The notes under the pieces are model-generated. The model had not been told where the DNA came from. It did no database searches and was given only the letters and a program-made list of their open reading frames with translations. A DNA stretch of 64,000 bases from Natronorubrum halophilum (GTDB lineage: Archaea; Halobacteriota; Halobacteria; Halobacteriales; Natrialbaceae). Location: NCBI RefSeq assembly GCF_003670115.1, contig NZ_QQTY01000003.1, positions 310,001 to 374,000 on the forward strand, written 5' to 3'. Made by a program: the position numbers and the translations under genes. Below, piece by piece: positions 1 through 64,000 of this stretch (positions are counted from its first letter, which is position 1; every line of letters starts with the position of its first letter).

Positions 1-213
1 GGCCCACTGCGGTTCCATCGGCACCGGCAGCATCCGCGCGATGTACTCACGGTCCCGTTCGGTGCTGAAGTACGGGTCGATGAAGATCGTCGTTTCGCTC
101 GTCCTGATCGCCCAGCCGGTCACGCCGAGGAACCACAGGGAGACACCCTCGACCGGCGACCCGTAGAGCTCCTCGCGGGCCCACCACTCGCCCCAGTCGC
201 TGTTGATCGTCAT
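1..213 (-). CDS. Partial metallo-beta-lactamase-fold protein (N-terminal 71 aa)
   Basis: This reading frame starts at an ATG on the minus strand (211-213) and is still open at the left edge of the window, so only the N-terminus is visible. The visible protein has a first strand reading FLGVTGWAI and a second reading FIDPYFS. That is the usual opening of UlaG-like (L-ascorbate-6-phosphate lactonase-type) metallo-beta-lactamase hydrolases. The HxHxDH metal motif would lie beyond the window. A TATA-like AGATTATCGG sits near 222-231. Its position beside sugar genes fits a lactonase, but the substrate cannot be told. Confidence 0.7.
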   Translation of the reverse strand, partial: MTINSDWGEWWAREELYGSPVEGVSLWFLGVTGWAIRTSETTIFIDPYFSTERDREYIARMLPVPMEPQWA

Positions 214-800
214 CGACTCACCCGATAATCTGTACTGTAGGCCTCACTGTTGCGATCCATGCGAAACCGTTCCGCTCGGCGGTGCGTAAACCTTTCGGCG
301 TGATTCCGCGTCGCGGGTACGGACCTGCTTCGCAGTAGTTTGTGATACCCTTTCGTTATTCCGGCCGGAGTCTGGACCCGAGTCTCTTCGATTTCGGTAC
401 GTGCATGTGCCAACCTTTTGCTCTGCGCTTCTTCGCTTCGGTCGGGCGCTCGGCAAAACGGTGACGAAAAGCACTCCTACCTCTCCTCCGGGTCGGTCGT
501 TGGCCGGTCCGCTCGTTCCCTTTGGTCGCTCACGGTGAGTGCACATTTCCCCGCCTCTCCTATCCGGAGGTTTCGCGCTCAAAACCGAATATGAAACCAC
601 AGTCGCTTCGATAACGTGGTATTTAAGGGGAGTTCCCCCATCGGGAACGATTCATATATGCCACGTGACATCACTCTATCCAACGTGTCATAGGAGGATC
701 GGATACCCCGGCTGGCCCAGATCTTTTAGGATAGTTTGGTCAGTTGTCTCGGTATGGCGATTGCTCATATCTTTGAATACGCTCTGTCACCACCAATCAT
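214..800. other. Intergenic stretch without a supportable gene
   Basis: I find no convincing coding region here. Open frames on both strands have arginine- and serine-rich translations typical of out-of-frame haloarchaeal DNA. A short inverted repeat (GTTCCC, 5 nt, GGGAAC) lies at 632-648, and AT-rich TATA-like stretches lie near 620 and 650-658. These may be leftover promoter parts for the broken gene to the right. Confidence 0.5.
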
Positions 801-978
801 GCTGCATCAGGACAATCAAGCCGCATCAAGATTGCCAGTTCCACGGTGGCTACCGCCACCTGCTCAAACGCGACGCCGTCCTCGTTGTCGTCGAGACTGG
901 CGACGACACTCGCGGTGTCGCCATCACTGGCGCGAGCAGTTCGGCCATGACGGAATATTTCGAAGGCGATTCACAGGC
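800..978 (+). pseudogene. Remnant of an enolase-superfamily (mandelate racemase-like) N-terminus
   Basis: Around 860-975 a plus-strand frame reads YRHLLKRDAVLVVVETGDD and then TRGVAITGASSSAMTEY, which resembles the N-terminal capping domain of mandelate racemase/muconate-lactonizing enzymes. The stretch before it (SSRIKIASSTV) is in another frame, so there is at least one frameshift. The similarity ends abruptly near 978, where a minus-strand aldolase fragment begins. No start and no barrel domain are present, so it is non-functional. The family assignment is tentative because it rests on about 45 residues. Confidence 0.35.
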
Positions 979-1230
979 GAGGACACAGGCGTCGTCTGGG
1001 AGAGATTCGACGACTGTCTTGGCGGAGTCTATCCGTTCCTGCTGGGACAGTGAATGATATTCGCTGATGTTAGCCGTCGTGAGAAACGTCTGGATCCCTT
1101 CGTCGTAAAGGTCGTGAGCGTTCTCCGCGAGTTCACTGTGATTAATTTCACGACTTTTGTCAAATGGTGTGAGGAGTCCGACGGCGACACCCTGCAGGTG
1201 TTCCTGAACCCGGTTGGCTAGCAGCGACAT
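978..1230 (-). pseudogene. Truncated DapA/KDG-aldolase-family gene (N-terminal third only)
   Basis: The first ~83 residues (GVAVGLLTPFDKSREINHSE, then ELAENAHDLYDEGIQTFLTT and further) align closely with the intact DapA-family lyase at 14934-15872. The shared segment runs to ACVLA. After that the frame enters unrelated sequence and the catalytic Tyr and Schiff-base Lys are absent. The open frame continues to 850 only by chance. This is a recent deletion product: it kept a plausible start but lost about three quarters of the gene. Confidence 0.75.
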
Positions 1231-1659
1231 GGATTTAGAATTCGGCGCGGGCGAGATAAATCCATCACTCGTTCGAGAAACTGATTACAGGCGACGCAAC
1301 GACGAGCTGGATTCCCTGTTGACGAATCGTCGCTTCCCGCTCAGACGTGATCTTCTCGATCCGTTCCGGCCCGGTATCGCCCTGCGGCCGACGAGCAGGC
1401 GTTGGAACGCGGCAACCTCAGGGGACGCCCGGGTTGATAGCCGATATACGCATTTAGCACCTCACCAGACGGAACGTTCTCAACTCGATGCCACTCGTAT
1501 TAGATAGGCGCCCGAACCCACTCCACTATACCTCTCGCAGATACTCCGGTCCGAATGAGAGCCGCTGACTCTATCAGGCTGCCAGTGTCTTCATTCAAGC
1601 CGGTTCGGCTGAGTAGGTCGTCGGAAAAGAATAAGTACCGCCGTTTCTACCATACTCGT

Positions 1660-3147
1660 ATGCGTTCCAAGCAATTGCCTCATCGTGAGGAGACCGAAGA
1701 GAAAGCGTTGCCGTCACTGCCGGAAGACGAAATCAAGATCACGTACATCGGCGGCGGAGCCCGCGAGTGGCCGCCGAAACTGTTCCGCGACCTCGCGCTC
1801 TGTTCGGACATCGAGGGCGAAGTCGCGCTGTTCGACCTAGATTATGAGAGCGCCCAGCTGAACGCCGAATTCGGCAACTGGGTCCAGGAGCAGGACGGAG
1901 CGGTCGGTGACTGGACATACACGGCGGTCGAAGACCGGGCGGAGGCGCTCGAAGGCACCGACTTCGTCATCCTATCCACGCAGTTCAACCCGGCCGAGAC
2001 CTTCGTTCACGACCTCGATATTCCACGTGAATACGGCATTTACGGGGCCGTTGGAGCGACCATCGGTCCAAGCGGCATGATGCGAATGATGCGGACGGTA
2101 CCGGTGTACCGCGAGTTCGGGAACGCGATTCAGGAGCATTGCCCGGACGCGTGGGTGCTGAACTACACCAATCCGCTGACGGTGGCGACTCGAGCGCTGC
2201 ACGAGGCGTTCCCAGACATCAAGGCGATCGGTCTCTGTCATGAGGTGTTCCACGCCCAGGATATGCTCGCTGACCTCGTCGCTAAATACTACGACGTGGA
2301 ACGCCCCGATAGGGACGAAATCGATATCAACGTCAAGGGGATCAACCACTACACCTGGGTAGACGAGGCGCGCTGGCGAGGCATCGATCTTCTGACCATC
2401 GTCGACCATCACATCGGGCAGGGTGATGGACTACGGGAGTACACAGTCGAAGAGATGGCCGATGAGGACCCGTTCGTCGACAACAACCAGGTCACGTTCG
2501 AACTGTACCGTCGGTTCGGGATTCTCCCTGCCGCGGGGGACCGCCACCTCGTTGAATACGGGACATGGTTCATCCAGGGCGACATGCCTGAGGACCTCAA
2601 CCGCTGGGGTGTCAAGCGCACCACCAGCGACTACCGGGCGAAACATTGGAACCCCTCCGAGTCGGAGCAGACGACGGACGTGACGGCCTGGATGGAGGGC
2701 GAGACTAAATTTGAGCTGGCCCCCTCCGGCGAAATCGCCGTCGACCTGATGCGGACCCTCACGGTCGGCGACAGCATGAAAACTCACGTCAATCTTCCGA
2801 ATACGGGTCAGATCACGGGTCTCCCCGAGGGGGCCGTCGTCGAGACGAACGCCCTGATTACGCCGGGCAGCATCAAGCCGATCAACGCCGGACCGCTCCC
2901 TCGACAGGTCCGAAACCAGATCCAGACTCACGTGAACAATCACGAGACGATGATTGAGGCGGCGTTCGCGGGCGACATCGACCTCGCGTTCCGGGCGTTC
3001 CTCAACGACCCGCAGGTCAAGACGCTCCAGACTGAGACCGCCCGGGAGATGTTCGCCGAGCTGGTGGCCACTGAGGAGGAGTACTTACAGGACTGGAACC
3101 TCGAGAAGTCGGAGGTACTGGCGGAGTCCGAGGCGTTCGACAACTAA
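1660..3147 (+). CDS. GH4 family glycosidase (NAD- and metal-dependent), copy 1
   Basis: The 495-aa product is a family 4 glycoside hydrolase. These enzymes bind NAD+ and a divalent metal and cleave glycosides by a redox-assisted elimination. The NAD-binding glycine cluster GGG is at about residues 31-33, NYTNP is near 168, and the metal-site motif CHEVFH begins at Cys193. Published signature rules link CHE(V) to alpha-glucosidase-type members, as opposed to CHS for alpha-galactosidases and CHG for alpha-glucuronidases, so an alpha-glucosidase-like role is inferred. I chose the ATG at 1660 rather than an upstream one at 1555 because ATAAGTAC at 1631-1638 is a TATA-like box about 29 bp upstream. 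A paralog lies at 4653-6107. Confidence 0.88.
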   Translation: MRSKQLPHREETEEKALPSLPEDEIKITYIGGGAREWPPKLFRDLALCSDIEGEVALFDLDYESAQLNAEFGNWVQEQDGAVGDWTYTAVEDRAEALEGTDFVILSTQFNPAETFVHDLDIPREYGIYGAVGATIGPSGMMRMMRTVPVYREFGNAIQEHCPDAWVLNYTNPLTVATRALHEAFPDIKAIGLCHEVFHAQDMLADLVAKYYDVERPDRDEIDINVKGINHYTWVDEARWRGIDLLTIVDHHIGQGDGLREYTVEEMADEDPFVDNNQVTFELYRRFGILPAAGDRHLVEYGTWFIQGDMPEDLNRWGVKRTTSDYRAKHWNPSESEQTTDVTAWMEGETKFELAPSGEIAVDLMRTLTVGDSMKTHVNLPNTGQITGLPEGAVVETNALITPGSIKPINAGPLPRQVRNQIQTHVNNHETMIEAAFAGDIDLAFRAFLNDPQVKTLQTETAREMFAELVATEEEYLQDWNLEKSEVLAESEAFDN

Positions 3148-3199
3148 TTGCCGGTCGGTCCGGTTCCAAAACAGCGCTTTTCTCATTCCAGACTGGGAG

Positions 3200-3778
3200 C
3201 GACTCCCGGCAGGAGCCGCACGAAACACCCGTTACCCGAAGCGGAGCCGTCCGAAATACTCCGGGAATGGTAATCCGGTTCCAGCGTCGGCATCGGGTTC
3301 CACGTTGCTTTCGTCGATTCGCGCTCTATCCCACTTCGATAAGCGTTCCCACGCCTCGTTGTGCCGGCTTTAGGGCCGATATCGACCTCAGTGAATTGCC
3401 GGAGGACGGAAAACGGAATCTCGGTAGCGACCCACCACTCCTCGTCCGACGAACTCGGCTCGCGCACTGGACTGTCAACCGATGACGCGACCCAGATCTG
3501 ATCAGCGAGTTCGCGTGCGATCAGATCCCAACTGAGGTCACGCTCCTACCATCCGTCTCGCTGCCAGCCGAGTTTGAACTGGCCACAGCAGTTCACTTCA
3601 AAGTTGAAGCATCGGGTGTCGGCGTCCGGGTTGGGGTCGACGAACAGTTCGACCGAGCTGTCCTGAAAGGTAGGTCTGTTCAGTTCGGCGACCTCGGCCG
3701 AGATGTTCTGATCTTCGACGTGAAACTGACCGTAGAGCGAGTTGTCGTCGTACAAGAACCGGGCGGCCGTCAGCGGCG
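3200..3778 (-). pseudogene. Frameshifted CBM9-like carbohydrate-binding protein remnant
   Basis: Minus-strand pieces read LYDDNSLYGQFHVEDQNI, VELFVDPNPDADTR and FNFEVNCCGQFKLGWQ, then, after a frame change near 3545, ERDLSWDLIARELADQIW and EEWWVATEIPFSVL. After a second shift near 3270 comes PEYFGRLRFG. Together these give the order of a CBM9-like sugar-binding domain protein of about 200 aa. At least two single-base frameshifts and a missing N-terminus make it a pseudogene. The 5' end is joined to the broken epimerase upstream near 3778. Confidence 0.7.
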
Positions 3779-4450
3779 ATGACGAAGGATTTGTGGCCGG
3801 ACAGCTCTGTTTTTAGCGTCCGTTCGATCACGGATGCCACGTCCCGGCCATCGACGTATGACCAGAAGTTCCCGACGCCGGCTTCGAGGGAGTATCGATT
3901 GTCGAGGACGGTGTAGTTCCCTGGGTACTAGACGTTCGAGATTCTGAGGGACGCGACCGGGATGTCGTACTGACTCGTGACGATTTCGGCGATGTCTTCA
4001 TTGACCAGCTTTGACGATCCGTACGGGTCTTCCGGACGGAGAGGATGCGCTTCGTCGACGAGGAGGTAATCCGGAAGTGTCGGCTCGCGTGCGAACGGAA
4101 GCCGTATGCGCTCTCGTTTGAAGCCCACGTTACCGGAACTGATGATTCGCCGGCGGCGACGAGGACGTTGTGACGTTGTTCTCGAACACATGTGTTCCGC
4201 TATATACCTCCGGATTGGGAATGACGCCTAGGTGGACGATGGCATCAGGGGAAACACTCTTGACGATTTCCCAGACCGAACCCTGGTCGGTCAGATCGCA
4301 TGCCCGGAGCTGGATGTCTTCCCGGATGTCCGTGTCAAACGCGGGATGTTTCCTATCGACTCCTATTACATTGTAGTCCGCGCTCGCCAGGTGATTGGCC
4401 GTCCAACGACCGAACCGCCCAAGGCTGCCAGTGACTAGTACTGTCTCCAT
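3778..4450 (-). pseudogene. Broken NAD-dependent sugar epimerase/dehydrogenase (extended SDR)
   Basis: Starting at METVLVTGSLGRFGRW (ATG at 4448-4450), the minus strand encodes an extended short-chain dehydrogenase of the uronate dehydrogenase/UDP-sugar epimerase type. The glycine-rich NAD motif and the YGSSK active-site motif are visible. The gene is broken by a frame change near 4150, by an in-frame TAG at 3928-3930 (before YPGNYTVLDN), and by loss of the C-terminus near 3778, where CBM9-like sequence begins. A TATA-like TTTATC lies about 34 bp upstream of the start. It was probably part of the sugar-acid pathway served by its neighbours. Confidence 0.75.
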
Positions 4451-4652
4451 GTGGCGTATCACATGTCCCATCAAGTTCAAACCAGATAAAATCTATGCGA
4501 GATGTCAGACTGGTATGGGGCCTCGAAACCGGCGTTCCGGTCGGAGCCGCCTTGTTCCAACGCTTCTGTTCGTCCGTCCCTCCGCGTACGACGGGTTCTG
4601 ATCGTCTTGTGGCGCCGTCAGCGAAACGTAGTTTCGTGTTGCTCGCCGCGCC

Positions 4653-6107
4653 TCAATCAAGTACTGCCGGCTCGTCGAGGTCCCAGTAGTCCTCGAGGTA
4701 CGGGCGGACCGCGTCGACAAGTTCTCGGAACATCGACTTCGCATCGTCTATGGAGACGGTGACGAGTGGATCGTTGAGGAACGCCCGGAACGCGAGGTCG
4801 ACGTCGCCCGCGAACGCCGCCTCAACCATCGTCTCTTGGTTCTGCACGTGCGGGAACGTCATGTTTCGAACCTGGTCCGGCAGATCGACGGCCGTGAGCG
4901 GCCTCACACTCCCCTGCGAGAACAGCGCGTTCGTCTCGACGACGGCGCCCTCTGGGAGGCTCGGGATCTGTCCGACGTTGGGGAGGTTCACGTTGGTCTT
5001 GAGATCTTCGACGCCCACCAGCGCGCGCATCATGTCGACCCCCTCCTCGCCCGACTCGGAGAACTTGAACTCCTCTTCGCCGTTCATCGGGTCGTGGAAC
5101 TTTGAGAGCGCCTCCTCTTGCCGTTCGACACGGTACTCGCTCGGGGTGAGGCGAATCCCCCAGGACTGGACCTCTGCCGGTTCGCCAACCGAGAGGAACC
5201 ATGGAACGAACTCGGCAAGATGTCGGTCACCCGCCGCGGGCAATGTGCCGAACCGCTCGAAGAGTTCGTAGGTGACAAGCTGGTTGTCCACGAACCACGA
5301 CTCGTCGTCCAGCTCGCCCGGTTCGAAGGTGCGATCACGGATTTCCTCCTCGTGGTGTCGCTCGACCAGCGGATAGAGATCGCGGTCGTTCCACGACGCC
5401 TCGCCAATCCAGGTGAAGTGATTGATCCCCTTGACGTTCACGTCGATCTCCGTTCGCGGTGGTTGCTCGACGTCCAGGTACTCGGCGACGAGTTCGGCGA
5501 GGTGCTCTTGTGTGTGGAACACCTCGTGACAGCACCCAAAGGCGTTGATGTCCGGGAATTCCTCGTAGAGGGTCCGAACACAGATCGTCATAGGGTTAGT
5601 GTAGTTGAACACCCACGCGTCCGGACAGTGCTCACGGATTCCGGCAGCGATGTCCCGGTAGACCGGGATCGTCCGCATAGCTCTGACGACTCCGCCGGGC
5701 CCGACGGTGTCACCAACGGACTGATAGATACCGTACTCTGCTGGGATGTCGAGCTCGTGAGCCATCGTTTCGGCTGGCGGATCCTGCGTGGACAGGATGA
5801 CGAAGTCGGCGTCCTCGAGCGCCTCCGCCCGGTCTTCGACCGCCGTGTACGTCCAGTCTCCGACCGCACCGTCCTGCTCCTGGACCCAGTTACCGAACTT
5901 CTCGTTGCGCTTTGCGCTCTCGTAATCCAGGTCGTAGAGGAATACCTTCCCTGCAATGGCGGTACATTGGGCGAGGTCGTTTATGAGCGTGTGAGCCCAA
6001 CCGCGACTTCCGCCGCCGATATACCCGATTTTAACAGTTACAACTGAATTATTGCTCGAGTCGGTAGACCTAACAGTACCTACCTTATTTCCGATTTCGG
6101 TTTCCAT
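4653..6107 (-). CDS. GH4 family glycosidase (NAD- and metal-dependent), copy 2
   Basis: This 484-aa GH4 enzyme is a paralog of the one at 1660-3147. The two share an identical run around FGNWVQEQDGAVGDWTYTAV, the NYTNP motif and CHEVFH (Cys193 here too). The metal- and NAD-dependent mechanism is inferred from the family. I start it at the ATG at 6105-6107. The ATG at 6132-6134 falls next to a TATA-like ATAAATAAA (6136-6144), which would place transcription start just before 6107. The two GH4 genes converge on the pseudogene block between them. Their substrate preferences may differ, since residues around the substrate loops vary. Confidence 0.87.
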   Translation of the reverse strand: METEIGNKVGTVRSTDSSNNSVVTVKIGYIGGGSRGWAHTLINDLAQCTAIAGKVFLYDLDYESAKRNEKFGNWVQEQDGAVGDWTYTAVEDRAEALEDADFVILSTQDPPAETMAHELDIPAEYGIYQSVGDTVGPGGVVRAMRTIPVYRDIAAGIREHCPDAWVFNYTNPMTICVRTLYEEFPDINAFGCCHEVFHTQEHLAELVAEYLDVEQPPRTEIDVNVKGINHFTWIGEASWNDRDLYPLVERHHEEEIRDRTFEPGELDDESWFVDNQLVTYELFERFGTLPAAGDRHLAEFVPWFLSVGEPAEVQSWGIRLTPSEYRVERQEEALSKFHDPMNGEEEFKFSESGEEGVDMMRALVGVEDLKTNVNLPNVGQIPSLPEGAVVETNALFSQGSVRPLTAVDLPDQVRNMTFPHVQNQETMVEAAFAGDVDLAFRAFLNDPLVTVSIDDAKSMFRELVDAVRPYLEDYWDLDEPAVLD

Positions 6108-6208
6108 AGGACACAGCAATAGAGACTTGCTCATGATAAATAAACATCGCTCTTCGGAAGCAGATTGTTGGTCGGACAGAGCTGGCGCTGTGAAAACGTA
6201 GCGGGCAG

Positions 6209-6230
6209 GGGTGATGCTGACGCATCACCC
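6209..6230. repeat. Perfect 9-bp inverted repeat at IS remnant end
   Basis: GGGTGATGC and GCATCACCC face each other across a 4-nt loop, five bases before the transposase start. It probably belongs to the left end of the decayed insertion sequence. Confidence 0.6.
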
Positions 6231-6234
6231 GACT

Positions 6235-6724
6235 ATGTTCCCAGTTGAAGTGTTTCGCTCAGAGGCGAGCGTCGCGAACCTACTCCTGCAGGTTCGCTGG
6301 CGCGAGGACCCACAGTGCCCGCGCTGCCGGTCTGAGTCGGTGATCAAGTACGGCAGCTATCGAGAGTATTAGCGGTACCGCTGTAAGGACTGTGGACGCA
6401 CGTTCAACGCCAAGACCGGCACGATCTTCGCGCTAGGGTCTAACGCTATTTCTGATGGATCTCGCGCCTACGATCCGCTAGAGGACGACGAGAAATACCA
6501 GCGTGAAGCGGTCTTTCACGGAGACAGCGAGTACGTCGATGGAGATGCACACGTAAACACCTTCGAGAGCCACGCGTCGCGCCAGTGACACGTGGCTCTC
6601 GCCCCATCGAGGTATCTCGAAAGACAAACTAACGCCGTATCTCAGAGCGTTCCAACTTCGACGGTGAATCCTCCGAAAACCCGGTCGAGAAGCACTCGAA
6701 GAGATCGTTCAAATCGCCCTCTGA
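6235..6724 (+). pseudogene. IS1595-family transposase remnant
   Basis: The N-terminus (MFPVEVFRSEASVANLLLQV) leads into a zinc ribbon with CPRC and CKDC cysteine pairs, as in IS1595-family transposases. An in-frame TAG at 6370-6372 interrupts it. A large part of the catalytic domain is deleted near 6430-6445. The C-terminal part (GDSEYVDGDAHVNTFESHAS, then after a frameshift WLSPHRGISKDKLTPYLRAF) follows, with another stop before ILRKPG, and ends at TGA 6722-6724. It is inactive but shows that an element of this family once inserted between the GH4 gene and the thermosome gene. Confidence 0.8.
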
Positions 6725-6898
6725 TCCACCAACAATGTGCTTCACATGAGTGAGTAAACACTGTGTGGATTCGTACTGGGGAGTGCCTACTGTGTGCACG
6801 AGCAGTTCGCCACGTGCGCAGTCGAAATGTCTCCACGAGATCGAGATCGCCTGTTGGGTCCACTCAGCCATTGGGACGGAATCACTTCGGGCAATACA

Positions 6899-6906
6899 TT
6901 TATATC
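6899..6906 (+). promoter_or_regulatory. TATA box of the thermosome gene
   Basis: TTTATATC lies 30 bp upstream of the ATG at 6929, which is the spacing of a leaderless or very short-leader haloarchaeal transcript. It also argues against the longer frame starting at 6794. Confidence 0.6.
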
Positions 6907-6928
6907 AACTGTCTCTGAGAGAATACAT

Positions 6929-8482
6929 ATGAATCAAAGCACCATTACGAGTAAGGACCGATCTGACTTCGACGGGACTAGGCAGATTCAGCAACGGAAC
7001 GCCGCTGCCGCGCGTGCGGTCGGCGATATCGTTACGTCGACGCTCGGACCTAACGGGATGGAGAAGATGATCGTGAGTGACAACGGAGAGGTGACGATTA
7101 CCGGTGATGGATCGACTGTCGTCGAGCAGCTCGCATTCGAAAACCCGTTCGCGAGACTCATCGCGGCGGTTAGCGAGGATCAGCAAGCGGCAGTCAGTGA
7201 CGGAACGACGACAGCTATCGCGATCACGACCGAGTTGTTGACGAGCGTCGAGACGCTCCTCGAGCAGGGAATCCATCCGACGAATGTCGTCGGCGGATTC
7301 CGAAAAGGGAACAAGGTCGCACAGGAAGCGATTGACGAGTTGTCACACCGGCTGGACCCAAACGACGGACAGATGCTTCGACAAGCAGTCGCCAGTCACC
7401 TCACCGGTGTCGTCTTCGGCAACCAACGGACGGACCTTGCGGATCTCATCGCTACCGCCGCCGAAGCCGTCGTCAAGGAAGCAGAGGCTGAACACGCCGA
7501 CCGCATAGCTATCGATACGAGACCGGGTCAATGGATCGACGATTTCGAACTCCTCTCGGGATCGATCATCGAAAAAACTCCGATGCGGCCGAGTATGCCG
7601 ACCGATCTTGAGTGCGCCGACGTCCTGCTGGTAGACGAACCGCTTGAGGTCGGAGAGATTGAACACGATTCCAACGTTACGGTCGACACGCCGGATGAGT
7701 ACAACGAGTATCTTGACTGGGAGGAGCGGGCACAGCGGGGGCAAGTCGACCAGATCCTGGCGGCCGGCGCCGACGTCGTATTCTGTCAGAAGCGAGTCGA
7801 CGATAGAATCGCCAATCTGCTGTCCGAGGAGGGGGTACTGGTGACTCAGTTCACCGTCAAGCCTGACCTGGAGTTCCTCTCGAAACTACTCGATATCCGG
7901 ATTGTCGGCGATCTCGCGGACCTCGGCGCGACGGATCTCGGGCAGGCAAGCATTCGCCGGGACGACGATGCGGGGTTGTTCTACGTTGAAAAGACTGATG
8001 CGACGGCGAAAACCCTGGTTCTCCGCGGTTCCACGGAGAGCGTCGCTAAGACGCTCGAAAACAATGTCGAGGAGGCAGTGGATCTCGCGATACAACTCGT
8101 CGTTGAGGGGCGCGTCGTCTCTGGCGCCGGAGCGACGGAGATCGAAATTGCCCGTCGTGTCCGCGATGAAGCTACGCTGAACGACAGTCGGGAACAGATC
8201 GCCATGGAGGCCTTCGCCGACGCGCTCGAGCGAGTGCCGGAAGTGCTCGCCCGGAACGCAGGCTTCGATCCTATCGATACAATAACTGATCTCCGTGCGG
8301 CCCACGCAAATGGAGAGACGTCGGCGGGGATCGACGTGACCCATGGCGGAACTCTTGATGCGCTCGAAGCGGGCATCGTCGACGTACCGGCGATCAAGTC
8401 CGAAGCGATCACGAGCGCAACTGAAGCAGCGAACGTTGTCGTCAGCATTGACGACATCCTTCCGGCGAGGGAACTCGCCTAG
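6929..8482 (+). CDS. Divergent thermosome (group II chaperonin) subunit
   Basis: The 517-aa product has the group II chaperonin layout: an N-terminal equatorial half with LGPNGMEKM near residue 38, the nucleotide motif SDGTTT with the catalytic Asp at 91, an apical domain, and a C-terminal equatorial half with GAGATEIEIAR and ATEAANVVVSIDDIL. It is shorter than main thermosome subunits (about 550 aa). It lacks the Gly/Met-rich tail, and GDGTT is altered to SDGTT. It is therefore a paralog rather than a main subunit. It would fold proteins in the cytoplasm by ATP-driven cycling, alone or mixed with other subunits. Its place in a sugar-transport cluster hints at a dedicated client, which is inference. 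Confidence 0.88.
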   Translation: MNQSTITSKDRSDFDGTRQIQQRNAAAARAVGDIVTSTLGPNGMEKMIVSDNGEVTITGDGSTVVEQLAFENPFARLIAAVSEDQQAAVSDGTTTAIAITTELLTSVETLLEQGIHPTNVVGGFRKGNKVAQEAIDELSHRLDPNDGQMLRQAVASHLTGVVFGNQRTDLADLIATAAEAVVKEAEAEHADRIAIDTRPGQWIDDFELLSGSIIEKTPMRPSMPTDLECADVLLVDEPLEVGEIEHDSNVTVDTPDEYNEYLDWEERAQRGQVDQILAAGADVVFCQKRVDDRIANLLSEEGVLVTQFTVKPDLEFLSKLLDIRIVGDLADLGATDLGQASIRRDDDAGLFYVEKTDATAKTLVLRGSTESVAKTLENNVEEAVDLAIQLVVEGRVVSGAGATEIEIARRVRDEATLNDSREQIAMEAFADALERVPEVLARNAGFDPIDTITDLRAAHANGETSAGIDVTHGGTLDALEAGIVDVPAIKSEAITSATEAANVVVSIDDILPARELA

Positions 8483-8602
8483 CGACGCTCCACCGCTCAT
8501 TTCAGTCACACCTCGCGTAAGCGCTATCAGCGGTGCTCGCGGGCGGGCGCCCCCTCGTAGAAGATCAGACCAGTCGTCGATGCATGTCCCCGATAATCCG
8601 TC

Positions 8603-9745
8603 TTAGGCCTCCGACGTCGCCGCGATCGGGATCGAACTGTCGGCGGGGAGTTCACGGTTACAGAGCGCTTCGCCAGTCGAGCCGCTGAACAGGTGGATCT
8701 TCTCTTCAGGGAACCGCAACAGGACCTCCTCCTCTTCCTCGATATAATACTCACCGGGCACCTTCACGGTCATCTCGGTGCCGGCGAGATCGACGTGCAT
8801 GTAGTTGATGTCACCCAGGGGCTCGACGACTCTGACGTCCACCCACACGGTGTGGTCGTCCGGCTCGTCGGCGATTTCGATGTCCTCGGGCCTAATGCCG
8901 AGGGTAACCCGATCCTCTCCTCGGATGGCGTCGAGACGCGAGCCGGAGAGCGGATAGTCGAAGTCGTCGCCGACGAGACGATCGTCGTCGACGCTCGTCT
9001 CGAAGAAGTTCATCGATGGCTCGCCGATGAAGCCGGCTACGAACTCGTTTTCAGGGGTGTAGTAACACTCTAGCGGCGTGCCGACCTGCTGGAGCTCTCC
9101 CTCGTTCAGAATCGCGATTTTGTCACCCATCGTCATTGCTTCGGTCTGGTCATGGGTGACGTATACCGTTGTGATATTGAGCTCGTCCTGCAGTTCCTGA
9201 AGCTCCGTGCGCATGTGAGCGCGAAGTTTCGCGTCGAGGTTACTTAGGGGCTCGTCGAGGAGGAAGACTTTGGGTTCGCGAACGATTGCGCGGCCCAGGG
9301 CGACGCGCTGTTGCTGACCGCCGGACAGCTCGGACGGTTTGTCGCCGAGGAGATCGTCTATCCCCATCATCTGAGCGACGTTCTCAACGCGCTCGTCGAT
9401 CTCCTGGTCTGGGAGATCGGTCGTCATCTTGAGCCCGAAGCTCATGTTTTCTCGTGCGGTCATGTGCGGATACAGGGCGTAATTCTGGAATACCATCGCG
9501 ATATTCCGGTCCTTGGGGCTGAGATCGTTCACGACTCCGCCCCCGATCCGGACTTCTCCGCTACTCACGTTTTCGAGGCCGGCAATCGATCTGAGCGTCG
9601 TCGATTTACCACACCCAGACGGGCCGACCAGAACGAGGAAATTCCCCTCCTCGAGCTCGATATTGAGGTTATCCACGCCGACGATCGGATCGTCTGAACT
9701 ACTCTGATAGATCTTCGCGAGATCCCGGAGTTCTAAGTCTGCCAT
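8603..9745 (-). CDS. Sugar ABC transporter ATP-binding protein (MalK/UgpC type)
   Basis: The 380-aa protein is the ATPase of a carbohydrate importer. Walker A GPSGCGKST is at residues 41-49, the LSGGQQQR signature is near 140-150, and Walker B (VFLLDEP) follows. The C-terminal third is the TOBE-type regulatory domain usual in MalK/UgpC proteins. It is transcribed away from the two permease genes at 9830 and 10809. An 84-bp divergent promoter region with TATA-like TTTATATTAG near 9766-9775 would drive it. It powers uptake for the binding protein encoded at 12497-13792. Confidence 0.93.
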   Translation of the reverse strand: MADLELRDLAKIYQSSSDDPIVGVDNLNIELEEGNFLVLVGPSGCGKSTTLRSIAGLENVSSGEVRIGGGVVNDLSPKDRNIAMVFQNYALYPHMTARENMSFGLKMTTDLPDQEIDERVENVAQMMGIDDLLGDKPSELSGGQQQRVALGRAIVREPKVFLLDEPLSNLDAKLRAHMRTELQELQDELNITTVYVTHDQTEAMTMGDKIAILNEGELQQVGTPLECYYTPENEFVAGFIGEPSMNFFETSVDDDRLVGDDFDYPLSGSRLDAIRGEDRVTLGIRPEDIEIADEPDDHTVWVDVRVVEPLGDINYMHVDLAGTEMTVKVPGEYYIEEEEEVLLRFPEEKIHLFSGSTGEALCNRELPADSSIPIAATSEA

Positions 9746-9829
9746 CGGTGCCTATAGAATGGCAGATCTAATATAAATAATTTAGCATAGCACAGGTTTT
9801 ATGTATGGGGAATCAGTCTTATTAGCCTG
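9746..9829. promoter_or_regulatory. Divergent promoter of the sugar ABC transporter genes
   Basis: This AT-rich spacer holds a leftward TATA-like TTTATATTAG near 9766-9775 for the ATPase gene and a rightward TTTTATGTA near 9798-9806 for the permease operon. Each is about 25-30 bp from its start codon, suggesting leaderless transcripts and joint control. Confidence 0.55.
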
Positions 9830-10759
9830 ATGGCAACACCCCACAAAGAGCAGCCACGGTTACAACAATTACGTCGGTTTGTAACCGAGGCCAAGTGGTT
9901 CACACAGGAGACATGGATTGGGATTGGCCTTGTTGTTCCTGCGACCTTGATGATGATGGTGATAATCGTCTATCCGACGGTGCGAGCCATCTGGATTAGT
10001 TTTCACTCTCGGTCGTTCCTACAGTTAGATCAGGTACAATGGGTCGGACTTGCGAACTACCAACAGTTGCTTGAGGACCCCGTCTTCAGTCAGGCACTCC
10101 TGCAAACTGTGTTCCTGACAGTCGGGGCAGTCGTGACGATGTATCTGCTCGGGCTCGGGCTTGCGCTATTACTGAAGGAGAATCTACCAGGCCTGGGGCC
10201 ACTACGGAGCATCTCGATGGTGAGCTGGGTAATCCCGCCCGTTGTCATTGTGATCATCTGGTCGTGGATGCTCGAAGCTGACTACGGCCTGATCAACTTG
10301 ATCTCTCAGATGTTTGGAGGTCCAAATAGGTCGTGGTTTGGGACCAAGACTTGGGCGCTTCCGCTGGTCACCATGCTTCGCGTCTGGAAGGACGTTCCCT
10401 TCGTCGCGATCGCACTGATGGCGAGTATGCAGTCCATCCCACAAGAGTACTACGAGGCGGCCGAGATCGACGGCGCAGGCCGACTCCAGAAGTTCCGCCA
10501 CATTACTCTGCCGAACATCACGTACATTTCGATGATCATGATCGTGATCGAGACGATCGCGGCGTTTAACAGCTTCCAGATGATCTACATCGCGACCGGT
10601 GGCGGCCCGGTGAACCGGACCGAAGTGCTGGGAACGTACGTCTACCAGCAAGCGTTTCAGGAATACGCACTCGGTTATGCATCGGCCGTCGGTACCGTGA
10701 TGTTAGTGCTCCTGACGATCTTCACGGTCGTCTACATCAAGCTGGAGGACACGGAATAA
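9830..10759 (+). CDS. Sugar ABC transporter permease (MalF/UgpA type)
   Basis: The 309-aa protein is an integral membrane permease with six or so hydrophobic segments. The first is near residue 30 (IGIGLVVPATLMMMVIIVYP). The cytoplasmic coupling EAA-like loop reads YYEAAEIDGAGRLQKFRHIT, the contact site for the ATPase. It forms the membrane channel with the second permease encoded next. A 16-codon reading frame bridges the two genes through overlapping TAATG signals, indicating tight translational coupling. Confidence 0.92.
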   Translation: MATPHKEQPRLQQLRRFVTEAKWFTQETWIGIGLVVPATLMMMVIIVYPTVRAIWISFHSRSFLQLDQVQWVGLANYQQLLEDPVFSQALLQTVFLTVGAVVTMYLLGLGLALLLKENLPGLGPLRSISMVSWVIPPVVIVIIWSWMLEADYGLINLISQMFGGPNRSWFGTKTWALPLVTMLRVWKDVPFVAIALMASMQSIPQEYYEAAEIDGAGRLQKFRHITLPNITYISMIMIVIETIAAFNSFQMIYIATGGGPVNRTEVLGTYVYQQAFQEYALGYASAVGTVMLVLLTIFTVVYIKLEDTE

Positions 10760-10809
10760 TGGAAACGAATATGCAACAGAACGACGCACTAACGGGGAAG
10801 AGCTACTAA
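10759..10809 (+). CDS. 16-codon bridging ORF between the permease genes
   Basis: An ATG overlaps the stop of the first permease (TAATG at 10757-10761). Sixteen codons later the TAA overlaps the ATG of the second permease (TAATG at 10807-10811). The peptide would be METNMQQNDALTGKSY. It is most simply a translational relay that hands ribosomes from one permease gene to the next. Whether the peptide itself matters is unknown. Confidence 0.4.
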   Translation: METNMQQNDALTGKSY

Positions 10810-11720
10810 TGGCAGCACCAAGCAAAACCGTTCAAGACGGCAGGACAGGCATTGTTGGCCGATTTGACGCTTTCATCGGCGAAGACAACAGCATCAAGCA
10901 CGCGCTCGGCGTTTACGGTGCGCTTACACTGTACTTCATCTGGTTTCTCGTCCCGATCCTCTGGCTCGCCCTTTCAACCATCAAGACGGGATCCATTATC
11001 CAGGCGGACGAGCTCATAATCATCCCTAGCATTGAACAGATCACGTTCGCCAATTACGAGATGGTGCTAACCAATCCGCAGTTCCAGACGATGTTCTTCA
11101 ACTCAATCGTCATCTCGGTCAGCACCACCATCCTTACCCTGATAGCCGGCGTCCTCGGGGCCTACTCCCTCAGCCGATTCTCGTATCCGGGTCGGAAATC
11201 GCTCCTGATCGCTTTCATGGCGACCAAGATGCTTCCGCCGGCGTTGATCCTCATCCCGTTCTTCATCATGATGTACACGCTGAACCTCGTGAACTCCTAT
11301 ACCGGGATTATCCTGGCGCACTGCGTGCGCGCGCTCCCGCTCGCCCTCTGGCTTCTCAAGGGCTTCTTCGACGATATACCTGAGGCGCTCGACGAGGCGG
11401 CGCGAATCGACGGCTGCTCTCACCTCAAGGTGCTCTACCACGTGATCGTTCCGCTCGCGAAGCCCGGCATCGCGGTCGCTGCTTTCTACACCTTCGTGAC
11501 GTCGTGGAACGATTTCCTGTTCGTGTCCATCCTTTCCCAGGGAGACTCGACTCGGACACTCCCGTTCGGGCTGTACCTCTTCCAGAGCGCCAACACGGTT
11601 AACTGGGGAGCGACTCTCACCGCGGCGACCCTTACTGCAATCCCTTCTATCGTCTTCTTCGCACTGGTGCAGAAGTACATCGTTAAGGGGCTCGCGAGCG
11701 GTGGCATGCACGGCAGCTAA
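10809..11720 (+). CDS. Sugar ABC transporter permease (MalG/UgpE type)
   Basis: This 303-aa protein is the second transmembrane subunit of the carbohydrate importer. Hydrophobic segments begin near residue 40 (TLYFIWFLVPILWLALSTI). The EAA coupling loop reads ALDEAARIDGCSHLKVLYHV, as in MalG/UgpE proteins. It is co-transcribed with the upstream permease through a TAATG overlap. With the ATPase (8603-9745) and binding protein (12497-13792) it makes a complete CUT1-type system, probably for an oligosaccharide or glycoside that feeds the GH4 enzymes. Confidence 0.92.
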   Translation: MAAPSKTVQDGRTGIVGRFDAFIGEDNSIKHALGVYGALTLYFIWFLVPILWLALSTIKTGSIIQADELIIIPSIEQITFANYEMVLTNPQFQTMFFNSIVISVSTTILTLIAGVLGAYSLSRFSYPGRKSLLIAFMATKMLPPALILIPFFIMMYTLNLVNSYTGIILAHCVRALPLALWLLKGFFDDIPEALDEAARIDGCSHLKVLYHVIVPLAKPGIAVAAFYTFVTSWNDFLFVSILSQGDSTRTLPFGLYLFQSANTVNWGATLTAATLTAIPSIVFFALVQKYIVKGLASGGMHGS

Positions 11721-12496
11721 CTCCGCTGCGGCACCAGTTTCGACGCATGAGGTCCCAACAGCCATCGGTCGCCATCCCGTGTCGTACCATAGGGAACAGA
11801 GCACGGCCCCCTCTTCTCGCGCCTACAGTTGGACACGCAAGCATCCTCAGTGTGAATAGAGCAGTTGTGATAGGCTTCGCCTCGTATCCCGTAGAGATCC
11901 CCCATGATTCGGTAGCCACCGGAGGAGACGCAGAACCGGTCAGGTATCGACACCGCGCTGGCAGGGTATCGCCGTGAACGCCGATCTCGACGGGTCGCAG
12001 TAAGTGTGCGACTCCACCGCCGAGCTGACGTAGTTCCAAAGGACGCCAGGCACGACATCGACTCGAAAACGGATTACGCAAATGTCTCTCCCTCCCGATA
12101 TAGAAGGCAGAACGACGCAGATTATGAGGCTCGATCAGTTTTCACGCGACCGCTCGAAAACCGCGACGTGGTCCATCTCTTCCATGCTAATCCCCACATC
12201 TGATGGTTCGCTGGAGAGGTATTATGAACCCGTGTGCTGGGGGTATTTCTGCTCCGATCAGCCCCGCCTTGCGTCGACAACGGCGCCAATGGACCATGTC
12301 CTTTTCTTTTTCTCTTCCGGCGATTCCCGGGTCTTGTCTGATTTGCACCGAGAATAAGAGAGGGTGGATGGCCGCTCGGCGAAAACACTCCCCACTCTGC
12401 GAGGTCCCCGTAGTTCGTTGAGCAGTTACAGAAGGCAGTAAGTTGGACGCAATATCGTCCCGAAGGGGCGACCGTGCCTCCTCTCTAACAGGCTGG
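11721..12496. other. Long spacer between permease and binding-protein genes
   Basis: I find no supportable gene in this 776-bp spacer. The only coding-like trace is a short minus-strand ATG frame at 12135-12185 (MEEMDHVAVFERSREN, then stop), which could be the stub of a lost gene. A T-rich tract (about 12300-12318) could help terminate rightward transcription from the permease operon. Confidence 0.4.
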
Positions 12497-13792
12497 CTAC
12501 ATCTCGTTCGCTTTCTCCGACCAGGATTCGTGAAGTTTTTCGCCAGCCTCCATGGGATCGATCTCGTCGTACATGACCTTCTGTGAGAGGTCGAACCAGG
12601 TCGACGAAACCTGACTGACGCTCCAGAAGCCGTAGGACTTTCCGGTCTCAAAGACGTCTTTGAACCCGGCCCAGTCCGGGTTATCCGTGTTTTCGGGGAC
12701 GGTCCACTCGACATCCTCGTGAGCGGGGAGATTACCCGGATTTTCCTCGAGGTACGTCTGAATACCCTCGGGCGAGGTGAACGCTTTGATCGCTTTCCAG
12801 GCCTCCTCCTTGTTCTTCGAATGACGGTTGACGAAGAGGGGCTTTACCTCGGCGTACGTCCCTTTCTCGCCGCCTTCGACGCGCGGATTGTGCGTCGCTG
12901 CGCTGTTCTTGTAGTTCTCTTCCGCCTGTTCGTTCGTGTCATCGGACGTCTCCATGAGACCGTACACCCACGGTCCAGTGGAGATGGCAGCGTAGTTCCC
13001 GTTCATGTACGCAATGTCGTGTGCCAGGGAGTCGATGCCCCTCGCGTCCGGATTTGTCGCGGGGGTGTCGGTTGCGAAGAACGGATCGTAGAAATACTCC
13101 TTGAACACGATGCCGAAGTCCTCGGCAGTGGCATTGAGCGTAAATCCGTCCCCGTCCGCCTCGAAGACTGAGTCGACACGCTGGAAGAGGAAGGAGAGGA
13201 ACTCCTGGAGCCCACGGGTATTCCCCTTCTGGCTAGTAAGAGTGAATCCGTGCATGTCGTCTTCGTTCTTCGTGATCTCTGCACCCATTTGGATGAAGTC
13301 GCTCCACTGGTCCGGGATGTCGAAGCCGTACTTCTCGAAGATGTCCTGACGATAGACGAATCCACGGCCGTTCCCGATGTATGGGAGGGCCCAGATTTCG
13401 TCCTGGTGCTTCATCGTATCCAGACCGACGTATCCGTCTTTGTAATCGAGGTCGTCAATACGGTCCGTCAGCGGTTCGATCAGGTCGGCGGAGACGTAGT
13501 CTCCCCGGTGATTGGGGGTCGCCTCGACAGCATCCGGAGTACCGGTGTTCGCACCGGTGAGGTACTGCTGTTTGATGCTGTCGTACCGCATGTCGGTGAA
13601 TTTGACTTCGACGTCCGTCGCGTCCTGGATGAGCTGCTGCGATTGGGGATGGTCCGAATCGGGATTGTCTCCCCAATACGTGATGCTGTCTCCGCCACCG
13701 AATACATTACCAGTGCAACCTGCGAAACCACCGGCTGCCATGCCAGCCGCCAGTCCCATGTACTTACGTCTACTGTAGCTTTCTCCTGACAT
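12497..13792 (-). CDS. Sugar ABC transporter substrate-binding lipoprotein
   Basis: The 431-aa protein starts with a twin-arginine signal (SRRKYMGLAAGMAAGGFAGC) whose cysteine fits an archaeal lipobox, so it is exported folded and anchored outside the membrane. The mature part is a family 1 extracellular solute-binding protein with ALPYIGNGRGFVYRQDIFEK and related conserved stretches. The frame is open further upstream to 14161. I start it at MSGESYSRRKY (ATG 13790-13792), and an ATG at 13811-13813 is a possible alternative. It captures the sugar for the adjacent ABC permeases. Confidence 0.9.
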   Translation of the reverse strand: MSGESYSRRKYMGLAAGMAAGGFAGCTGNVFGGGDSITYWGDNPDSDHPQSQQLIQDATDVEVKFTDMRYDSIKQQYLTGANTGTPDAVEATPNHRGDYVSADLIEPLTDRIDDLDYKDGYVGLDTMKHQDEIWALPYIGNGRGFVYRQDIFEKYGFDIPDQWSDFIQMGAEITKNEDDMHGFTLTSQKGNTRGLQEFLSFLFQRVDSVFEADGDGFTLNATAEDFGIVFKEYFYDPFFATDTPATNPDARGIDSLAHDIAYMNGNYAAISTGPWVYGLMETSDDTNEQAEENYKNSAATHNPRVEGGEKGTYAEVKPLFVNRHSKNKEEAWKAIKAFTSPEGIQTYLEENPGNLPAHEDVEWTVPENTDNPDWAGFKDVFETGKSYGFWSVSQVSSTWFDLSQKVMYDEIDPMEAGEKLHESWSEKANEM

Positions 13793-13947
13793 ACTTCGTT
13801 GGTATCTATGCATAGGTGACACATATAACTTCCCCATTTTTAATAATAGTACATGTAGTAGAAATACGAACAGTCGTTCCCAGCTTCCTTGTGCGAAAGA
13901 GAGGTGGAACGCAGACCCCCACGAGGGAGAAACGTCGGGTTCTGATG

Positions 13948-14412
13948 CTACTGATCGGACGCTAAGGACGCCCACAGATCGGTGTACTTGCGCCGTCGGT
14001 AGAGATACACAGTGCAGACTACTGTCGTCGTGACCACCAGAGAATATACGATAACGAGCGGTGATCCGCTCCCAAACAGGTTGAGTGACGGGGCTACCAA
14101 CCGTGTCGCAAGTGGGATTGCGAAGCCCATCGCAAAATACCAGAACCAGCTGGGAGTCCACTCGACTTCTGCATGTGAAAGGTGCACTGCGTCTCGGAAC
14201 AGCGCTATGTATGCGAAGAAACTGAACAGCGCCGCTCCCGTGAGGATGAGCCCGCTGCGAAGGCTGAGGGGCGAGGCATTGGCGGAGAGCACAGTCCAGA
14301 CCACGTAGATAGTGACCACGATGCCGAGAGCGACGTAGCCGGCGAGGGTCAACCAGTGCCTCTTGTTCGTCTGCGGTCGTGAAGTGATACTCGGACCGGG
14401 TGTCTGTGTCAT
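13948..14412 (-). CDS. Small four-segment membrane protein, unknown function
   Basis: The 154-aa product (from ATG 14410-14412) has four predicted membrane segments: YVALGIVVTIYVVWTVL, LILTGAALFSFFAYIALF, WYFAMGFAIPLATRLVAP and VIVYSLVVTTTVVCTVYLY. It ends in a basic YRRRKYTDLW tail. A TATA-like TTTATTAC at about 14435-14442 places transcription start close to this ATG and rules against the longer frame to 14544. I do not recognise the family. It may be linked to the binding-protein gene downstream on the same strand. Confidence 0.65.
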   Translation of the reverse strand: MTQTPGPSITSRPQTNKRHWLTLAGYVALGIVVTIYVVWTVLSANASPLSLRSGLILTGAALFSFFAYIALFRDAVHLSHAEVEWTPSWFWYFAMGFAIPLATRLVAPSLNLFGSGSPLVIVYSLVVTTTVVCTVYLYRRRKYTDLWASLASDQ

Positions 14413-14501
14413 TGGTGGAGGATTAGAGCGTGGAGTAATAAACGTCTGGACTGAGGCGGGCAGTAGAGTTATTGAGGCGGTCGGCAACCTACGATACGGC
14501 G

Positions 14502-14600
14502 ATAGTATATACAAAGCTCGGGACGACAGGAAAAGAAGTGTCAAAACTGTGTTTTGGAACGTGGCGATTCGGAAAGGAGACCGACGGAATCATCGAGACG
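14502..14600 (+). pseudogene. Aldo/keto reductase N-terminal stub
   Basis: About 31 residues (YTKLGTTGKEVSKLCFGTWR followed by FGKETDGIIET) match the start of aldo/keto reductases. The similarity stops near 14600, exactly where a minus-strand transposase fragment begins. The original ATG is also lost. This looks like a gene cut by an insertion or deletion event involving the neighbouring IS remnant. Confidence 0.65.
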
Positions 14601-14602
14601 AC

Positions 14603-14797
14603 CTGCGACGGCGGCGGGTCGCTCTGGGCCTCGGAAAGTGTACGCGTCCAGTTCCAGATTGCGGCGTAAGAACGGTCAACGCCGATTAATTCGAGCACTG
14701 CAACGACCTCCCGAACAGACAATCCCATCGAATGCAGGCGCACCCCGAACACTCTAACGGGTGTTCGGGGTGCGCTCGTTCTCCCAAACCTCATCAC
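14603..14797 (-). pseudogene. IS6-type transposase N-terminal fragment
   Basis: The minus strand reads FGVRLHSMGLSVREVVAVLE followed by LIGVDRSYAAIWNWTRTL, the N-terminal helix-turn-helix region of haloarchaeal IS6-type transposases. The DDE catalytic domain is missing because the sequence runs into the aldo/keto reductase stub at about 14600. It is inactive. Confidence 0.65.
14738..14775. repeat. Perfect 15-bp inverted repeat (8-nt loop)
   Basis: GCGCACCCCGAACAC at 14738-14752 is exactly inverted at 14761-14775. It lies in the start of the IS6-type fragment and could fold into a strong hairpin. It may be an IS end structure or a local inverted duplication made when the element decayed. Confidence 0.75.
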
Positions 14798-14903
14798 AAT
14801 CTTCGTCTAAGGTCTCTCTGAGCAGATTGGCGAGTTGCATGAGCACTTCTCGCCACCACCTACTCATTCCTCAAACCCTCATATAGACAGTGCCAGCGAT
14901 GGA

Positions 14904-14910
14904 TTTATAC
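14904..14910 (+). promoter_or_regulatory. TATA box of the DapA-family lyase gene
   Basis: TTTATAC lies 30 bp before the ATG at 14934 and supports that start over the longer frame beginning at 14835. Confidence 0.55.
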
Positions 14911-14933
14911 CATCTGCGATATATCGTGATTCT

Positions 14934-15872
14934 ATGTCAGTGTCTGCCGAGCATGTACGGAGCCATCTCCGTGGCGTTGCTGTCGGTTTGTTGACGCCAT
15001 TCGATGACGATCTCGAAATTGAACACGAAAAGATCGCCGAAAACGCCCAGGAACTGTACGACGAGGGGATTCGTACGTTTCTGGCGACCGCGAATATCAG
15101 CGAGTATCACTCGCTTTCCGCCAGCGAGCGCGTTGACGTAGCCGAGACGAGCGTGGACGCGCTCCCGTCGGAAGCGTGCGTCCTTGCCGGTGTCGGCGGC
15201 AGTACCCCGGACGCACAGGAACTGATTCGAGCGTACGATCGCATCGGTGTCGACGCGATGATGATCATGCCGCCGGACCACACGTACCTCCACGAGAAGG
15301 GGTTGCTGGAGTACTACCGCGACCTCTCTGCGGTGACGGAAACACCGCTCGTGCCCTACGTTCGCGGGTTCGATCCGTCCGTCGATTACCTCGTCAGCCT
15401 CACCCGCGTCGAGGGCGTCGTTGGGATCAAGTACGCGCTGGACGACCCGGTCAAACTTGGGGCGGCCGTCGCCGCCGGCGATGACGACGTCGTCTGGGTC
15501 GACGGCCTCGCGGAACCGTTCGCCGTCTCCTTCTGGGCCGAGGGCGCAGAGGGCTTTTCTGCCGGCGTCAGCAACTTCCGACCGGAGATCGGACTCGCAC
15601 TGTTCGATGCCCTCTCCGATGGCGACTGGGAGCGCGCCAGCCGGCTCCGGAACATCTGTCTTCCCTATCAGGAGTTTCGGGGAGAGACCGGACAGAAAAA
15701 CGACATTCAGGGCGCGATCAGCGTCTCGGCGGTCAAGAAGGGTCTCGAACTCGCTGGTCTCAACGGCGGTAACGTGCGAGAGCCGATTCGCCCGCTCGCA
15801 CCCGAGGAAGAACGGAAAGCCGAACGGCTGTACGACCAACTCGAGGACGACATCGAATCGCTCATCGGGTAG
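14934..15872 (+). CDS. DapA/NAL-family lyase (2-keto-3-deoxy sugar acid aldolase-like)
   Basis: The 312-aa protein belongs to the dihydrodipicolinate synthase/N-acetylneuraminate lyase family of class I (Schiff-base) aldolases and dehydratases. The Schiff-base lysine is Lys166 in GIKYALDD and the active-site tyrosine is Tyr142 in LVPYVRG. Neighbouring sugar-acid dehydratase and dehydrogenase genes suggest it cleaves or dehydrates a keto-deoxy sugar acid rather than making lysine. That is inference from context. The N-terminal third is nearly repeated in the broken copy at 978-1230. Confidence 0.85.
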   Translation: MSVSAEHVRSHLRGVAVGLLTPFDDDLEIEHEKIAENAQELYDEGIRTFLATANISEYHSLSASERVDVAETSVDALPSEACVLAGVGGSTPDAQELIRAYDRIGVDAMMIMPPDHTYLHEKGLLEYYRDLSAVTETPLVPYVRGFDPSVDYLVSLTRVEGVVGIKYALDDPVKLGAAVAAGDDDVVWVDGLAEPFAVSFWAEGAEGFSAGVSNFRPEIGLALFDALSDGDWERASRLRNICLPYQEFRGETGQKNDIQGAISVSAVKKGLELAGLNGGNVREPIRPLAPEEERKAERLYDQLEDDIESLIG

Positions 15873-16568
15873 GGCGAATCCGCGGGCGAGCAGCGCGACG
15901 AGCAGTACCAACACTCGCGAACGAGTCCCGTAGCGAAACGCTCGATAACGGTCGGTCGCCTTCAGGTAGCCATCGGAGCTCTGTACACGCCGTTCGTACA
16001 GTTGTCGGGCGATCAGGCGTGAAGTGACGCTCGGTGGCTACCAGGGGAACGACCTCGGGCACAGTAGCTCGAGGCTTTTGTAGTCCCTTCAGCCGTACCC
16101 TAGTGCTCTCGCCCCCGTACGGGCGGTTCAAGGCGGGCAGCCTATATTGTTCGGATTTCATACAACCCGTAACCGATACCATCGGAAGTGGATCCCGACT
16201 GACTGTCCGATACTCGATGATCTGTTTCTCAGAGCGGAACGATATTCGCTGGCGCGTCCCACGATTCTCGTCCGTAACTGCTGGTATCACGCTATCGACC
16301 GCGTACGTTTTCGGGTGCTGTCGGACCGACCGCCTCCAACTCGCTGCAAACGCAGTTTTCACGGGCTGTCGATTCGTCGCTGTCTCGAGCGGACTCGATC
16401 GAGCGACCGACCGATCGAAATTCAGTATTCGGCTGTCGGGAACCGGCAGATACAGCGACTCGCTGCGGCCAAAAACGCGTTCTGATCGTGTGAGTCGATG
16501 AGGACCATCCGGGTAACCGTTCAAAACGAGACCGACTCGTCCGAAATTCTCGCGTTCTCGCGATGTGT

Positions 16569-16590
16569 ATTACAGTAGTACGGCTGTAAT
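16569..16590. promoter_or_regulatory. Palindromic operator-like site 1
   Basis: ATTACAG, 8 nt (TAGTACGG), CTGTAAT: a perfect 7-bp inverted repeat. The left arm plus TAGTA is shared with sites at 17396 and 27256. Candidate binding site for a dimeric regulator. Confidence 0.45.
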
Positions 16591-16750
16591 CGTTCGCGCC
16601 AAGAGAACCGTAGGGTACTCGACGAGCACTGCGCCACTTCGACTGTGAGCGGAACTACCAACGTAGGTCCGAACACCGTTCTTTACTAGAGAACGAACTA
16701 TCGTCGCTATCCCGAGCGAATCGCTGTTTTGTCGGCCTTTTGCGGAGAGT

Positions 16751-16787
16751 TATCGTAGAACTATTTTCGACGTTGTATTCTACGATA
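16751..16787. repeat. Perfect 10-bp inverted repeat
   Basis: TATCGTAGAA and TTCTACGATA face each other across 17 nt. It is distinct from the 6-8-6 motif and could be a hairpin or a wide-spaced protein site. Confidence 0.55.
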
Positions 16788-17395
16788 CAGAACTGCGGTC
16801 ACCACTATAGAATAGTCCCGTCGTGGCCGGGATAGACCCGCAGTCCCCGCGGCGCGTCCGGGCGCTCCGCGGTGTGTTGGACGACCGACCTATCGGACGG
16901 GCGTTCCGGCCCTGACGAACGGCGGAACCTTCTCGAGCGTAGCGTCCGCTCCGGATCGTCCGGCTGCCGTCGCAGCACTCGCCCGTTTAGAGGCCGCTCA
17001 CTCGTGCCGTCGTAGAAAGAGACCTCGCGGGCGAAAGCCTGTCCTTCGAGGGACGTGTTCGTCCCGTGCGAACGGAACGGGAGAAGGAAGGTGCCGAAGA
17101 TAGTAGCCGCTGTACGTCACCGCACGCCTGATTGAACGATGGCTGTGCGATGGGCGTGGAACGAGTTGTGGTTGCTAGCGAGCCAGCGCGTGTAGCGTTC
17201 CCGATACCGAGATCCGAGTGCGCGGGCCGCCGTCGGTCGCTTTACGGATCTCCCTCTTCGAACTCCGGTATCGACTTGATCACCGCATCCGCCGTCCATC
17301 ATCGGTCGATCTTGTCTCAGTCCTTTCAACTAACGCTGATGCGTCAGGGACGGGTCACGCGTATTCCCGCCTCTCGTTCCGGTTCGACCGCGGTG

Positions 17396-17415
17396 TTACA
17401 GTAGTATGTGTGTAA
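17396..17415. promoter_or_regulatory. Palindromic operator-like site 2
   Basis: TTACAG, 8 nt (TAGTATGT), GTGTAA: one mismatch from a perfect 6-bp inverted repeat and the same TAGTA core as site 1. It lies about 350 bp before the enolase-superfamily gene. Confidence 0.4.
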
Positions 17416-17732
17416 ATGCACTTCTGCTCTCGGCGGTCGTCGCGGAGCGATCGGATCCAGTCGCTCGATCTTCGTCACTATTGTCGTTTTCGTCCGCTAG
17501 TCTGTGATGCCGAGAGGAGTCGCGCCCGTCCCCGCGAGAACGCTGGTGGGCGATCGTTCCGTATCTATCCGTTACACTGAACGGGTCTGAACGTGGCGGA
17601 TCCCCGCCTCTGGACGGTGAAATACACGCTCTACGCCGTTCGCCCTGTACTGATCCCGTGGATACAGTTCGACCCGCGTTCACCAGCGTAGAACGCGCTC
17701 TCCCTATCGTGAGCGCCACACGTTCAGGGAAG

Positions 17733-17740
17733 TTTATAAT
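17733..17740 (+). promoter_or_regulatory. TATA box of the dehydratase-dehydrogenase operon
   Basis: TTTATAAT is 30 bp upstream of the ATG at 17763 and supports a leaderless transcript covering this gene and the next. Confidence 0.55.
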
Positions 17741-17762
17741 GCTGGTCGTGAGATGCCGTGGT

Positions 17763-18938
17763 ATGGCACCGACGATAACGCGGATCGAGAGTCGCGAATT
17801 TCGGTACCCGCTCGAGGATATCGGGACCGATCGGAACGGATTCAATCTCGTCTACGAACCCGGAGAAACGACGTGGCGGAAGCTGTTCGGGATTCGAATC
17901 CACACGGACGTCGGAATCGTCGGCGAGTACGTCGGCGGGAACTCCCCCGGTGCAGCCCAGATCAACATGTTCGCCGACTACCTCGTCGGAAAGAACCCGC
18001 TCGAGCGCGAGAAACACTGGAGCGAGATCAAGCGGGCGCTCCGAAAGTACGACCGGATGGGCATCGGTCCGATCGACATCGCTCTCTGGGACTTCGCGGG
18101 GAAGTACTACGACGCGCCGATTCACGAGCTGCTCGGCACCTACCGCAAGTCGATTCCGGCCTACGCGTCTACCTACCACGGCGACGAAAACGGGGGGCTG
18201 GACTCGCCCGAGGCGTTCGCCGACTTCGCGGAGGACTGCCTCGAGCGCGGGTTTCCGGGCTACAAGATCCACGGCTGGGGCGGCAGCGACTCCAGCCGGG
18301 AGATCGACCGCGAGATCGAGTCGATCGTCGCCGTCGGCGAGCGCGTCGGCGACGCGATGGACCTCATGTTCGATCCGGCCTGCGAATACGAGACGTTCGC
18401 CGACGCGCTCACGGTCGGGCGCGCGCTCGACGAACAGGGTTTCCTCTGGTACGAAGACCCCTACCGAGACGGCGGCATCTCCCAGCAGGGACACCGTCGG
18501 CTCCGAGAGCGACTCGACACCCCGATTTTGCAGACGGAACACATCCGGGGCCTCGAGTCCCACGCCGACTTCGTCGTCGGCGACGGCACCGATTTCGTCC
18601 GCGCGGATCCGGAGTACGACGCGGGCATCACCGGGGCGATGAAGATCGTCCACATGGCCGAGGCATTCGGGCTCGACGTCGAGTTCCACGCCCCCGGACC
18701 GGCACAGCGCCACTGCATCGCCGCGACGCGGAACACGAACTACTACGAGTTGGCGCTCGTTCATCCGAACTGTCAAAACACGCAGCCGCCGGTCTACGAG
18801 GGCGGGTACTCGGATATGATCGATACGGTCGACGATCGAGGCCACGTCATCGTGCCCGACGGTCCGGGACTCGGCGTCGACTACGACTGGGACTACATCG
18901 AGGAGAACCAGACCGGTTCCCTGCACGTATACGAGTGA
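17763..18938 (+). CDS. Enolase-superfamily (mandelate racemase-like) acid-sugar dehydratase
   Basis: The 391-aa protein has the two-domain mandelate racemase layout. Likely catalytic and metal residues are visible: K-x-H at Lys168 and His170, metal ligands Asp204 (FDPACEY), Glu231 (YEDPY) and Glu259 (TEH), and a C-terminal general base His309 (EFHAPG). Such enzymes abstract an alpha proton from a carboxylate and usually dehydrate or racemise an acid sugar. Which one cannot be told from sequence alone. It is followed after 6 bp by a Gfo/Idh/MocA gene, so both probably serve one sugar-acid pathway. Confidence 0.85.
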   Translation: MAPTITRIESREFRYPLEDIGTDRNGFNLVYEPGETTWRKLFGIRIHTDVGIVGEYVGGNSPGAAQINMFADYLVGKNPLEREKHWSEIKRALRKYDRMGIGPIDIALWDFAGKYYDAPIHELLGTYRKSIPAYASTYHGDENGGLDSPEAFADFAEDCLERGFPGYKIHGWGGSDSSREIDREIESIVAVGERVGDAMDLMFDPACEYETFADALTVGRALDEQGFLWYEDPYRDGGISQQGHRRLRERLDTPILQTEHIRGLESHADFVVGDGTDFVRADPEYDAGITGAMKIVHMAEAFGLDVEFHAPGPAQRHCIAATRNTNYYELALVHPNCQNTQPPVYEGGYSDMIDTVDDRGHVIVPDGPGLGVDYDWDYIEENQTGSLHVYE

Positions 18939-18944
18939 TTACAG

Positions 18945-20042
18945 ATGACCTACACCGCAGGCATCATCGGGACCGGGGGCATCGCCGGCATGGGGATCCT
19001 CGGCATGCACGACGAATCGCAGATCGGGCGGGAGAAGATCGAGGCCAGCCACGCCGGCGGCTTCGACGCCCAACCGGAGATCGATCTCGTCGCGGGAGCC
19101 GACGTCGACGAGGCGAAACTCGAGCGGTTTAGCGATGCGTGGGGGATCGATCCAGACCGGCGCTACGCCGATCCCGAAGCGATGCTCGCGTCGGAATCGC
19201 TCGATATCGTATCGGTCTGTACGCCGTCGTACCTCCACCACGAGCACGTTATCGATGCCGCACGGTCTGCCGCGGACCCCGACTTGATCTGGTGTGAGAA
19301 ACCGATCGCGACCGAGGTCACGGCGGCCCGCGATATGATCGATGTCTGTGTGGAAACGGAGACGGAACTGCTCATCAATCACTCGTTTCGGTTCACCGAC
19401 AAGCTCCAGCGGCTTCGGACGCTCATCCAGGACGAGGAGATACTCGGCGACCCCCAGTCGGTGACGACGCAGTTCCGCATGGAGTTGCTTCGCAATTCCA
19501 CTCACCTGCTCGATACCCTCGTCTACCTCCTCGACGCCCGCGCGGAGACCGTCTCGGGTTACATCACCGGCGAGAACGAGGCCGTCGAGAGTCTCGAGGC
19601 CGGCTCGCAGGTCGACGACGCCGGCGGCGGCGGGTTCGTCGTCATGGACGACGGCACGTTCGTTACCGTCGACTGTACGATTCCCCGCGACAGTTCGTCG
19701 ATGACGCTCCAGTTCATCGGTAGCGAGGGAAAACTGTACCTGAACAACGACGACGGCGAGTGGCGCTACTGGCGACTCGAGGACGGTACCCACGTCGAGG
19801 AGCCGCTGCCGGGGATCGACGGCGCGTGGACCTGGGAGGACGACTACGAGCGAGCGTTCGCCAACGCGGCCGCTCATATCGTCGACGTCCTCGACGGGCG
19901 AGCGACGAACGGGTCGACGGGCGAAGAAGCGACGCGCAGTCTCGAGATCATCATCGGCCTGTACCTCTCACATTACACGGGCGGGCAAGTCGACATTCCC
20001 CTGGCCCGGCCGCTACGCGACGTCCGCGTCACGTCGTGGTAA
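18945..20042 (+). CDS. Gfo/Idh/MocA family oxidoreductase
   Basis: The 365-aa protein begins with a Rossmann nucleotide motif (GTGGIAGMG, residues 9-17) and carries the EKP signature at Glu118-Lys119-Pro120 (CEKPIAT), typical of NAD(P)-dependent sugar dehydrogenases of this family. The C-terminal alpha/beta substrate domain follows. It lies 6 bp after the enolase-superfamily gene and is surely co-transcribed. A role in oxidising or reducing a sugar or cyclitol before or after dehydration is inferred. Confidence 0.88.
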   Translation: MTYTAGIIGTGGIAGMGILGMHDESQIGREKIEASHAGGFDAQPEIDLVAGADVDEAKLERFSDAWGIDPDRRYADPEAMLASESLDIVSVCTPSYLHHEHVIDAARSAADPDLIWCEKPIATEVTAARDMIDVCVETETELLINHSFRFTDKLQRLRTLIQDEEILGDPQSVTTQFRMELLRNSTHLLDTLVYLLDARAETVSGYITGENEAVESLEAGSQVDDAGGGGFVVMDDGTFVTVDCTIPRDSSSMTLQFIGSEGKLYLNNDDGEWRYWRLEDGTHVEEPLPGIDGAWTWEDDYERAFANAAAHIVDVLDGRATNGSTGEEATRSLEIIIGLYLSHYTGGQVDIPLARPLRDVRVTSW

Positions 20043-20824
20043 CGGCCCCATCGGAGTCGAACGCCTTCCTCGTCGACACTTGGCGAAACCTTCACTTTGA
20101 AAACATTTTATAACGTGTGTCGAAAATCTGAACTATATCGCGGAGTACCGACTCGAGTGAGCGGACCTCGTTCGGAACCGCCACTGCGGGTTCTCGCCGC
20201 CGCTCACCCGCACGACTGTGCCTACGATGTACGAGGCGGAGTCGCTACAGCGGAACGGAACCGCATCGATGATATCGGCCGGCCGACCGAGATGGCCGAG
20301 TGGGGAATTGCGCCCGAGGGGGGCGGACACGTCGAGGGCCGCCGATGTGCAGCGGCACCGATATGCAGTAATGCGGACCGCGTTATCGAGGCGCTCTCGA
20401 TCTCGGGCCGACGACGCGAATCCAGGACGAACGACTCGAGGAAGGGATTCCGTCGCTGCTCGAACGGGCGACGGGCGTAATCGAATTCGACACCATACAT
20501 AACAAACCACTATACATATATTATTCTGACAAGAACGTTAAACTCTCAATTAATTTCCTACCGGAGCCATTGTTGACCACATATATGGATCGTCTAACTC
20601 GATAAACATCGAACCGATAATAACGGTACTCCGATCGGTTCGTTCGGAGAAAGTGCACCGAACAGGAGTGCACTCCGGTCGCCGTCTCCGACGGTCACCG
20701 CCCACAGCGTCCCTCCGTCTGTGCTGAAACGAGCGATCTTAGCCGGCGACGGTCTCCGACCCGTAGTCTCGTTCTCGACTCTACTCGAGCCCGAGACAAA
20801 AGAGCGGTGTACGATCCGATCAGG
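20043..20824. other. Intergenic region between sugar and ring-cleavage genes
   Basis: No supportable gene lies in these 780 bp. The genes at both ends point into it. The middle (about 20500-20600) is markedly AT-rich. A 9-bp inverted repeat at 20610-20642 may be a terminator. Confidence 0.5.
20610..20642. terminator. Inverted repeat between convergent genes
   Basis: CGAACCGAT and ATCGGTTCG are exact inverted copies separated by 15 nt, placed between two convergent genes. This is a possible bidirectional terminator hairpin, though haloarchaeal terminators are often just T-rich. Confidence 0.3.
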
Positions 20825-21781
20825 TCAGTTGGTCTCGAGCGGCGGCAGCATTTCGTTGATGCGTTCGACGTCGACCTCGAGCCAGTCGGGAACTTTGAGT
20901 TCGTCGCCGTAGTCTTCGGGATCCTGATCGATGGTGAAGCCGGGGCCGTCGGTCGCGTACTCGAAGATGGCTCCACCGGGTTCGGTGATGTACCGCGAAT
21001 GGAAGTAGTCGCGATCCTTCGTCGAGGTAGTGATGTAGCCGTTTTCGCGGAGCCGGTCGCTGATTTCGTCCTGTTCCCAGCCGTTGGCGACGCGGAAGGC
21101 GACGTGAAGGTAGGTGCCGATTCCCATTCGACCCTGCGGTGCGTTCGGGCGAATGAGGACGTCGATCGTCGTCGCACACGGCGCGTCGCCGGGCGCTTCG
21201 TAGCGGATGCGGTCGCCCGCCTGCGGATGGGTCGCTTCGCCGACGCGGTCCCACCCCATCGTCTCGAGGACGTCCATGGTGCCGGCGGGGTCGTTCGAGT
21301 GCAGCGTCGTGTTGAACATCCCGCGGATGCCGTGTTCGGCGGGGACGTCGCTGCCGTCAGTCCACGGTTCGATGTCGGACTCACCGGTGACAAGTTCGAA
21401 CGGGAGACCGTCGGGATCCGTGAATTCGACGGCGGTTTCGTCGAAGCGTTCGTCGACCGTGAACTCGATATCGTGTTCTTCGAAGCGATCGGTCCAGTAG
21501 TCGACCGATCCGTCGGGGATCGTCAGGCCGACCGAGCGCATCATTCCCTTGCCGACCATGCCCGCTTCCATGGGCATGTTGGTCATCGGGAAGTAGGTCA
21601 CGATGGTGCCGGGCGTCCCTTCTTCATCTCCGTAGTAGAGGTGGTAGATTTTCTCGGGGACGTCGAAGCGAACCGTTCGCTTGACGAAGCGCATCCCGAG
21701 GACGTTCGTAAAGAAGTCGTAGTTCTCCTGTGGATCGTCACAGAACGCTGTCACGTGGTGTATTCCTGGAATCTCTGGCAT
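20825..21781 (-). CDS. Ring-cleaving dioxygenase, tandem VOC domains, copy 1
   Basis: The 318-aa protein has two vicinal-oxygen-chelate domains in tandem: GIHHVTAFCDDPQENYDFFT at the N-terminus and the second starting near GMFNTTLHSNDPAGTMDVLE. This matches the LinE/PcpA/MhqO type of Fe(II)-dependent hydroquinone or catechol ring-cleavage dioxygenases. I start it at MPEIPG (ATG 21779-21781) because the TATA-like ATTTTAGG at 21811-21820 is 30 bp upstream; an ATG at 21796 is too close to that box. A copy with only about 10 amino-acid differences lies at 29746-30702. Confidence 0.87.
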   Translation of the reverse strand: MPEIPGIHHVTAFCDDPQENYDFFTNVLGMRFVKRTVRFDVPEKIYHLYYGDEEGTPGTIVTYFPMTNMPMEAGMVGKGMMRSVGLTIPDGSVDYWTDRFEEHDIEFTVDERFDETAVEFTDPDGLPFELVTGESDIEPWTDGSDVPAEHGIRGMFNTTLHSNDPAGTMDVLETMGWDRVGEATHPQAGDRIRYEAPGDAPCATTIDVLIRPNAPQGRMGIGTYLHVAFRVANGWEQDEISDRLRENGYITTSTKDRDYFHSRYITEPGGAIFEYATDGPGFTIDQDPEDYGDELKVPDWLEVDVERINEMLPPLETN

Positions 21782-22028
21782 GGTATGGTTCATCATTACA
21801 TTTAGAGGGAATCCTAAAATAGTTTTCTCCGAAATATCGACCAGTTAGGTTCCTGTTACCGCTTTTTGGATAGTCTCAACCGATCGACTTCTGGAAGTTT
21901 TGCGTTTCATCTGCGGTCTTCTCAGGACAGTGACTATCGAGGTAGGGGAAGTCGGGGTGAAACGAGTCAAGAAGGGAACTGGACGAGAGGACGTATCGAT
22001 ACGAACAGGACTCGTTCCCCTAAACATA

Positions 22029-22034
22029 TTTATC
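22029..22034 (+). promoter_or_regulatory. TATA box of the esterase gene
   Basis: TTTATC is 30 bp upstream of the ATG at 22059 and supports that start over the one at 22041. Confidence 0.5.
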
Positions 22035-22058
22035 GAATGAGTGTCTTGGTACAGTGTG

Positions 22059-22997
22059 ATGCGTGCACAAGAGCCACACCCGCAGTTACAGGCGTTCGTC
22101 GAAGAGTCAGAAGACGCACCGGCGTTTCACGAGCTGCCGGTCGAGGAGGTCCGAGCGATCACCGACGACGTGTTCGCGGTCGAGGAACCCGAACCGGTCG
22201 GAGACGTTATCGACCGAACCATCGATGGACCCGGCGGCGACCTTTCGCTCCGGATCTACCTTCCGGACGGGCAAGAGCCGTTCGCGGTGACGATGTTCTT
22301 CCACGGCGGCGGCTTCGTCGCCGGCGGACTCGAGAGTCACGACCAGTTCTGTCGGACGTTCGTAAACACCGCGGACGTCGCCGTCGTCGCGGTCGACTAC
22401 CGACTCGCACCGGAACACCCCTTCCCGGCGGCCGTCGAGGACGCGTACGCGGCGACGGAGTGGGTCGCCGAGAACGCGACGGAATTCGGTTGCGACCCCG
22501 ACGAACTCGCCGTCGCCGGCGATTCGGCCGGCGGGAACCTCGCGGCGGTCGTTGCACGCATGGCTCGAGACCGCGGCGGCCCCGACATCGCCTATCAGGT
22601 GCTTCTCTATCCGCCGGTCTCCCATCACCAGGACTGGGGCTCGATCGACGAGAACGGAGAGGGATACTTCATCACGAAGGCTGACCTGGCTTGGTTCGAC
22701 GAGCAGTACTTCGAACACGAAATCGATGCGATGAACGTTTACGCGGCTCCGCTCTTGTCTTTCGACCTCGAAGGGCTGCCTTCCGCGACGGTCGTCACGG
22801 GCGGATTCGATCCCCTCCGCGATGAGGGGTTCGCATACGTCGAGCGACTGGAGGAAGCCGGTGTCGACGTCTCCCACTACCACTACGACGACGCCATCCA
22901 CGCCTTCGTCCAGTTAGCCGCGGAGCCGTTCGAGTTCGAGCGATCGCAGGAAGCGCTCGCTGATATCGCCGACGACCTCCGAACCGCTCTCGAGTGA
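22059..22997 (+). CDS. HSL-family alpha/beta hydrolase (carboxylesterase)
   Basis: The 312-aa protein is a hormone-sensitive-lipase-type esterase. HGGG at residues 82-85 forms the oxyanion hole, the nucleophile Ser156 sits in GDSAGG, and the triad is completed by Asp251 (GGFDPLRDEG) and His281 (DAIHAF). It would hydrolyse carboxyl esters or lactones in the cytoplasm. It is divergent from the ring-cleaving dioxygenase and convergent with the FAH-family gene. A deleted copy of the same family lies at 44843-45060. Confidence 0.9.
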   Translation: MRAQEPHPQLQAFVEESEDAPAFHELPVEEVRAITDDVFAVEEPEPVGDVIDRTIDGPGGDLSLRIYLPDGQEPFAVTMFFHGGGFVAGGLESHDQFCRTFVNTADVAVVAVDYRLAPEHPFPAAVEDAYAATEWVAENATEFGCDPDELAVAGDSAGGNLAAVVARMARDRGGPDIAYQVLLYPPVSHHQDWGSIDENGEGYFITKADLAWFDEQYFEHEIDAMNVYAAPLLSFDLEGLPSATVVTGGFDPLRDEGFAYVERLEEAGVDVSHYHYDDAIHAFVQLAAEPFEFERSQEALADIADDLRTALE

Positions 22998-23067
22998 GAG
23001 CGTCAAAACCGTCGGTCGCGGTTCAAGTGTGTCGTTTCTGGACGCCGATTCGACACCGAATACTCGG

Positions 23068-23955
23068 CTACCGCTGCCGACACGTGTTCGTCAGTTCGCC
23101 GACGCCGTCGATGCCGATGGTTACCGTCGTTCCGTCGTCCAGGAGAACCGGCGGGTCGCGGTAGACGCCGACGCCCGGCGGCGTCCCGGTGAAGATGAGG
23201 TCGCCGGGAGTGAGCGTGAAGGCCCGACTGCAAAACGAGACGAGTTCGTCGATCCCGAAGATGAGGTTCGCCGTCGTCGAGTCCTGGAGTCGTTCGCCGT
23301 CGATTTCGGCCCAGATGTCGAGGTCGTGCGGATCGTCGATCTCCTCGAGCGTGACCAGCTCCGGGCCGGTGGGCGCGAACGTGTCCAGACTCTTCCCGCG
23401 AACCCACTGGCCGTCGCCGTGTTGCAGGTCGCGCGCCGAGATATCGTTCCCGACCGTGATCCCGGCGATATACTCCTCGGCGTCATCCTGGCTCACGTTT
23501 CGCGCTTCCCGGCCGATCACGACGACGAGTTCGGCCTCGTAATCCACCTGCTCGGTGTACTCCGGATCCCACGCGATCTCGTCGCCGGGTCCCGTCACCG
23601 CCGTCGGAAACTTCGAAAATAGGACCGGTTCGTCGGGGATCGGGTTGTCGCCTTCCTCGGCGTGATCCTCGTAATTCAGTCCGACGCACACGACCTTCTG
23701 CGGGTCGTCGACGGGCGCGTGTCGCGTGAGTTCGTCGAGCTTGTAGCGATTCGTGCCGGTCTCCGTCGCGTACTCGATCGCGAGTGATACCTTCTCCTTC
23801 CAGTTCCATTCCTCGAGGAGGGCCGAGAGGGTCCGTGGGATATCGACCCCCGCTGCCGTTCCGGACGAGGGGAGGTTCACGACGGTGTCGTCGTCGACGA
23901 GTGCGCCGCACCACCGCTGTTCGGTTTCTCCCGCGCTGAATTGCCCGATTCTCAT
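23068..23955 (-). CDS. Fumarylacetoacetate hydrolase (FAH) family protein
   Basis: The 295-aa protein carries the FAH fold motifs GLNYEDHAEE, the metal-binding DYEAELVVVIG and GNDISARDLQ, followed by the LIFTGTPPGVG loop. Members hydrolyse carbon-carbon bonds or decarboxylate and hydrate ring-cleavage products, using Mg or Mn. I start at MRIGQFSAGE (ATG 23953-23955). The longer frame to 24096 lacks support, and a TATA-like TTAAGTACC sits about 28 bp upstream. Next to ring-cleaving dioxygenases it probably processes a cleavage product. A gutted paralog lies at 24580-24765. Confidence 0.87.
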   Translation of the reverse strand: MRIGQFSAGETEQRWCGALVDDDTVVNLPSSGTAAGVDIPRTLSALLEEWNWKEKVSLAIEYATETGTNRYKLDELTRHAPVDDPQKVVCVGLNYEDHAEEGDNPIPDEPVLFSKFPTAVTGPGDEIAWDPEYTEQVDYEAELVVVIGREARNVSQDDAEEYIAGITVGNDISARDLQHGDGQWVRGKSLDTFAPTGPELVTLEEIDDPHDLDIWAEIDGERLQDSTTANLIFGIDELVSFCSRAFTLTPGDLIFTGTPPGVGVYRDPPVLLDDGTTVTIGIDGVGELTNTCRQR

Positions 23956-24148
23956 TACGACTTGAGCAACACGCCCGTGGTACTTAATCCCAATGCTGGG
24001 AACGGGTGACGTCGTCTCGCGAGAGCCGACAGTAACTCTCGCCGTAAGATGTATAGTGTTAACAGTGCTTATAGTAGAACGATGTTCACCGTTCACGACC
24101 AGCGGCCGAACGTGTCAGACGGAACGCGATCGCTACGGGGGGGAGCCA

Positions 24149-24556
24149 ATGGCGCTTGAAGGAGAGTTCCTGCTAGCCGGGCGGCTCCTGCTCGGCTTCC
24201 TGTTCCTGTACAACGGGTACAACCACTTCGCTGATTACGAGGGGCGAGTCGGATACGCGCAGTACAAGGGTATGTTCGCTCCATCACTGTCGGTGATCTC
24301 GTCGGGAGTCGTCCTCGTCCTCGGCTCTCTGGGGATCATTTTCGGGGTGTATCCGGTGATTTCCGCGGGAGCACTCGCCACGTTCCTCATCGTTGCGACG
24401 CCACTGTTCCACGATTTCTGGAACGCATCCGGAGAGGACCGGCAGAACGAACTGAACCACTTCCTGAAGAACGTCGGCCTGCTCGGCGGAACTCTGGTTC
24501 TGCTGTCGACGGGCGGCGAAGCGTGGGCCTATTCTGTGAACGTGGGTCTGTTCTGA
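24149..24556 (+). CDS. DoxX-family membrane protein
   Basis: The 135-aa product has four hydrophobic segments and the DoxX opening GRLLLGFLFLYNGYNHFADY. DoxX-family proteins are small membrane proteins, some tied to quinone reduction or redox balance. The exact function here is unknown. The start at 24149 is marked by a purine-rich Shine-Dalgarno-like GGGGGGAG just upstream; the longer frame beginning at 23993 is not needed. It may supply electron transfer for the oxygenases nearby, which is a guess from context. Confidence 0.8.
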   Translation: MALEGEFLLAGRLLLGFLFLYNGYNHFADYEGRVGYAQYKGMFAPSLSVISSGVVLVLGSLGIIFGVYPVISAGALATFLIVATPLFHDFWNASGEDRQNELNHFLKNVGLLGGTLVLLSTGGEAWAYSVNVGLF

Positions 24557-24579
24557 AGACGAACGGGGACTGAAACACG

Positions 24580-24765
24580 ATCGGATTCGGACAGTTCGAA
24601 TCGAACGGACGCGAACGGTACCGGGCGGGCGTCGTTTCGGACGACGAGATCTACATCTGAACGAAAGTCCGCGACCCAAAGGTGCTTCTCACCGACGGCG
24701 ACACCGCAACGATCGGTATCGATGGGGTCAGTGAACTTATAAACACCTGCCGGTACACTAGCTGA
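24580..24765 (+). pseudogene. FAH-family remnant with its middle deleted
   Basis: The first part reads IGFGQFESNGRERYRAGVVS DDEIY, the FAH N-terminus without its ATG. After an in-frame stop near 24657 the sequence jumps to VLLTDGDTATIGIDGVSELI NTCR and a stop at 24763-24765. That ending matches the C-terminus of the intact FAH gene at 23068-23955. About 220 codons are gone between the two ends. The TATA box of the next gene lies inside this remnant. Confidence 0.75.
24736..24744 (+). promoter_or_regulatory. TATA box of the TatD-family gene, inside FAH remnant
   Basis: CTTATAAAC is about 30 bp upstream of the ATG at 24768. The same bases encode the last residues of the FAH remnant (ELINT), so the promoter arose from or was kept within a dead gene. 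Confidence 0.5.
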
Positions 24766-24767
24766 CC

Positions 24768-25763
24768 ATGACACGGAAGTATCCCACGCGGCGTCCGACG
24801 GATGCCGAGTACAGTCTCGAGGAGAGCGAACCGATTCCGCCGGAACTGACCAGCATGCCGTGGATAGACATTCACAACCACGCCCATACGCTCTCGTGGA
24901 ACGAGCGCGAGAAGTTCGCGATCAGCGGCTGTCGGTCGATGGTGATGATGGCCGCGGCGTACTACTGGACGCCCTACAAGCCCGTAGCGCCGGAGGACGT
25001 CCGATACCTCTGGGACGATGCGCTCAGCCGACTCGCACAGATCCGGGAATCGCATCTGCTGGACGCGAACGTCGGTATCGGGATCCACACCGGAGCGCGC
25101 GTCGAGAACTACGAGGATCTCCTCGACGTCCTGCCGGACTACTGCGAACTCGAGGAGGTCGCTGCGATCGGAGAGATCGGCATCACCGAGGCACAACACG
25201 TCGCCGGCTGGGATCTGGAGAGCCAGAAAGACGTCACGAGACGGCAACTCGAGATCGCCGCGGACCACGATCTCCCGGCGATCCTACACACGCCCGCCGA
25301 TCTCGAGGACGTCGATTTCCCGGATCGAGTGCGCGGAGATATCCCGGGGTACGAACTGGACCTCTCCCTGCAACAGGAGCCGGTCCTGACGTTGGACTAT
25401 CCGAAACGGGAAGCGATCGAGATCGACATCGACCTGAAAGACGACGCGGGACTGCCGGACGAGCAACTGGTGTTGTCCCACGCGGACAAGAAAATCGCGC
25501 CGTACGTCCTGGAGAACACCGATTGCTACCTCAGCTTTACCGTCAGCTACCCGTGGCTGCTCGGCGTCACGCCCACCGACGTCGCCGAAGTGATCGCGGA
25601 ATACGGTCCGGATCGTATCCTGGTCGAAACCGACAGCGCGGGCGTACTCCGGAGCGACGTGTTCGCCTTCAAGCGGACGATCCTCGAGATGTACCGGATG
25701 GGGCTCGACGTCGAGACGATTCGGCAAGTGGTGTACGAGAATCCCCGCGACGTTCTCGACTGA
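24768..25763 (+). CDS. TatD-family metal-dependent hydrolase, copy 1
   Basis: The 331-aa protein has the amidohydrolase-type metal ligands of the TatD family: HNHAH near the N-terminus, GEIG, LHTP, LSHAD and VETDS. TatD proteins are best known as DNases, but relatives act as hydrolases or lactonases. Within this catabolic island a small-molecule hydrolase is at least as likely. A paralog with the same WIDxHNHAHTLSW and CRSM motifs lies at 48742-49746. The start is supported by the TATA box at 24736. Confidence 0.83.
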   Translation: MTRKYPTRRPTDAEYSLEESEPIPPELTSMPWIDIHNHAHTLSWNEREKFAISGCRSMVMMAAAYYWTPYKPVAPEDVRYLWDDALSRLAQIRESHLLDANVGIGIHTGARVENYEDLLDVLPDYCELEEVAAIGEIGITEAQHVAGWDLESQKDVTRRQLEIAADHDLPAILHTPADLEDVDFPDRVRGDIPGYELDLSLQQEPVLTLDYPKREAIEIDIDLKDDAGLPDEQLVLSHADKKIAPYVLENTDCYLSFTVSYPWLLGVTPTDVAEVIAEYGPDRILVETDSAGVLRSDVFAFKRTILEMYRMGLDVETIRQVVYENPRDVLD

Positions 25764-26145
25764 TCGACGAGTCGTTCAGCTCCCGTCCGGTTCGTTCTCG
25801 AACCGTATCCGACGGTCACTGTCTTCGAAGAAGGTCATCGGATTCGACTTGACGGCTCGTCTTCTCGAACGCTCCGCGATACGAAGTCGATCGAAACACG
25901 GGAGATCGGTTACCCACCGTTCCGCGGTAACAGGCGCGAAGAATCCGGTTACATCCGTAAACGTCGTTCATCCAGTCCCACGGATTAGGATTGGTTGTCG
26001 AGCGGTCGCGGGCCGCAACGATATTTCGAGACTCGAGACACGCTGTGAAACGAACGCAAAACGGCGGCAGTAACTGCTGGTGTCCGCAACTCGATCGACG
26101 GTTTCGATTGGTCGGTTGAGCACGGATCGTTATGCCAGGACGTAA
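25764..26145. other. Intergenic spacer, nothing recognised
   Basis: This 382-bp spacer between convergent genes contains no frame with family motifs and no clear repeat. Confidence 0.5.
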
Positions 26146-26913
26146 TCAGACCGAATGGGCGATATAGAGTTCGACCTCGTTAGTCGCCGACAACACTTCT
26201 TCGGAAACGGTCTCGACCAGATGCTCCTCCGTGAGTCGACTCGCCGGTCCCGAGACGCTCAGCGCGCCGATGACTTCCTCACTGTTGTCCATGATCGGCG
26301 CACCGATGGCGTTGACGCCCTCTGTCGTCTCCTGTTCGTTGAGCCCGTACCCCCTGTCGCGAACCGCTCGAAGCGTTTCCTCCAGTTCCGCTCGAGTCGA
26401 AATGCCGTTCTGCGTTCCGCCCGCAAACCCGTGCGTATCGACTATCTCGTCGACTCGCTCGTCCGGGAGATTGGCGAGTATCGCCTTTCCGGCCGCGCTC
26501 ACGTGTAAGGGGCCACGCCGTCCGATATGGGCACCCGTCTGGACGGCGCTTTCGCCGACCTCCGTGTAGAGGTACACTCGCTGTCCGTTCTCTTCGACAA
26601 TACACTGGGCGCGTTCCCCCGTGTTCTCTGCGAGTTGATCCACCTTCTCTTTGATCACCGGGTAGGCGGTAACGCGCTGCTGTGCGTAGCCACCCAACGT
26701 AAGAAACTGGAACCCGATGTGGTATCGGTCCTCGTCTTTCACGACGTAGTCGTACTCCTGCAGTGAAACCAGATGCCGATGAACCGTGCTCTCGGACAGT
26801 CCCACATGTTCGGACAGCTCCGCGATACTCGTACCTTCCTGTTCGCGAATTGTACCGACGATCTCGAGCGATGTTTCCGTCGTTTTCGACCGCGTTTGGA
26901 TTTTGTCCCCCAT
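26146..26913 (-). CDS. IclR-family transcriptional regulator, copy 1
   Basis: The 255-aa protein has an N-terminal winged helix-turn-helix (SIAELSEHVGLSESTVHRHL) and a C-terminal IclR effector-binding domain ending in ATNEVELYIA. IclR proteins bind DNA as dimers and sense small metabolites, often aromatic intermediates. I start at MGDKIQ (ATG 26911-26913) because the TATA-like ATTTTTATTG near 26936-26947 is too close to the ATG at 26928. It is divergent from a second IclR gene across an 825-bp spacer that holds two palindromic sites. Confidence 0.9.
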   Translation of the reverse strand: MGDKIQTRSKTTETSLEIVGTIREQEGTSIAELSEHVGLSESTVHRHLVSLQEYDYVVKDEDRYHIGFQFLTLGGYAQQRVTAYPVIKEKVDQLAENTGERAQCIVEENGQRVYLYTEVGESAVQTGAHIGRRGPLHVSAAGKAILANLPDERVDEIVDTHGFAGGTQNGISTRAELEETLRAVRDRGYGLNEQETTEGVNAIGAPIMDNSEEVIGALSVSGPASRLTEEHLVETVSEEVLSATNEVELYIAHSV

Positions 26914-27255
26914 GATACCGCTATTCATTTCCTACAATAAAAATCCTACATACTCGGAAACGGGGGCTGGCGAGGTCGAGGGAGAACCGAACAATCCATC
27001 GGCACCGTCGCTCTCCAGCGTGCGTCGGAACGACCGATCGAAGCGATACCGAGACGCTCCTATATATCCGTTATCCGCTCGTAATTGCCCTCGAGTTTCG
27101 TCCAAGTCATCGTCCGTCGCGGGCATACTGCACAGGGTCGGACGAGTCGGAAAAATACTTTTCGGCTGCGTCGGATATCGACGCTCGCGGGCCTCGTTGC
27201 TCCGGTCCGGGTCCGAGACCCACAGCAATTAGCAGTCTCATTCGAGAGGACTGCC

Positions 27256-27276
27256 ATAACAGTAGTACCACTGTTA
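27256..27276. promoter_or_regulatory. Palindromic operator-like site 3
   Basis: TAACAG, 8 nt (TAGTACCA), CTGTTA: a perfect 6-bp inverted repeat with the same TAGTAC core as site 1. It is in the spacer between the IclR genes. Confidence 0.5.
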
Positions 27277-27294
27277 CGGAAATACCCGGTTGGT

Positions 27295-27316
27295 ATAACA
27301 GCATTACATTTGTTAT
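27295..27316. promoter_or_regulatory. Palindromic operator-like site 4
   Basis: ATAACAG, 8 nt (CATTACAT), TTGTTAT: a 7-bp inverted repeat with one mismatch, centred 39 bp from site 3. The tandem placement supports cooperative protein binding. Confidence 0.45.
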
Positions 27317-27738
27317 GGGAAAGCCGATCGCGGAGGCGAATCAGAACGTGAACGGAATCGTTCCCCCAAATCACGGTTTACGGTAGGATACCGGTACTGC
27401 GTCCCGAACCTCCGCACATGTTCACGTTTGAGGCGTCGCGTGTCCTCTTTGTGTACCTTTCCACTCAACTCGACAGCGACTCAGAACGAAATTACACCTC
27501 ACATGACCGGTACAGCAATTGCACTACTGGTGAACACTCGTCCTCAGGCCGTTCATCGGGCGTGTTCGCTGTTGCTGCAGCGGAACGTGAATTGTGTAGT
27601 GTCAACTATTCTCGTGCGTTTCTCTCTCACGGGAGATATTTTCACCATGTCATCGCTTGTAGTTTCTGTGCGTACAAGGAACTCGGATCCCGTCTACTAA
27701 CAGTAAAATATACGAGGTACGACGAGTAACTGGTGGCT

Positions 27739-28542
27739 ATGAACGAAGATAACGATGACCACACCAAATCGGGCGTACAGTCGGTCGAAACGGCAATTGC
27801 GATTCTCGAGACGCTCAGGCGGATGGAGGGAGGAAAAGTCGCGGCGATCGGCGAGGAGACTGGCCTCTCGAAGGGAGCCGTGTACAAACACCTGACGACG
27901 TTGACGAAACACGGATTCGTCGTCAAGGACGGGAGCGAATACGAACTCGGGTTTCGGTTTCTCGACTACGGCGGCTGGCTCCGATCGCGCTACGTCGGCT
28001 CGGAGATCATCAAACCTCGAGTTCAGGAACTGGCAGAGGAGACGAACGAAGTAGCGCTGTTCGCTATCCTCGAGGGTGGCCGGGTGATCACTCTGTTTCG
28101 CGAAAACGGAACGCAGGGCGTTTTCACGCGGACTCGTCTCGGCCGCCGACTTTATCCCAACCAGAACGCGGGCGGAAAGGCCATCCTCTCCCAGCTTTCG
28201 GAAGCGGCGGTGCGGAGCCATATCGATGCCGTCGGGCTCCCGGAGGCGACGGAGAACACGATAACCGACGAAGCGGACTTCATGGCGGAACTCGAGCGGA
28301 TTCGCGAGCGCGGCTACGCGCTCAATCGGGAGGAGAGTACCGACGGGCTCGTCGCCGTCGCGGTCCCCGTCGTCCCCGACGATACCGTCATCGGCGCGTG
28401 TTCCGTCGCGGGGCCGCGCCATCGGATGGACGACGAGTACCTGAAAGAGGACGTCGCCGAAATGATTCTGAGCCTCGTCAACGAGGTGGAGTTGAATATC
28501 ACCCACTCACAGAAGTCCGTCAGCAGGTTCGGTTCACGGTAA
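27739..28542 (+). CDS. IclR-family transcriptional regulator, copy 2
   Basis: The 267-aa protein has an N-terminal helix-turn-helix (KVAAIGEETGLSKGAVYKHL) and a C-terminal IclR effector domain ending in LVNEVELNIT. It shares only its overall architecture with the IclR protein at 26146, so the two probably sense different ligands. A GTG at 27733 could also start it, but the ATG at 27739 fits the TATA-like box near 27703. It converges on the zinc alcohol dehydrogenase gene, 40 bp away. Confidence 0.9.
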   Translation: MNEDNDDHTKSGVQSVETAIAILETLRRMEGGKVAAIGEETGLSKGAVYKHLTTLTKHGFVVKDGSEYELGFRFLDYGGWLRSRYVGSEIIKPRVQELAEETNEVALFAILEGGRVITLFRENGTQGVFTRTRLGRRLYPNQNAGGKAILSQLSEAAVRSHIDAVGLPEATENTITDEADFMAELERIRERGYALNREESTDGLVAVAVPVVPDDTVIGACSVAGPRHRMDDEYLKEDVAEMILSLVNEVELNITHSQKSVSRFGSR

Positions 28543-28581
28543 CCGAATATCGCTCGCGGAGGTCGTCGGTATCGAATCCGG

Positions 28582-29643
28582 TTACGGTCGGACCAGGATC
28601 TTCACTTCGTCGCTTTCGCCCTCGATAAGCGTCTCGAATCCATCCTCGACGATATCCTCGAGATCGATCCGTGAGGTCACGAGCGATTCCGGGTCGAAAT
28701 CGCCGGTCGCGAAATTCCGAACGGTCGTTCCGAACTCGCGGTCGGAAAGCGGTCCTCCCTCGAACGCCGCCGTTCCGACGACGGTTCGCTCGGCGACCAC
28801 GATGTCGGTCGGTTCGATGGAGACCGAGTCCTCGAAGAGACTCACGATGGTCGTCGTTCCACCGGATCTCGTCACGGAGAGTGCCTGATTGAGCGACTGC
28901 TCGACACCGGCGACCTCGAACGCGACGTCGACGCCGCCGGTTTCGTCGCGGATGGATGAGACGGGATCACCGTCGCTCGGATCGATAGTTACGTCGGCAC
29001 CGCAGTCCGCGGCTCGCGTCCGTCGAGTCGCCAGTGGTTCCGACACGTACACCGGTCCCGCGCCGGCCGCGAGAGCGGCCTGAAGAACCGTGAGTCCGAT
29101 GGGGCCGCTTCCGAAGACGGCGGCGGTATCGCCGGGTCCGAGACCCGACTGTTCGACGGCGTGGACGCCGACCGTGAACGGTTCGACGAGCGCGGCGAGT
29201 TCCGCCGGGACGTCGTCCGGAACGGGGACGACCGTTTCGGCGGAGACAACGACGTTCTCCGAGAAGCCGCCGCCTCCCCCGGAGAGACCGACGAAGCCGC
29301 CCGATTGACAGAGATGGTAGTTTCCCTCGTCGCAGTACTGACAGTCGCCACACCAGACGATCGGGTTGACGGCGACGTTCGTCCCCTCCTCGAGGGCGAC
29401 GTCGGCTCCCGTTTCGACGATCGTCCCGCCGATTTCGTGTCCGATCGTGATCGGAATCGCGTCGCCGGTGACGGGATGGGGCGCTTCGGGTATCGTGATC
29501 GGCCCGGCGGCGTACTCGTGGAGGTCGGAGCCACAGATTCCACACGCCGCGACCTCGACCCGGACGTCGTTCGCACCGACCGTTTCCGGTTCGATCTCTT
29601 CGACGCGGACGTCCCTCGGACCGTAATATCGTGCTGCTCGCAT
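28582..29643 (-). CDS. Zinc-dependent alcohol dehydrogenase (MDR family)
   Basis: The 353-aa protein is a medium-chain zinc dehydrogenase. The catalytic zinc region reads CGICGSDLHEY with GHEIGG downstream, the structural zinc loop is CGDCQYCDEGNYHLC, and the nucleotide motif is FGSGPIGL. Similarity in motif layout is to butanediol, sorbitol or threonine dehydrogenases. It would interconvert an alcohol and a ketone with NAD(P). I start at MRAARYYGPRD (ATG 29641-29643), the usual beginning for this family. Confidence 0.9.
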   Translation of the reverse strand: MRAARYYGPRDVRVEEIEPETVGANDVRVEVAACGICGSDLHEYAAGPITIPEAPHPVTGDAIPITIGHEIGGTIVETGADVALEEGTNVAVNPIVWCGDCQYCDEGNYHLCQSGGFVGLSGGGGGFSENVVVSAETVVPVPDDVPAELAALVEPFTVGVHAVEQSGLGPGDTAAVFGSGPIGLTVLQAALAAGAGPVYVSEPLATRRTRAADCGADVTIDPSDGDPVSSIRDETGGVDVAFEVAGVEQSLNQALSVTRSGGTTTIVSLFEDSVSIEPTDIVVAERTVVGTAAFEGGPLSDREFGTTVRNFATGDFDPESLVTSRIDLEDIVEDGFETLIEGESDEVKILVRP

Positions 29644-29745
29644 GTCGAGGTATAGTTTCAAGCCAGCTGCAATAAGCGTTGGTGCGGCGTCGACCGCATC
29701 GCGGCGGCACCACTGACGCGAAAAACGGAGTCGAAACTGATCAGG

Positions 29746-30702
29746 TCAGTTGGTCTCGAGGGGTGGCAGCATCTCTTCGATCCGCTCGATGTCGACATCG
29801 AGCCAGTCGGGAACTTTGAGTTCGTCGCCGTAGTCTTCGGGATCCTGATCGATGGTGAAGCCGGGGCCGTCGGTCGCGTACTCGAAGATAGCTCCGCCGG
29901 GTTCGGTGATGTACCGCGAGTGGAAGTAGTCGCGATCCTTCGTCGAAGTAGTGATGTAGCCGTTTTCGCGGAGCCGGTCGCTGATCTCGTCCTGTTCCCA
30001 GCCGTTGGCGACGCGGAAGGCGACGTGAAGGTAGGTGCCGATTCCCATCCGGCCTTGCGGCGCGTTCGGGCGGATGAGGACGTCGACCGTCGTCGCACAC
30101 GGCGCGTCGCTGGGCGCTTCGTAGCGGATGCGGTCGCCCGCCTGTGGGTGAGTGGCTTCGCCGACGCGGTCCCACCCCATCGTCTCGAGGACGTCCATGG
30201 TGCCGGCGGGATCGTTCGAGTGCAGCGTCGTGCTGAACATCCCGCGGATGCCGTGTTCGGCGGGGACGTCGCTGTCATCGGTCCACGGTTCGATGTCGGA
30301 CTCACCGGTGACAAGTTCGAACGGGAGACCGTCGGGATCCGTGAATTCGATGGCAGTTTCGTCGAAGCGTTCGTCGACCGTGAACTCGATATCGTGTTCT
30401 TCGAAGCGGTTAGTCCAGTAGTCGACTGAACCCTCGGGGATCGTCAGACCGACCGAGCGCATCATTCCCTTGCCGACCATGCCCGCTTCCATGGGCATGT
30501 TGGTCATCGGGAAGTAGGTCACGATGGTGCCGGGCGTCCCTTCTTCATCTCCGTAGTAGAGGTGGTAGATCTTTTCGGGGACGTCGAAGCGAACCGTTCG
30601 CTTGACGAAGCGCATCCCGAGGACGTTCGTAAAGAAGTCGTAGTTCTCCTGTGGGTCGTCACAGAACGCTGTCACGTGGTGTATCCCTGGAATCTCTGGC
30701 AT
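29746..30702 (-). CDS. Ring-cleaving dioxygenase, tandem VOC domains, copy 2
   Basis: This 318-aa protein differs from the copy at 20825-21781 by about 10 residues over 318, and the DNA is also nearly identical within the coding region. The flanks differ, so the duplication covers the gene only. Both VOC domains and their likely metal ligands are intact, so both copies should be active. The start MPEIPG (ATG 30700-30702) is again about 30 bp below a TATA-like TTATTTGAGG. Keeping two almost identical genes suggests recent duplication or ongoing gene conversion, perhaps for dosage. Confidence 0.87.
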   Translation of the reverse strand: MPEIPGIHHVTAFCDDPQENYDFFTNVLGMRFVKRTVRFDVPEKIYHLYYGDEEGTPGTIVTYFPMTNMPMEAGMVGKGMMRSVGLTIPEGSVDYWTNRFEEHDIEFTVDERFDETAIEFTDPDGLPFELVTGESDIEPWTDDSDVPAEHGIRGMFSTTLHSNDPAGTMDVLETMGWDRVGEATHPQAGDRIRYEAPSDAPCATTVDVLIRPNAPQGRMGIGTYLHVAFRVANGWEQDEISDRLRENGYITTSTKDRDYFHSRYITEPGGAIFEYATDGPGFTIDQDPEDYGDELKVPDWLDVDIERIEEMLPPLETN

Positions 30703-30840
30703 GGTATGCTCCACCAATAGATATCGAAGGCATCCTCAAATAACTTTTGTTAGCATTGTTACCTATCGGCACATTAAGAACGTTTGTCAGGAACCCTCGA
30801 GCGACCTCGAGAGCGGATAACCGACGAGGTGACGCGGTGT

Positions 30841-31599
30841 TCAATCCGTGTAGACGCCGTCCGGATCCAGATCGTTCCGGATGAGATCGATCTCCCGCTC
30901 GGTCGGTGGGTTCGTCTCGACGAGTTCGGAGCTGAATTGCAGTTCCCATCCGGTCGCCTGCTGGACGGTGTCTCTCGTCACGCCGGGATGCAGCGACTCG
31001 ACGTACATCTCGCCGCCGTCGTCGAACCGCATCACCGCTTTGTCCGTGATGACGGCTTCGGGACCGCCCCGGAGGCCGAGTCGCTCGCGGTTGGTACGAC
31101 CGCCGACGTAGCCGGGACTCGTGACGAAATCGACTTCGTCCGGGAATCGACGGCGACTGTGCGGCGTAATGATTATCGTTCGATCCGTGTTGCTCGCGAT
31201 CTCACATGCACCACCGCTGCCGGGAAGGCGCACCGTCGGATCGTCGTAGTCGCCGATGACCGTCGAGTTGATGTTTCCGTACCGATCGATCTGTGCGCCC
31301 CCGAGAAAGCCGACGTCGATGCGTCCGGACTGGAGGTAGTAGCCGAACCCCTGTATCATCGGGACGATGCTCCGAGCGCCCGTCGCGAGGACGGGATCCC
31401 CGATTGAGAGGGGTAATTTCGACGGGTTCGAGTCGATGGTTCCCGACTCGTAGATCATCTCCAGGTCCGGCGCGTGCGTTCGTTTCGCGAGGTTGCAGGC
31501 GAGGTTGGGGATTCCGACCCCGACGAGCGTCGTGTCGCCGTCTTGCAGTTCCTGTGACGCGCGAGAGATCATCAGTTCGGTATCAGTATACTCGGTCAT
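30841..31599 (-). CDS. CoA-transferase family I, beta subunit (GctB/CatJ/IpdB type)
   Basis: The 252-aa protein is the smaller subunit of a heteromeric family I CoA-transferase. It shows YESG near residue 50, GGAQIDRYGNINST, and the C-terminal VESLHPGVT common to GctB, CatJ and IpdB. Depending on subtype these enzymes move CoA between acids (for example 3-oxoadipate) or, in IpdAB, open a ring of an acyl-CoA intermediate. It starts 2 bp after the alpha subunit ends, so the two are translated together. Confidence 0.85.
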   Translation of the reverse strand: MTEYTDTELMISRASQELQDGDTTLVGVGIPNLACNLAKRTHAPDLEMIYESGTIDSNPSKLPLSIGDPVLATGARSIVPMIQGFGYYLQSGRIDVGFLGGAQIDRYGNINSTVIGDYDDPTVRLPGSGGACEIASNTDRTIIITPHSRRRFPDEVDFVTSPGYVGGRTNRERLGLRGGPEAVITDKAVMRFDDGGEMYVESLHPGVTRDTVQQATGWELQFSSELVETNPPTEREIDLIRNDLDPDGVYTD

Positions 31600-31601
31600 C
31601 G

Positions 31602-32519
31602 TCAGTAGTCACCCATATCGATCGGTGTCGCGTAGCTCGTCTGCGGCTGCAGGTCGAGGAACCGTTCGGTTGTCAACTTCTCGAGATACTCGGCCCGATC
31701 GTGGACGCCGTACACCCACTCGTCGAGCCATTCCGTCGTCGATTCGTGCGTCTCGGATCGGCGATCCCACTCGAGGTACGCCTCGTTGTCTCTGTCGTAG
31801 TACCCCTGTGCGTACGACGGATGCGATCCGTACGGCTCCTCAACTACGTAGTCGACCGCGGTTCCTGGAACGAGCGTTCTGTTCGGATCGCTCCGGATGA
31901 CCCGTTTGTCTACGATCTCTTCGACGCTCAACACGACGGTGTCGGCGGCGAACGCTGCCTCCACTATCTCGCCGACGATTCCCCACACCTGCGCGTTCCC
32001 CTCTTCGTCCGCTCGCTGGGCGCGAACGATCGCGACGTCCGGGTTGAGGGGCGGGACCACCGGAATCTCGTCCGGTCCGTCGTCGTATGGGTTCTCGAGG
32101 ATCCTGATCGAGTCAGTGTGGTCCGGATAGTCCGATCCGATGAACGTCCGGAGCGGGAGGAACGGGAGGTCCTGTGCGCCGGCGGCCAGCCGGGAAACGA
32201 GCCCGAAATGAGAGTACTCTTCGATCGCGATCTCGTTCGGGACTCCGTCCTCGACTGCCCGTCGGAACCCGCGGAGGCTGCCAACGCCGGGATTTCCCGC
32301 CCAAGAGAAGGTCACCGTACTCGCACAACCCGCCGCAATCATCTGGTCGTAAACCAGATCCGGCGTCGCCCTGGCGAGGTCGAGGTCCTCGTACCCCTGG
32401 CGAATTATCTCGTGGCCGGCGGCGAACGGGATGAGATGGGTGAACCCACCGAGGTACAGGCTCTGTCCATCGTCGACGGCCTCCGAAATCGCGTACTCCA
32501 TATCTACTACTTCTGTCAT
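31602..32519 (-). CDS. CoA-transferase family I, alpha subunit (GctA/CatI/IpdA type)
   Basis: The 305-aa protein is the larger subunit of the CoA-transferase pair, with LYLGGFTHLIPFAAGHEII near the start and IVRAQRADEEGNAQVWG in the middle. Its length of about 300 fits GctA/CatI/IpdA better than the shorter ScoA type. The transcript probably starts near 32565, since the TATA-like TTTATTATAT lies near 32588-32600, leaving a leader of about 45 nt with a CCATGGTA direct repeat. It probably activates or opens an acid from ring degradation; the substrate is unknown. Confidence 0.85.
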   Translation of the reverse strand: MTEVVDMEYAISEAVDDGQSLYLGGFTHLIPFAAGHEIIRQGYEDLDLARATPDLVYDQMIAAGCASTVTFSWAGNPGVGSLRGFRRAVEDGVPNEIAIEEYSHFGLVSRLAAGAQDLPFLPLRTFIGSDYPDHTDSIRILENPYDDGPDEIPVVPPLNPDVAIVRAQRADEEGNAQVWGIVGEIVEAAFAADTVVLSVEEIVDKRVIRSDPNRTLVPGTAVDYVVEEPYGSHPSYAQGYYDRDNEAYLEWDRRSETHESTTEWLDEWVYGVHDRAEYLEKLTTERFLDLQPQTSYATPIDMGDY

Positions 32520-32848
32520 TTTGTCTTGTTCTCCATGGTAGCATCTCGACCGATCAGTCGCACACCATGGTAACCGATACCTTGCCTGATATAATAAATC
32601 TCAGGTTCTCACAGACGGCCGACCCGATACTTTTGGTCGGTTACGAGTCGTGACGACTGCGGCACCGAGCCGATAGCTCACCGAGGCGGCTTCGGGACCG
32701 AACTGTCGGAGACGTGGCGTTCTGACCGCAAACAATCGATAATCCTAATCGCGCGTGTGGGTCGCACCTCTCGGATCGTCGGTCAGTCGTAGCGACGGAA
32801 AACTGGGGAATGGAACCAAAGCGGACTCGCGTAATCGACGAACGGCCG
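32520..32848. other. Spacer with CCATGGTA direct repeats
   Basis: This 329-bp spacer lies upstream of the CoA-transferase operon and downstream of the SDR gene. CCATGGTA occurs at 32533-32540 and 32565-32572, 32 bp apart. The minus-strand word GTTACCATGGT here recurs at the start of the hydrolase gene at 33785. It may be regulatory. Confidence 0.3.
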
Positions 32849-33625
32849 TCAGGGGCCACCGGTATTAACCCAGCCGCCGTCGACCAGGATCCCTTCCGCG
32901 GTCACGTACGACGAGAGATCACTCGCCAGGAAGACGGCGACGTTGCCCAGATCGTCCGGTTTTCCGAGGCGATCCAGCGACGTTTCGGCCGCTCGAGCCC
33001 TCGCGGCTTCGGCGTCGTGGTTTTCGGCGAGTCCGGTCTCGTCGGTGAACCCCGGCTGAATCGCGTTCACCCGCACCTCCGGTCCGAGCAGGTCGGCGAT
33101 CGCGAACGTCATCGATTTCACGCCGCCTTTCGCCGCACAGTAGAGGATGGAGCCGGGTTCGACGAAACCCTGTTCCGCGGCGGTGCTCGCGACGTTGATG
33201 ATGGACCCGTCGCCGTTTTCCAGCATTCGCTCGCCGGCGGCCTGACAGCCGAAGTACGCGCCCTTCAGGTTGACGCTCACGAGCGCCTCGAAGTCGTCGT
33301 CGTCGGTTTCGAAGAACTCGACTGGATGAACGATACCCGCGTTGTTGACCATCACGTCGATTCCGCCGAACTCGTCCGCCGCATCGACCGCGTCGACCAC
33401 GTCCTCGTAGTTCGTCACGTCGCATTCGACGAAGCGACCCTGCGAACCGGTCTCCGCTTCGATCGCCTCCAGCGTCGGTGTCGTCTCCCGTGTTCGTGGC
33501 GTCTCTCGCAGGTCGGCGACGACGATATCTGCGCCGTGGGAGGCCAGTTTCAGTGCGATACCGCGGCCGATGCCGCTCGCACCGCCCGTTACGACAGCTG
33601 TCTTTCCGGTCAGTAGGTCAGACAT
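32849..33625 (-). CDS. Short-chain dehydrogenase/reductase (classical SDR)
   Basis: The 258-aa protein has the classical SDR motifs: TGGASGIG at residues 13-20, NNAG, and the catalytic YCAAK with an upstream serine. The C-terminus ends in VDGGWVNTG as usual. It would oxidise or reduce a hydroxyl or keto group with NAD(P). I start at MSDLLTGKTA (ATG 33623-33625) because a TATA-like TTTAT at 33651-33655 is 28 bp upstream. The frame extending to 33961 has no family support. It is divergent from the alpha/beta hydrolase gene. Confidence 0.9.
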   Translation of the reverse strand: MSDLLTGKTAVVTGGASGIGRGIALKLASHGADIVVADLRETPRTRETTPTLEAIEAETGSQGRFVECDVTNYEDVVDAVDAADEFGGIDVMVNNAGIVHPVEFFETDDDDFEALVSVNLKGAYFGCQAAGERMLENGDGSIINVASTAAEQGFVEPGSILYCAAKGGVKSMTFAIADLLGPEVRVNAIQPGFTDETGLAENHDAEAARARAAETSLDRLGKPDDLGNVAVFLASDLSSYVTAEGILVDGGWVNTGGP

Positions 33626-33784
33626 GTGTTCACAATACCCAGGATCAGAGATAAAGGCTCTGATCAGTCGACCGGGATCGGAGTCGGCTCGAGTCCGTTC
33701 GCGGCGATCGTGAGATTTCGGCCGATAACCGAACTGACGGCTGTGATCGCAAACATGAATACGCGTCGGGAGAGATGTGTTACC

Positions 33785-34594
33785 ATGGTTTCCCACACCG
33801 TCTATAGCGGCGATTTGGCGCTTCGCGTCGAGGAGGTCGGAAGCGGCCGGCCGGTGTTGCTCGTTCACGGCTACTCCCAGAGTCGGCTGTGCTGGCGAAA
33901 GCAATTCGAGTCGCCACTCACGGAGGATCTCCGACTGATCGCGATGGACAACCGCGGCCACGGCGACTCGGACAATCCCCGCGACGCGTACGAGGAGTCC
34001 GAACTGTGGGCCGAGGATATTCGATCGGTCATAACGGCGCTCGATCTGGAAGACTGCATTCTCGTCGGCTGGTCGTACGGCGGATTAGTGGTTCTCGACT
34101 ACGTCGAGACTTTCGGAACGGACGGGATTGCTGGCATCAACCTCGTTGGCGCGGTCTCATCGATCGGAACCGAGATGGCGACCGAGCGTCTCGGACCGGA
34201 GTACATCGATCTCGTGTCGGGATTCGTTTCAACCGATGTCGAAGAGAGCGTCGAAACGATGCGGCAGTTCGTGGAGCTGTGCGTCTACAACGACCTCTCG
34301 CCGGAAGACCGAGCGTACATGTTGGGATACAACGTCGTCGTCCCGCCGCACGTACGCGACAGCCTCCGCGACCGAACGGTGAGCCACGAGACCGAACTCG
34401 CGGATCTGGACGTCCCCGTCCTCCTCACGCACGGCGACGAAGACGACGTCGTGCTCCCCGCGGCCTCGCGACAGTACGCCGATCTCATCGACGACGCGGC
34501 GTATTCCGCTTATCCGGAAACGGGCCACTCACCGTTCTGGGAGCGACCTGAGCGGTTCAACCGCGAACTCCGGGAGTTCGCCCTCGAGGTGTAG
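33785..34594 (+). CDS. Alpha/beta hydrolase
   Basis: The 269-aa protein is a classic alpha/beta hydrolase: HGYSQSRLCW near the oxyanion region, the nucleophile elbow GWSYGG, THGDEDDVV with the acidic residue, and ETGHSPFWE with the catalytic His. Such enzymes open lactones, esters or C-C bonds, including meta-cleavage products. The start at 33785 overlaps a GTTACCATGGT word also present upstream of the CoA-transferase operon. It is followed after 45 bp by a reductase gene and probably shares a transcript with it. Confidence 0.88.
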   Translation: MVSHTVYSGDLALRVEEVGSGRPVLLVHGYSQSRLCWRKQFESPLTEDLRLIAMDNRGHGDSDNPRDAYEESELWAEDIRSVITALDLEDCILVGWSYGGLVVLDYVETFGTDGIAGINLVGAVSSIGTEMATERLGPEYIDLVSGFVSTDVEESVETMRQFVELCVYNDLSPEDRAYMLGYNVVVPPHVRDSLRDRTVSHETELADLDVPVLLTHGDEDDVVLPAASRQYADLIDDAAYSAYPETGHSPFWERPERFNRELREFALEV

Positions 34595-34639
34595 CGCCGC
34601 GACCGAATCTTTATGCTCTGTACGCTTGGAGGGGTAGGT

Positions 34640-35266
34640 ATGCCGGAACTACGAATCACCAGGCTCGAGGACGTCGGTGACCAGACCGCCGCTATCGAAG
34701 TCGAAGCGCCGACCGATTTCGAGGCGTACCCCGGACAGTTCGTACTGGTTCGAGCAACCATCAACGGCGAGGAAGAGACCGGATATTACACGATTTCCTC
34801 CCCCGACGTCGAGGAGCGATTCGAAATGACGGTTGCGGTCGATCCCGACGGGACGCTCGGTCCGTGGCTCGTCGAACGCGCGCTCGGAGAGACGATCACC
34901 GTCGAGGGACCGTTCGGCGACATCCAGTACGTCGACGACGGCGTCGCTCTCGTGTTCGCGGGCGGGCCCGGTATCGGTCCGGCGGTCGGTATCGCCGAGC
35001 GCGCCCGGCGGCTGGATCACGATGTGACGATCGTTTACGGTGGCGACCAACCGCCACACGGGGATCGCCTCGATACCCTGAAAGAACGCGGTGCAACGAT
35101 CGTTCTCTCGGACGATCTCGAGGAGGCAGTCGACTCGATCGATCCCTCGGCGTTCGAGATATACGTATTTGGCTTCCAACAGTTCGTCGAAGAGGCGAGA
35201 GACGCGCTCTCTCGGGCCGGAATCGACCTCGATACCGTCGAGATAGAGAGTTTCGGGCCCGAGTAG
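34640..35266 (+). CDS. Cysteine-free FNR-type NAD(P)H/flavin oxidoreductase
   Basis: The 208-aa protein has a flavin-binding barrel with YYTISSPD and an NAD(P) domain with GGPGIGPAVGIAERA, as in ferredoxin-NADP reductase superfamily members. It has no cysteine, so it cannot carry the 2Fe-2S cluster of dihydroorotate dehydrogenase electron-transfer subunits or phthalate reductases. The usual Arg before the YT/S motif is replaced by Gly. It may be a stand-alone flavin reductase that feeds FMNH2 to the LLM oxidoreductase encoded at 43242, which is inference. GGAGGGG just before the start acts as a ribosome-binding site. Confidence 0.8.
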   Translation: MPELRITRLEDVGDQTAAIEVEAPTDFEAYPGQFVLVRATINGEEETGYYTISSPDVEERFEMTVAVDPDGTLGPWLVERALGETITVEGPFGDIQYVDDGVALVFAGGPGIGPAVGIAERARRLDHDVTIVYGGDQPPHGDRLDTLKERGATIVLSDDLEEAVDSIDPSAFEIYVFGFQQFVEEARDALSRAGIDLDTVEIESFGPE

Positions 35267-35361
35267 CCGATCGAGTCGCCAGTCCCTAACGCGGTTTCGG
35301 GAACACGGACCCATTCCGAATGGTGTGTGTTCCCAATTACCAAAACATATAAGAAATTGTC

Positions 35362-35376
35362 TCTCCCACTGGGAGA
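35362..35376. promoter_or_regulatory. Palindrome at the presumed livH transcription start
   Basis: TCTCCC, 3 nt, GGGAGA is a perfect 6-bp inverted repeat about 25 bp after a TATA-like CATATAAG (35344-35352). It overlaps the expected transcription start, as an operator or a short 5' hairpin would. Confidence 0.4.
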
Positions 35377-35388
35377 TGGTCGACGATA

Positions 35389-36252
35389 ATGGCGACAAAT
35401 ACACTCGTACGAATAGGTGCGTTACTCGTAGACGGGATCAGTATCGGGCTCTTATACGCGATGCTCGGGTTGGGAATTACGCTCGTGTTTGGACTCGGCG
35501 GGGTTTTGAATCTGGCGCTGGGCGCGTTCACAGTTATCGCGATCCTGCTCACGTTCGAACTGACCGGCAGTGTCCCCGTCGTCGTTGCGGCAGTCATCGC
35601 GATTGCCGTGACGGCGGCGTTCGGACTGTTTCTCGATCGAACCCTCCTCCAACTGGTCTACCGATCCGAGGGAGACGAGCGCCTTCTGCTAGGCATTTTC
35701 ACGACCCTCGGGCTGTCGATCGCGCTTCAGGGCGCGCTCTCGCTGCGATATTCCGGCGAGTTCTCCGTCCCGATTCACATCGATACGGTAGAACTATCCG
35801 GTGCGTTCATCAGGGGAAGTTCGATACTCATAATCGTCGCTTCACTGATAATACTCTCGGGGATGTACCTCTTTTTCAGCCGCACGTACACCGGTCTGGC
35901 GACGCGGACGATAATGCAGGACGAAACCGGTGCGCTCTTCTGTGGCATCGACACCAAACGAATGCGGACGTTCGTTTTCGTGTTGAGCGTTGCCATCGCT
36001 GCGGTCGCCGGCGTGTTGTACGGGACATCGTTCGAGACCAGCGTCGCCGGCGCGTTCGACCTGACTATCACCGCCGTTATCGTCTCGATCGTCGGTGGCG
36101 TCACCAGCATTCTCGGCGTGGTCGTCGCCGGTATCGGTCTGGGGATACTGACGACGTTCATCAGCGCGTATCTCGGCGCGTATATCTCGACGATAGCGCT
36201 GTTCGGCATCGCGATCGGCGCGTTACTCGTTAAACCGGAGGGGATACAATGA
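35389..36252 (+). CDS. livH: Branched-chain amino acid-type ABC permease LivH
   Basis: The 287-aa protein is a LivH-type membrane subunit with about eight hydrophobic segments, including GLLYAMLGLGITLVFGLGGV near residue 24 and the C-terminal conserved region GIGLGILTTFISAYLGAYIS. It forms the translocation path with LivM, whose ATG overlaps its stop by 4 bp. LivHMGFK-type transporters import branched amino acids but also aromatic and other carboxylates. Within this island an aromatic or cyclic acid is the likelier cargo, by context. Confidence 0.9.
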   Translation: MATNTLVRIGALLVDGISIGLLYAMLGLGITLVFGLGGVLNLALGAFTVIAILLTFELTGSVPVVVAAVIAIAVTAAFGLFLDRTLLQLVYRSEGDERLLLGIFTTLGLSIALQGALSLRYSGEFSVPIHIDTVELSGAFIRGSSILIIVASLIILSGMYLFFSRTYTGLATRTIMQDETGALFCGIDTKRMRTFVFVLSVAIAAVAGVLYGTSFETSVAGAFDLTITAVIVSIVGGVTSILGVVVAGIGLGILTTFISAYLGAYISTIALFGIAIGALLVKPEGIQ

Positions 36253-37244
36253 ACCGGAATTACTACCACCTCGCGATCGTCGCGCTCGTACTGGCGCTCA
36301 TTCCACCGCTATTCTTCGCTCCCGGTATGAGTTACATCGCGCGTATCTTCATTCTGATGGCGCTGTACGCGATCCTGACGACGGCGCTCAACATCGTCTT
36401 CGGCCACACCGATCAGTTGCTCCTGTTTACGGGAGCAGTCGCTGCGATCGGCGCCTACACGACGGCCCTCGGAGCACAGTGGCTCGGCGTTTCCCCCTGG
36501 ATCACCCTCCTACTGGGTGCCTCTTTCGCCGGGATCGTCGGTATCGTCGTGACCTACGTCGCGGCCATCCGCAATCTCACGGTCATCGTCATCTCGATTC
36601 TCACGCTCGCGCTGCAGTTTTCCCTCATCGAGTTGATTAACAGTCTGCGAGATATCACGGGCGGCGTCACGGGTCTCGTGTTCAACGACCTCCGAATTCG
36701 GCCGCTCGAGAACCTCCCCTGGTTCACCGAGGACATCGTCCTTTTCTACACTCTCGGTGCGATCCTCCTCGCGCTACTGGCGCTCTACCAGTATCTAATG
36801 AACTCGAAGTACGGGCTCGCGTTCGAGATGATTCGCCAGGACGAGACGGCGGCGAAATCCATCGGGCTCAACGTCGTCAAGTACAAGGTGATCGCCGGGT
36901 TCATCGCGACGTTCGCTATCGGACTGGCCGGTCCGTTCTTCGGCCAGCTCTCGGGGTTCATCGGCCCCGGCACGTTCACGTTCAACAACATCGACGTGAT
37001 GATTCTCATCATGCTCATCGTCGGTGGGCTCCGGACGATGTACGGACCGCTCATCGGTGCGGCGGTGATCATCTACCTGAACGAGCAACTCAGGAACTTC
37101 GCCGAGTACCGTTCGATTCTCTTCGGGCTGTTACTCATGGCGCTCTTCCTCTACTTCCGACAGGGACTCGTCCCCTTCGCCGAGCGGTACCTCGACAAGT
37201 ACGGCGTCAGGCAGCGCGCCACCGATCTGCTGGTCCGTTCGTAG
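36249..37244 (+). CDS. livM: Branched-chain amino acid-type ABC permease LivM
   Basis: The 331-aa protein is the second permease of the Liv-type importer. It has many membrane segments and the conserved FEMIRQDETAAKSIGLNVVK coupling loop that meets the ATPases. The start overlaps the end of livH (ATGA), so the two are translationally coupled. They converge with the binding-protein gene at 37532; the ATPase genes lie beyond that on the opposite strand. The complete set is thus split into two facing operons. Confidence 0.9.
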   Translation: MNRNYYHLAIVALVLALIPPLFFAPGMSYIARIFILMALYAILTTALNIVFGHTDQLLLFTGAVAAIGAYTTALGAQWLGVSPWITLLLGASFAGIVGIVVTYVAAIRNLTVIVISILTLALQFSLIELINSLRDITGGVTGLVFNDLRIRPLENLPWFTEDIVLFYTLGAILLALLALYQYLMNSKYGLAFEMIRQDETAAKSIGLNVVKYKVIAGFIATFAIGLAGPFFGQLSGFIGPGTFTFNNIDVMILIMLIVGGLRTMYGPLIGAAVIIYLNEQLRNFAEYRSILFGLLLMALFLYFRQGLVPFAERYLDKYGVRQRATDLLVRS

Positions 37245-37531
37245 CCGGCTGCTTCCGTTCGTTTCGGCTCTCACGCCGGCGAAACGGTGGTGGAGACCGC
37301 TCGCTCGAGGAGATCAGCGCCGATCCGGACGCGGGGCGGTGCGACGCGAGTTCCGATATCGCCCGTCGATATTTCACCGAGAACGATCGGACAGCGTGTC
37401 ACACTGGCGTCGTAGCAGTTACAGGAACAAGCGTCGAACAGTGGGTGAGCGTACGAGAAGACGTCAGCAGGCGTCCCGATATGCCGCCTCGAGATCGGAT
37501 TCGCCGGTACGAAATTGGCATGAAACAGCGT

Positions 37532-38758
37532 TTATATGTCAAGTTCGCCGGGCTCGTACGCCGGGAGCGGATCCGTCCGGAACGTTTCTTCCGGGGCGAA
37601 GCCGACGTCGGGCCAGTGGTCCGGCGACTCGCCGATGGTAAAGGAGTTGTAGATCTGAACCGAATTCTCGACCTCTCCCCACTCCGTGTACTCGATCGGC
37701 GAACCGAACAGGAGGTCGAAAGAGCCCGTTCGCGTCGCCTCGGCGATGTCGACCGGATCGGCCGATCCCGCCTCCGCTATCGAGTCGGCGATCAACCGAA
37801 CCGAGACGTACCCGTTGACCTGCGCGTGGTCGAAGACGTCTCCGGTTTCCTCCAGGTACGTCGACGCCACGTCCGCGTAGTCGTCGCTGTACATATCCGT
37901 CGCGTTGAACGAGGCGAACGACTCTTCGATGCCGTCTCCGAGCGCGTCGTAGTCCGCCTCCATCGGCGTGATGGCACCGAGGTACAGATCCGGGTCGAGA
38001 CCGACTTCGTACACCTGGTTGTACATGCTGCTGACACCCGCCGGGTGACCGCTGCCGAGTATCACCTCGGTGTCGTCGGGGAATCCGCGCAGCAAGGGGA
38101 CGAAGTCCGTTTCGGGAATCGGTGCGGTCTCGGTAGTGAGGGTGATGTCGTCGGGGAAGTACTCGTCTATCGCAGCGCCGTACTCGTCCCCCCAGACGCC
38201 GTCCTCGAAGATGACGCCGATGTTGTTGTACCCTCCCTCTTCGATAATCTGTGCCTGCGCTCTCCCGACCGTTGGGGTCGCGGGAAGGCTCGTCCGGAAG
38301 ACGAAGTCGTTGTCTCGCGGGTTCGCTGCGACGGCACCTGCTGCGTGGAGGTACAGCGGGACCTCGTTTTGTAGTGCGACGTCGCCGCCCCGAATCGCCG
38401 CCTCGGACGCGCCCGGTCCGATCCCCGCGACTGCGTTGTTCCGGTCGATCGCCTCCGTGAAGGCCGTCACCGTCTCCTGGGCCGTGCCTTCAGTGTCGAC
38501 GACGTCGATCTTGATGTCCTGATCGCGGACGCCGCCGTCGGCGTTTATCTGTTCGGCCGCGAATTCGGCACCGTCTCGGTGCCGCGAACCGTACACCGAG
38601 AACACGCCCGACAGCGGTTCGAGGGCGACGATCGTGATCGTATCACCGCTCTCCTCGTCGCTGATGAAACACCCGGCGAGGATCGACGTACTGACGCCGG
38701 CGCCAGCTGCTTTAATGTAGTTACGTCTGTTCATGCGCGTCTTAGGCGTTCTAGTCAT
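37532..38758 (-). CDS. livK: Liv-type ABC transporter substrate-binding lipoprotein
   Basis: The 408-aa protein begins with a twin-arginine signal (NRRNYIKAAGAGVSTSILAGC) ending in a lipobox cysteine. It is therefore exported folded and lipid-anchored on the cell face. The mature part is a periplasmic-binding-protein type 1 fold of the LivK/amide-binding class (ALEPLSGVFSVYG, VFRTSLPATPTVG). It hands a carboxylate substrate to LivHM. The start at 38758 fits a TATA-like TTTTAATAC about 30 bp upstream with GGAG just before the ATG. Confidence 0.9.
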   Translation of the reverse strand: MTRTPKTRMNRRNYIKAAGAGVSTSILAGCFISDEESGDTITIVALEPLSGVFSVYGSRHRDGAEFAAEQINADGGVRDQDIKIDVVDTEGTAQETVTAFTEAIDRNNAVAGIGPGASEAAIRGGDVALQNEVPLYLHAAGAVAANPRDNDFVFRTSLPATPTVGRAQAQIIEEGGYNNIGVIFEDGVWGDEYGAAIDEYFPDDITLTTETAPIPETDFVPLLRGFPDDTEVILGSGHPAGVSSMYNQVYEVGLDPDLYLGAITPMEADYDALGDGIEESFASFNATDMYSDDYADVASTYLEETGDVFDHAQVNGYVSVRLIADSIAEAGSADPVDIAEATRTGSFDLLFGSPIEYTEWGEVENSVQIYNSFTIGESPDHWPDVGFAPEETFRTDPLPAYEPGELDI

Positions 38759-38890
38759 ACTGCCATCTCCTCAAGTGGCCCAATACGTATTAAAATTTGT
38801 GGATTGATAACAGTTGACGTGGTTGGGTCGACGGTGAACTACCGCTCCGTCGGTACTTCGGGGTAGTATCTCGCGGTTCGAACGAGGCGT

Positions 38891-39589
38891 TCAGCTACTC
38901 AGGTAGGTCTCTTTCACGTGAGCGCTTTCGAGCATCTCGGCCCCGGTCCCTTCGGTCGCGATTCGACCGTTCTCGAGCAGGTAGACGCGATCCGAAAGCT
39001 CGAGGGCTCGATCGACGTGTTGTTCGATGAGGATGACCGTGATCTCTTCGCTGATCTCCGCTATCTTCTCGAAGACCCGATCCGCCAACTGCGGCGCGAG
39101 CGCGCCGGACGGTTCGTCAAGCGCTAAGACGTTCGGGTGTGCCATCAGCCCGCGTCCGATCGCGAGCATCTGCTGTTCGCCGCCGCTGAGCGTCCCCGCC
39201 TTCTGGTCGCGGCGCTCCTCGAGAACGGGGAACATGTCGACGACCTCCTCGTAGGTCTCCTCGAAGTCGTCACGGTGCGTGTACGCGCCCATTCGGAGGT
39301 TCTCGTACACCGTCAGATCGTGGAACAGGTTTCTTTTTTCCGACACGTGGACGAACCCCCGCCGGACGATTGCGCTCGGAGGGAGATCGTGCGTCTCCTC
39401 GCCGAACATTTCGATACTACCGTTCGTCGGCCTGAGCACCCCCGAGAGCGTCTTGAGGAGGGTCGTCTTCCCCGCTCCGTTCGGACCGACGATCGCGACG
39501 ATTGAGTCGCTCTTTCTGATCTCGAGCGAGAGTTCCCACAGCACCTGGAGATCGCCGTAGTGAACGTCGATCTCTTCTACCGAGATCAT
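38891..39589 (-). CDS. livF: Liv-type ABC ATP-binding protein LivF
   Basis: The 232-aa ATPase has Walker A GPNGAGKTT, signature LSGGEQQM and Walker B VLALDEPSGAL. The start MISVEEIDVHYG (ATG 39587-39589) comes one base after the livG stop, so translation is coupled. With LivG it powers the LivHM permeases. The upstream in-frame start within livG (39604) is unlikely because the conserved family beginning is IxVxxIxVxYG. Confidence 0.92.
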   Translation of the reverse strand: MISVEEIDVHYGDLQVLWELSLEIRKSDSIVAIVGPNGAGKTTLLKTLSGVLRPTNGSIEMFGEETHDLPPSAIVRRGFVHVSEKRNLFHDLTVYENLRMGAYTHRDDFEETYEEVVDMFPVLEERRDQKAGTLSGGEQQMLAIGRGLMAHPNVLALDEPSGALAPQLADRVFEKIAEISEEITVILIEQHVDRALELSDRVYLLENGRIATEGTGAEMLESAHVKETYLSS

Positions 39590-39590
39590 A

Positions 39591-40316
39591 TTACGCCTCC
39601 GCACCTCCGAGGTACGCCTCGGCGACGTGGCTATCCTGTTGAATCTGCGTCGGCGTTCCGTCGGCGATTTTCTGCCCCTGATTGAGGACGATGATTCGAT
39701 CGGTCGCGTTCATGATCGCGTCCATCACGTGTTCGATCCAGAACACGGAGATGCCGAATTCGTCCCGGGTCTGTCGGAGATTTCGGGATAGTTCGTCGAG
39801 TTCGGTCGGTGTCAATCCACTTCCGATCTCGTCGACCAGAATGAGCTCCGGCTCCGACGCGAGCGCTCGCGCTAATTCGAGTTGTTTTCGATGAGCGATC
39901 GTGAGGCTGCTCGCATCCTCGTCGGCCTTCTCGTCGAGACCGATGAACTCGAGATACCGCCGGACGTTCTCTCGTTCTTCCGCCATCGTATCGGGGTCCT
40001 CCTTTCCGAACACAGCGCCGGCGAGGACGTTGTCGAGCACCGTGGATTCGTTGAACGTTCGCGCCGTCTGGAAGGTTCGGGTGATACCGTGCTGTGCGAT
40101 TTTGTGGGGTCCCTTCCCGATCAGCTCTTCCCCGCGGAACGCGATCGAGCCCGTCTCCGGCGCATACACTCCGGCGATCGTGTTGAAAAGCGTCGTCTTT
40201 CCCGCCCCGTTGGGGCCGATCAGGCCGACGATCTCGTTGCGGTCGATGCTGAGACTGACGTCGTCGACTGCGGTCAACCCGCCGAAGCGTTTGGTAACAC
40301 CGCTAACCGTTAGCAT
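39591..40316 (-). CDS. livG: Liv-type ABC ATP-binding protein LivG
   Basis: The 241-aa ATPase has Walker A GPNGAGKTT and the LivG-type ending IADGTPTQIQQDSHVAEAYL. The signature is degenerate: the usual LSxGxQ region reads SLTIAHRKQLELARAL, as is common for LivG proteins. A TATA-like CTTTATG near 40343-40350 fits a leaderless transcript beginning at this ATG and covering livF and possibly the binding-protein gene. Confidence 0.92.
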   Translation of the reverse strand: MLTVSGVTKRFGGLTAVDDVSLSIDRNEIVGLIGPNGAGKTTLFNTIAGVYAPETGSIAFRGEELIGKGPHKIAQHGITRTFQTARTFNESTVLDNVLAGAVFGKEDPDTMAEERENVRRYLEFIGLDEKADEDASSLTIAHRKQLELARALASEPELILVDEIGSGLTPTELDELSRNLRQTRDEFGISVFWIEHVMDAIMNATDRIIVLNQGQKIADGTPTQIQQDSHVAEAYLGGAEA

Positions 40317-40490
40317 AGCCAGCCATATCCCCTACCACAACATAAAGTATAGGGTCTGTTCTAACGGCGGTGATGGACCGTCCAGTAACGAGCGAGGCCG
40401 TCGGCGTCCTTTCACCCCTCAGTAGACGCGTGCGGTGCCAATTTCCGTCTCTGTTTCGGAGATCCAGAAGAATTAATTGTCGGAACACGG

Positions 40491-41738
40491 ATGGTAGATA
40501 CTGTGACACACGACACAGTCCTCTCACGGGAGACACGAACGGTCGTATCGCCAAGCAACGTCGTCTTCGGTGTCGGTGCGGTCGACCAGATCGGAGACTA
40601 CGCGTCGCTTCACGGCGAACGGGTCCTGTTGATCGCTACTGAACAGATATTCGATATCCACGGTGAACGGGTTCTCTCCATCCTCGAGGACGCGGGCATC
40701 GAGACGATGGTCTATACAGACGTGCGTCCGGATCCGACCGTCGAGAACATCGAGGAGGCGCACGCGCTCTGGGCCGATCGCGACTGCGATGTGATACTCA
40801 CGTTCGGCGGCGGTTCCTCCATCGACACCGGAAAGGGCGTCGGGATTCTCGCCGCGAACGACGGCGAGATCCGAGACTTCGGCGTCGACAAAGCGGGGTA
40901 CGAAGGGGTACCGAACCCGACGCCGCCCCTCATCGCCGTCAACACGACCGCCGGGACCGGGAGCGAGGCGACCCGGTCGGTCGTCGTCAGCGACGAATCC
41001 ACGTCAACGAAGTTCCTCATCGTCTCGCAGAACGTTGTCCCGGACGTCGCGATCGAGGATCCGGAACTCTCCGTCTCGCTTCCTCGCAGTCACACTGCCT
41101 TTACGGGGATCGACGCTCTCACACACGCCATCGAAGCGTACGTCTCGGTACACTCGTACAGCATCCCTGACGGCTTCGCCGAAGAAGCCATGAAGCGTAT
41201 CGCTCGGTCGCTCCCGGTTGCGTGGGCTAACGGGGATGACCTCGACGCTCGTGCGGATATGCTCGTGGGCCAACTCCAGGCCGGGCAGGCGTTTACGAAC
41301 TCCTCAGTCGCGCTCGTTCACGGGATGGCGCGTCCGCTCGGCGCACAGTTGCACATCCCCCACGGTCTCGTGAACGCTCTCATCCTTCCGTACGTCGTAG
41401 AGTTCTCCGCAATGGCGGCCCCCGAAAAGTACGCCACCGTCGCCCGCATTCTTGGCGCTGCGGACGACGACGATCGAACTCGAGCGGCGGCCGACGAGGC
41501 CGCTGACGCGGTCCTTCAACTCTGTGAGGACCTCTCGTTAACGGGATATCTCGACGATTTCGGCGAGATACCCACTCGAGAGGAGTACCTCGATGTCGTC
41601 GACGAAATGACCCAGGACGCTATCGACTCGGGATCGCCGGACAACAATCCACGGAAACCGACTACCGAGGAGATTCGCGACCTCTACCTCACCCTGTACG
41701 ACGATGCGCTCGCACCCGATAGTCCGCGCCGTTCCTGA
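40491..41738 (+). CDS. Iron-containing alcohol dehydrogenase, copy 1
   Basis: The 415-aa protein belongs to the group III iron-type alcohol dehydrogenases. The nucleotide-binding GGGSSIDTGKGVG and the downstream region TGIDALTHAIEAYVS with further histidines (LVHGMARPLGAQLHIPHG) supply the metal ligands. It would oxidise an alcohol to an aldehyde or reduce one with NAD(P). It is divergent from the livGF operon. A distant member of the same superfamily lies at 46629. Confidence 0.9.
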   Translation: MVDTVTHDTVLSRETRTVVSPSNVVFGVGAVDQIGDYASLHGERVLLIATEQIFDIHGERVLSILEDAGIETMVYTDVRPDPTVENIEEAHALWADRDCDVILTFGGGSSIDTGKGVGILAANDGEIRDFGVDKAGYEGVPNPTPPLIAVNTTAGTGSEATRSVVVSDESTSTKFLIVSQNVVPDVAIEDPELSVSLPRSHTAFTGIDALTHAIEAYVSVHSYSIPDGFAEEAMKRIARSLPVAWANGDDLDARADMLVGQLQAGQAFTNSSVALVHGMARPLGAQLHIPHGLVNALILPYVVEFSAMAAPEKYATVARILGAADDDDRTRAAADEAADAVLQLCEDLSLTGYLDDFGEIPTREEYLDVVDEMTQDAIDSGSPDNNPRKPTTEEIRDLYLTLYDDALAPDSPRRS

Positions 41739-41759
41739 AGAGGTATTTTCGGGTTTTCA

Positions 41760-41777
41760 CACCCACGATTTTGGGTG
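41760..41777 (+). terminator. Possible terminator hairpin after the alcohol dehydrogenase gene
   Basis: CACCCA, 6 nt (CGATTT), TGGGTG forms a short stem 22 bp after the stop codon at 41738. There is no strong T-tract after it, so the role is uncertain. Confidence 0.3.
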
Positions 41778-42260
41778 GGGCGTGTTGAGAAGGAGTACTG
41801 ACCGCTACTGTCTCTCTTCAGGGGTAGTTACACCACCACAGCGACCGAGCCACGCTCTAAAACCCTCCGTCGGCGGTTGATACTCGCGTTCGTGGATCTG
41901 AAACTCCGCGCGAGAATCGGACACCGAAACCCACACTCCCACCTCATCGAACGGAGGTCGAGTACTTCACTGTCACCGCTGAGAAAACGCACGACAGCGC
42001 TGATCGCACACGGAAACGTAGCACAATGCCGGGAAACGAACTTCGATACAGCCGCTTTCAGTATCGGCGGTTCGCGTCGCCCGGCGAGAACGACGGCTAC
42101 TCCGCGACGCGGCCGAAAGCGAACGCCAGTCCGGTCGACGCGCGAATCATGGACAGTCTAACAGCCGTTTCGCCCTTCGTCATCATTCTGCTAATTCATA
42201 TTCTACCTGGTTGTCCAATGCTTCTAACGCCCTATTTAATTATTAACGTTGGAAATGGGA

Positions 42261-42280
42261 TTACATACATACCGATGTAA
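42261..42280. promoter_or_regulatory. Palindromic site 5 (variant)
   Basis: TTACAT, 8 nt (ACATACCG), ATGTAA: a perfect 6-bp inverted repeat with the 6-8-6 geometry of sites 1-4, but T in place of the inner G. It may belong to the same or a related regulator. Confidence 0.35.
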
Positions 42281-42669
42281 ATACAGCACCACGTGTGAGA
42301 CGTATGAACGGTCGTCGAGCGTCGATAGGCACATTCGCCCCTCTGGAGGCACCTCTTACGGGAGGTCGATCTTCGCTGGCGGTCTCTGTCGCACCCTTTT
42401 GGCCACGCACCACCGCCGTCGGCCGATCGGCCGACGGACGCAGAAGGTCTACAGACTGAGCAGGCTGAGGCGACTCACGAGCACCGACTGACCACCCACG
42501 GAGGTCCGCTCCTTCGCGCACCCGTCCGCTGAGGTTTCCCAGAAGACTATCGCAGCCGCTGCAGGTTACTGGACACTCGATCGCACGACGGCTGTGCTGA
42601 GTGCGTAACTCGTTGCAGTTGTTACGCTCACTCCACCTCGAGTTCGTGGCTCCTCCGTCTCGCCCCCGC

Positions 42670-43098
42670 TTAGAGCCAGGGGTATTGCTCCGTGTCCGTT
42701 CCGGCGTAATCGGGATCGAGATAGATAAAGAGGCGCTGGATCTTCCCGTTCCGGACTTCGAATACGTCACACCAGCGGCCACCGCCGGGTGTGCCGTCTG
42801 GTTTCCACTCTTTCCCCTCCGCGGTTTCGCCGGTACTCGTCCCCTCGACGACGATCATATCTCCGTCGATGACGTAATTGAACGTCTCGTAGTCGTGAGA
42901 CATCGACGTGACGAGACTGCCGACATCACCGAACATCTCCCCGACTTCTTCGCGTCCGGTCGCGATCCCCCACTTCGGGTAGAAGACGCGGACATCGTCC
43001 GCAAAGAGCTCGAGGAAGTCGCCTCCGCGATCTAGCCGTCTGAAGTACTCGAGGACGATGCTCTTCCGTTCGACATCTGTTTCTGGAGTTTCTCCCAT
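42670..43098 (-). CDS. SnoaL-like (NTF2-fold) protein
   Basis: The 142-aa protein has the cone-shaped NTF2/SnoaL pattern: EYFRRLDRGGDFLELFADDV at the start, a TGREEVGEMF loop, and the closing strand region GGGRWCDVFEVRNGKIQRLF. SnoaL-like proteins act as small isomerases, cyclases or hydratases, or bind small hydrophobic ligands. It is divergent from the LLM oxidoreductase gene 143 bp away, so the two may be co-regulated. The exact role is unknown. Confidence 0.82.
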   Translation of the reverse strand: MGETPETDVERKSIVLEYFRRLDRGGDFLELFADDVRVFYPKWGIATGREEVGEMFGDVGSLVTSMSHDYETFNYVIDGDMIVVEGTSTGETAEGKEWKPDGTPGGGRWCDVFEVRNGKIQRLFIYLDPDYAGTDTEQYPWL

Positions 43099-43241
43099 GT
43101 TAGTTATTGACGTGGCTAAGTTCCTATAACACTTCCGCCGGTCGGCAGCATCATTTCGATCGAACGGGCCGCCGGGAATTTTGTCGTCGGTTCGGACGTT
43201 CAGCAGTTAGTATTAAGTAGTGCCATGTGAACAGTGGTCAT

Positions 43242-44405
43242 ATGGAAACCTTTGCGTTCCACCTGATGCCGTATCAGGATATCGACGATATTACCGAGAA
43301 GAAGTCCGCCTGGCCCTGGGTCGAGCACGAGTACGATCCGGAGAAGGGGGCTCAGTATTACAAGGACTATCTCAGCCAACTCGAGTACGCCGCCGAGCTA
43401 GGATTCGACGGCATCGGTGTCAACGAGCACCACTACAACGCCTACGGGCTGCAGCCGAGTCCGAACATTACGGCGTCGAACCTGGCGGCCCGTACCGACG
43501 ACACGACGATCGCGTTCTTCGGGAATCTGCCGGCGCTCCGCAAGAATCCGATCCGGCTCGCGGAGGAACTCGCGATGCTGGACAACATCACCGAGGGTCG
43601 GATCATCAGCGGCTTCCCCCGTGGCATCCCGAGCGAGTACCTCGCGTACGGAATCGACATCCGAGAGTCGCGCAGTCGCTTCGAGGAAGCGTGGGATCTG
43701 ATCTTGAAGTCGTGGACCGCCGACGAACCGTTCGACTGGGACGGTGAGCACTTCCAGTACGAGAACGTCTACATCTGGCCTCGCCCCTACCAGGATCCGC
43801 ACCCGCCGCTCTGGATGCCGGCCGAGAGCGAAGAGTCGCTTCGATTCACCGCCGAGAATCAAGTTCCGACGGGGCTGGTCTTCCAGCCGGTCGACACTAT
43901 CAGCGAGAAGTTTTCCGAGTACCGCCAGTACGCGGAGGAGGATTACGGCTGGAGCCCCAGCGACGAGGATTTCAGCGTGATGCGAGCCATCTACGTCGCC
44001 GAGACGATGGAAAAGGCCCGCGAAGAAGCGGAACCTCACCTCCGGAAGTTCTATCAGACGCTCACCGCCGGCGTTCACGTCGGCGTTTCCGCGGGCATGA
44101 TGGGCGATCAACCCTACGACCCCGAGAAGTGGGACGAGTACATCGAAGAGCTCCACCCGCACGGCGAATTCGCGTACAATTACGACTTCGACGAGTTTCA
44201 GGAGTACGGCGAGACGATCGTCGGTACCCCCGAGTACGTCGCCGAACAACTCGAGGAGCAGTACGAGGCCGTCGGTGGATTCGGCCGCATTGTCGGTCAG
44301 TTCCACTTCGGCGACCTCCCCGACTGGAAGGTCCGCAAGAACCTTCGACTGTACGCCGACGAGGTCAAGCCCGAAGTCGACAAGATCGGCGACGTCAATC
44401 CCTGA
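43242..44405 (+). CDS. LLM-class flavin-dependent oxidoreductase (luciferase-like)
   Basis: The 387-aa protein is a luciferase-like monooxygenase family member. It starts METFAFHLMPYQDID and shows VNEHHYNAYGLQPSPN, LAEELAMLDNITEGRIISGF and PLWMPAESEESLRFTAEN typical of the TIM-barrel FMN or F420 enzymes. Such enzymes use reduced flavin and O2 to oxidise carbon, sulfur or nitrogen compounds. The TATA-like AGTATTAAG at 43209-43217 fits the ATG at 43242. It leads a run of plus-strand genes that includes a riboflavin kinase and ribB, so FMN is the likely cofactor. Confidence 0.88.
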   Translation: METFAFHLMPYQDIDDITEKKSAWPWVEHEYDPEKGAQYYKDYLSQLEYAAELGFDGIGVNEHHYNAYGLQPSPNITASNLAARTDDTTIAFFGNLPALRKNPIRLAEELAMLDNITEGRIISGFPRGIPSEYLAYGIDIRESRSRFEEAWDLILKSWTADEPFDWDGEHFQYENVYIWPRPYQDPHPPLWMPAESEESLRFTAENQVPTGLVFQPVDTISEKFSEYRQYAEEDYGWSPSDEDFSVMRAIYVAETMEKAREEAEPHLRKFYQTLTAGVHVGVSAGMMGDQPYDPEKWDEYIEELHPHGEFAYNYDFDEFQEYGETIVGTPEYVAEQLEEQYEAVGGFGRIVGQFHFGDLPDWKVRKNLRLYADEVKPEVDKIGDVNP

Positions 44406-44423
44406 AGCGAGTTGACTATCGCT

Positions 44424-44816
44424 ATGTCGCCATCGCTTCACCAGTCGCTGTTGATGGTCTCGGACCTCGATGCATCAGTGGCGTTCTACCGGGATATCGT
44501 CGGGTTGGAACCCGACGAGATCGCCGACGGGAACGCCGAGTTCGACACCGGCCGCTGTACGCTCGTCCTCGAGGAGGACTTCGATCCGGAGGTGCTCGAC
44601 GCCTTCGGACTGGACGAACCTGGTGACGAGCGCGGACGAGGCGTCATCGTCGCGATCGACGTCGACGATCCGGAAGCGGTCGACACCGTGTGCGAGCGGG
44701 CCGCCGAAGCGGTCGAGACGGTCCGGATGGAACCGACTGACGTCGAGTGGGGGCGGCGGATGGCTCTCCTGTCCGATCCCGACGACTACACGGTCGAGAT
44801 TTCGGCCCCGCGGTAG
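44424..44816 (+). CDS. Single-domain VOC (glyoxalase/dioxygenase superfamily) protein
   Basis: The 130-aa product is one VOC domain: LHQSLLMVSDLDASVAFYRD at the start and LLSDPDDYTVEIS at the end. VOC proteins include glyoxalases, epimerases and extradiol dioxygenases; half-size ones act as dimers. It begins 18 bp after the LLM gene and is very likely co-transcribed. I use the ATG at 44424 rather than the TTG at 44412. Its substrate is probably the product or a side product of the LLM reaction. Confidence 0.83.
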   Translation: MSPSLHQSLLMVSDLDASVAFYRDIVGLEPDEIADGNAEFDTGRCTLVLEEDFDPEVLDAFGLDEPGDERGRGVIVAIDVDDPEAVDTVCERAAEAVETVRMEPTDVEWGRRMALLSDPDDYTVEISAPR

Positions 44817-44842
44817 ACAAGTCGACCTGAATATATATTAAA

Positions 44843-45060
44843 ATGCGAACACTCGTTACCGCGGTTCGCCCGCGAGAGCCGCACCCGCAGCCGCAGGCGT
44901 CCATCGAAGAAACCGAAGACGCGCCGGCGTTCAACGAACGCCCAGTCGAGGAGGAACGAGCGATCACGGACGGCGTGTTTTCCGTCGAGGGATCGAAACC
45001 CGCCAGTGACGTACTGACGAACGCTACGGACGTCGCCGTCGTTACGGTCGACTACCGATG
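44843..45060 (+). pseudogene. Internally deleted HSL-type esterase remnant
   Basis: The first ~50 residues (EPHPQPQASIEETEDAPAFN, ERPVEEERAITDGVF) match the N-terminus of the esterase at 22059. After ASDV the sequence jumps to LTNATDVAVVTVDYR, skipping about 50 residues including HGGG, and homology ends near 45060. The nucleophile region is absent. It was once part of this operon. Confidence 0.75.
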
Positions 45061-45120
45061 TCCACCGGAGCGGACCGCAACGCTGCACTCGAGCGAGACT
45101 CGAGGCCGGAGACGCAACAC

Positions 45121-45537
45121 ATGACAGTTACCGTAGAGGGTACCGTCGTTAGCGGTTTCGGTACCGGAAACGAATTCGTCTCTTTGGAGGGGTACGCGCG
45201 GCAGTTCCGGGCCGTACTAGGGTACGAGCCGTACCCCGGAACGCTCAACCTCGATCTTCCCCACCCGATCGATACTCGACTCGAGCAACTCGACCCAGTA
45301 CGTATCAACGGCTGGCGGGATGGCGACCGCTCGTTCGGAGCCGTCTACTGCTATCCCGCGTCGGCCGCCGACGCCGACGAGTCCGTCCGGTTGCACGCTA
45401 TCGTTCCAAAACGCACCGACCACGATACGTCGACGCTCGAACTCATCTCACCCGTCAATCTGCGGAACCGGTTCGATCTCTCCGACGATGCTTCGTTCGC
45501 GGTTCGCGTCGAGTCCGAGTCGTCGGATACTGGATAA
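45121..45537 (+). CDS. ribK: Stand-alone CTP-type riboflavin kinase
   Basis: The 138-aa protein is an archaeal (DUF120-type) riboflavin kinase, which makes FMN from riboflavin using CTP. It shows the family order GTVVSGFGTGNEFVSLEGYA, LGYEPYPGTLNLDLP and the C-terminal LRNRFDLSDDASFAVRV. In most haloarchaea the riboflavin kinase, as I recall, is fused to an N-terminal helix-turn-helix (RbkR). This one has no such domain, so it is probably an extra, purely catalytic copy. I start it at MTVTVEGTVV (ATG 45121); the frame open from 45058 is part of the esterase remnant region. Confidence 0.87.
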   Translation: MTVTVEGTVVSGFGTGNEFVSLEGYARQFRAVLGYEPYPGTLNLDLPHPIDTRLEQLDPVRINGWRDGDRSFGAVYCYPASAADADESVRLHAIVPKRTDHDTSTLELISPVNLRNRFDLSDDASFAVRVESESSDTG

Positions 45538-45831
45538 GCGGATTGGCGTAGCGCTCCGAACCTGAGTTCGGAAACAGCGTTCTCTGCGAGACGACACGGC
45601 GCAGCCGTGATCAGTTCGGACCGATTCGTTCTCGTCGGGAATCGCCCCGTCGGTTTCGAGTAACGCGTTGGAAAGCTGCTCGTCGGTTTCGACAACTGCT
45701 TCTTCGAGGACGATCCGATCCGATTCACCCACTGCATTCCCCCAGGCAAAGAGAGAATCCGTCAGCCAGATCCTGGTAACGCACTGGGTCTGTGGGTTTT
45801 CTCCCGCGATACTCTCAGTATCTGTCAACAA
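45538..45831 (-). other. Uncertain minus-strand coding trace
   Basis: A minus-strand frame from ATG 45829-45831 encodes an acidic stretch (VGESDRIVLEEAVVETDEQL and SNALLETDGAIPDENESV) of haloarchaeal composition. It then turns into low-quality sequence and runs under the riboflavin kinase gene. I do not recognise the family. It may be the stub of a lost gene rather than a working one. Confidence 0.25.
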
Positions 45832-45833
45832 CG

Positions 45834-45874
45834 TTTATTTAGTATGACATCCAATCGCATGATGTTTCATGCGA
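45834..45874 (+). promoter_or_regulatory. Promoter and perfect palindrome upstream of ribB
   Basis: TTTATTTAG at 45834-45842 is a TATA-like box. The palindrome TCGCATGA, 4 nt, TCATGCGA (45855-45874) spans the position where transcription would start, and ribB follows after a leader of about 55 nt. A repressor bound here would block initiation. The HTH-riboflavin kinase regulator RbkR, known from other archaea, is a candidate, but I cannot confirm the motif. Confidence 0.45.
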
Positions 45875-45920
45875 ATCAACGAATTACGGATGAAGGTGGT
45901 CTCCTGTGTGGAGTGAGAGC

Positions 45921-46616
45921 ATGCTGCCGGATAACTACAGTTACCGCCAGAAAGACCCCGAAAGCGGAGTAGAGAACGCCGTCGAGGCGTTCAGAAACGG
46001 AGATCCGGTAATGATTCACGACGCCGCCGAGCGCGAAAACGAAGTCGATCTCGTTTACCCGGCCTATTCCATTACCCCGTCCGATGTCGCTCGCCTCCGG
46101 AACGATGCGGGCGGACTCATCTGCGTCGCGCTGTCGTACGACGTCGCCGAGGCGTTCGGATTGTCGTTCGTCGACGAGATGGTCGACCATCCGGCGACGA
46201 CGGACACCGATATCGAGTACGACGATCGGTCTTCGTTCTCCCTGACGGTCAACCACCGGGATACCTTCACCGGGGTCGTAGACAACGACAGGGCGCTCAC
46301 CATCTCCGCACTCGGCGATGCGGCGCGGGCTCCGGCCAGGACGGATTTCGCGGCCGAGTTCGACATTCCGGGACACGTTCACCTGTTGAAGGCCGCGCCG
46401 AACCTCCTCGCGGATAGACAGGGACACACGGAGCTCGGTATCGCGCTCGCTGAGCGGGCCGATATTCCGCCGGCCGCCGTCGTCTGTGAAATGCTAGACG
46501 ACCGGACGGGCGGTGCGCTCTCCCGATCTAATGCCGCATCGTACGCTGCCGAGAACGATTTCGTCTTCATCGACGAGTCGACGATCATCGACGAGCTTAC
46601 TTACAGGTCGAAGTGA
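45921..46616 (+). CDS. ribB: 3,4-dihydroxy-2-butanone 4-phosphate synthase
   Basis: The 231-aa protein converts ribulose 5-phosphate to 3,4-dihydroxy-2-butanone 4-phosphate and formate, an early riboflavin precursor step. Family motifs are complete: DAAERENEVDLVYPA, GGLICVALSYDVAEAFG, DRSSFSLTVNHRDTFTGV, IPGHVHLLKA, RQGHTELGIALA. The start at 45921 follows a GGAGTGAG ribosome-binding site. A palindrome lies at the presumed transcription start. It sits between the riboflavin kinase and an iron-type dehydrogenase, all on the same strand. Confidence 0.92.
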   Translation: MLPDNYSYRQKDPESGVENAVEAFRNGDPVMIHDAAERENEVDLVYPAYSITPSDVARLRNDAGGLICVALSYDVAEAFGLSFVDEMVDHPATTDTDIEYDDRSSFSLTVNHRDTFTGVVDNDRALTISALGDAARAPARTDFAAEFDIPGHVHLLKAAPNLLADRQGHTELGIALAERADIPPAAVVCEMLDDRTGGALSRSNAASYAAENDFVFIDESTIIDELTYRSK

Positions 46617-46628
46617 TCCGTGATCTAA

Positions 46629-47852
46629 ATGAACGGGAACTTGTTTACCTTCGAGTACGAGCCGAGTACGATTCACCACGGCCCGGGTATCGTTGGGAAT
46701 CTCGAGTCGGTACTCGATCGTCACGACCTCTCACGAGCCCTCATCGTCACTGACGGGAACCTGTCCGAGGTCCCCGTCGTGATGGATCCAGTCGAGAACG
46801 GAGCCAGCGACCGACTCGTCGGCACCTTCGACGGAGTGACGCCAGAGAAGTACCTGAAGACCGCCTACGAGGGCGCTCGCCGCGTCCGCGACGAGGAGAT
46901 CGACGCGCTCATCGCGCTCGGCGGCGGGAGTAGTCTCGATATCGCCAAGCAAATCAGCGTCCTCGTCGGACACGACCGTCCCCTGGACGACGTCGTAGAC
47001 GAGATCCTGGAACGGGAAGCGATGCTCCTCCCCGAGGAGGGCGTTCAGCTGATCGACATCTTTGCGGTTCCGACGACCCTCCCCGGCGCGGATCTCTCGC
47101 AGGTTGCGGGCATCAAACTCAGCCTCGATCCGGCCGGACAGGCCAAATCCGAGATTCCGAGCGCCGGCGTCTCCGACAGCCGGCTGATGCCGACGGTGGT
47201 CTTCCACGATCTGGAACTGTTCGCCACGACGCCGGAACGCGTCCTCGCCCGATCGGCGATGAACGGGTTTGACAAGGGGATCGAAATGCTGTATACCAAA
47301 CACCACAACCCGATCACCGACGGGACGGCAGTTCGGGGCGTCAGGCTGCTGTACGAGGGACTTCCAGCGATCACCGCGGAGTCGACGAGCGAGGACGATC
47401 TCGCTCGAATCGTACGGGGGATCGCCGCGGCACAGTACGGGCTGTCGACCCCGAACGCGTACCGAGCCTCCGTGATTCATTCGTTCGGCCACGCTATCGC
47501 GCGGAACTACGAGGTCCAACAGGGAGTCGCACACGCGATCGCCGCACCGCACGTACTCCGCTACCTCTTCGAACAGGTCGACGGTCGTCGGGATCTGCTG
47601 GCCGAAGCGTTCCGGGTTCAAGACGAGACGGCCACCGCCGAGGAAACAGCCGACGCGGTCGTCGACGCCGTCGCGGCGACTCGAGACGCCCTCGACCTCC
47701 CGTCACAACTGCAGACGATCGAGGGGACGGAGCGGAGTCACTTCCCCGACCTCGCGCGGGCGGTCATCGAGGATCCGTTTATGGACGCCGGGCCGCGCAG
47801 ACTCGAGGCGACGCAGTCCGATATCGAGTCGGTGTTCGAACGAATGTGGTGA
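46629..47852 (+). CDS. Iron-containing alcohol dehydrogenase-family protein, copy 2
   Basis: The 407-aa protein has GGGSSLDIAKQIS for nucleotide binding and metal-site regions NGFDKGIEMLYTKHH, HSFGHAIARNYEVQQG and VAHAIAAPHVLRY. It is only distantly like the copy at 40491 and belongs to another branch of the iron-dehydrogenase/dehydroquinate-synthase-like superfamily. It begins 12 bp after ribB and must be co-transcribed with it. It may reduce or oxidise the aldehyde or alcohol arising from the LLM-catalysed step. Confidence 0.88.
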   Translation: MNGNLFTFEYEPSTIHHGPGIVGNLESVLDRHDLSRALIVTDGNLSEVPVVMDPVENGASDRLVGTFDGVTPEKYLKTAYEGARRVRDEEIDALIALGGGSSLDIAKQISVLVGHDRPLDDVVDEILEREAMLLPEEGVQLIDIFAVPTTLPGADLSQVAGIKLSLDPAGQAKSEIPSAGVSDSRLMPTVVFHDLELFATTPERVLARSAMNGFDKGIEMLYTKHHNPITDGTAVRGVRLLYEGLPAITAESTSEDDLARIVRGIAAAQYGLSTPNAYRASVIHSFGHAIARNYEVQQGVAHAIAAPHVLRYLFEQVDGRRDLLAEAFRVQDETATAEETADAVVDAVAATRDALDLPSQLQTIEGTERSHFPDLARAVIEDPFMDAGPRRLEATQSDIESVFERMW

Positions 47853-48024
47853 GCCACGATACGACCGAGCGCATTCGGTGACCACCTCCAGGGCGATCCG
47901 CCGTCTCAGCGAAGAATTTTTGATACGCGGATTGGCAGTTAGACCTCGAGTTGTCGTGTCCCGAGCGAATCATCCGCATGCAGTGTAGTTCTCACGGTAG
48001 AGCCTCTCACGGCAGATCCGTTTG
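47853..48024. other. Short spacer before an IS remnant
   Basis: No gene or repeat recognised between the dehydrogenase stop and the transposase remnant. Confidence 0.5.
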
Positions 48025-48470
48025 TGACACATTATAAATATATCTCAACCGTTTCTACGCGGGCACTGACAAAGAAGTTTGATAACGATGAGTTCTTCTG
48101 TTCTACTAGATCAATAATATATTGTATGCCGTTCCGGTTTTCGTGTTATCCGTCTCCGAAATCGGCGTCGTGTCGCTGACAGGCGTAATTCAGCGATCAA
48201 TCTCCATCGAGGAGAAACGCGGTGTTCTCGCTATCGTCTCGCTCTGACAGATCCCGGAAGAACGAACCCGAAACGTTGTTTTTGGCCTCTCCAAGCGTTT
48301 CCTATGCTGTTCTTCTCGTTTCGGATCGACGGCAGTAGATCGCCAGTATCGCTTCCCGACAAGTCGGATCGCGTTCTCATTGACCGCGACGTGATCAGGG
48401 TATCGGTCGGCATCGGGCTGTAGAGTTGTTTTCTGGATCCAGTGATGGATCGTCGACCGAATCCGTTAAA
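48025..48470 (-). pseudogene. IS6-type transposase remnant
   Basis: The minus strand reads RSTIHHWIQKTTLQPDADRY then PDHVAVNENAIRLVGKRYWR, which lines up with the HxAVDE..RYW region of haloarchaeal IS6-type transposases; here the first catalytic Asp is Asn. After a frameshift come SFFRDLSERDDSENTAFLLD and, past an in-frame stop, SLNYACQRHDADFGDG and HENRNGIQ. The N-terminus is missing. It marks the right side of the catabolic island. Confidence 0.7.
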
Positions 48471-48741
48471 CACTGAATATATCGGAACACAATGTATATT
48501 TCAAATCTGAATATTATGTGGGGTAGGGCCGAACACCGGGATCTCGCTGTTCGTGTAGTGGCACACCGCTGACCAAATCTCGTGGTCTATAGACTAACAG
48601 GTCGATGCCTCGAGAGCCTCGCCTTGCATCGACTCGACAGGCTGTACAGGGCGGGTGTCTCGGAGTCGTACGAAAATCGAAGATTTCGTGATGACGAGAC
48701 GCCGAAGGCGTCTCGAACCACGTGACCCGAGGCGGTTCACA
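48471..48741. other. Spacer, nothing recognised
   Basis: This spacer before the end of the second TatD-family gene has no supportable gene. Confidence 0.45.
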
Positions 48742-49746
48742 TCACGCCTCGAACTCGAAAACCTCGCGCGGATTATCCAGGACGACCCTTCGAATCGCCT
48801 CTTCGTCGATTCCGTACCGATACAGCTCGAAGATAGCCCGCTTCAGGGCGAACGGATCCGTTCTGAGGACGTTCGCACAGTCGGTATCGATCATGATCCG
48901 TTCCGGCCCGTACTCGTCGATCGCGTCGGCGACGTCGGCGGCAGTGACGCCGATCAACCACGAGTGTCCGATCGTATAGCTCAGATAACAGTCGGTGTTC
49001 TCCATCAGGTACTCCGTATTGTTTCCGTCGGCGTGCGAGGCGACGACTCGTCTGTCGTCTAACCCTGCATCTCGCATCGCCTCGACGTCTATCTTCACCG
49101 CGTCGAGAGCAGGGTTGTCGCCATCTAGTACGGGTTCGCAGCCGAGATTCGTATTCTTCTCGTACCCCGGGATACCCGTCCCGGGGCGATACGATCGCCC
49201 CGAGTCCGTAGACCGGTTCGGCGTGTGGAGGATCACCGGTAGCTCGTGTTCCGATGCGAGTTCCATCTGCGCCTGGACGATCGCCCGCTGGTGGTCGACG
49301 TCCCAGCTACTGACGTGCTGGGAGGGGGTGACGCCGGTTTCACCGATCGCGACTACCTCCTCGAGTTCGCAGTAGTCGCCCATCGCGGCCAACAGTTCGT
49401 CGGGGTTCTCGATACGGACGCCCGTGTGGATACCCAACCCGAGTTTGGCCTCGAAGAAGTGGTTTCGCTCGATCGCCGCCCGGCGATTGACCGCGTCGTC
49501 CCAGAGATACCTGATATCGTCGGCTTTGACGGGCTTGTACGGCGTCCAGTGATAGCCCGATGCGACCATGATCATGGACCGGCATCCGGAGAGGGCGTAC
49601 CGCTCTCGGTCTTCCCACGAAAGCGTATGTGCGTGGTTGTGAACGTCTATCCACGGAAGATTGAGAAGCTCCCTCGGAATGTCTACGTCCTGTTCGTCGA
49701 GGTGCGTTGCGTCTGTCGGGCGTTTCGTCGGATGGGATGCTGTCAT
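48742..49746 (-). CDS. TatD-family metal-dependent hydrolase, copy 2
   Basis: The 334-aa protein is a paralog of the hydrolase at 24768-25763. It has the same ligand set (WIDVHNHAH, GETG, LHTP, ASHADGNN, DTDCANVL) and the CRSM segment near residue 60. The middle part, after LHTP, differs most, suggesting a different substrate. I start at MTASHPTKRP (ATG 49744-49746); a TATA-like GATTTAACC near 49800 would give a leader of about 28 nt. Confidence 0.83.
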   Translation of the reverse strand: MTASHPTKRPTDATHLDEQDVDIPRELLNLPWIDVHNHAHTLSWEDRERYALSGCRSMIMVASGYHWTPYKPVKADDIRYLWDDAVNRRAAIERNHFFEAKLGLGIHTGVRIENPDELLAAMGDYCELEEVVAIGETGVTPSQHVSSWDVDHQRAIVQAQMELASEHELPVILHTPNRSTDSGRSYRPGTGIPGYEKNTNLGCEPVLDGDNPALDAVKIDVEAMRDAGLDDRRVVASHADGNNTEYLMENTDCYLSYTIGHSWLIGVTAADVADAIDEYGPERIMIDTDCANVLRTDPFALKRAIFELYRYGIDEEAIRRVVLDNPREVFEFEA

Positions 49747-49867
49747 ACTGAACCTCGTTGCTGAGCGAGACGCGTGTCTTTCTGGTAGCGAGTCGCGCTT
49801 CCCGGTTAAATCCACTGTCACTTAGCGTTTCACTCGGACTCGTACGGTGGTGTTCAACCGGGAGCAG

Positions 49868-51286
49868 CTACGAATCGGGAGACTCGTACGCTTGGCTAGC
49901 GGGTCGAAAAAGCCTCTCGAGGTCGTCGAGACCGAATAACGACCAACTGTCGTCGAGTTCGTCCTCGAGCCCGTCGACGAATCCGCTTTTCGAAAAGAGG
50001 GCGAACTGTTCCTCCCGGTTTCCTGACCCCCATCGAACGCTTTCAGCTTTGGATCGAAGACTCTTGACGAGCGCGTGGCCGACAGGATCGGCGGTCCACT
50101 TGCACTCGGCAAGCAGGATCCGATCGTCGTCTGGTGCGAGACCGACGATATCGATCTCCTCCTCTCCGTACCACCATCTCCCTACCTTCGCGTATGGGTC
50201 GATGTCACCGCATCGGACAGCCTCCCAGACGGCCTCCTGACAGACCTCCTCGTATGTCGTTGCAACGTGGGTGGGAAGATCAGGTTCGATGGTCCCATCG
50301 AAGACGACGGTCGGGGCTTCTTCGATACTCGAGCGGTTCGGCTCCATGTATCGGAACCAGAAACGCAGGAATTCATCGGCAACGCGATATCGAGACCGTT
50401 TGGACTTTTGCCCGGATGCGGTAACTGGAACGTCGCGGTCGATGAGCCGAAGTCGCCGAAGTGTTTGCAGATACTTCGATAACGGTCCCGGATCGACCCC
50501 CGTCGCTCCTGAAATATCGTTTGGTGTCGTATGGCCCAACGCAACTGCCTCGAGGATGCTCATGTAGCGGGCGGGAGTTCGCAACTCAGTCCGCAACAGG
50601 AACTCCGGTTCGTTGTAGAGGAGGGCTGTGGGCGAGAGGACTCTCGATCGAATGTTCTCGGCAAGTGTCCGGTCGTAGTCAAAGAGGGTGAGATACAGCG
50701 GTGTACCGCCGGTGACCGAATACGACCGAATCGCGTCAACAATATCATACGAAATGACGTCCCGGGCCTGCTGGAACGAGAACGGCTGGAGATCGATCTG
50801 ACCCGTTCGCCGGCCGTATAGCGGGCTTTCGTGGCCGAGTACTTCGGACTCCATCGTACTCACGCTCGAGCCACAGAGGACGAGCATGGAATCCGTGTGC
50901 TGGAGTTGTTCATCGACGAACGCCTGGACGTATGACGGTACCGAGTCGTTCTCGTCGACCAGGTACGGAAACTCGTCGATGACGACGACGCGTCGCTCTG
51001 ATGCTAATTTTTCGCCGAGGTACTCGAAGGCGTCATCCCAGCCGTCGATCCGCGGAATACGGTCGCTGAAACCGTCGGCGACTTGCTCAACAAATTTCTC
51101 ACGTTGACGGTGTTCGGCTTCCTGTGCCGCGAGGAAGTAGATGTGCGGGCGGCTAGTACAGAATTCCTTGAGTAGTTCCGTCTTTCCGACGCGTCGTCGC
51201 CCATAGACGACGTAGAACTCGTGGTCGGGCGAGCCAAACGCAGTATCCAGCGCAGCCAACTCGTCGTTCCGATCGTAGAAGGTCAT
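49868..51286 (-). CDS. ATPase of the archaeal AAA/DUF234 class
   Basis: The 472-aa protein has a P-loop ATPase domain (GRRRVGKT at residues 29-36, Walker B VVVIDEFPYL), then a winged-helix-like middle (NDISGATGVDPGPLSKYLQT). The C-terminal DUF234-type domain has DIVGL and LLAECKW, which fit a PD-(D/E)xK nuclease-like core. Such ATPases are common in archaea and often linked to mobile or defence regions, but their function is poorly known. It stands alone here, next to a broken arsR-like gene. Confidence 0.85.
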   Translation of the reverse strand: MTFYDRNDELAALDTAFGSPDHEFYVVYGRRRVGKTELLKEFCTSRPHIYFLAAQEAEHRQREKFVEQVADGFSDRIPRIDGWDDAFEYLGEKLASERRVVVIDEFPYLVDENDSVPSYVQAFVDEQLQHTDSMLVLCGSSVSTMESEVLGHESPLYGRRTGQIDLQPFSFQQARDVISYDIVDAIRSYSVTGGTPLYLTLFDYDRTLAENIRSRVLSPTALLYNEPEFLLRTELRTPARYMSILEAVALGHTTPNDISGATGVDPGPLSKYLQTLRRLRLIDRDVPVTASGQKSKRSRYRVADEFLRFWFRYMEPNRSSIEEAPTVVFDGTIEPDLPTHVATTYEEVCQEAVWEAVRCGDIDPYAKVGRWWYGEEEIDIVGLAPDDDRILLAECKWTADPVGHALVKSLRSKAESVRWGSGNREEQFALFSKSGFVDGLEDELDDSWSLFGLDDLERLFRPASQAYESPDS

Positions 51287-51345
51287 ACTCTTCCTAATGA
51301 TTCCTACGATAATGACTTGTATGTTTCGGCGAATCGCACGTCAGT

Positions 51346-51635
51346 TCAGAATCTCGTGATCGCGCGAGCCACCTCGATACTCGATTCAGAAGCACCCGAC
51401 CTATCCAGCCTATTAACATCGACGAGCGGCGTGATCTCGCGGATGCACGGTCCCTTGTCGGCTTCGACCAGCAACCGGACGAGTCGGAACCGGGTCCCGT
51501 CGCCGAGCGCCGACAGCGTTCGAACATCGTCTCGAGGCCAGTGAGTTCCTCGAGTCGCTCCTAGAGGTCCTCGTTTCGACACTCGCCGAATTCGTCCTCG
51601 AGATAGCGGTGGAGTCGGTCGGCTGATTCTGCCAT
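51346..51635 (-). pseudogene. Broken ArsR-type winged-helix regulator
   Basis: From MAESADRLHRYLEDEFGECR NEDL (ATG 51633-51635) an in-frame TAG interrupts the gene. ERLEELTGLETMF follows, and after a frame change DVRTLSALGDGTRFRLVRLL VEADKGPCIREITPLVDV, the start of an ArsR helix-turn-helix. The recognition helix and the rest are missing. Stop, frameshift and truncation together make it non-functional. Confidence 0.7.
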
Positions 51636-51683
51636 CGTCAGTACTTGTTGATTTCTCCGAATACGAGTGTCGTCGATTTTCAA

Positions 51684-52913
51684 TCATGGCGAGTAGTAGT
51701 CGGAAAATAATCGAACCTGCTTTTCGATCGTGTGGCTAACGGTTTCCGAGTCGACGTAGCGGTAGGTCGGACCGATAATGGTGACGATCGGGTCGTCACG
51801 ATAGAATCCGATCGGCCGCTGAGTTGTGGTTTCGATCGCGACGTACGGGCTGTCTCGGATCGTTTCAGCGTGGCGATAGCCGGTCGGAAGATCAGTGCGA
51901 CGAACTCCGAGCAAGAGATGATCCGGCATGAACACGAGCGCCGTCTCGTACGCAAACGGGGGGTGTGACAGGATGCCGGCTAGCAGGTACGTGCCGTCCT
52001 TGCAGTCCCCGACCCCGTCGACGAGCGACTCTTCGACGGTTCGGAAATACTGGTAGACGCCTTTCGATTCCTCGTCCATTGCGTAGTCGAACGACTGAAC
52101 GAATTGGACCGTCCGCTCGAGCAAGTCGCGTTCGGGATGGAGAGCGGTGGTCCGTTCGGCGTCTGGTCCGCTCGTTTGGACCGCAGAAGACGTAATTCGA
52201 TCCGCCAGGTGGCGGGCGTACGGATTGTGACGGCTCTCGATGAACGTGCGGACGTATCCTCCCCGTCGGTCCCGTGCTCGCCGATAGGCCGATTTGCTGA
52301 TCGTGTGCGTGAACTCGTGGGATGATCCATCGGTTCCTGCCCAGCGGAACGCTAGTTCGTAGCACCCTTCGCGATCAATTCGTTCGTGAATGGACCGGTC
52401 CTCCGGCACATCATCGGGACAGCACCGTTCCGCGTTGGAGCCGAACCCGACGAGTGACCGCTGTAGCGGATCGGACTCGCAGAGATATCGGTCCGCGGAT
52501 CTGGACCTTTCGTACGGTCGATATCGAATTTCGTACATCCATCGGTCAGCGATGAATTCTACGATCGACGTATCGAACGCGAAGACGACCCGGCGGTCGA
52601 GCGAGTTCGTCGCACTGATCCGTGGACCCTCGTTCACTGCGAACACCGCTCCATCCGGGTACCGCCGCTTGTACGCGACTGGTCTGAACGCCGAAACGGG
52701 TTCGGGCGATCGAAATCGAACGGTAGCCAACGACGGTGACCGGTCGACGATCCTCGCCGTGATCCCCGTTTGATTGATCGCCTGTGGTTCGCTGAACCAG
52801 TCGCTCGTCATCCGATCTGCCACCGCGTTACCGGCCTTCGAGGAAGCTCCTCCAACGATACCGCTCGTCGCAGCGAACCGAGGAAGTGCTGCCAGCAGTT
52901 CTCGCCGATTCAT
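51684..52913 (-). CDS. Tat-exported transglutaminase-like (cysteine protease fold) protein
   Basis: The 409-aa protein starts MNRRELLAALPRFAATSG, a twin-arginine-like signal, so it is probably exported folded. The C-terminal half carries a transglutaminase-like core: the nucleophile Cys304 in GDCKDGT, His in MPDHLLLGV, and an acidic partner near YVAIETT. The N-terminal half is a beta-rich region of unknown role. The start at 52913 is preferred over 52961 because the signal peptide begins there. Exported haloarchaeal members may act on surface proteins, but no substrate is known. Confidence 0.75.
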   Translation of the reverse strand: MNRRELLAALPRFAATSGIVGGASSKAGNAVADRMTSDWFSEPQAINQTGITARIVDRSPSLATVRFRSPEPVSAFRPVAYKRRYPDGAVFAVNEGPRISATNSLDRRVVFAFDTSIVEFIADRWMYEIRYRPYERSRSADRYLCESDPLQRSLVGFGSNAERCCPDDVPEDRSIHERIDREGCYELAFRWAGTDGSSHEFTHTISKSAYRRARDRRGGYVRTFIESRHNPYARHLADRITSSAVQTSGPDAERTTALHPERDLLERTVQFVQSFDYAMDEESKGVYQYFRTVEESLVDGVGDCKDGTYLLAGILSHPPFAYETALVFMPDHLLLGVRRTDLPTGYRHAETIRDSPYVAIETTTQRPIGFYRDDPIVTIIGPTYRYVDSETVSHTIEKQVRLFSDYYSP

Positions 52914-53240
52914 GTCTCGTTGTTGACTGGCCACGAGGCCGGTCCCTATCCGAGGATTCAAACAATCTTGATATCAAACTATCGAAAAAATTATACATTG
53001 TCTCGTATCATCACGTAGATCGGAACGTAGATAGATATATCGATACAGTTCTCGATACCGACCATTTCGCCGATCCAAAGAGAACGGGTGAACGGTGAAA
53101 AGACGTCCGATCGGCTACTACTGTCATATATAAAGTACTACATAGTTGCCTATGGACCTCATATAAACGATTTATCGGCCGATCCTCGATATTTGTCACG
53201 AGCAAGTGTGACAACAGCAAATTCCGAATTACAGTCCACG
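52914..53240. other. AT-rich divergent spacer
   Basis: This spacer separates the divergent transglutaminase-like and phosphatase genes. It is unusually AT-rich around 52960-53180, with rightward TATA-like sequences near 53134-53144 and 53157-53166. It probably holds both promoters. No gene is supported. Confidence 0.45.
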
Positions 53241-53900
53241 ATGCCCTTCGACCGGCGCCACATCGATCTCGAGGAGTACGGTGATCTCTACGTCGTCGGC
53301 GACGTTCACGGCTGTCTCGAGGCTCTCGAGGCGTTGCTATCGAAACTGGAACTCGACGACGACGATCTCGTGATCTTCGTCGGCGATCTGCTTCGGAAGG
53401 GACCGGCGAGCGGGGCGGTTCTCGACAGAGTACGACGCTCGCCGCAGCTAGTTTCGGTCCGTGGAAACAACGAGCAAAAACTCCTCGACGGGACGGCCTC
53501 GCTCGAAACCCTCGATTCGGACGACCTCGAGTACCTCGAAACGCTCCCGACCGCGATCTCGTGGGACGGCGGCCTCGTCGTTCACGGAGGCGTCGATCCG
53601 AACCGGCCGCTTTCCTCGCACTCGAGTGACTCGCTGTTGACGATGCGGGCCCCCGACGGGGATGGGTACGATGGTCCGTTCTGGTTCGACGAGTACGAGG
53701 GGGAACCGCGGGTGTTTTTCGGCCACACGGTTCTCTCACAGCCTCTCGATCGCGAGTGGGCGATCGGCCTCGATACGGGGTGTGTCTACGGCGGCAGTCT
53801 CACGGCGTACGACGTCCGCCGCGAGCAGTTCGTGAGCGTTTCGGCGAGCGGGTACGCGGATCGATCGGCCGATAAAATCGTCGCAACCAGCGGGCGATAA
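53241..53900 (+). CDS. Calcineurin-type metallophosphoesterase (PrpE/ApaH-like)
   Basis: The 219-aa protein has the full bis-metal phosphoesterase set: GDVHG, GDLLRKGP, GNNE, HGG and GHT, in the order of PrpE/ApaH and protein phosphatases. It could hydrolyse dinucleoside polyphosphates, phosphoproteins or polyphosphate-related substrates. I start at MPFDRRHIDL (ATG 53241). It ends 15 bp before ppk1, so the two are surely in one operon, pointing to a role near polyphosphate or nucleotide signalling. Confidence 0.87.
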   Translation: MPFDRRHIDLEEYGDLYVVGDVHGCLEALEALLSKLELDDDDLVIFVGDLLRKGPASGAVLDRVRRSPQLVSVRGNNEQKLLDGTASLETLDSDDLEYLETLPTAISWDGGLVVHGGVDPNRPLSSHSSDSLLTMRAPDGDGYDGPFWFDEYEGEPRVFFGHTVLSQPLDREWAIGLDTGCVYGGSLTAYDVRREQFVSVSASGYADRSADKIVATSGR

Positions 53901-53915
53901 CGGCGGGTCACGAGA

Positions 53916-56234
53916 ATGAACGAACGAGAGTCATTCGACGGAACGGATCAGCGCGACAACGAGACGGATCAATCAGTGACCGAACCACCGGATACCGGTG
54001 CCGACGACACCGAGGGTGTACCGAACGAAACGGAGCCATCGATGCGACCGGCCAGCGGGACTGACGAGACGGAACTCGAGTACCGTTCGATTTCCGCTGA
54101 TTCCGAGCCGACAGCCGCGACGAACGGAACGTCGGTCGCCGCTGTCGAAAGCATCCCCGTCGACGGATCGGAAGTTGACCTTTCCGACCCGACCTACTAT
54201 CTCAACCGCGAACGCAGCGAACTCGCGTTTCAACGACGCGTTCTCTTCGAGGCGCTCGACGACGAAAACCCACTGTTAGAGCGGGTGAAGTTCCTCGCGA
54301 TTTTCACGACGAACATGGACGAGTTCTTCCGCAAGCGAGTCGGCGGGCTGAAACAGCAGATCGCTGCGGGAATCACCACGAAAACCCCCGACGGGAAGAC
54401 GCCGACCGAACAGTGGGTGGAGGTGCTTGAGGAGTCTCGGTCGCTGTTCGAACTCCAGAGTCGGTGTTACCGGGAGGAGATACGCCCCGCCCTGGAGGAG
54501 AACGACATCCGAATCGTCGATCACGAGGCGCTGTCGCCGGAGACGCAAACGCGCCTCCGCGAGCGCTTCGAGAGTTCGATTCTGCCGACCCTGACCCCGC
54601 TGACGTTCGATCCGGCACACCCCTTCCCGTTCATCTCGAACCAGAGCCTTTCGCTCGCCGTCCTTACCCGAGAACATCCCGACGCCGAGCCCACGTTCTC
54701 CCGAGTGAAGATCCCCCGTAATCAGGTCCGACTGCTTGCAGTCGACGGCGAGACGCGGTACGTTCCCCTCGAGAGCGTTGTCCGCGCGAACCTCGATCTG
54801 CTCTTTCCGAACGTCGAACTCGTCGAGATGGTCCTGTTTCGCGTGACGCGCAACGCAGAAGTGCGGCGCAACGAGGAAGTCGCGGAGGATCTGATCGAGA
54901 TGATCGAAGAGGTGATCGAAGAACGACGCTTCGCCACCGCCGTTCGTCTCGAAATCGAACCCGACGCGCCCGATCAGATTCGCGACATTCTGACGGAGCA
55001 ACTCGGACTCGACGACCGGGAGGTCTTCGAACTCCAGGGACCGCTCGATTACCGGGATCTTTCGGAGCTGACTGCACTGGGGCGCCCGGATCTCCAGCTT
55101 CCCGACTGGACGCCACAGCCACACCCCCGACTCGAGACGTGCAACGACGAGTCGACCATCTTCGACGTCATTCGCGATCGCGACATCCTCGTTCATCATC
55201 CGTACCACTCCTTCGAGGGAACCGTCCAGCGCTTCCTGCAGGCGGCAGCCAACGATCCGGACGTTCTGGCGATCAAGGCGGCGATCTACCGAACGGCGAG
55301 CGATTCGCGGATCATCGAAAGCCTCCTCGAAGCCGCCCGGAACGGTAAGCAAGTCGCGGTCATGGTCGAATTGAAGGCGCGCTTCGACGAGAAAAACAAC
55401 CTCGAGTGGGCGAAGAAGCTCGAAGAAGAGGGGATTCACGTGGCCTACGGGACGATCGGCTACAAGACCCACGCGAAAACCTCGCTGGTCGTCCGCAGGG
55501 AGGACGACAGCGTTCGGCTCTATTCTCACATCGGAACCGGAAACTACCACTCCGAGACGGCGAAACGGTACGAGGACCTCGGATTGCTGACGGCCGATCG
55601 CGACATCGGCCAGGACCTCGCGAGTCTCTTCAACTACTTCACCGGCCATTCGATGTCACAGGAGTACCGGAAGTTGCTCGTCGCACCGGGGAACATGCGC
55701 GAGCGCTTTACGTCCCTGATCCGCGCGGAAACCCAGCGCGCGCTCAACGGGAACGACGCACGGATCGTCGCCAAGATGAACCGACTCGAGGATCCGACGC
55801 TGATCCGAGAATTGTACCGGGCGTCGATCGCTGGCGTCGATATCGACCTGATCGTTCGCGGCATCTGCCGACTCCGACCGGGGATCGACGGCGTCAGCGA
55901 GACGATCACCGTCCAGAGCATCGTCGGCCGGTTCCTCGAGCACTCGCGGATCTTCTACTTCCGTGCCGACGGTGCGGACCGATACTACATCGGCTCGGCG
56001 GACTGGATGTCCCGCAACCTCGACAGCCGCGTCGAAACCGTGACGCCGATCGAGGCTCCCCAGTTGCAGACCGGACTCCGGGAGATCCTCGAGACGCTCC
56101 TGTGCGATACGGCAAACAGGTGGGTGATGCAATCGGACGGCAGCTACGAGCGGTGTCGGCCGTCGACCGACGAGCCGAGCGAAGACGCTCACGAGACGTT
56201 CATGCGGTTGGCAGGGATCACCGGACCGCGGTGA
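53916..56234 (+). CDS. ppk1: Polyphosphate kinase 1
   Basis: The 772-aa protein polymerises the terminal phosphate of ATP into polyphosphate. The core starts near residue 88 (DLSDPTYYLNRERSELAFQRR). The phosphohistidine is likely His519 in GYKTHAKTS, with a second conserved His545 in GTGNYHSE. The first ~85 residues are an acidic, low-complexity, Asp/Thr/Glu-rich extension not needed for the fold. It is probably a haloadaptive tail. It follows a phosphatase gene in the same operon. Confidence 0.93.
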   Translation: MNERESFDGTDQRDNETDQSVTEPPDTGADDTEGVPNETEPSMRPASGTDETELEYRSISADSEPTAATNGTSVAAVESIPVDGSEVDLSDPTYYLNRERSELAFQRRVLFEALDDENPLLERVKFLAIFTTNMDEFFRKRVGGLKQQIAAGITTKTPDGKTPTEQWVEVLEESRSLFELQSRCYREEIRPALEENDIRIVDHEALSPETQTRLRERFESSILPTLTPLTFDPAHPFPFISNQSLSLAVLTREHPDAEPTFSRVKIPRNQVRLLAVDGETRYVPLESVVRANLDLLFPNVELVEMVLFRVTRNAEVRRNEEVAEDLIEMIEEVIEERRFATAVRLEIEPDAPDQIRDILTEQLGLDDREVFELQGPLDYRDLSELTALGRPDLQLPDWTPQPHPRLETCNDESTIFDVIRDRDILVHHPYHSFEGTVQRFLQAAANDPDVLAIKAAIYRTASDSRIIESLLEAARNGKQVAVMVELKARFDEKNNLEWAKKLEEEGIHVAYGTIGYKTHAKTSLVVRREDDSVRLYSHIGTGNYHSETAKRYEDLGLLTADRDIGQDLASLFNYFTGHSMSQEYRKLLVAPGNMRERFTSLIRAETQRALNGNDARIVAKMNRLEDPTLIRELYRASIAGVDIDLIVRGICRLRPGIDGVSETITVQSIVGRFLEHSRIFYFRADGADRYYIGSADWMSRNLDSRVETVTPIEAPQLQTGLREILETLLCDTANRWVMQSDGSYERCRPSTDEPSEDAHETFMRLAGITGPR

Positions 56235-56677
56235 CGAGACCGTCGTCTCCGCACACGCAGTCGCGTCGATTCGGGCGCGAAAACGGAGTTTTACGTTGAT
56301 ACCGATATCCCTCCGACGTTCCCCCATCGATAATACGAATAGTATCTATAGGCGGAGCAGGGCGCGAAGCCCGACCCTTGTGGTCGGTGTTGTTCACGAG
56401 ACTTCCTCGAGAGATGGGTGTCGTTGAAACGACGCTACGCGATCCGTGAATCGCCAGCGCACGAGTCGCGCCCGATCCGAAAACCAGTTCGAAAAGTGGA
56501 CAGTCACCGGCAGTATACCCGACGGAACGGACGAGAAGACCTATATGCGAAACCCGACGGAACATACGTAGTCTGACGGACGGAATTCCGTCCGTCGTTC
56601 CATACGATGTACGCTCGAACAATCGCCGATGGGGGTGATCGACTATCGACCGACGAACGCTGATCGCTTTTGGGGCG
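56235..56677. other. Spacer with promoter and palindrome
   Basis: No gene is supported on either strand apart from uncertain upstream codons of the next gene. A TATA-like CTATATG at 56541-56547 and a long palindrome at 56575-56596 are the notable parts. Confidence 0.45.
56575..56596. promoter_or_regulatory. Perfect 22-bp palindrome at a presumed transcription start
   Basis: GACGGACGGAA is followed directly by its reverse complement with no spacer. It lies about 30 bp after a TATA-like CTATATG (56541-56547), so it overlaps or follows the expected start of the transcript for the membrane protein downstream. It fits a dimeric repressor site or a 5' hairpin. Confidence 0.5.
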
Positions 56678-57880
56678 TTGGCCGTCGTGTTCGTCGTGTT
56701 AGCCCTGGGATCGCCCGCTATCACGCCGCCCAGCGATGCCGCGGTCGAACAGCAGAAACCGATGGTGACCGTCGACGACGACTCGTCGATATGGCCGTAC
56801 ACGAGTCGGGCAACGACGTTCGAAGAACGAACGCTCGCGATCAACATGGTGATCGCCGGTGATCCAGCGGAAACGCGCCAACACCTGGAAGAACGGAGCC
56901 GCGGCGAATGGAACGAAACGACGCCCGATCAGGAGGACGTGAGCGCTGACGGACCCGACGACCCCGTCGGAACGGCAACGGCCTGGGGACGCGCCGACGG
57001 TTCGACGCGGTACACCTACGTCAACCCAAGCGACGACTCGTCCGGCGGGCTGTGGCTCGGCGAGAGCTATCAGCTACACGACGGCGAATACTTCGGTTCG
57101 CGCCATCACATTCGAGCCTACGAGTCGCCCACCGACGACGAGTGGACCGCGATTCAGGCCCACAGCGAACACTGGGACTGGTTTCGCCTCGGCCACACGG
57201 TCGACAGCGTCGAAACCTCACAGCGATACGTCGAACGCGAGTTCATGGACCGTCGGTACGTGGCGAACGTGACGCGCGTCCATCTGGGCAACGACCACGG
57301 TTCGGACGCTAACGGCTGGGTGACGATCGTCGACCTCGAGAACGGCTCTCCGCTTCACTTCGCGCTCGTCGGTCTGTTACCCGGTGCGATGCTCGCGAAC
57401 CGACTTTCTTCGCGGACCGCCATGCGAGCGGTGGCTACCTCTCGAGTGTCCCGTGCGCTAGTGTTAGCTGGCTCGCTGATCGGACTCTACCTCGGTATCC
57501 GGTTCGGAGCGCTCGCCGTCGAGACGCGATTTAGCGACGCCGGCCCGAAGCTTGTCGTGAGAGCGTTCTACCCGCTGCTCGTCGTCGGATTACCGGCCTG
57601 TACGTATTATCTCGCCCGGTCGCTGGATCGCCAGACGGCCTTCGCCGCCGGCTCGATCGGCTTCGCGGTCGCGATTCTGTTCGATTACACGCTCCTCGGT
57701 GTGACGCGACTCCCGGTCAACGTGCTCGTCCATCGATTTTCGACGGCGATCGCGCTCGGATTCATCGCCGCGGGCGCGTCACACACCGTCCGTGTCGACC
57801 CCGAGGACCACGATCTCGTGCGACTCGGCGTGCTCCTCTGGATCGTGACTGTGTTCGTCCCGCTACTTCGATTCCTGTAG
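56678..57880 (+). CDS. Multi-pass membrane protein with exported N-terminal domain, unknown
   Basis: The frame begins at a TTG (56678) but the same frame extends back without a good start to a stop at 56636, reading IDRRTLIAFGALAVVFVVLA before the first membrane segment. The true start, or a frameshift near 56645, is therefore unclear. The product has an N-terminal membrane segment, a polar domain of about 200 residues with HSEHWDWFRLGHTVDS, then five or so membrane segments (LVLAGSLIGLYLGIRFGALA, AIALGFIAAGASHTV). I do not recognise the family. Its end overlaps the end of the convergent gene by 18 bp. Confidence 0.7.
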   Translation: MAVVFVVLALGSPAITPPSDAAVEQQKPMVTVDDDSSIWPYTSRATTFEERTLAINMVIAGDPAETRQHLEERSRGEWNETTPDQEDVSADGPDDPVGTATAWGRADGSTRYTYVNPSDDSSGGLWLGESYQLHDGEYFGSRHHIRAYESPTDDEWTAIQAHSEHWDWFRLGHTVDSVETSQRYVEREFMDRRYVANVTRVHLGNDHGSDANGWVTIVDLENGSPLHFALVGLLPGAMLANRLSSRTAMRAVATSRVSRALVLAGSLIGLYLGIRFGALAVETRFSDAGPKLVVRAFYPLLVVGLPACTYYLARSLDRQTAFAAGSIGFAVAILFDYTLLGVTRLPVNVLVHRFSTAIALGFIAAGASHTVRVDPEDHDLVRLGVLLWIVTVFVPLLRFL

Positions 57881-58207
57881 CAACCGATCGTCGACCGGTG
57901 TCGATTCAGACTCCTCGGGGCTCGTGTACGGACGCGACCACGGCGGTGTTACTCGCGTGTAGCCGACGACACCCACGAAGGTGACGGTGTAACACATCCA
58001 GCGCGGCACTCCCATTCCCTGAACCCAGACCGTCATCACCAGCGCCCAGGTGGCCAACACCGCCGTATCACGACAGATCCGTTCCCCGTTGTGCCGAAGA
58101 TACGCGGACAACCGACGACGTCGGGACTCGAGTACCGGGCGGTCATCGTGTCCTGCCTCATCGACGTCGCGGTTCGTCCCGGAGCGGTCGGGTTCGGTTT
58201 CGGTCAC
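57863..58207 (-). CDS. Small membrane protein, unknown function
   Basis: The 114-aa product has a polar N-terminal third rich in Asp and Arg, then two membrane segments (AVLATWALVMTVWVQGMG and WMCYTVTFVGVVGYTRV) and a short polar tail. Acidic haloarchaeal character and membrane pattern support it as real, though I do not know the family. It converges with the larger membrane protein and the two stop regions overlap. Confidence 0.6.
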   Translation of the reverse strand: MTETEPDRSGTNRDVDEAGHDDRPVLESRRRRLSAYLRHNGERICRDTAVLATWALVMTVWVQGMGVPRWMCYTVTFVGVVGYTRVTPPWSRPYTSPEESESTPVDDRLLQESK

Positions 58208-58264
58208 GTTGCTGTGGTGTTCGGGAGCGACAGAATACGCTTTTTGGTTCGACCCGGTCGCCGC

Positions 58265-59209
58265 TCAGTTCGGATTCACCATTCGCGGTCCGTCCGAGAG
58301 ATACGGCTGACAGACCCGTTCAACGCCCTCTTCGAAGTCTATCCGGGGTTCCCAGCCGGTTTCTTCACGGATCTTTGAACTGTCCCCACACGTGTCGTAG
58401 ATGTAGTTTTCGAGCGGGACGGCTTCGTACGTCGGTTCGATATCCGTCTCTAGGACGTCGTTGATCAGGTCGACCATCTCGTTGAACGAGTAGGGGTCGC
58501 CCGTCCCGAGATTGTACACGCCCGCCAGTTCGTGGTCGGCGGCTTCCTTGAGTCCGCGAACGATGTCGTCGATGTGCGTAAAGTCCCGCGTTTGCGTCCC
58601 GTCCCCCCACAGTACGGGCGCGTTCCCGTTGGCGATCTCATCGGCGAACTGCGAAACCGTATTTGCGTACGCGCCTTTGTGTTCTTCGGTCCCCCCGTAG
58701 CCCTGATAGACCGAGAAAAACCGCATTCCGGCGAGCGTCAACTCGTCGTAGAAGTCGTTGTAGTACTCCGCGTACCGCTCTCTCCCGAGCATCGACGCGT
58801 CGTACCCCGTCGCGGCTTCGATATCGATGTCTTCGGCCGTCGGCGTCGTTCGGCTCCCGTAAACCGACGATGACGACGCGTAGACGATCGTCCGGCAGCC
58901 GTCCGCCAGCGCCTGTTCGACGACGTTTACGAAGCCCTCGATATTGACTCGAGCGCCCTCTCGTGGGTTTTCCTCGAGCATCTGCCGGCTCGAGAGCGCC
59001 GCGAGGTGGTAGACGACGTCCACGTCGGTCGGGAGATCCTCGTCGAGAACGTCCGCCTCGACGTAGGTCACCTCGTCGTCGAGGTTCTCGGATGTTCCGA
59101 GATAGCCGTTATCCAACGCGATAACCTCGTTGTGCTCGGCGAGCGCGTTCGAGAGATTTGACCCGATAAATCCCGCACCGCCGGTAACGAGTACTCGAGC
59201 GTTCTGCAT
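58265..59209 (-). CDS. NAD-dependent NDP-sugar epimerase/dehydratase-like protein
   Basis: The 314-aa extended SDR has the NAD motif GGAGFIGS at residues 10-17, YASSSSVYGS, and C-terminal epimerase motifs DFTHIDDIVRGL and YNLGTGDPYSFNEMVDLIND. The expected active-site YxxxK reads YDASM (YDASMLGRERYAEYY), so the catalytic lysine is replaced by methionine. Either the lysine role is filled otherwise or the enzyme is altered. It heads a cluster of glycosyltransferase and sulfatase-type genes, so it probably makes or modifies a nucleotide sugar for surface glycans. Confidence 0.85.
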   Translation of the reverse strand: MQNARVLVTGGAGFIGSNLSNALAEHNEVIALDNGYLGTSENLDDEVTYVEADVLDEDLPTDVDVVYHLAALSSRQMLEENPREGARVNIEGFVNVVEQALADGCRTIVYASSSSVYGSRTTPTAEDIDIEAATGYDASMLGRERYAEYYNDFYDELTLAGMRFFSVYQGYGGTEEHKGAYANTVSQFADEIANGNAPVLWGDGTQTRDFTHIDDIVRGLKEAADHELAGVYNLGTGDPYSFNEMVDLINDVLETDIEPTYEAVPLENYIYDTCGDSSKIREETGWEPRIDFEEGVERVCQPYLSDGPRMVNPN

Positions 59210-59318
59210 GGGTACTGGTTTCGACGTACTTCATATAGAAATACCGGATCAGTACCGATCGCCAAGTAAACGTTCGGGGGTACTGATAAACGGATCCGGA
59301 ACATAGTCGGTCGTAGTC

Positions 59319-60182
59319 ATGTATAACCGTATTCTCGTTCCCGTCGACGAAAGCGATCCCGCGGCGGCGGCGCTGGATCACGCGCTCGAGATCGCCGACG
59401 AGTGGGATGCGACCGTTTCCCTGCTCTACGTCGCGGATACGAACGAGTCCAGTCAGACTCGTCTCGGTACCGAGGTCGTCGACGTTCTAGAACAGGAGGG
59501 CGAAGAGATCGTTTCGAACGCTCGCGAACGAGTCGCGGAACGCGGTGTCTCCGTCACCACGGATATTGTCCAGGGGATTCCCCACGAAGCCATCGTCCAA
59601 TACGCCGCGACGCACGACGCCGACCTCGTGGTGATGGGGACCCACGGCCGGGACGGACTTGAGCGATACGTTCTCGGAAGCGTCGCGGAGCGCGTCGTCA
59701 ACAGAGCGACGATACCGGTTCTGACGGTCCGCGCGGCCGACGATGTGACGACGAGCTATCCGTATACCGCCGTCCTCGTCCCGACGGACGGAAGCGATCA
59801 CGCGATGGCCGCCCTGCAGCGAGGCGCGGACGTGGCGAATCGCAACAATGCCACGGTTCACCTCCTCTCCGTCCTCGAGGAACCGATACTCGGATTAGGG
59901 AACGACCGATCCGATCGCGACGAACGGGTCCGAGGACTACTCGAGGAAGCCACGTCGACGGTACAGAACGCGGGTGTCGACGACGTTGTTACCGCCGTCG
60001 AGTCGGGATCGGTGCCACGGGAAATCACCTCGTACGCGGATTCGGAGGGAATCGATCTCATCGTGATGGGAACGCACGGCCGAACGGGGATCGATCAGCA
60101 CCTCCTCGGGAGCATCACCGAACGGGTACTTCGAACCGCGTCGGTCCCCGTCCTGACGACGAATCGAAAAAATCCCTCGTGA
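59319..60182 (+). CDS. Tandem UspA universal stress protein
   Basis: The 287-aa protein contains two UspA domains, each ending in the ATP-binding signature: GTHGRDGLERYVLGSVAERV and GTHGRTGIDQHLLGSITERV. Both copies keep the G-x2-G-x9-G(S) pattern, so both likely bind ATP. Universal stress proteins act in stress survival or as regulators. It is divergent from the epimerase-like gene and convergent with the glycosyltransferase operon. Confidence 0.92.
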   Translation: MYNRILVPVDESDPAAAALDHALEIADEWDATVSLLYVADTNESSQTRLGTEVVDVLEQEGEEIVSNARERVAERGVSVTTDIVQGIPHEAIVQYAATHDADLVVMGTHGRDGLERYVLGSVAERVVNRATIPVLTVRAADDVTTSYPYTAVLVPTDGSDHAMAALQRGADVANRNNATVHLLSVLEEPILGLGNDRSDRDERVRGLLEEATSTVQNAGVDDVVTAVESGSVPREITSYADSEGIDLIVMGTHGRTGIDQHLLGSITERVLRTASVPVLTTNRKNPS

Positions 60183-60217
60183 TCGACGGCTCTCCGCGTC
60201 GCGACGGCGCCGTGCGC

Positions 60218-61327
60218 TCAATCAAGAGATCCCGGTGAGTCGTCGGAAAATCCCCAGTTATCGTCAGCCACGGCCGGCGTCTCGCCCGTCGACGTCTGGC
60301 TCCGGTACAGGTGCTCGAGGTGATCTAAGGTGCGACGGACATCGTACTTCTCGACGGCCGCCCTCGTGTCGCGATCCGTTCGGAGACAGCGCTCGATGGT
60401 GTCGGCCATCGCTTCGAGATCGCCGTACTCGAATCGGTCGCCGTTGTCGGGACCGATCGTCTGATCGAACGGCGCGACGTCCGCTGCGATAACGGGCGTG
60501 CCACAGGCGTTGGCCTCGAGCGTCGAGAGCCCGAGCGTGTCCGCAGTCGAGGCGGTCACGAACGCGTCGATCGAGGAGTAAAACGTCGGCAGCTCCTCTC
60601 GGGGGAGGAAGTCGCGGAGTTCGACGTTCTCCGGCGCGTTCCGCTCGAGGCTGGCGCGATAGGGCCCCTCGCCGACGACGACGAACTCGTACTCCGGCAC
60701 CTCCTTTGCGACCTCGAGAATATCGTTGACGTTTTTTTCCATACTGAGCCGGCCGCTGTACCCGATTACCGGTTTGTCGGCGTCGGCGTACCAGTCCTCG
60801 GCGGTCGGCTGGAAGAACTCCATGTCGATCCCCACCGGAAGCGGGACGTGAGTGACGTCCCGTTCGATCCGCTCCGTGGATGCGGTCACGATATCGAAGC
60901 TTTCGAGGAACGCGTTCTCCAGCGGAACGTACAGTTTCGACATGGCGCTAGCGACCGACTCGAGTTTGACGTTCTGGTGGAAGTACTCCTCGAGCGGCGT
61001 GTGGTGGGTGTAAATCGTCGGCAGTTCGTGTTTTCGCGCGTAGTACCGCCCGAGGATGCCGACCGACGCGGGACCGTGACAGTGAACGACGTCGAGTTCC
61101 GGAAGCGTCGACGGCCGCCTGAAGAGCGGAATCCGGTAGCCGGCGTAGAAGGGATTCGGGAGCGATCTGACCGGAAATTCGCGATCACCGGGTTCGTAGT
61201 CGCCGTCCGGATAGACGACGTAGACCTCGTGGCCCTTCCGTTCGAGTTCCTCTCGCCAGAGTTTGATCGTGTACGTTACGCCGTCGATCTCGGGGAAGTA
61301 GCTGTCCGTGAAGAATCCGATTTTCAT
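60218..61327 (-). CDS. GT4-family glycosyltransferase
   Basis: The 369-aa protein is a GT-B glycosyltransferase of family 4. It has an N-terminal Rossmann start (MKIGFFTDSYFPEIDGVTYT), VHCHGPASVGILGRYYARK in the acceptor half, and IGYSGRLSMEKNV plus the EANACGTPVIAAD nucleotide-sugar region. Its ATG directly follows the stop of the upstream glycosyltransferase (TGAATG), so they are translated together. A C-terminal tail of about 40 residues is acidic. It probably adds a sugar to a lipid or glycan carrier. Confidence 0.9.
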   Translation of the reverse strand: MKIGFFTDSYFPEIDGVTYTIKLWREELERKGHEVYVVYPDGDYEPGDREFPVRSLPNPFYAGYRIPLFRRPSTLPELDVVHCHGPASVGILGRYYARKHELPTIYTHHTPLEEYFHQNVKLESVASAMSKLYVPLENAFLESFDIVTASTERIERDVTHVPLPVGIDMEFFQPTAEDWYADADKPVIGYSGRLSMEKNVNDILEVAKEVPEYEFVVVGEGPYRASLERNAPENVELRDFLPREELPTFYSSIDAFVTASTADTLGLSTLEANACGTPVIAADVAPFDQTIGPDNGDRFEYGDLEAMADTIERCLRTDRDTRAAVEKYDVRRTLDHLEHLYRSQTSTGETPAVADDNWGFSDDSPGSLD

Positions 61328-62332
61328 TCAGGCCACCTCTTCGTACAGCGATTGATACTGGTTCGCGACCGTCTCGAGCGAGAACTGCTCGCTCCGGTCG
61401 GCCGCGTTCGATCCGAGTCGACGCCGAAGGTCGGGGTCCTCGAGTCGCTCGAGGGCGTCCACGAACGCGTCGACGCCCGATTTGGACCCCGATTCCGACG
61501 CTTTCAGACAGTCCTCGCCGTCCTCGAGCCACGAGAACGTCTCGATGTCGCGAACGAGAACCGGTTTGCCCGCGGTCATTGCTTCCAGCAGTGCGATCCC
61601 CTCGTTTTCCTCGTACGTCGGGAAACAGAAGATATCACCGGCTGCATACGCACCGCGAACGTCGTCGATGTAGCCGGGGAACGTACAGTTCTCCGGCGAC
61701 TCCTCGATCAACCGCGTGGTCTCGCGTCCCTTCAACGAGAGATCCAACGGGCCGAACCACGCGAAGTCCATGTCGGGCATCCGGCGAGCCAGTTCGACGA
61801 ACGTCTCGAGGCCCTTACGTTTGATGACGTGGCCGACGAGAAAGACGACGGGCGACTCGAGGTCGTAACGCTCGCGGTACTCCGACTCGAGAGCTTCGAA
61901 CCCCTCGAGTTTCTCGCGGTCGACGCCGTTCGAGATGACGGTCGTCGGGGTGTCCGTGTAGGTCTCGATCAGCCGCCGGTTGTACTCCGAGGGACAGACC
62001 AGGGCGTCGGCCAGTCCGTAGGCCCACTCGAGGTACGGTTTCAGCGGTTTGGCGAGAACGTTCGTAAACCGAAAGCTGTCCCCGAAGTCCTCGGCCGTCA
62101 CGTGCGTGTGGGCGACGATCGGGATGTCGCGCGACCGTGCCCGTTTCGCACACCAGACCGATCGAGGGCCCATAAGGTTGCAGTGGAACGCATCGGCATC
62201 GAGGGTCGGGTCGGTCGTATACTGTAGGTTCAGTCGGTCGAGTATCTTCCGCTGGTGGACGACAGACTCGCGGATCCCACCGGTAACGTGCTTCTCGAAC
62301 TCGAAGTAGTGGTTGATTTTTATTCCGGACAT
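61328..62332 (-). CDS. GT4-family glycosyltransferase, second member
   Basis: The 334-aa protein is another GT-B glycosyltransferase, with INHYFEFEKHVTGGIRESVV at the start, VISNGVDREKLEGF, and the sugar-nucleotide site YEENEGIALLEAMTAGKPVL. It is encoded just upstream of the other GT4 gene and just downstream of an alkaline-phosphatase-superfamily gene, all on one strand. Sequential glycosyltransferases of this kind build two-sugar headgroups or glycan stems in haloarchaea; the target here is unknown. Confidence 0.9.
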   Translation of the reverse strand: MSGIKINHYFEFEKHVTGGIRESVVHQRKILDRLNLQYTTDPTLDADAFHCNLMGPRSVWCAKRARSRDIPIVAHTHVTAEDFGDSFRFTNVLAKPLKPYLEWAYGLADALVCPSEYNRRLIETYTDTPTTVISNGVDREKLEGFEALESEYRERYDLESPVVFLVGHVIKRKGLETFVELARRMPDMDFAWFGPLDLSLKGRETTRLIEESPENCTFPGYIDDVRGAYAAGDIFCFPTYEENEGIALLEAMTAGKPVLVRDIETFSWLEDGEDCLKASESGSKSGVDAFVDALERLEDPDLRRRLGSNAADRSEQFSLETVANQYQSLYEEVA

Positions 62333-62405
62333 CCTGGTTCTCCCTCGACACGCCGAAACGGCCGTGAACCCACAACCGCCGTGATCGGTCGGGCACGGCG
62401 ATCGG

Positions 62406-63266
62406 TCACTCGACTTCGAGCCACGGTACCTCCATGAGCGGCGGGATATGTGTCTCGATGTGGTGTTCCCAGACGCCCTCCTCGCCGAAGGCTTCCCCGT
62501 GATCGGCGGTCACGACGACCCGTCCGTCCAGCTTTGGAATCAGGTCGGCGATGGCCTCGAGCGCGATTCGCAGGTTCTCCTCGTACAGTTCGAGAGCCGC
62601 CTCCCGGGTGCCGTTTCTGACCAGATCGGCGGGATCGAGTTCGAGCCAGAGACCCGCCTTTTGTGCGAGTTCGCTGTCCTCGAGTCGGCTCTCGACCTTC
62701 GGTCGGAGGGTGTCGCCAAACGACGAGAGCGCGCTCTCACCGCCGTCGGTCGCCTTTTCGGCCTCCTCTTGCCGTCGAATCCCCTTCTGAATCTGCTTGA
62801 GTTTCTGCCCTTTCCCGCGAGAGAGGTAGGGAGCGTGTGGCTGCATGTAGTGGAGCACCGTCCGATCGGCCCGTTCGACAGCTGCGGAATGGGACTGAAA
62901 CGCTTCCTCGAGACTTTCCGGCGGGACCGTTCCGAGATCGTCGTCCCAACCGGACTTCCAGACGTCGAAAACGTTGCTGATGTGGTCGGCGGCCGACCAT
63001 TCGTAGTCACAGCTCGCTCCCCACTTGAGTTCGTTCAGCGGGATGCCCAGATCGTTGATAAACGGGTTTCCCGAGAAGTACGCGATATCGTGATCGCCGT
63101 CGAACGTCCGATAGGCCCACTCCGGTGTCGACGAACCGGTACTCCGGCGCTTTTCTAGGGTCCCCTCGAGGTACTCGTCGTAAACTTCGCTGAACACGTC
63201 GTATCGACACGCATCCAGCACTAAGCAATAGTCCCATTTCGACTCGAGGAAGTGTTGTCCCTCCAT
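62406..63266 (-). CDS. Alkaline-phosphatase/sulfatase-superfamily protein
   Basis: The 286-aa protein has metal-site motifs LDACRYD near the start and VVTADHGEAFGEEG near the end, plus HIETHIPPLMEVPW. That is the arrangement of the alkaline phosphatase superfamily. It has no C-x-P-x-R, so it is not a formylglycine-type sulfatase. The likely nucleophile is in GSSTPEW. It may be a phospho- or sulfo-transferring or hydrolysing enzyme acting on the glycan built by the adjacent glycosyltransferases. Confidence 0.8.
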   Translation of the reverse strand: MEGQHFLESKWDYCLVLDACRYDVFSEVYDEYLEGTLEKRRSTGSSTPEWAYRTFDGDHDIAYFSGNPFINDLGIPLNELKWGASCDYEWSAADHISNVFDVWKSGWDDDLGTVPPESLEEAFQSHSAAVERADRTVLHYMQPHAPYLSRGKGQKLKQIQKGIRRQEEAEKATDGGESALSSFGDTLRPKVESRLEDSELAQKAGLWLELDPADLVRNGTREAALELYEENLRIALEAIADLIPKLDGRVVVTADHGEAFGEEGVWEHHIETHIPPLMEVPWLEVE

Positions 63267-63396
63267 TGCTTGCGAGCCTCTTGCGAGTCATCCCATGTAA
63301 TCTTATTGGTGTCTGGATAGTCGCTGAGGCAGATATATCAGCCGTACTGTGTTCTCGTAGTATGACAACGTACCCCTGTATAGGGCACGCGGCGCG

Positions 63397-64000
63397 TCAC
63401 CCGAGGTAGCCGAGTTCGCGAAGTCGATCGCGGGTCTCCTCGTTTGCCTCCGCCAGTGCGTCACCCTCGTCAGCGTTCGTCTCGGTCGGGTCGTCCCACG
63501 CGCCGCCGACGGCGTCCTCGAAGCGAATGAGTGCCCGTTCGGTCGCAGCGACAACCTCGTCGTCCGCCGGATCGGCCGGCGCTTTCTCGTCGAGGCGGTA
63601 GCTCTCGTCTGAAATTCGGTCGGCACGAATGTACTTCGCATCGGTGCTGCGGGCGGCGCGCTGCCGCGAGTAGGCCCGGTGATCGTCGGGGAGGTCGATG
63701 CCGGCATTGCTCGCCTTCTCTTCTAAGTGGTGCAGTTCGATGACCGGCTGGGCGTACTCAACGAACGCGTAGTCACCGTTGTCGTCCCCCTCGAGCACCG
63801 CCCGCTGGCTGGGACCCGGATCCGCGGCCGCCTCGAAGTTGCGATACTCACTCGAGAGCAGCGATCGCGTCGGATCGCGAGCGAGGGCGTTGCCGTCGCC
63901 GTCCGTCTCGACGGTGCTCGGGTCCACGTCCATCGCGTCGAGGACGGTGTGATAGCAATCGAGCAACTCGACGAGATCGTCGCGTCGGTCGGCCTCGAGA
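63397..64000 (-). CDS. Partial sulfatase-family protein (C-terminal ~200 aa)
   Basis: The frame is open through the right edge of the window (LEADRRDDLVELLDCYHTVL is in frame before the first start-like codon), so the gene begins outside. The visible C-terminus shows DPTRSLLSSEYRNFEAAADP, DAKYIRADRISDESYRLDEK and the RDRLRELGYLG ending common in haloarchaeal arylsulfatase-type proteins. The catalytic core lies beyond the window. Together with the gene at 62406 it suggests sulfate or phosphate turnover on surface glycans. Confidence 0.7.
   Translation of the reverse strand, partial: LEADRRDDLVELLDCYHTVLDAMDVDPSTVETDGDGNALARDPTRSLLSSEYRNFEAAADPGPSQRAVLEGDDNGDYAFVEYAQPVIELHHLEEKASNAGIDLPDDHRAYSRQRAARSTDAKYIRADRISDESYRLDEKAPADPADDEVVAATERALIRFEDAVGGAWDDPTETNADEGDALAEANEETRDRLRELGYLG

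Follow-up and report, generated by a model that had tools for sequence, protein, structure and literature searches.

Riboflavin biosynthesis genes accompany the lux genes of luminous bacteria, either as ribB alone (luxH in the lux operon of Vibrio harveyi/campbellii) or as ribEBHA (Photobacterium) (PMC6409340). There, the rib genes lie beside the gene of a luciferase-type FMN monooxygenase and are read as a cofactor supply, which in V. campbellii consists of ribB alone. The rib genes described here are contiguous with a luciferase-family (LLM-class) gene, as in an operon of the lux-rib type. They differ in belonging to an archaeal catabolic island with several promoters and in including a riboflavin kinase (RFK) gene besides ribB. 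There is a single LLM instead of a luxA/luxB pair, and no lux fatty-acid reductase or synthetase was found among the island proteins scanned.

In haloarchaea, the regulator RbkR is an HTH protein fused to a CTP-dependent RFK, and the rbkR-ribB genes are HVO_0326/HVO_0327 (PMC8305020). The island pair is homologous to this housekeeping pair, in which the same two enzyme families stand side by side, but it has neither the HTH nor the operator motif, its RFK and ribB genes lie apart, its phylogeny is foreign and its setting is catabolic. The island RFK retains the motifs of the CTP-dependent RFK domain of RbkR without the N-terminal HTH. As a minimal RFK domain it resembles Methanocaldococcus jannaschii MJ0056, which, however, is a housekeeping enzyme, whereas the island RFK is a second copy besides an HTH-fused one.

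Homologous LLMs (32-40%) occur in Neorhizobium and Bradyrhizobium clusters with an adjacent alpha/beta hydrolase, an NAD(P)H reductase and dehydrogenases; no RFK or ribB is annotated there within 10-14 kb. The riboflavin-catabolic rca cluster of Microbacterium encodes the LLM RcaE, an FMN-dependent monooxygenase which cleaves riboflavin (PMC12746152). It likewise places a luciferase-fold flavin monooxygenase inside a flavin-related cluster, but the LLM studied here is not RcaE-like and the accompanying ribB is anabolic. We found no archaeal description of an LLM with FMN-supply genes in the literature. The preliminary description of the locus likewise knew of no archaeal system with this layout; the principle is known from luminous bacteria (PMC6409340).

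Results

The window, i.e. the whole stretch of 64,000 nucleotides analysed, carries on the plus strand between 43242 and 47852 the genes of the LLM, a VOC protein, the stand-alone RFK, RibB and a divergent Fe-ADH, in this order. All five ORFs of this one-strand grouping, which had been noted before, were found with Pfam matches far above cut-off (Table 1). The LLM likely starts at ATG 43242, as originally proposed. The VOC gene begins about 18 bp past the LLM end, the gap of about 240 bp between VOC and RFK contains an Abhydrolase_3 relic, and both this gap and the one between RFK and ribB (about 370 bp) are large. At the relic position, Haladaptatus, G256 and Halegenticoccus carry the whole gene; in the window the full gene is deleted there, and a complete homologue lies at 22041-22997. 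The designation of the last gene as an iron-type dehydrogenase is borne out at the level of the family match but not of the metal site: three of the four ligands are replaced across close orthologues (D to N, H to K and H to Q) and one His is retained. Fe-ADH B was also considered as a maleylacetate reductase; its sequence, which is closer to lactaldehyde reductase, does not support this, though the three ligands are gone.

Table 1. Features of the island and their coordinates in the window
Feature	Coordinates	Strand	Basis
MDR-type alcohol dehydrogenase	28582-29661	-	72.6% identical to Haladaptatus gene; conserved island member
MhqO/PcpA-type ring-cleaving dioxygenase, two VOC domains	29746-30717	-	3oaj MhqO 7.1e-62
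CoA-transferase, glutaconate CoA-transferase type: beta 30841-31599, alpha 31602-32519	30841-32519	-	Pfam PF01144
SDR dehydrogenase	32852-33625	-	85.7% identical to Haladaptatus SDR
Alpha/beta hydrolase	33626-34594	+	Pfam
FAD_binding_6 reductase-like protein, candidate LLM flavin reductase	34613-35266	+	Pfam PF00970; island-conserved
liv-type ABC transporter, whole	35389-40316	both	Pfam; conserved in Haladaptatus, G274, G135
liv-type permeases	35389-36252, 36249-37244	+	Pfam
liv-type binding protein	37532-38758	-	Pfam
liv-type ATPases	38891-39604, 39591-40316	-	Pfam
Fe-ADH A, canonical metal-ligand motifs	40491-41738	+	Pfam; conserved in islands
SnoaL-like protein, divergent from LLM	42670-43098	-	Pfam PF12680; conserved in N. 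zhouii and G274
LLM-class (luciferase-like) flavin monooxygenase	43242-44405	+	Pfam PF00296 Bac_luciferase 1.5e-47
Small VOC/glyoxalase-fold protein	44424-44816	+	Pfam PF00903 Glyoxalase 7.6e-13
Abhydrolase_3 gene relic	44843-45031	+	50% identity to residues 2-57 of 313
Stand-alone CTP-type riboflavin kinase	45121-45537 (longest ORF from 45058)	+	PF01982 CTP-dep_RFKase 2.5e-33
Short leader ORF 3' of ribB promoter	45870-45917	+	Read from upstream sequences
ribB	45906-46616	+	Pfam DHBP_synthase 6.8e-51; NCBIfam TIGR00506 above cut-off
Fe-ADH-family protein B	46629-47852	+	Pfam PF00465 Fe-ADH 1.5e-24
TatD/amidohydrolase-like hydrolase	48742-49821	-	Pfam; conserved island member

A catabolic island of about 20.8-49.8 kb extends well beyond the five genes, which make up only a fragment of it. 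The suggestion that they are self-contained is not borne out, since the likely reductase, the hydrolases and the ring-cleavage genes lie outside 43242-47852. The ring-cleaving dioxygenase also matches the PcpA-type dichlorohydroquinone dioxygenase 4huz (6.5e-43), the positions of its iron ligands His, His and Glu look conserved in the alignment by eye, and a second copy, 95% identical in DNA, is located at 20825-21796. The beta subunit of the CoA-transferase matches 1poi_B (1.2e-54). Orthologues of the TatD-like protein are 63-67% identical and also encoded beside Fe-ADH B. In a hydroquinone-type pathway of aromatic ring cleavage, such a dioxygenase would be joined by a semialdehyde dehydrogenase, a maleylacetate reductase and a 3-oxoadipate CoA-transferase. 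A candidate semialdehyde dehydrogenase (ALDH) occurs in four sister islands and is absent from the window, and the CoA-transferase is of the glutaconate type.

The Bac_luciferase domain spans residues 40-350, most of the LLM, and the NEHH motif is invariant. The closest solved structures are RslO1 (7bip) and the bacterial luciferases, and the sequence matches among solved structures are to these FMN-type enzymes. The F420-dependent Mer also appears among the structural matches of the LLM model, which is weak (pLDDT 64) and serves for orientation only. The LLM would be a two-component monooxygenase with FMN as its putative cofactor. Its partner is probably the reductase-like protein at 34613-35266, a candidate flavin reductase that weakly resembles 1qfj of E. 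coli (3.7e-4); the gene sits 8 kb from that of the LLM and is kept across islands. The LLM cluster of G104 encodes a PF01613 flavin reductase. FMN is the expected cofactor of an LLM and the product of RFK.

The description of the RFK as a stand-alone CTP-type enzyme without HTH proved correct. Of its two possible starts, ATG 45058 and ATG 45121, the latter is the better one and aligns the protein with the N-terminus of MJ0056 (3.3e-19). Only 3-31 residues precede the RFK domain, compared with about 100 in housekeeping haloarchaeal copies. All 22 columns invariant among island, housekeeping and MJ0056 RFKs are retained, and the island RibB, which matches M. jannaschii RibB (2.9e-52), retains the ERExExD and GHTE motifs. 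RFK and RibB each have exactly two matches in the genome. The genes of the second pair, with an HTH-bearing RFK, lie side by side at C1:234886-235979, so that the island genes are not the only copies and the module idea does not fail on this ground. The dN/dS values (0.18-0.23 for RFK, 0.07-0.24 for RibB) indicate that both genes are under purifying selection and kept functional; the catalytic activities of the island proteins are predicted ones.

Orthologous islands are present in haloarchaea from several families. Natrinema zhouii, two Haladaptatus and G274 share the five-gene order; it is also found in G256, where Fe-ADH B is missing, and is decayed in Halegenticoccus; the clustering is therefore not due to chance. 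The LLM subfamily (E<1e-60) was detected in 6 of the 293 genomes of the order and as a contig-end fragment in G135. Each of these seven genomes, G135 included, has an extra RFK/RibB pair, while an extra RFK-like match of any sort occurs in at most 8 of the remaining 286 (Fisher 1.9e-10, a value which ignores phylogeny). Extending the search to the whole class, with a stricter cut-off and a different genome set, yielded zero further island members. The island RFKs group in a single clade (100/99), as do the island RibBs (99/96); since both clades cut across host families, the pair travels with the island. G135 has the same island with an HTH-bearing RFK/ribB pair of another lineage. In G104, an LLM orthologue lies 7 kb from an HTH-bearing pair whose lineage differs from the island clade, and a plasmid of G211 combines a different LLM with a reductase of 54% identity and with RFK/ribB of a third lineage. 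The association of an LLM with RFK/ribB is thus a repeated one.

The LLM promoter TACTATTAAGTAGTA, about 30 nt upstream, is conserved in four orthologous loci, whereas ribB has its own conserved, ACGTTTATT-like promoter. Conserved promoters also precede Fe-ADH A and, in other genomes, Fe-ADH B. In Haladaptatus and G274, RFK and ribB are separated by an oppositely oriented HIT gene. The separate promoters speak against a single operon in the window and, together with the HIT gene, against the single co-induced unit that had been envisaged. No convincing operator shared across the island genes was found, and none linking ribB to the LLM. A putative RbkR operator motif was derived in this analysis. 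This 32-bp operator-like motif precedes 39/39 housekeeping HTH-RFK genes (23-43 bits); the best score in the window is 4.4 bits, the motif is absent before all LLM-linked RFK/ribB pairs, and the genome as a whole has a single strong site, upstream of the housekeeping pair. As counterpoints to an FMN supply for the LLM stand the unlike promoters of ribB and the LLM, the interposed HIT gene, the missing shared operator and an extra pair in G240 without an LLM.

Discussion

We consider the locus to be part of a mobile haloarchaeal catabolic island whose extra RFK and ribB supply FMN outside normal flavin regulation (probability roughly 0.6). The gene content, the extra copies, their co-inheritance and purifying selection, and the absence of the operator motif are observed, and the last four are what a coupling of FMN supply to the LLM would predict. 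Because the LLM-linked pair is without the usual control site of the host, the island probably makes its own FMN. Provisioning by the island pair is likely, and both genes together would raise FMN. The idea that cofactor synthesis is tied to the LLM is thus partly supported: the genes are extra copies, selected, inherited with it across families and free of the operator motif, but one co-induced unit is not supported. In the proposed scheme, an imported substrate, probably aromatic or cyclic, would be oxidised by the two-component LLM, and the remaining island enzymes would hydrolyse, ring-cleave and CoA-activate the product. The second RFK and ribB, without the housekeeping HTH and operator, would boost FMN synthesis while the island is in use, and this synthesis would escape the normal flavin regulation of the cell.

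It is unlikely, though the best of the alternatives, that RFK and ribB entered the island by accident, as a duplicated rbkR-ribB pair with no functional tie to the LLM. Since the two genes are neighbours in the housekeeping locus, one event could have delivered both, and the Halegenticoccus pair decays together with its island. Low dN/dS has, however, been maintained through inter-family transfers, the catalytic residues are retained while operator and HTH are lost, and non-orthologous pairs accompany the LLM clusters of G135, G104 and G211. Somewhat less probable still is that the pair feeds other island flavoproteins or overall flavin demand: the reductase is itself a flavoprotein, an acyl-CoA dehydrogenase is also present in the G211 cluster, and the G240 pair, which adjoins etfAB, shows that an extra pair need not go with an LLM. 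Yet the pair is present wherever this LLM type occurs among the sampled genomes, RFK yields the very cofactor expected for an LLM, and the island genes covered by the scan include no recognisable FAD synthase. Riboflavin breakdown as in the rca cluster, suggested by the shared fold of RcaE and the LLM and by ring-cleaving and amidohydrolase-like island genes, is rejected as very improbable, because comparing the LLM sequence with those of solved structures gave no significant hit to RcaE at 1e-5, RcaE ranks only 27th (16-18% identity) among structural matches to the weak LLM model, and a biosynthetic ribB would be pointless in degradation.

If the island pair does supply FMN, provision of a cofactor could be transferred along with an archaeal catabolic module instead of being a housekeeping task only, and losing the DNA-binding domain and the operator could suffice to bypass the flavin regulon of archaea. 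More tentatively, haloarchaeal catabolic islands may have repeatedly and independently recruited a second RFK/ribB pair released from RbkR feedback control. FMN-consuming oxygenases would then spread between species together with the genes for their cofactor, in an archaeal parallel to lux-rib that arose by convergence and circumvents the riboflavin regulon. The locus would also offer a simple genetic test of whether LLM oxygenases are FMN-limited in vivo, and a practical hint to co-express RFK and ribB when such oxygenases are used. A minor feature of the ribB upstream region is the leader ORF: similar ORFs of 14-17 aa precede ribB in 4/5 orthologues, and in the window the leader stop falls in the ribB start region.

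Riboflavin kinase and ribB copies within a larger catabolic island

The genes for a luciferase-like flavin monooxygenase (LLM), a VOC protein, a CTP-type riboflavin kinase (RFK), RibB and an iron-type dehydrogenase (Fe-ADH B) were all found where the preliminary description had placed them, on the + strand at 43242-47852. That description had taken them for a self-contained module, which proved too narrow: comparison of the window proteins with sister loci by tblastn showed a larger conserved gene set. It comprises an MDR alcohol dehydrogenase, a ring-cleaving dioxygenase with two VOC domains, the beta and alpha subunits of a CoA-transferase, an SDR, an alpha/beta hydrolase, an FAD_binding_6 reductase, a liv ABC transporter, Fe-ADH A, ALDH, SnoaL, LLM, VOC, Abhydrolase_3, RFK, HIT, RibB, Fe-ADH B and a TatD-like hydrolase. 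ALDH and HIT, both found in sister islands, are missing from the window island in this comparison, and its Abhydrolase_3 gene is a relic. The five-gene order recurs in Natrinema zhouii.

Location of islands and other features (plain numbers, window positions; L, loci from sampled genomes, G; C, contig; the window is C3:310001-374000)
Feature	Position	Remark
Natrinema zhouii island	L042	five-gene order without insertions
Haladaptatus halobius island	L035/L061	on plasmid
Haladaptatus DYF46 island	L036	
G274 island	L037	
G256 island	L038	without Fe-ADH B
Halegenticoccus tardaugens island	L044	decaying
G135 island	L092, L115	split over two contigs
Dioxygenase copies	20825-21796; 29746-30717	DNA identity about 95% over 1.0 kb
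LLM	43242	most likely ATG start
Abhydrolase_3 relic	44843-45031	
RFK	45121	ATG start
Leader ORF	45870-45917	same place in L035, L036, L037, L042; 14-17 residues
Fe-ADH B	46629-47852	
Second RFK/RibB pair	C1:234886-235979	adjacent genes
HIT-domain gene	L035:9466-10014; L036:9080-9640; L037:8903-9460; L093:4418-4981	beside RFK/RibB pairs, opposite strand
Extra HTH-RFK/ribB pair	L040:4594-9607	G240 C2; adjoins etfAB and AMP-forming ligase-like gene
RFK-HAD fusion	L095:9587-10522	G197; adjoins UbiX-like flavoprotein gene

RFK and RibB each have exactly two matches in the N. halophilum genome. The RFK of the second, separate pair has about 100 extra N-terminal residues and is of the HTH-fused type called RbkR (HVO_0326; PMC8305020). 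The island copies are thus additional, as the proposed FMN supply needs. The island RFK is a minimal domain, aligning with M. jannaschii MJ0056 from the first residues, and RibB is a clear TIGR00506 member by profile search which keeps the ERExExD and GHTE motifs. Their dN/dS values (RFK 0.18-0.23, RibB 0.07-0.24) resemble those of the adjacent VOC and Fe-ADH B. In Fe-ADH B, three of the four metal ligands are replaced (N, K, Q) in all close island orthologues examined; it is probably a metal-independent or non-dehydrogenase family member.

In sequence, the solved structures nearest to the LLM are those of RslO1 and of bacterial luciferases. The dioxygenase is nearest to MhqO and the PcpA-type 2,6-dichlorohydroquinone dioxygenase and the G274 island contains an XylR_N-V4R regulator, which suggests that the substrate is aromatic or cyclic. 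The two dioxygenase copies would have arisen by a recent duplication within the island or by gene conversion there.

Association of the LLM with extra pairs

Among 293 genomes of the order, the LLM subfamily (E<1e-60) was found in six, and G135 carries a contig-end fragment (61% identity over 151 residues). An extra RFK/RibB pair is present in each of these seven genomes. Any extra RFK-like match occurs in at most 8 of the other 286, and several of these involve incomplete genomes or long, divergent ORFs resembling RFK, one of which proved to be an RFK-HAD fusion. Fisher's test gave 1.9e-10, ignoring the relatedness of genomes; the lineages are better evidence that the association is independent. 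In both trees the HTH-less pair is a single clade (RFK 100/99, RibB 99/96) and the RFKs of G135 and G104 another (99/94), while the G211 RFK is separate and its RibB stands beside the island clade (98/72); several branches are long and deep placements unsure. A 114-kb replicon of G211 carries a different LLM, an SDR, HTH-RFK, RibB and a reductase of 54% identity. LLM genes number 84 in about 33 Mb, which puts the probability that a given locus has one within 10 kb at about 0.05; an LLM lies near two of the three pairs that fall outside the island clade, those of G211 and G104 but not that of G240 (P = 0.007), and within 10 kb of no housekeeping pair in the genomes of this count. The etfAB-linked pair of G240 perhaps supplies flavin to another flavoprotein system.

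Operator and promoters

A 32-bp repeat motif, TTCTGTTACGCATCCCACATCCGGTACGCTTA, precedes 39/39 housekeeping HTH-RFK genes (23-43 bits); since it was derived here from these same loci, it is a predicted RbkR operator. Its strong form occurs once in N. halophilum, ahead of the housekeeping pair. It was not found in the window (best score 4.4 bits, shuffle maximum 11.5) or at any LLM-linked pair scored, and is partly retained, weakened (21.8), at the etfAB-linked pair.

The LLM has a conserved promoter, TACTATTAAGTAGTA. Another, ACGTTTATT, serves ribB and is followed by a short leader ORF, whose start lies about 27 nt past the TATA-like element and whose stop codon falls just within the start of ribB. 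The sequence suggests a leaderless ribB transcript with translational coupling. In N. zhouii, where RFK follows LLM-VOC with gaps of only about 15-35 bp, RFK and LLM are probably on one transcript, to which ribB would not belong.

Probable flavin supply on demand

The pair most likely provides FMN on demand. Judging from the protein families, RibB would raise DHBP for riboflavin and RFK would turn riboflavin into FMN; the reductase at 34613 would yield FMNH2, which the LLM would consume. As in the island, rib genes stand with luciferase-type genes in lux operons, with ribB alone in V. campbellii (PMC6409340). New here is the regulatory side, the loss of HTH and operator, which is directly testable. 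Related bacterial LLMs (32-40%) adjoin alpha/beta hydrolases and NAD(P)H-dependent oxidoreductases, with no annotated rib genes nearby, and no archaeal cluster of rib and luciferase-type genes was found in the literature searched, mostly open-access papers.

The HIT gene adjoins island pairs in several genomes and also an otherwise different pair of G135; its product might have FAD or some other nucleotide as substrate. In the RFK-HAD fusion, a divergent RFK domain is joined to a HAD phosphatase. Similar RFK-like ORFs (310-380 aa) occur in G045, G001, G018 and G032, the fusion being confirmed in G197 only. It may be of interest because the riboflavin-pathway phosphatase, EC 3.1.3.104, is a listed gap in haloarchaeal riboflavin synthesis (PMC8305020).
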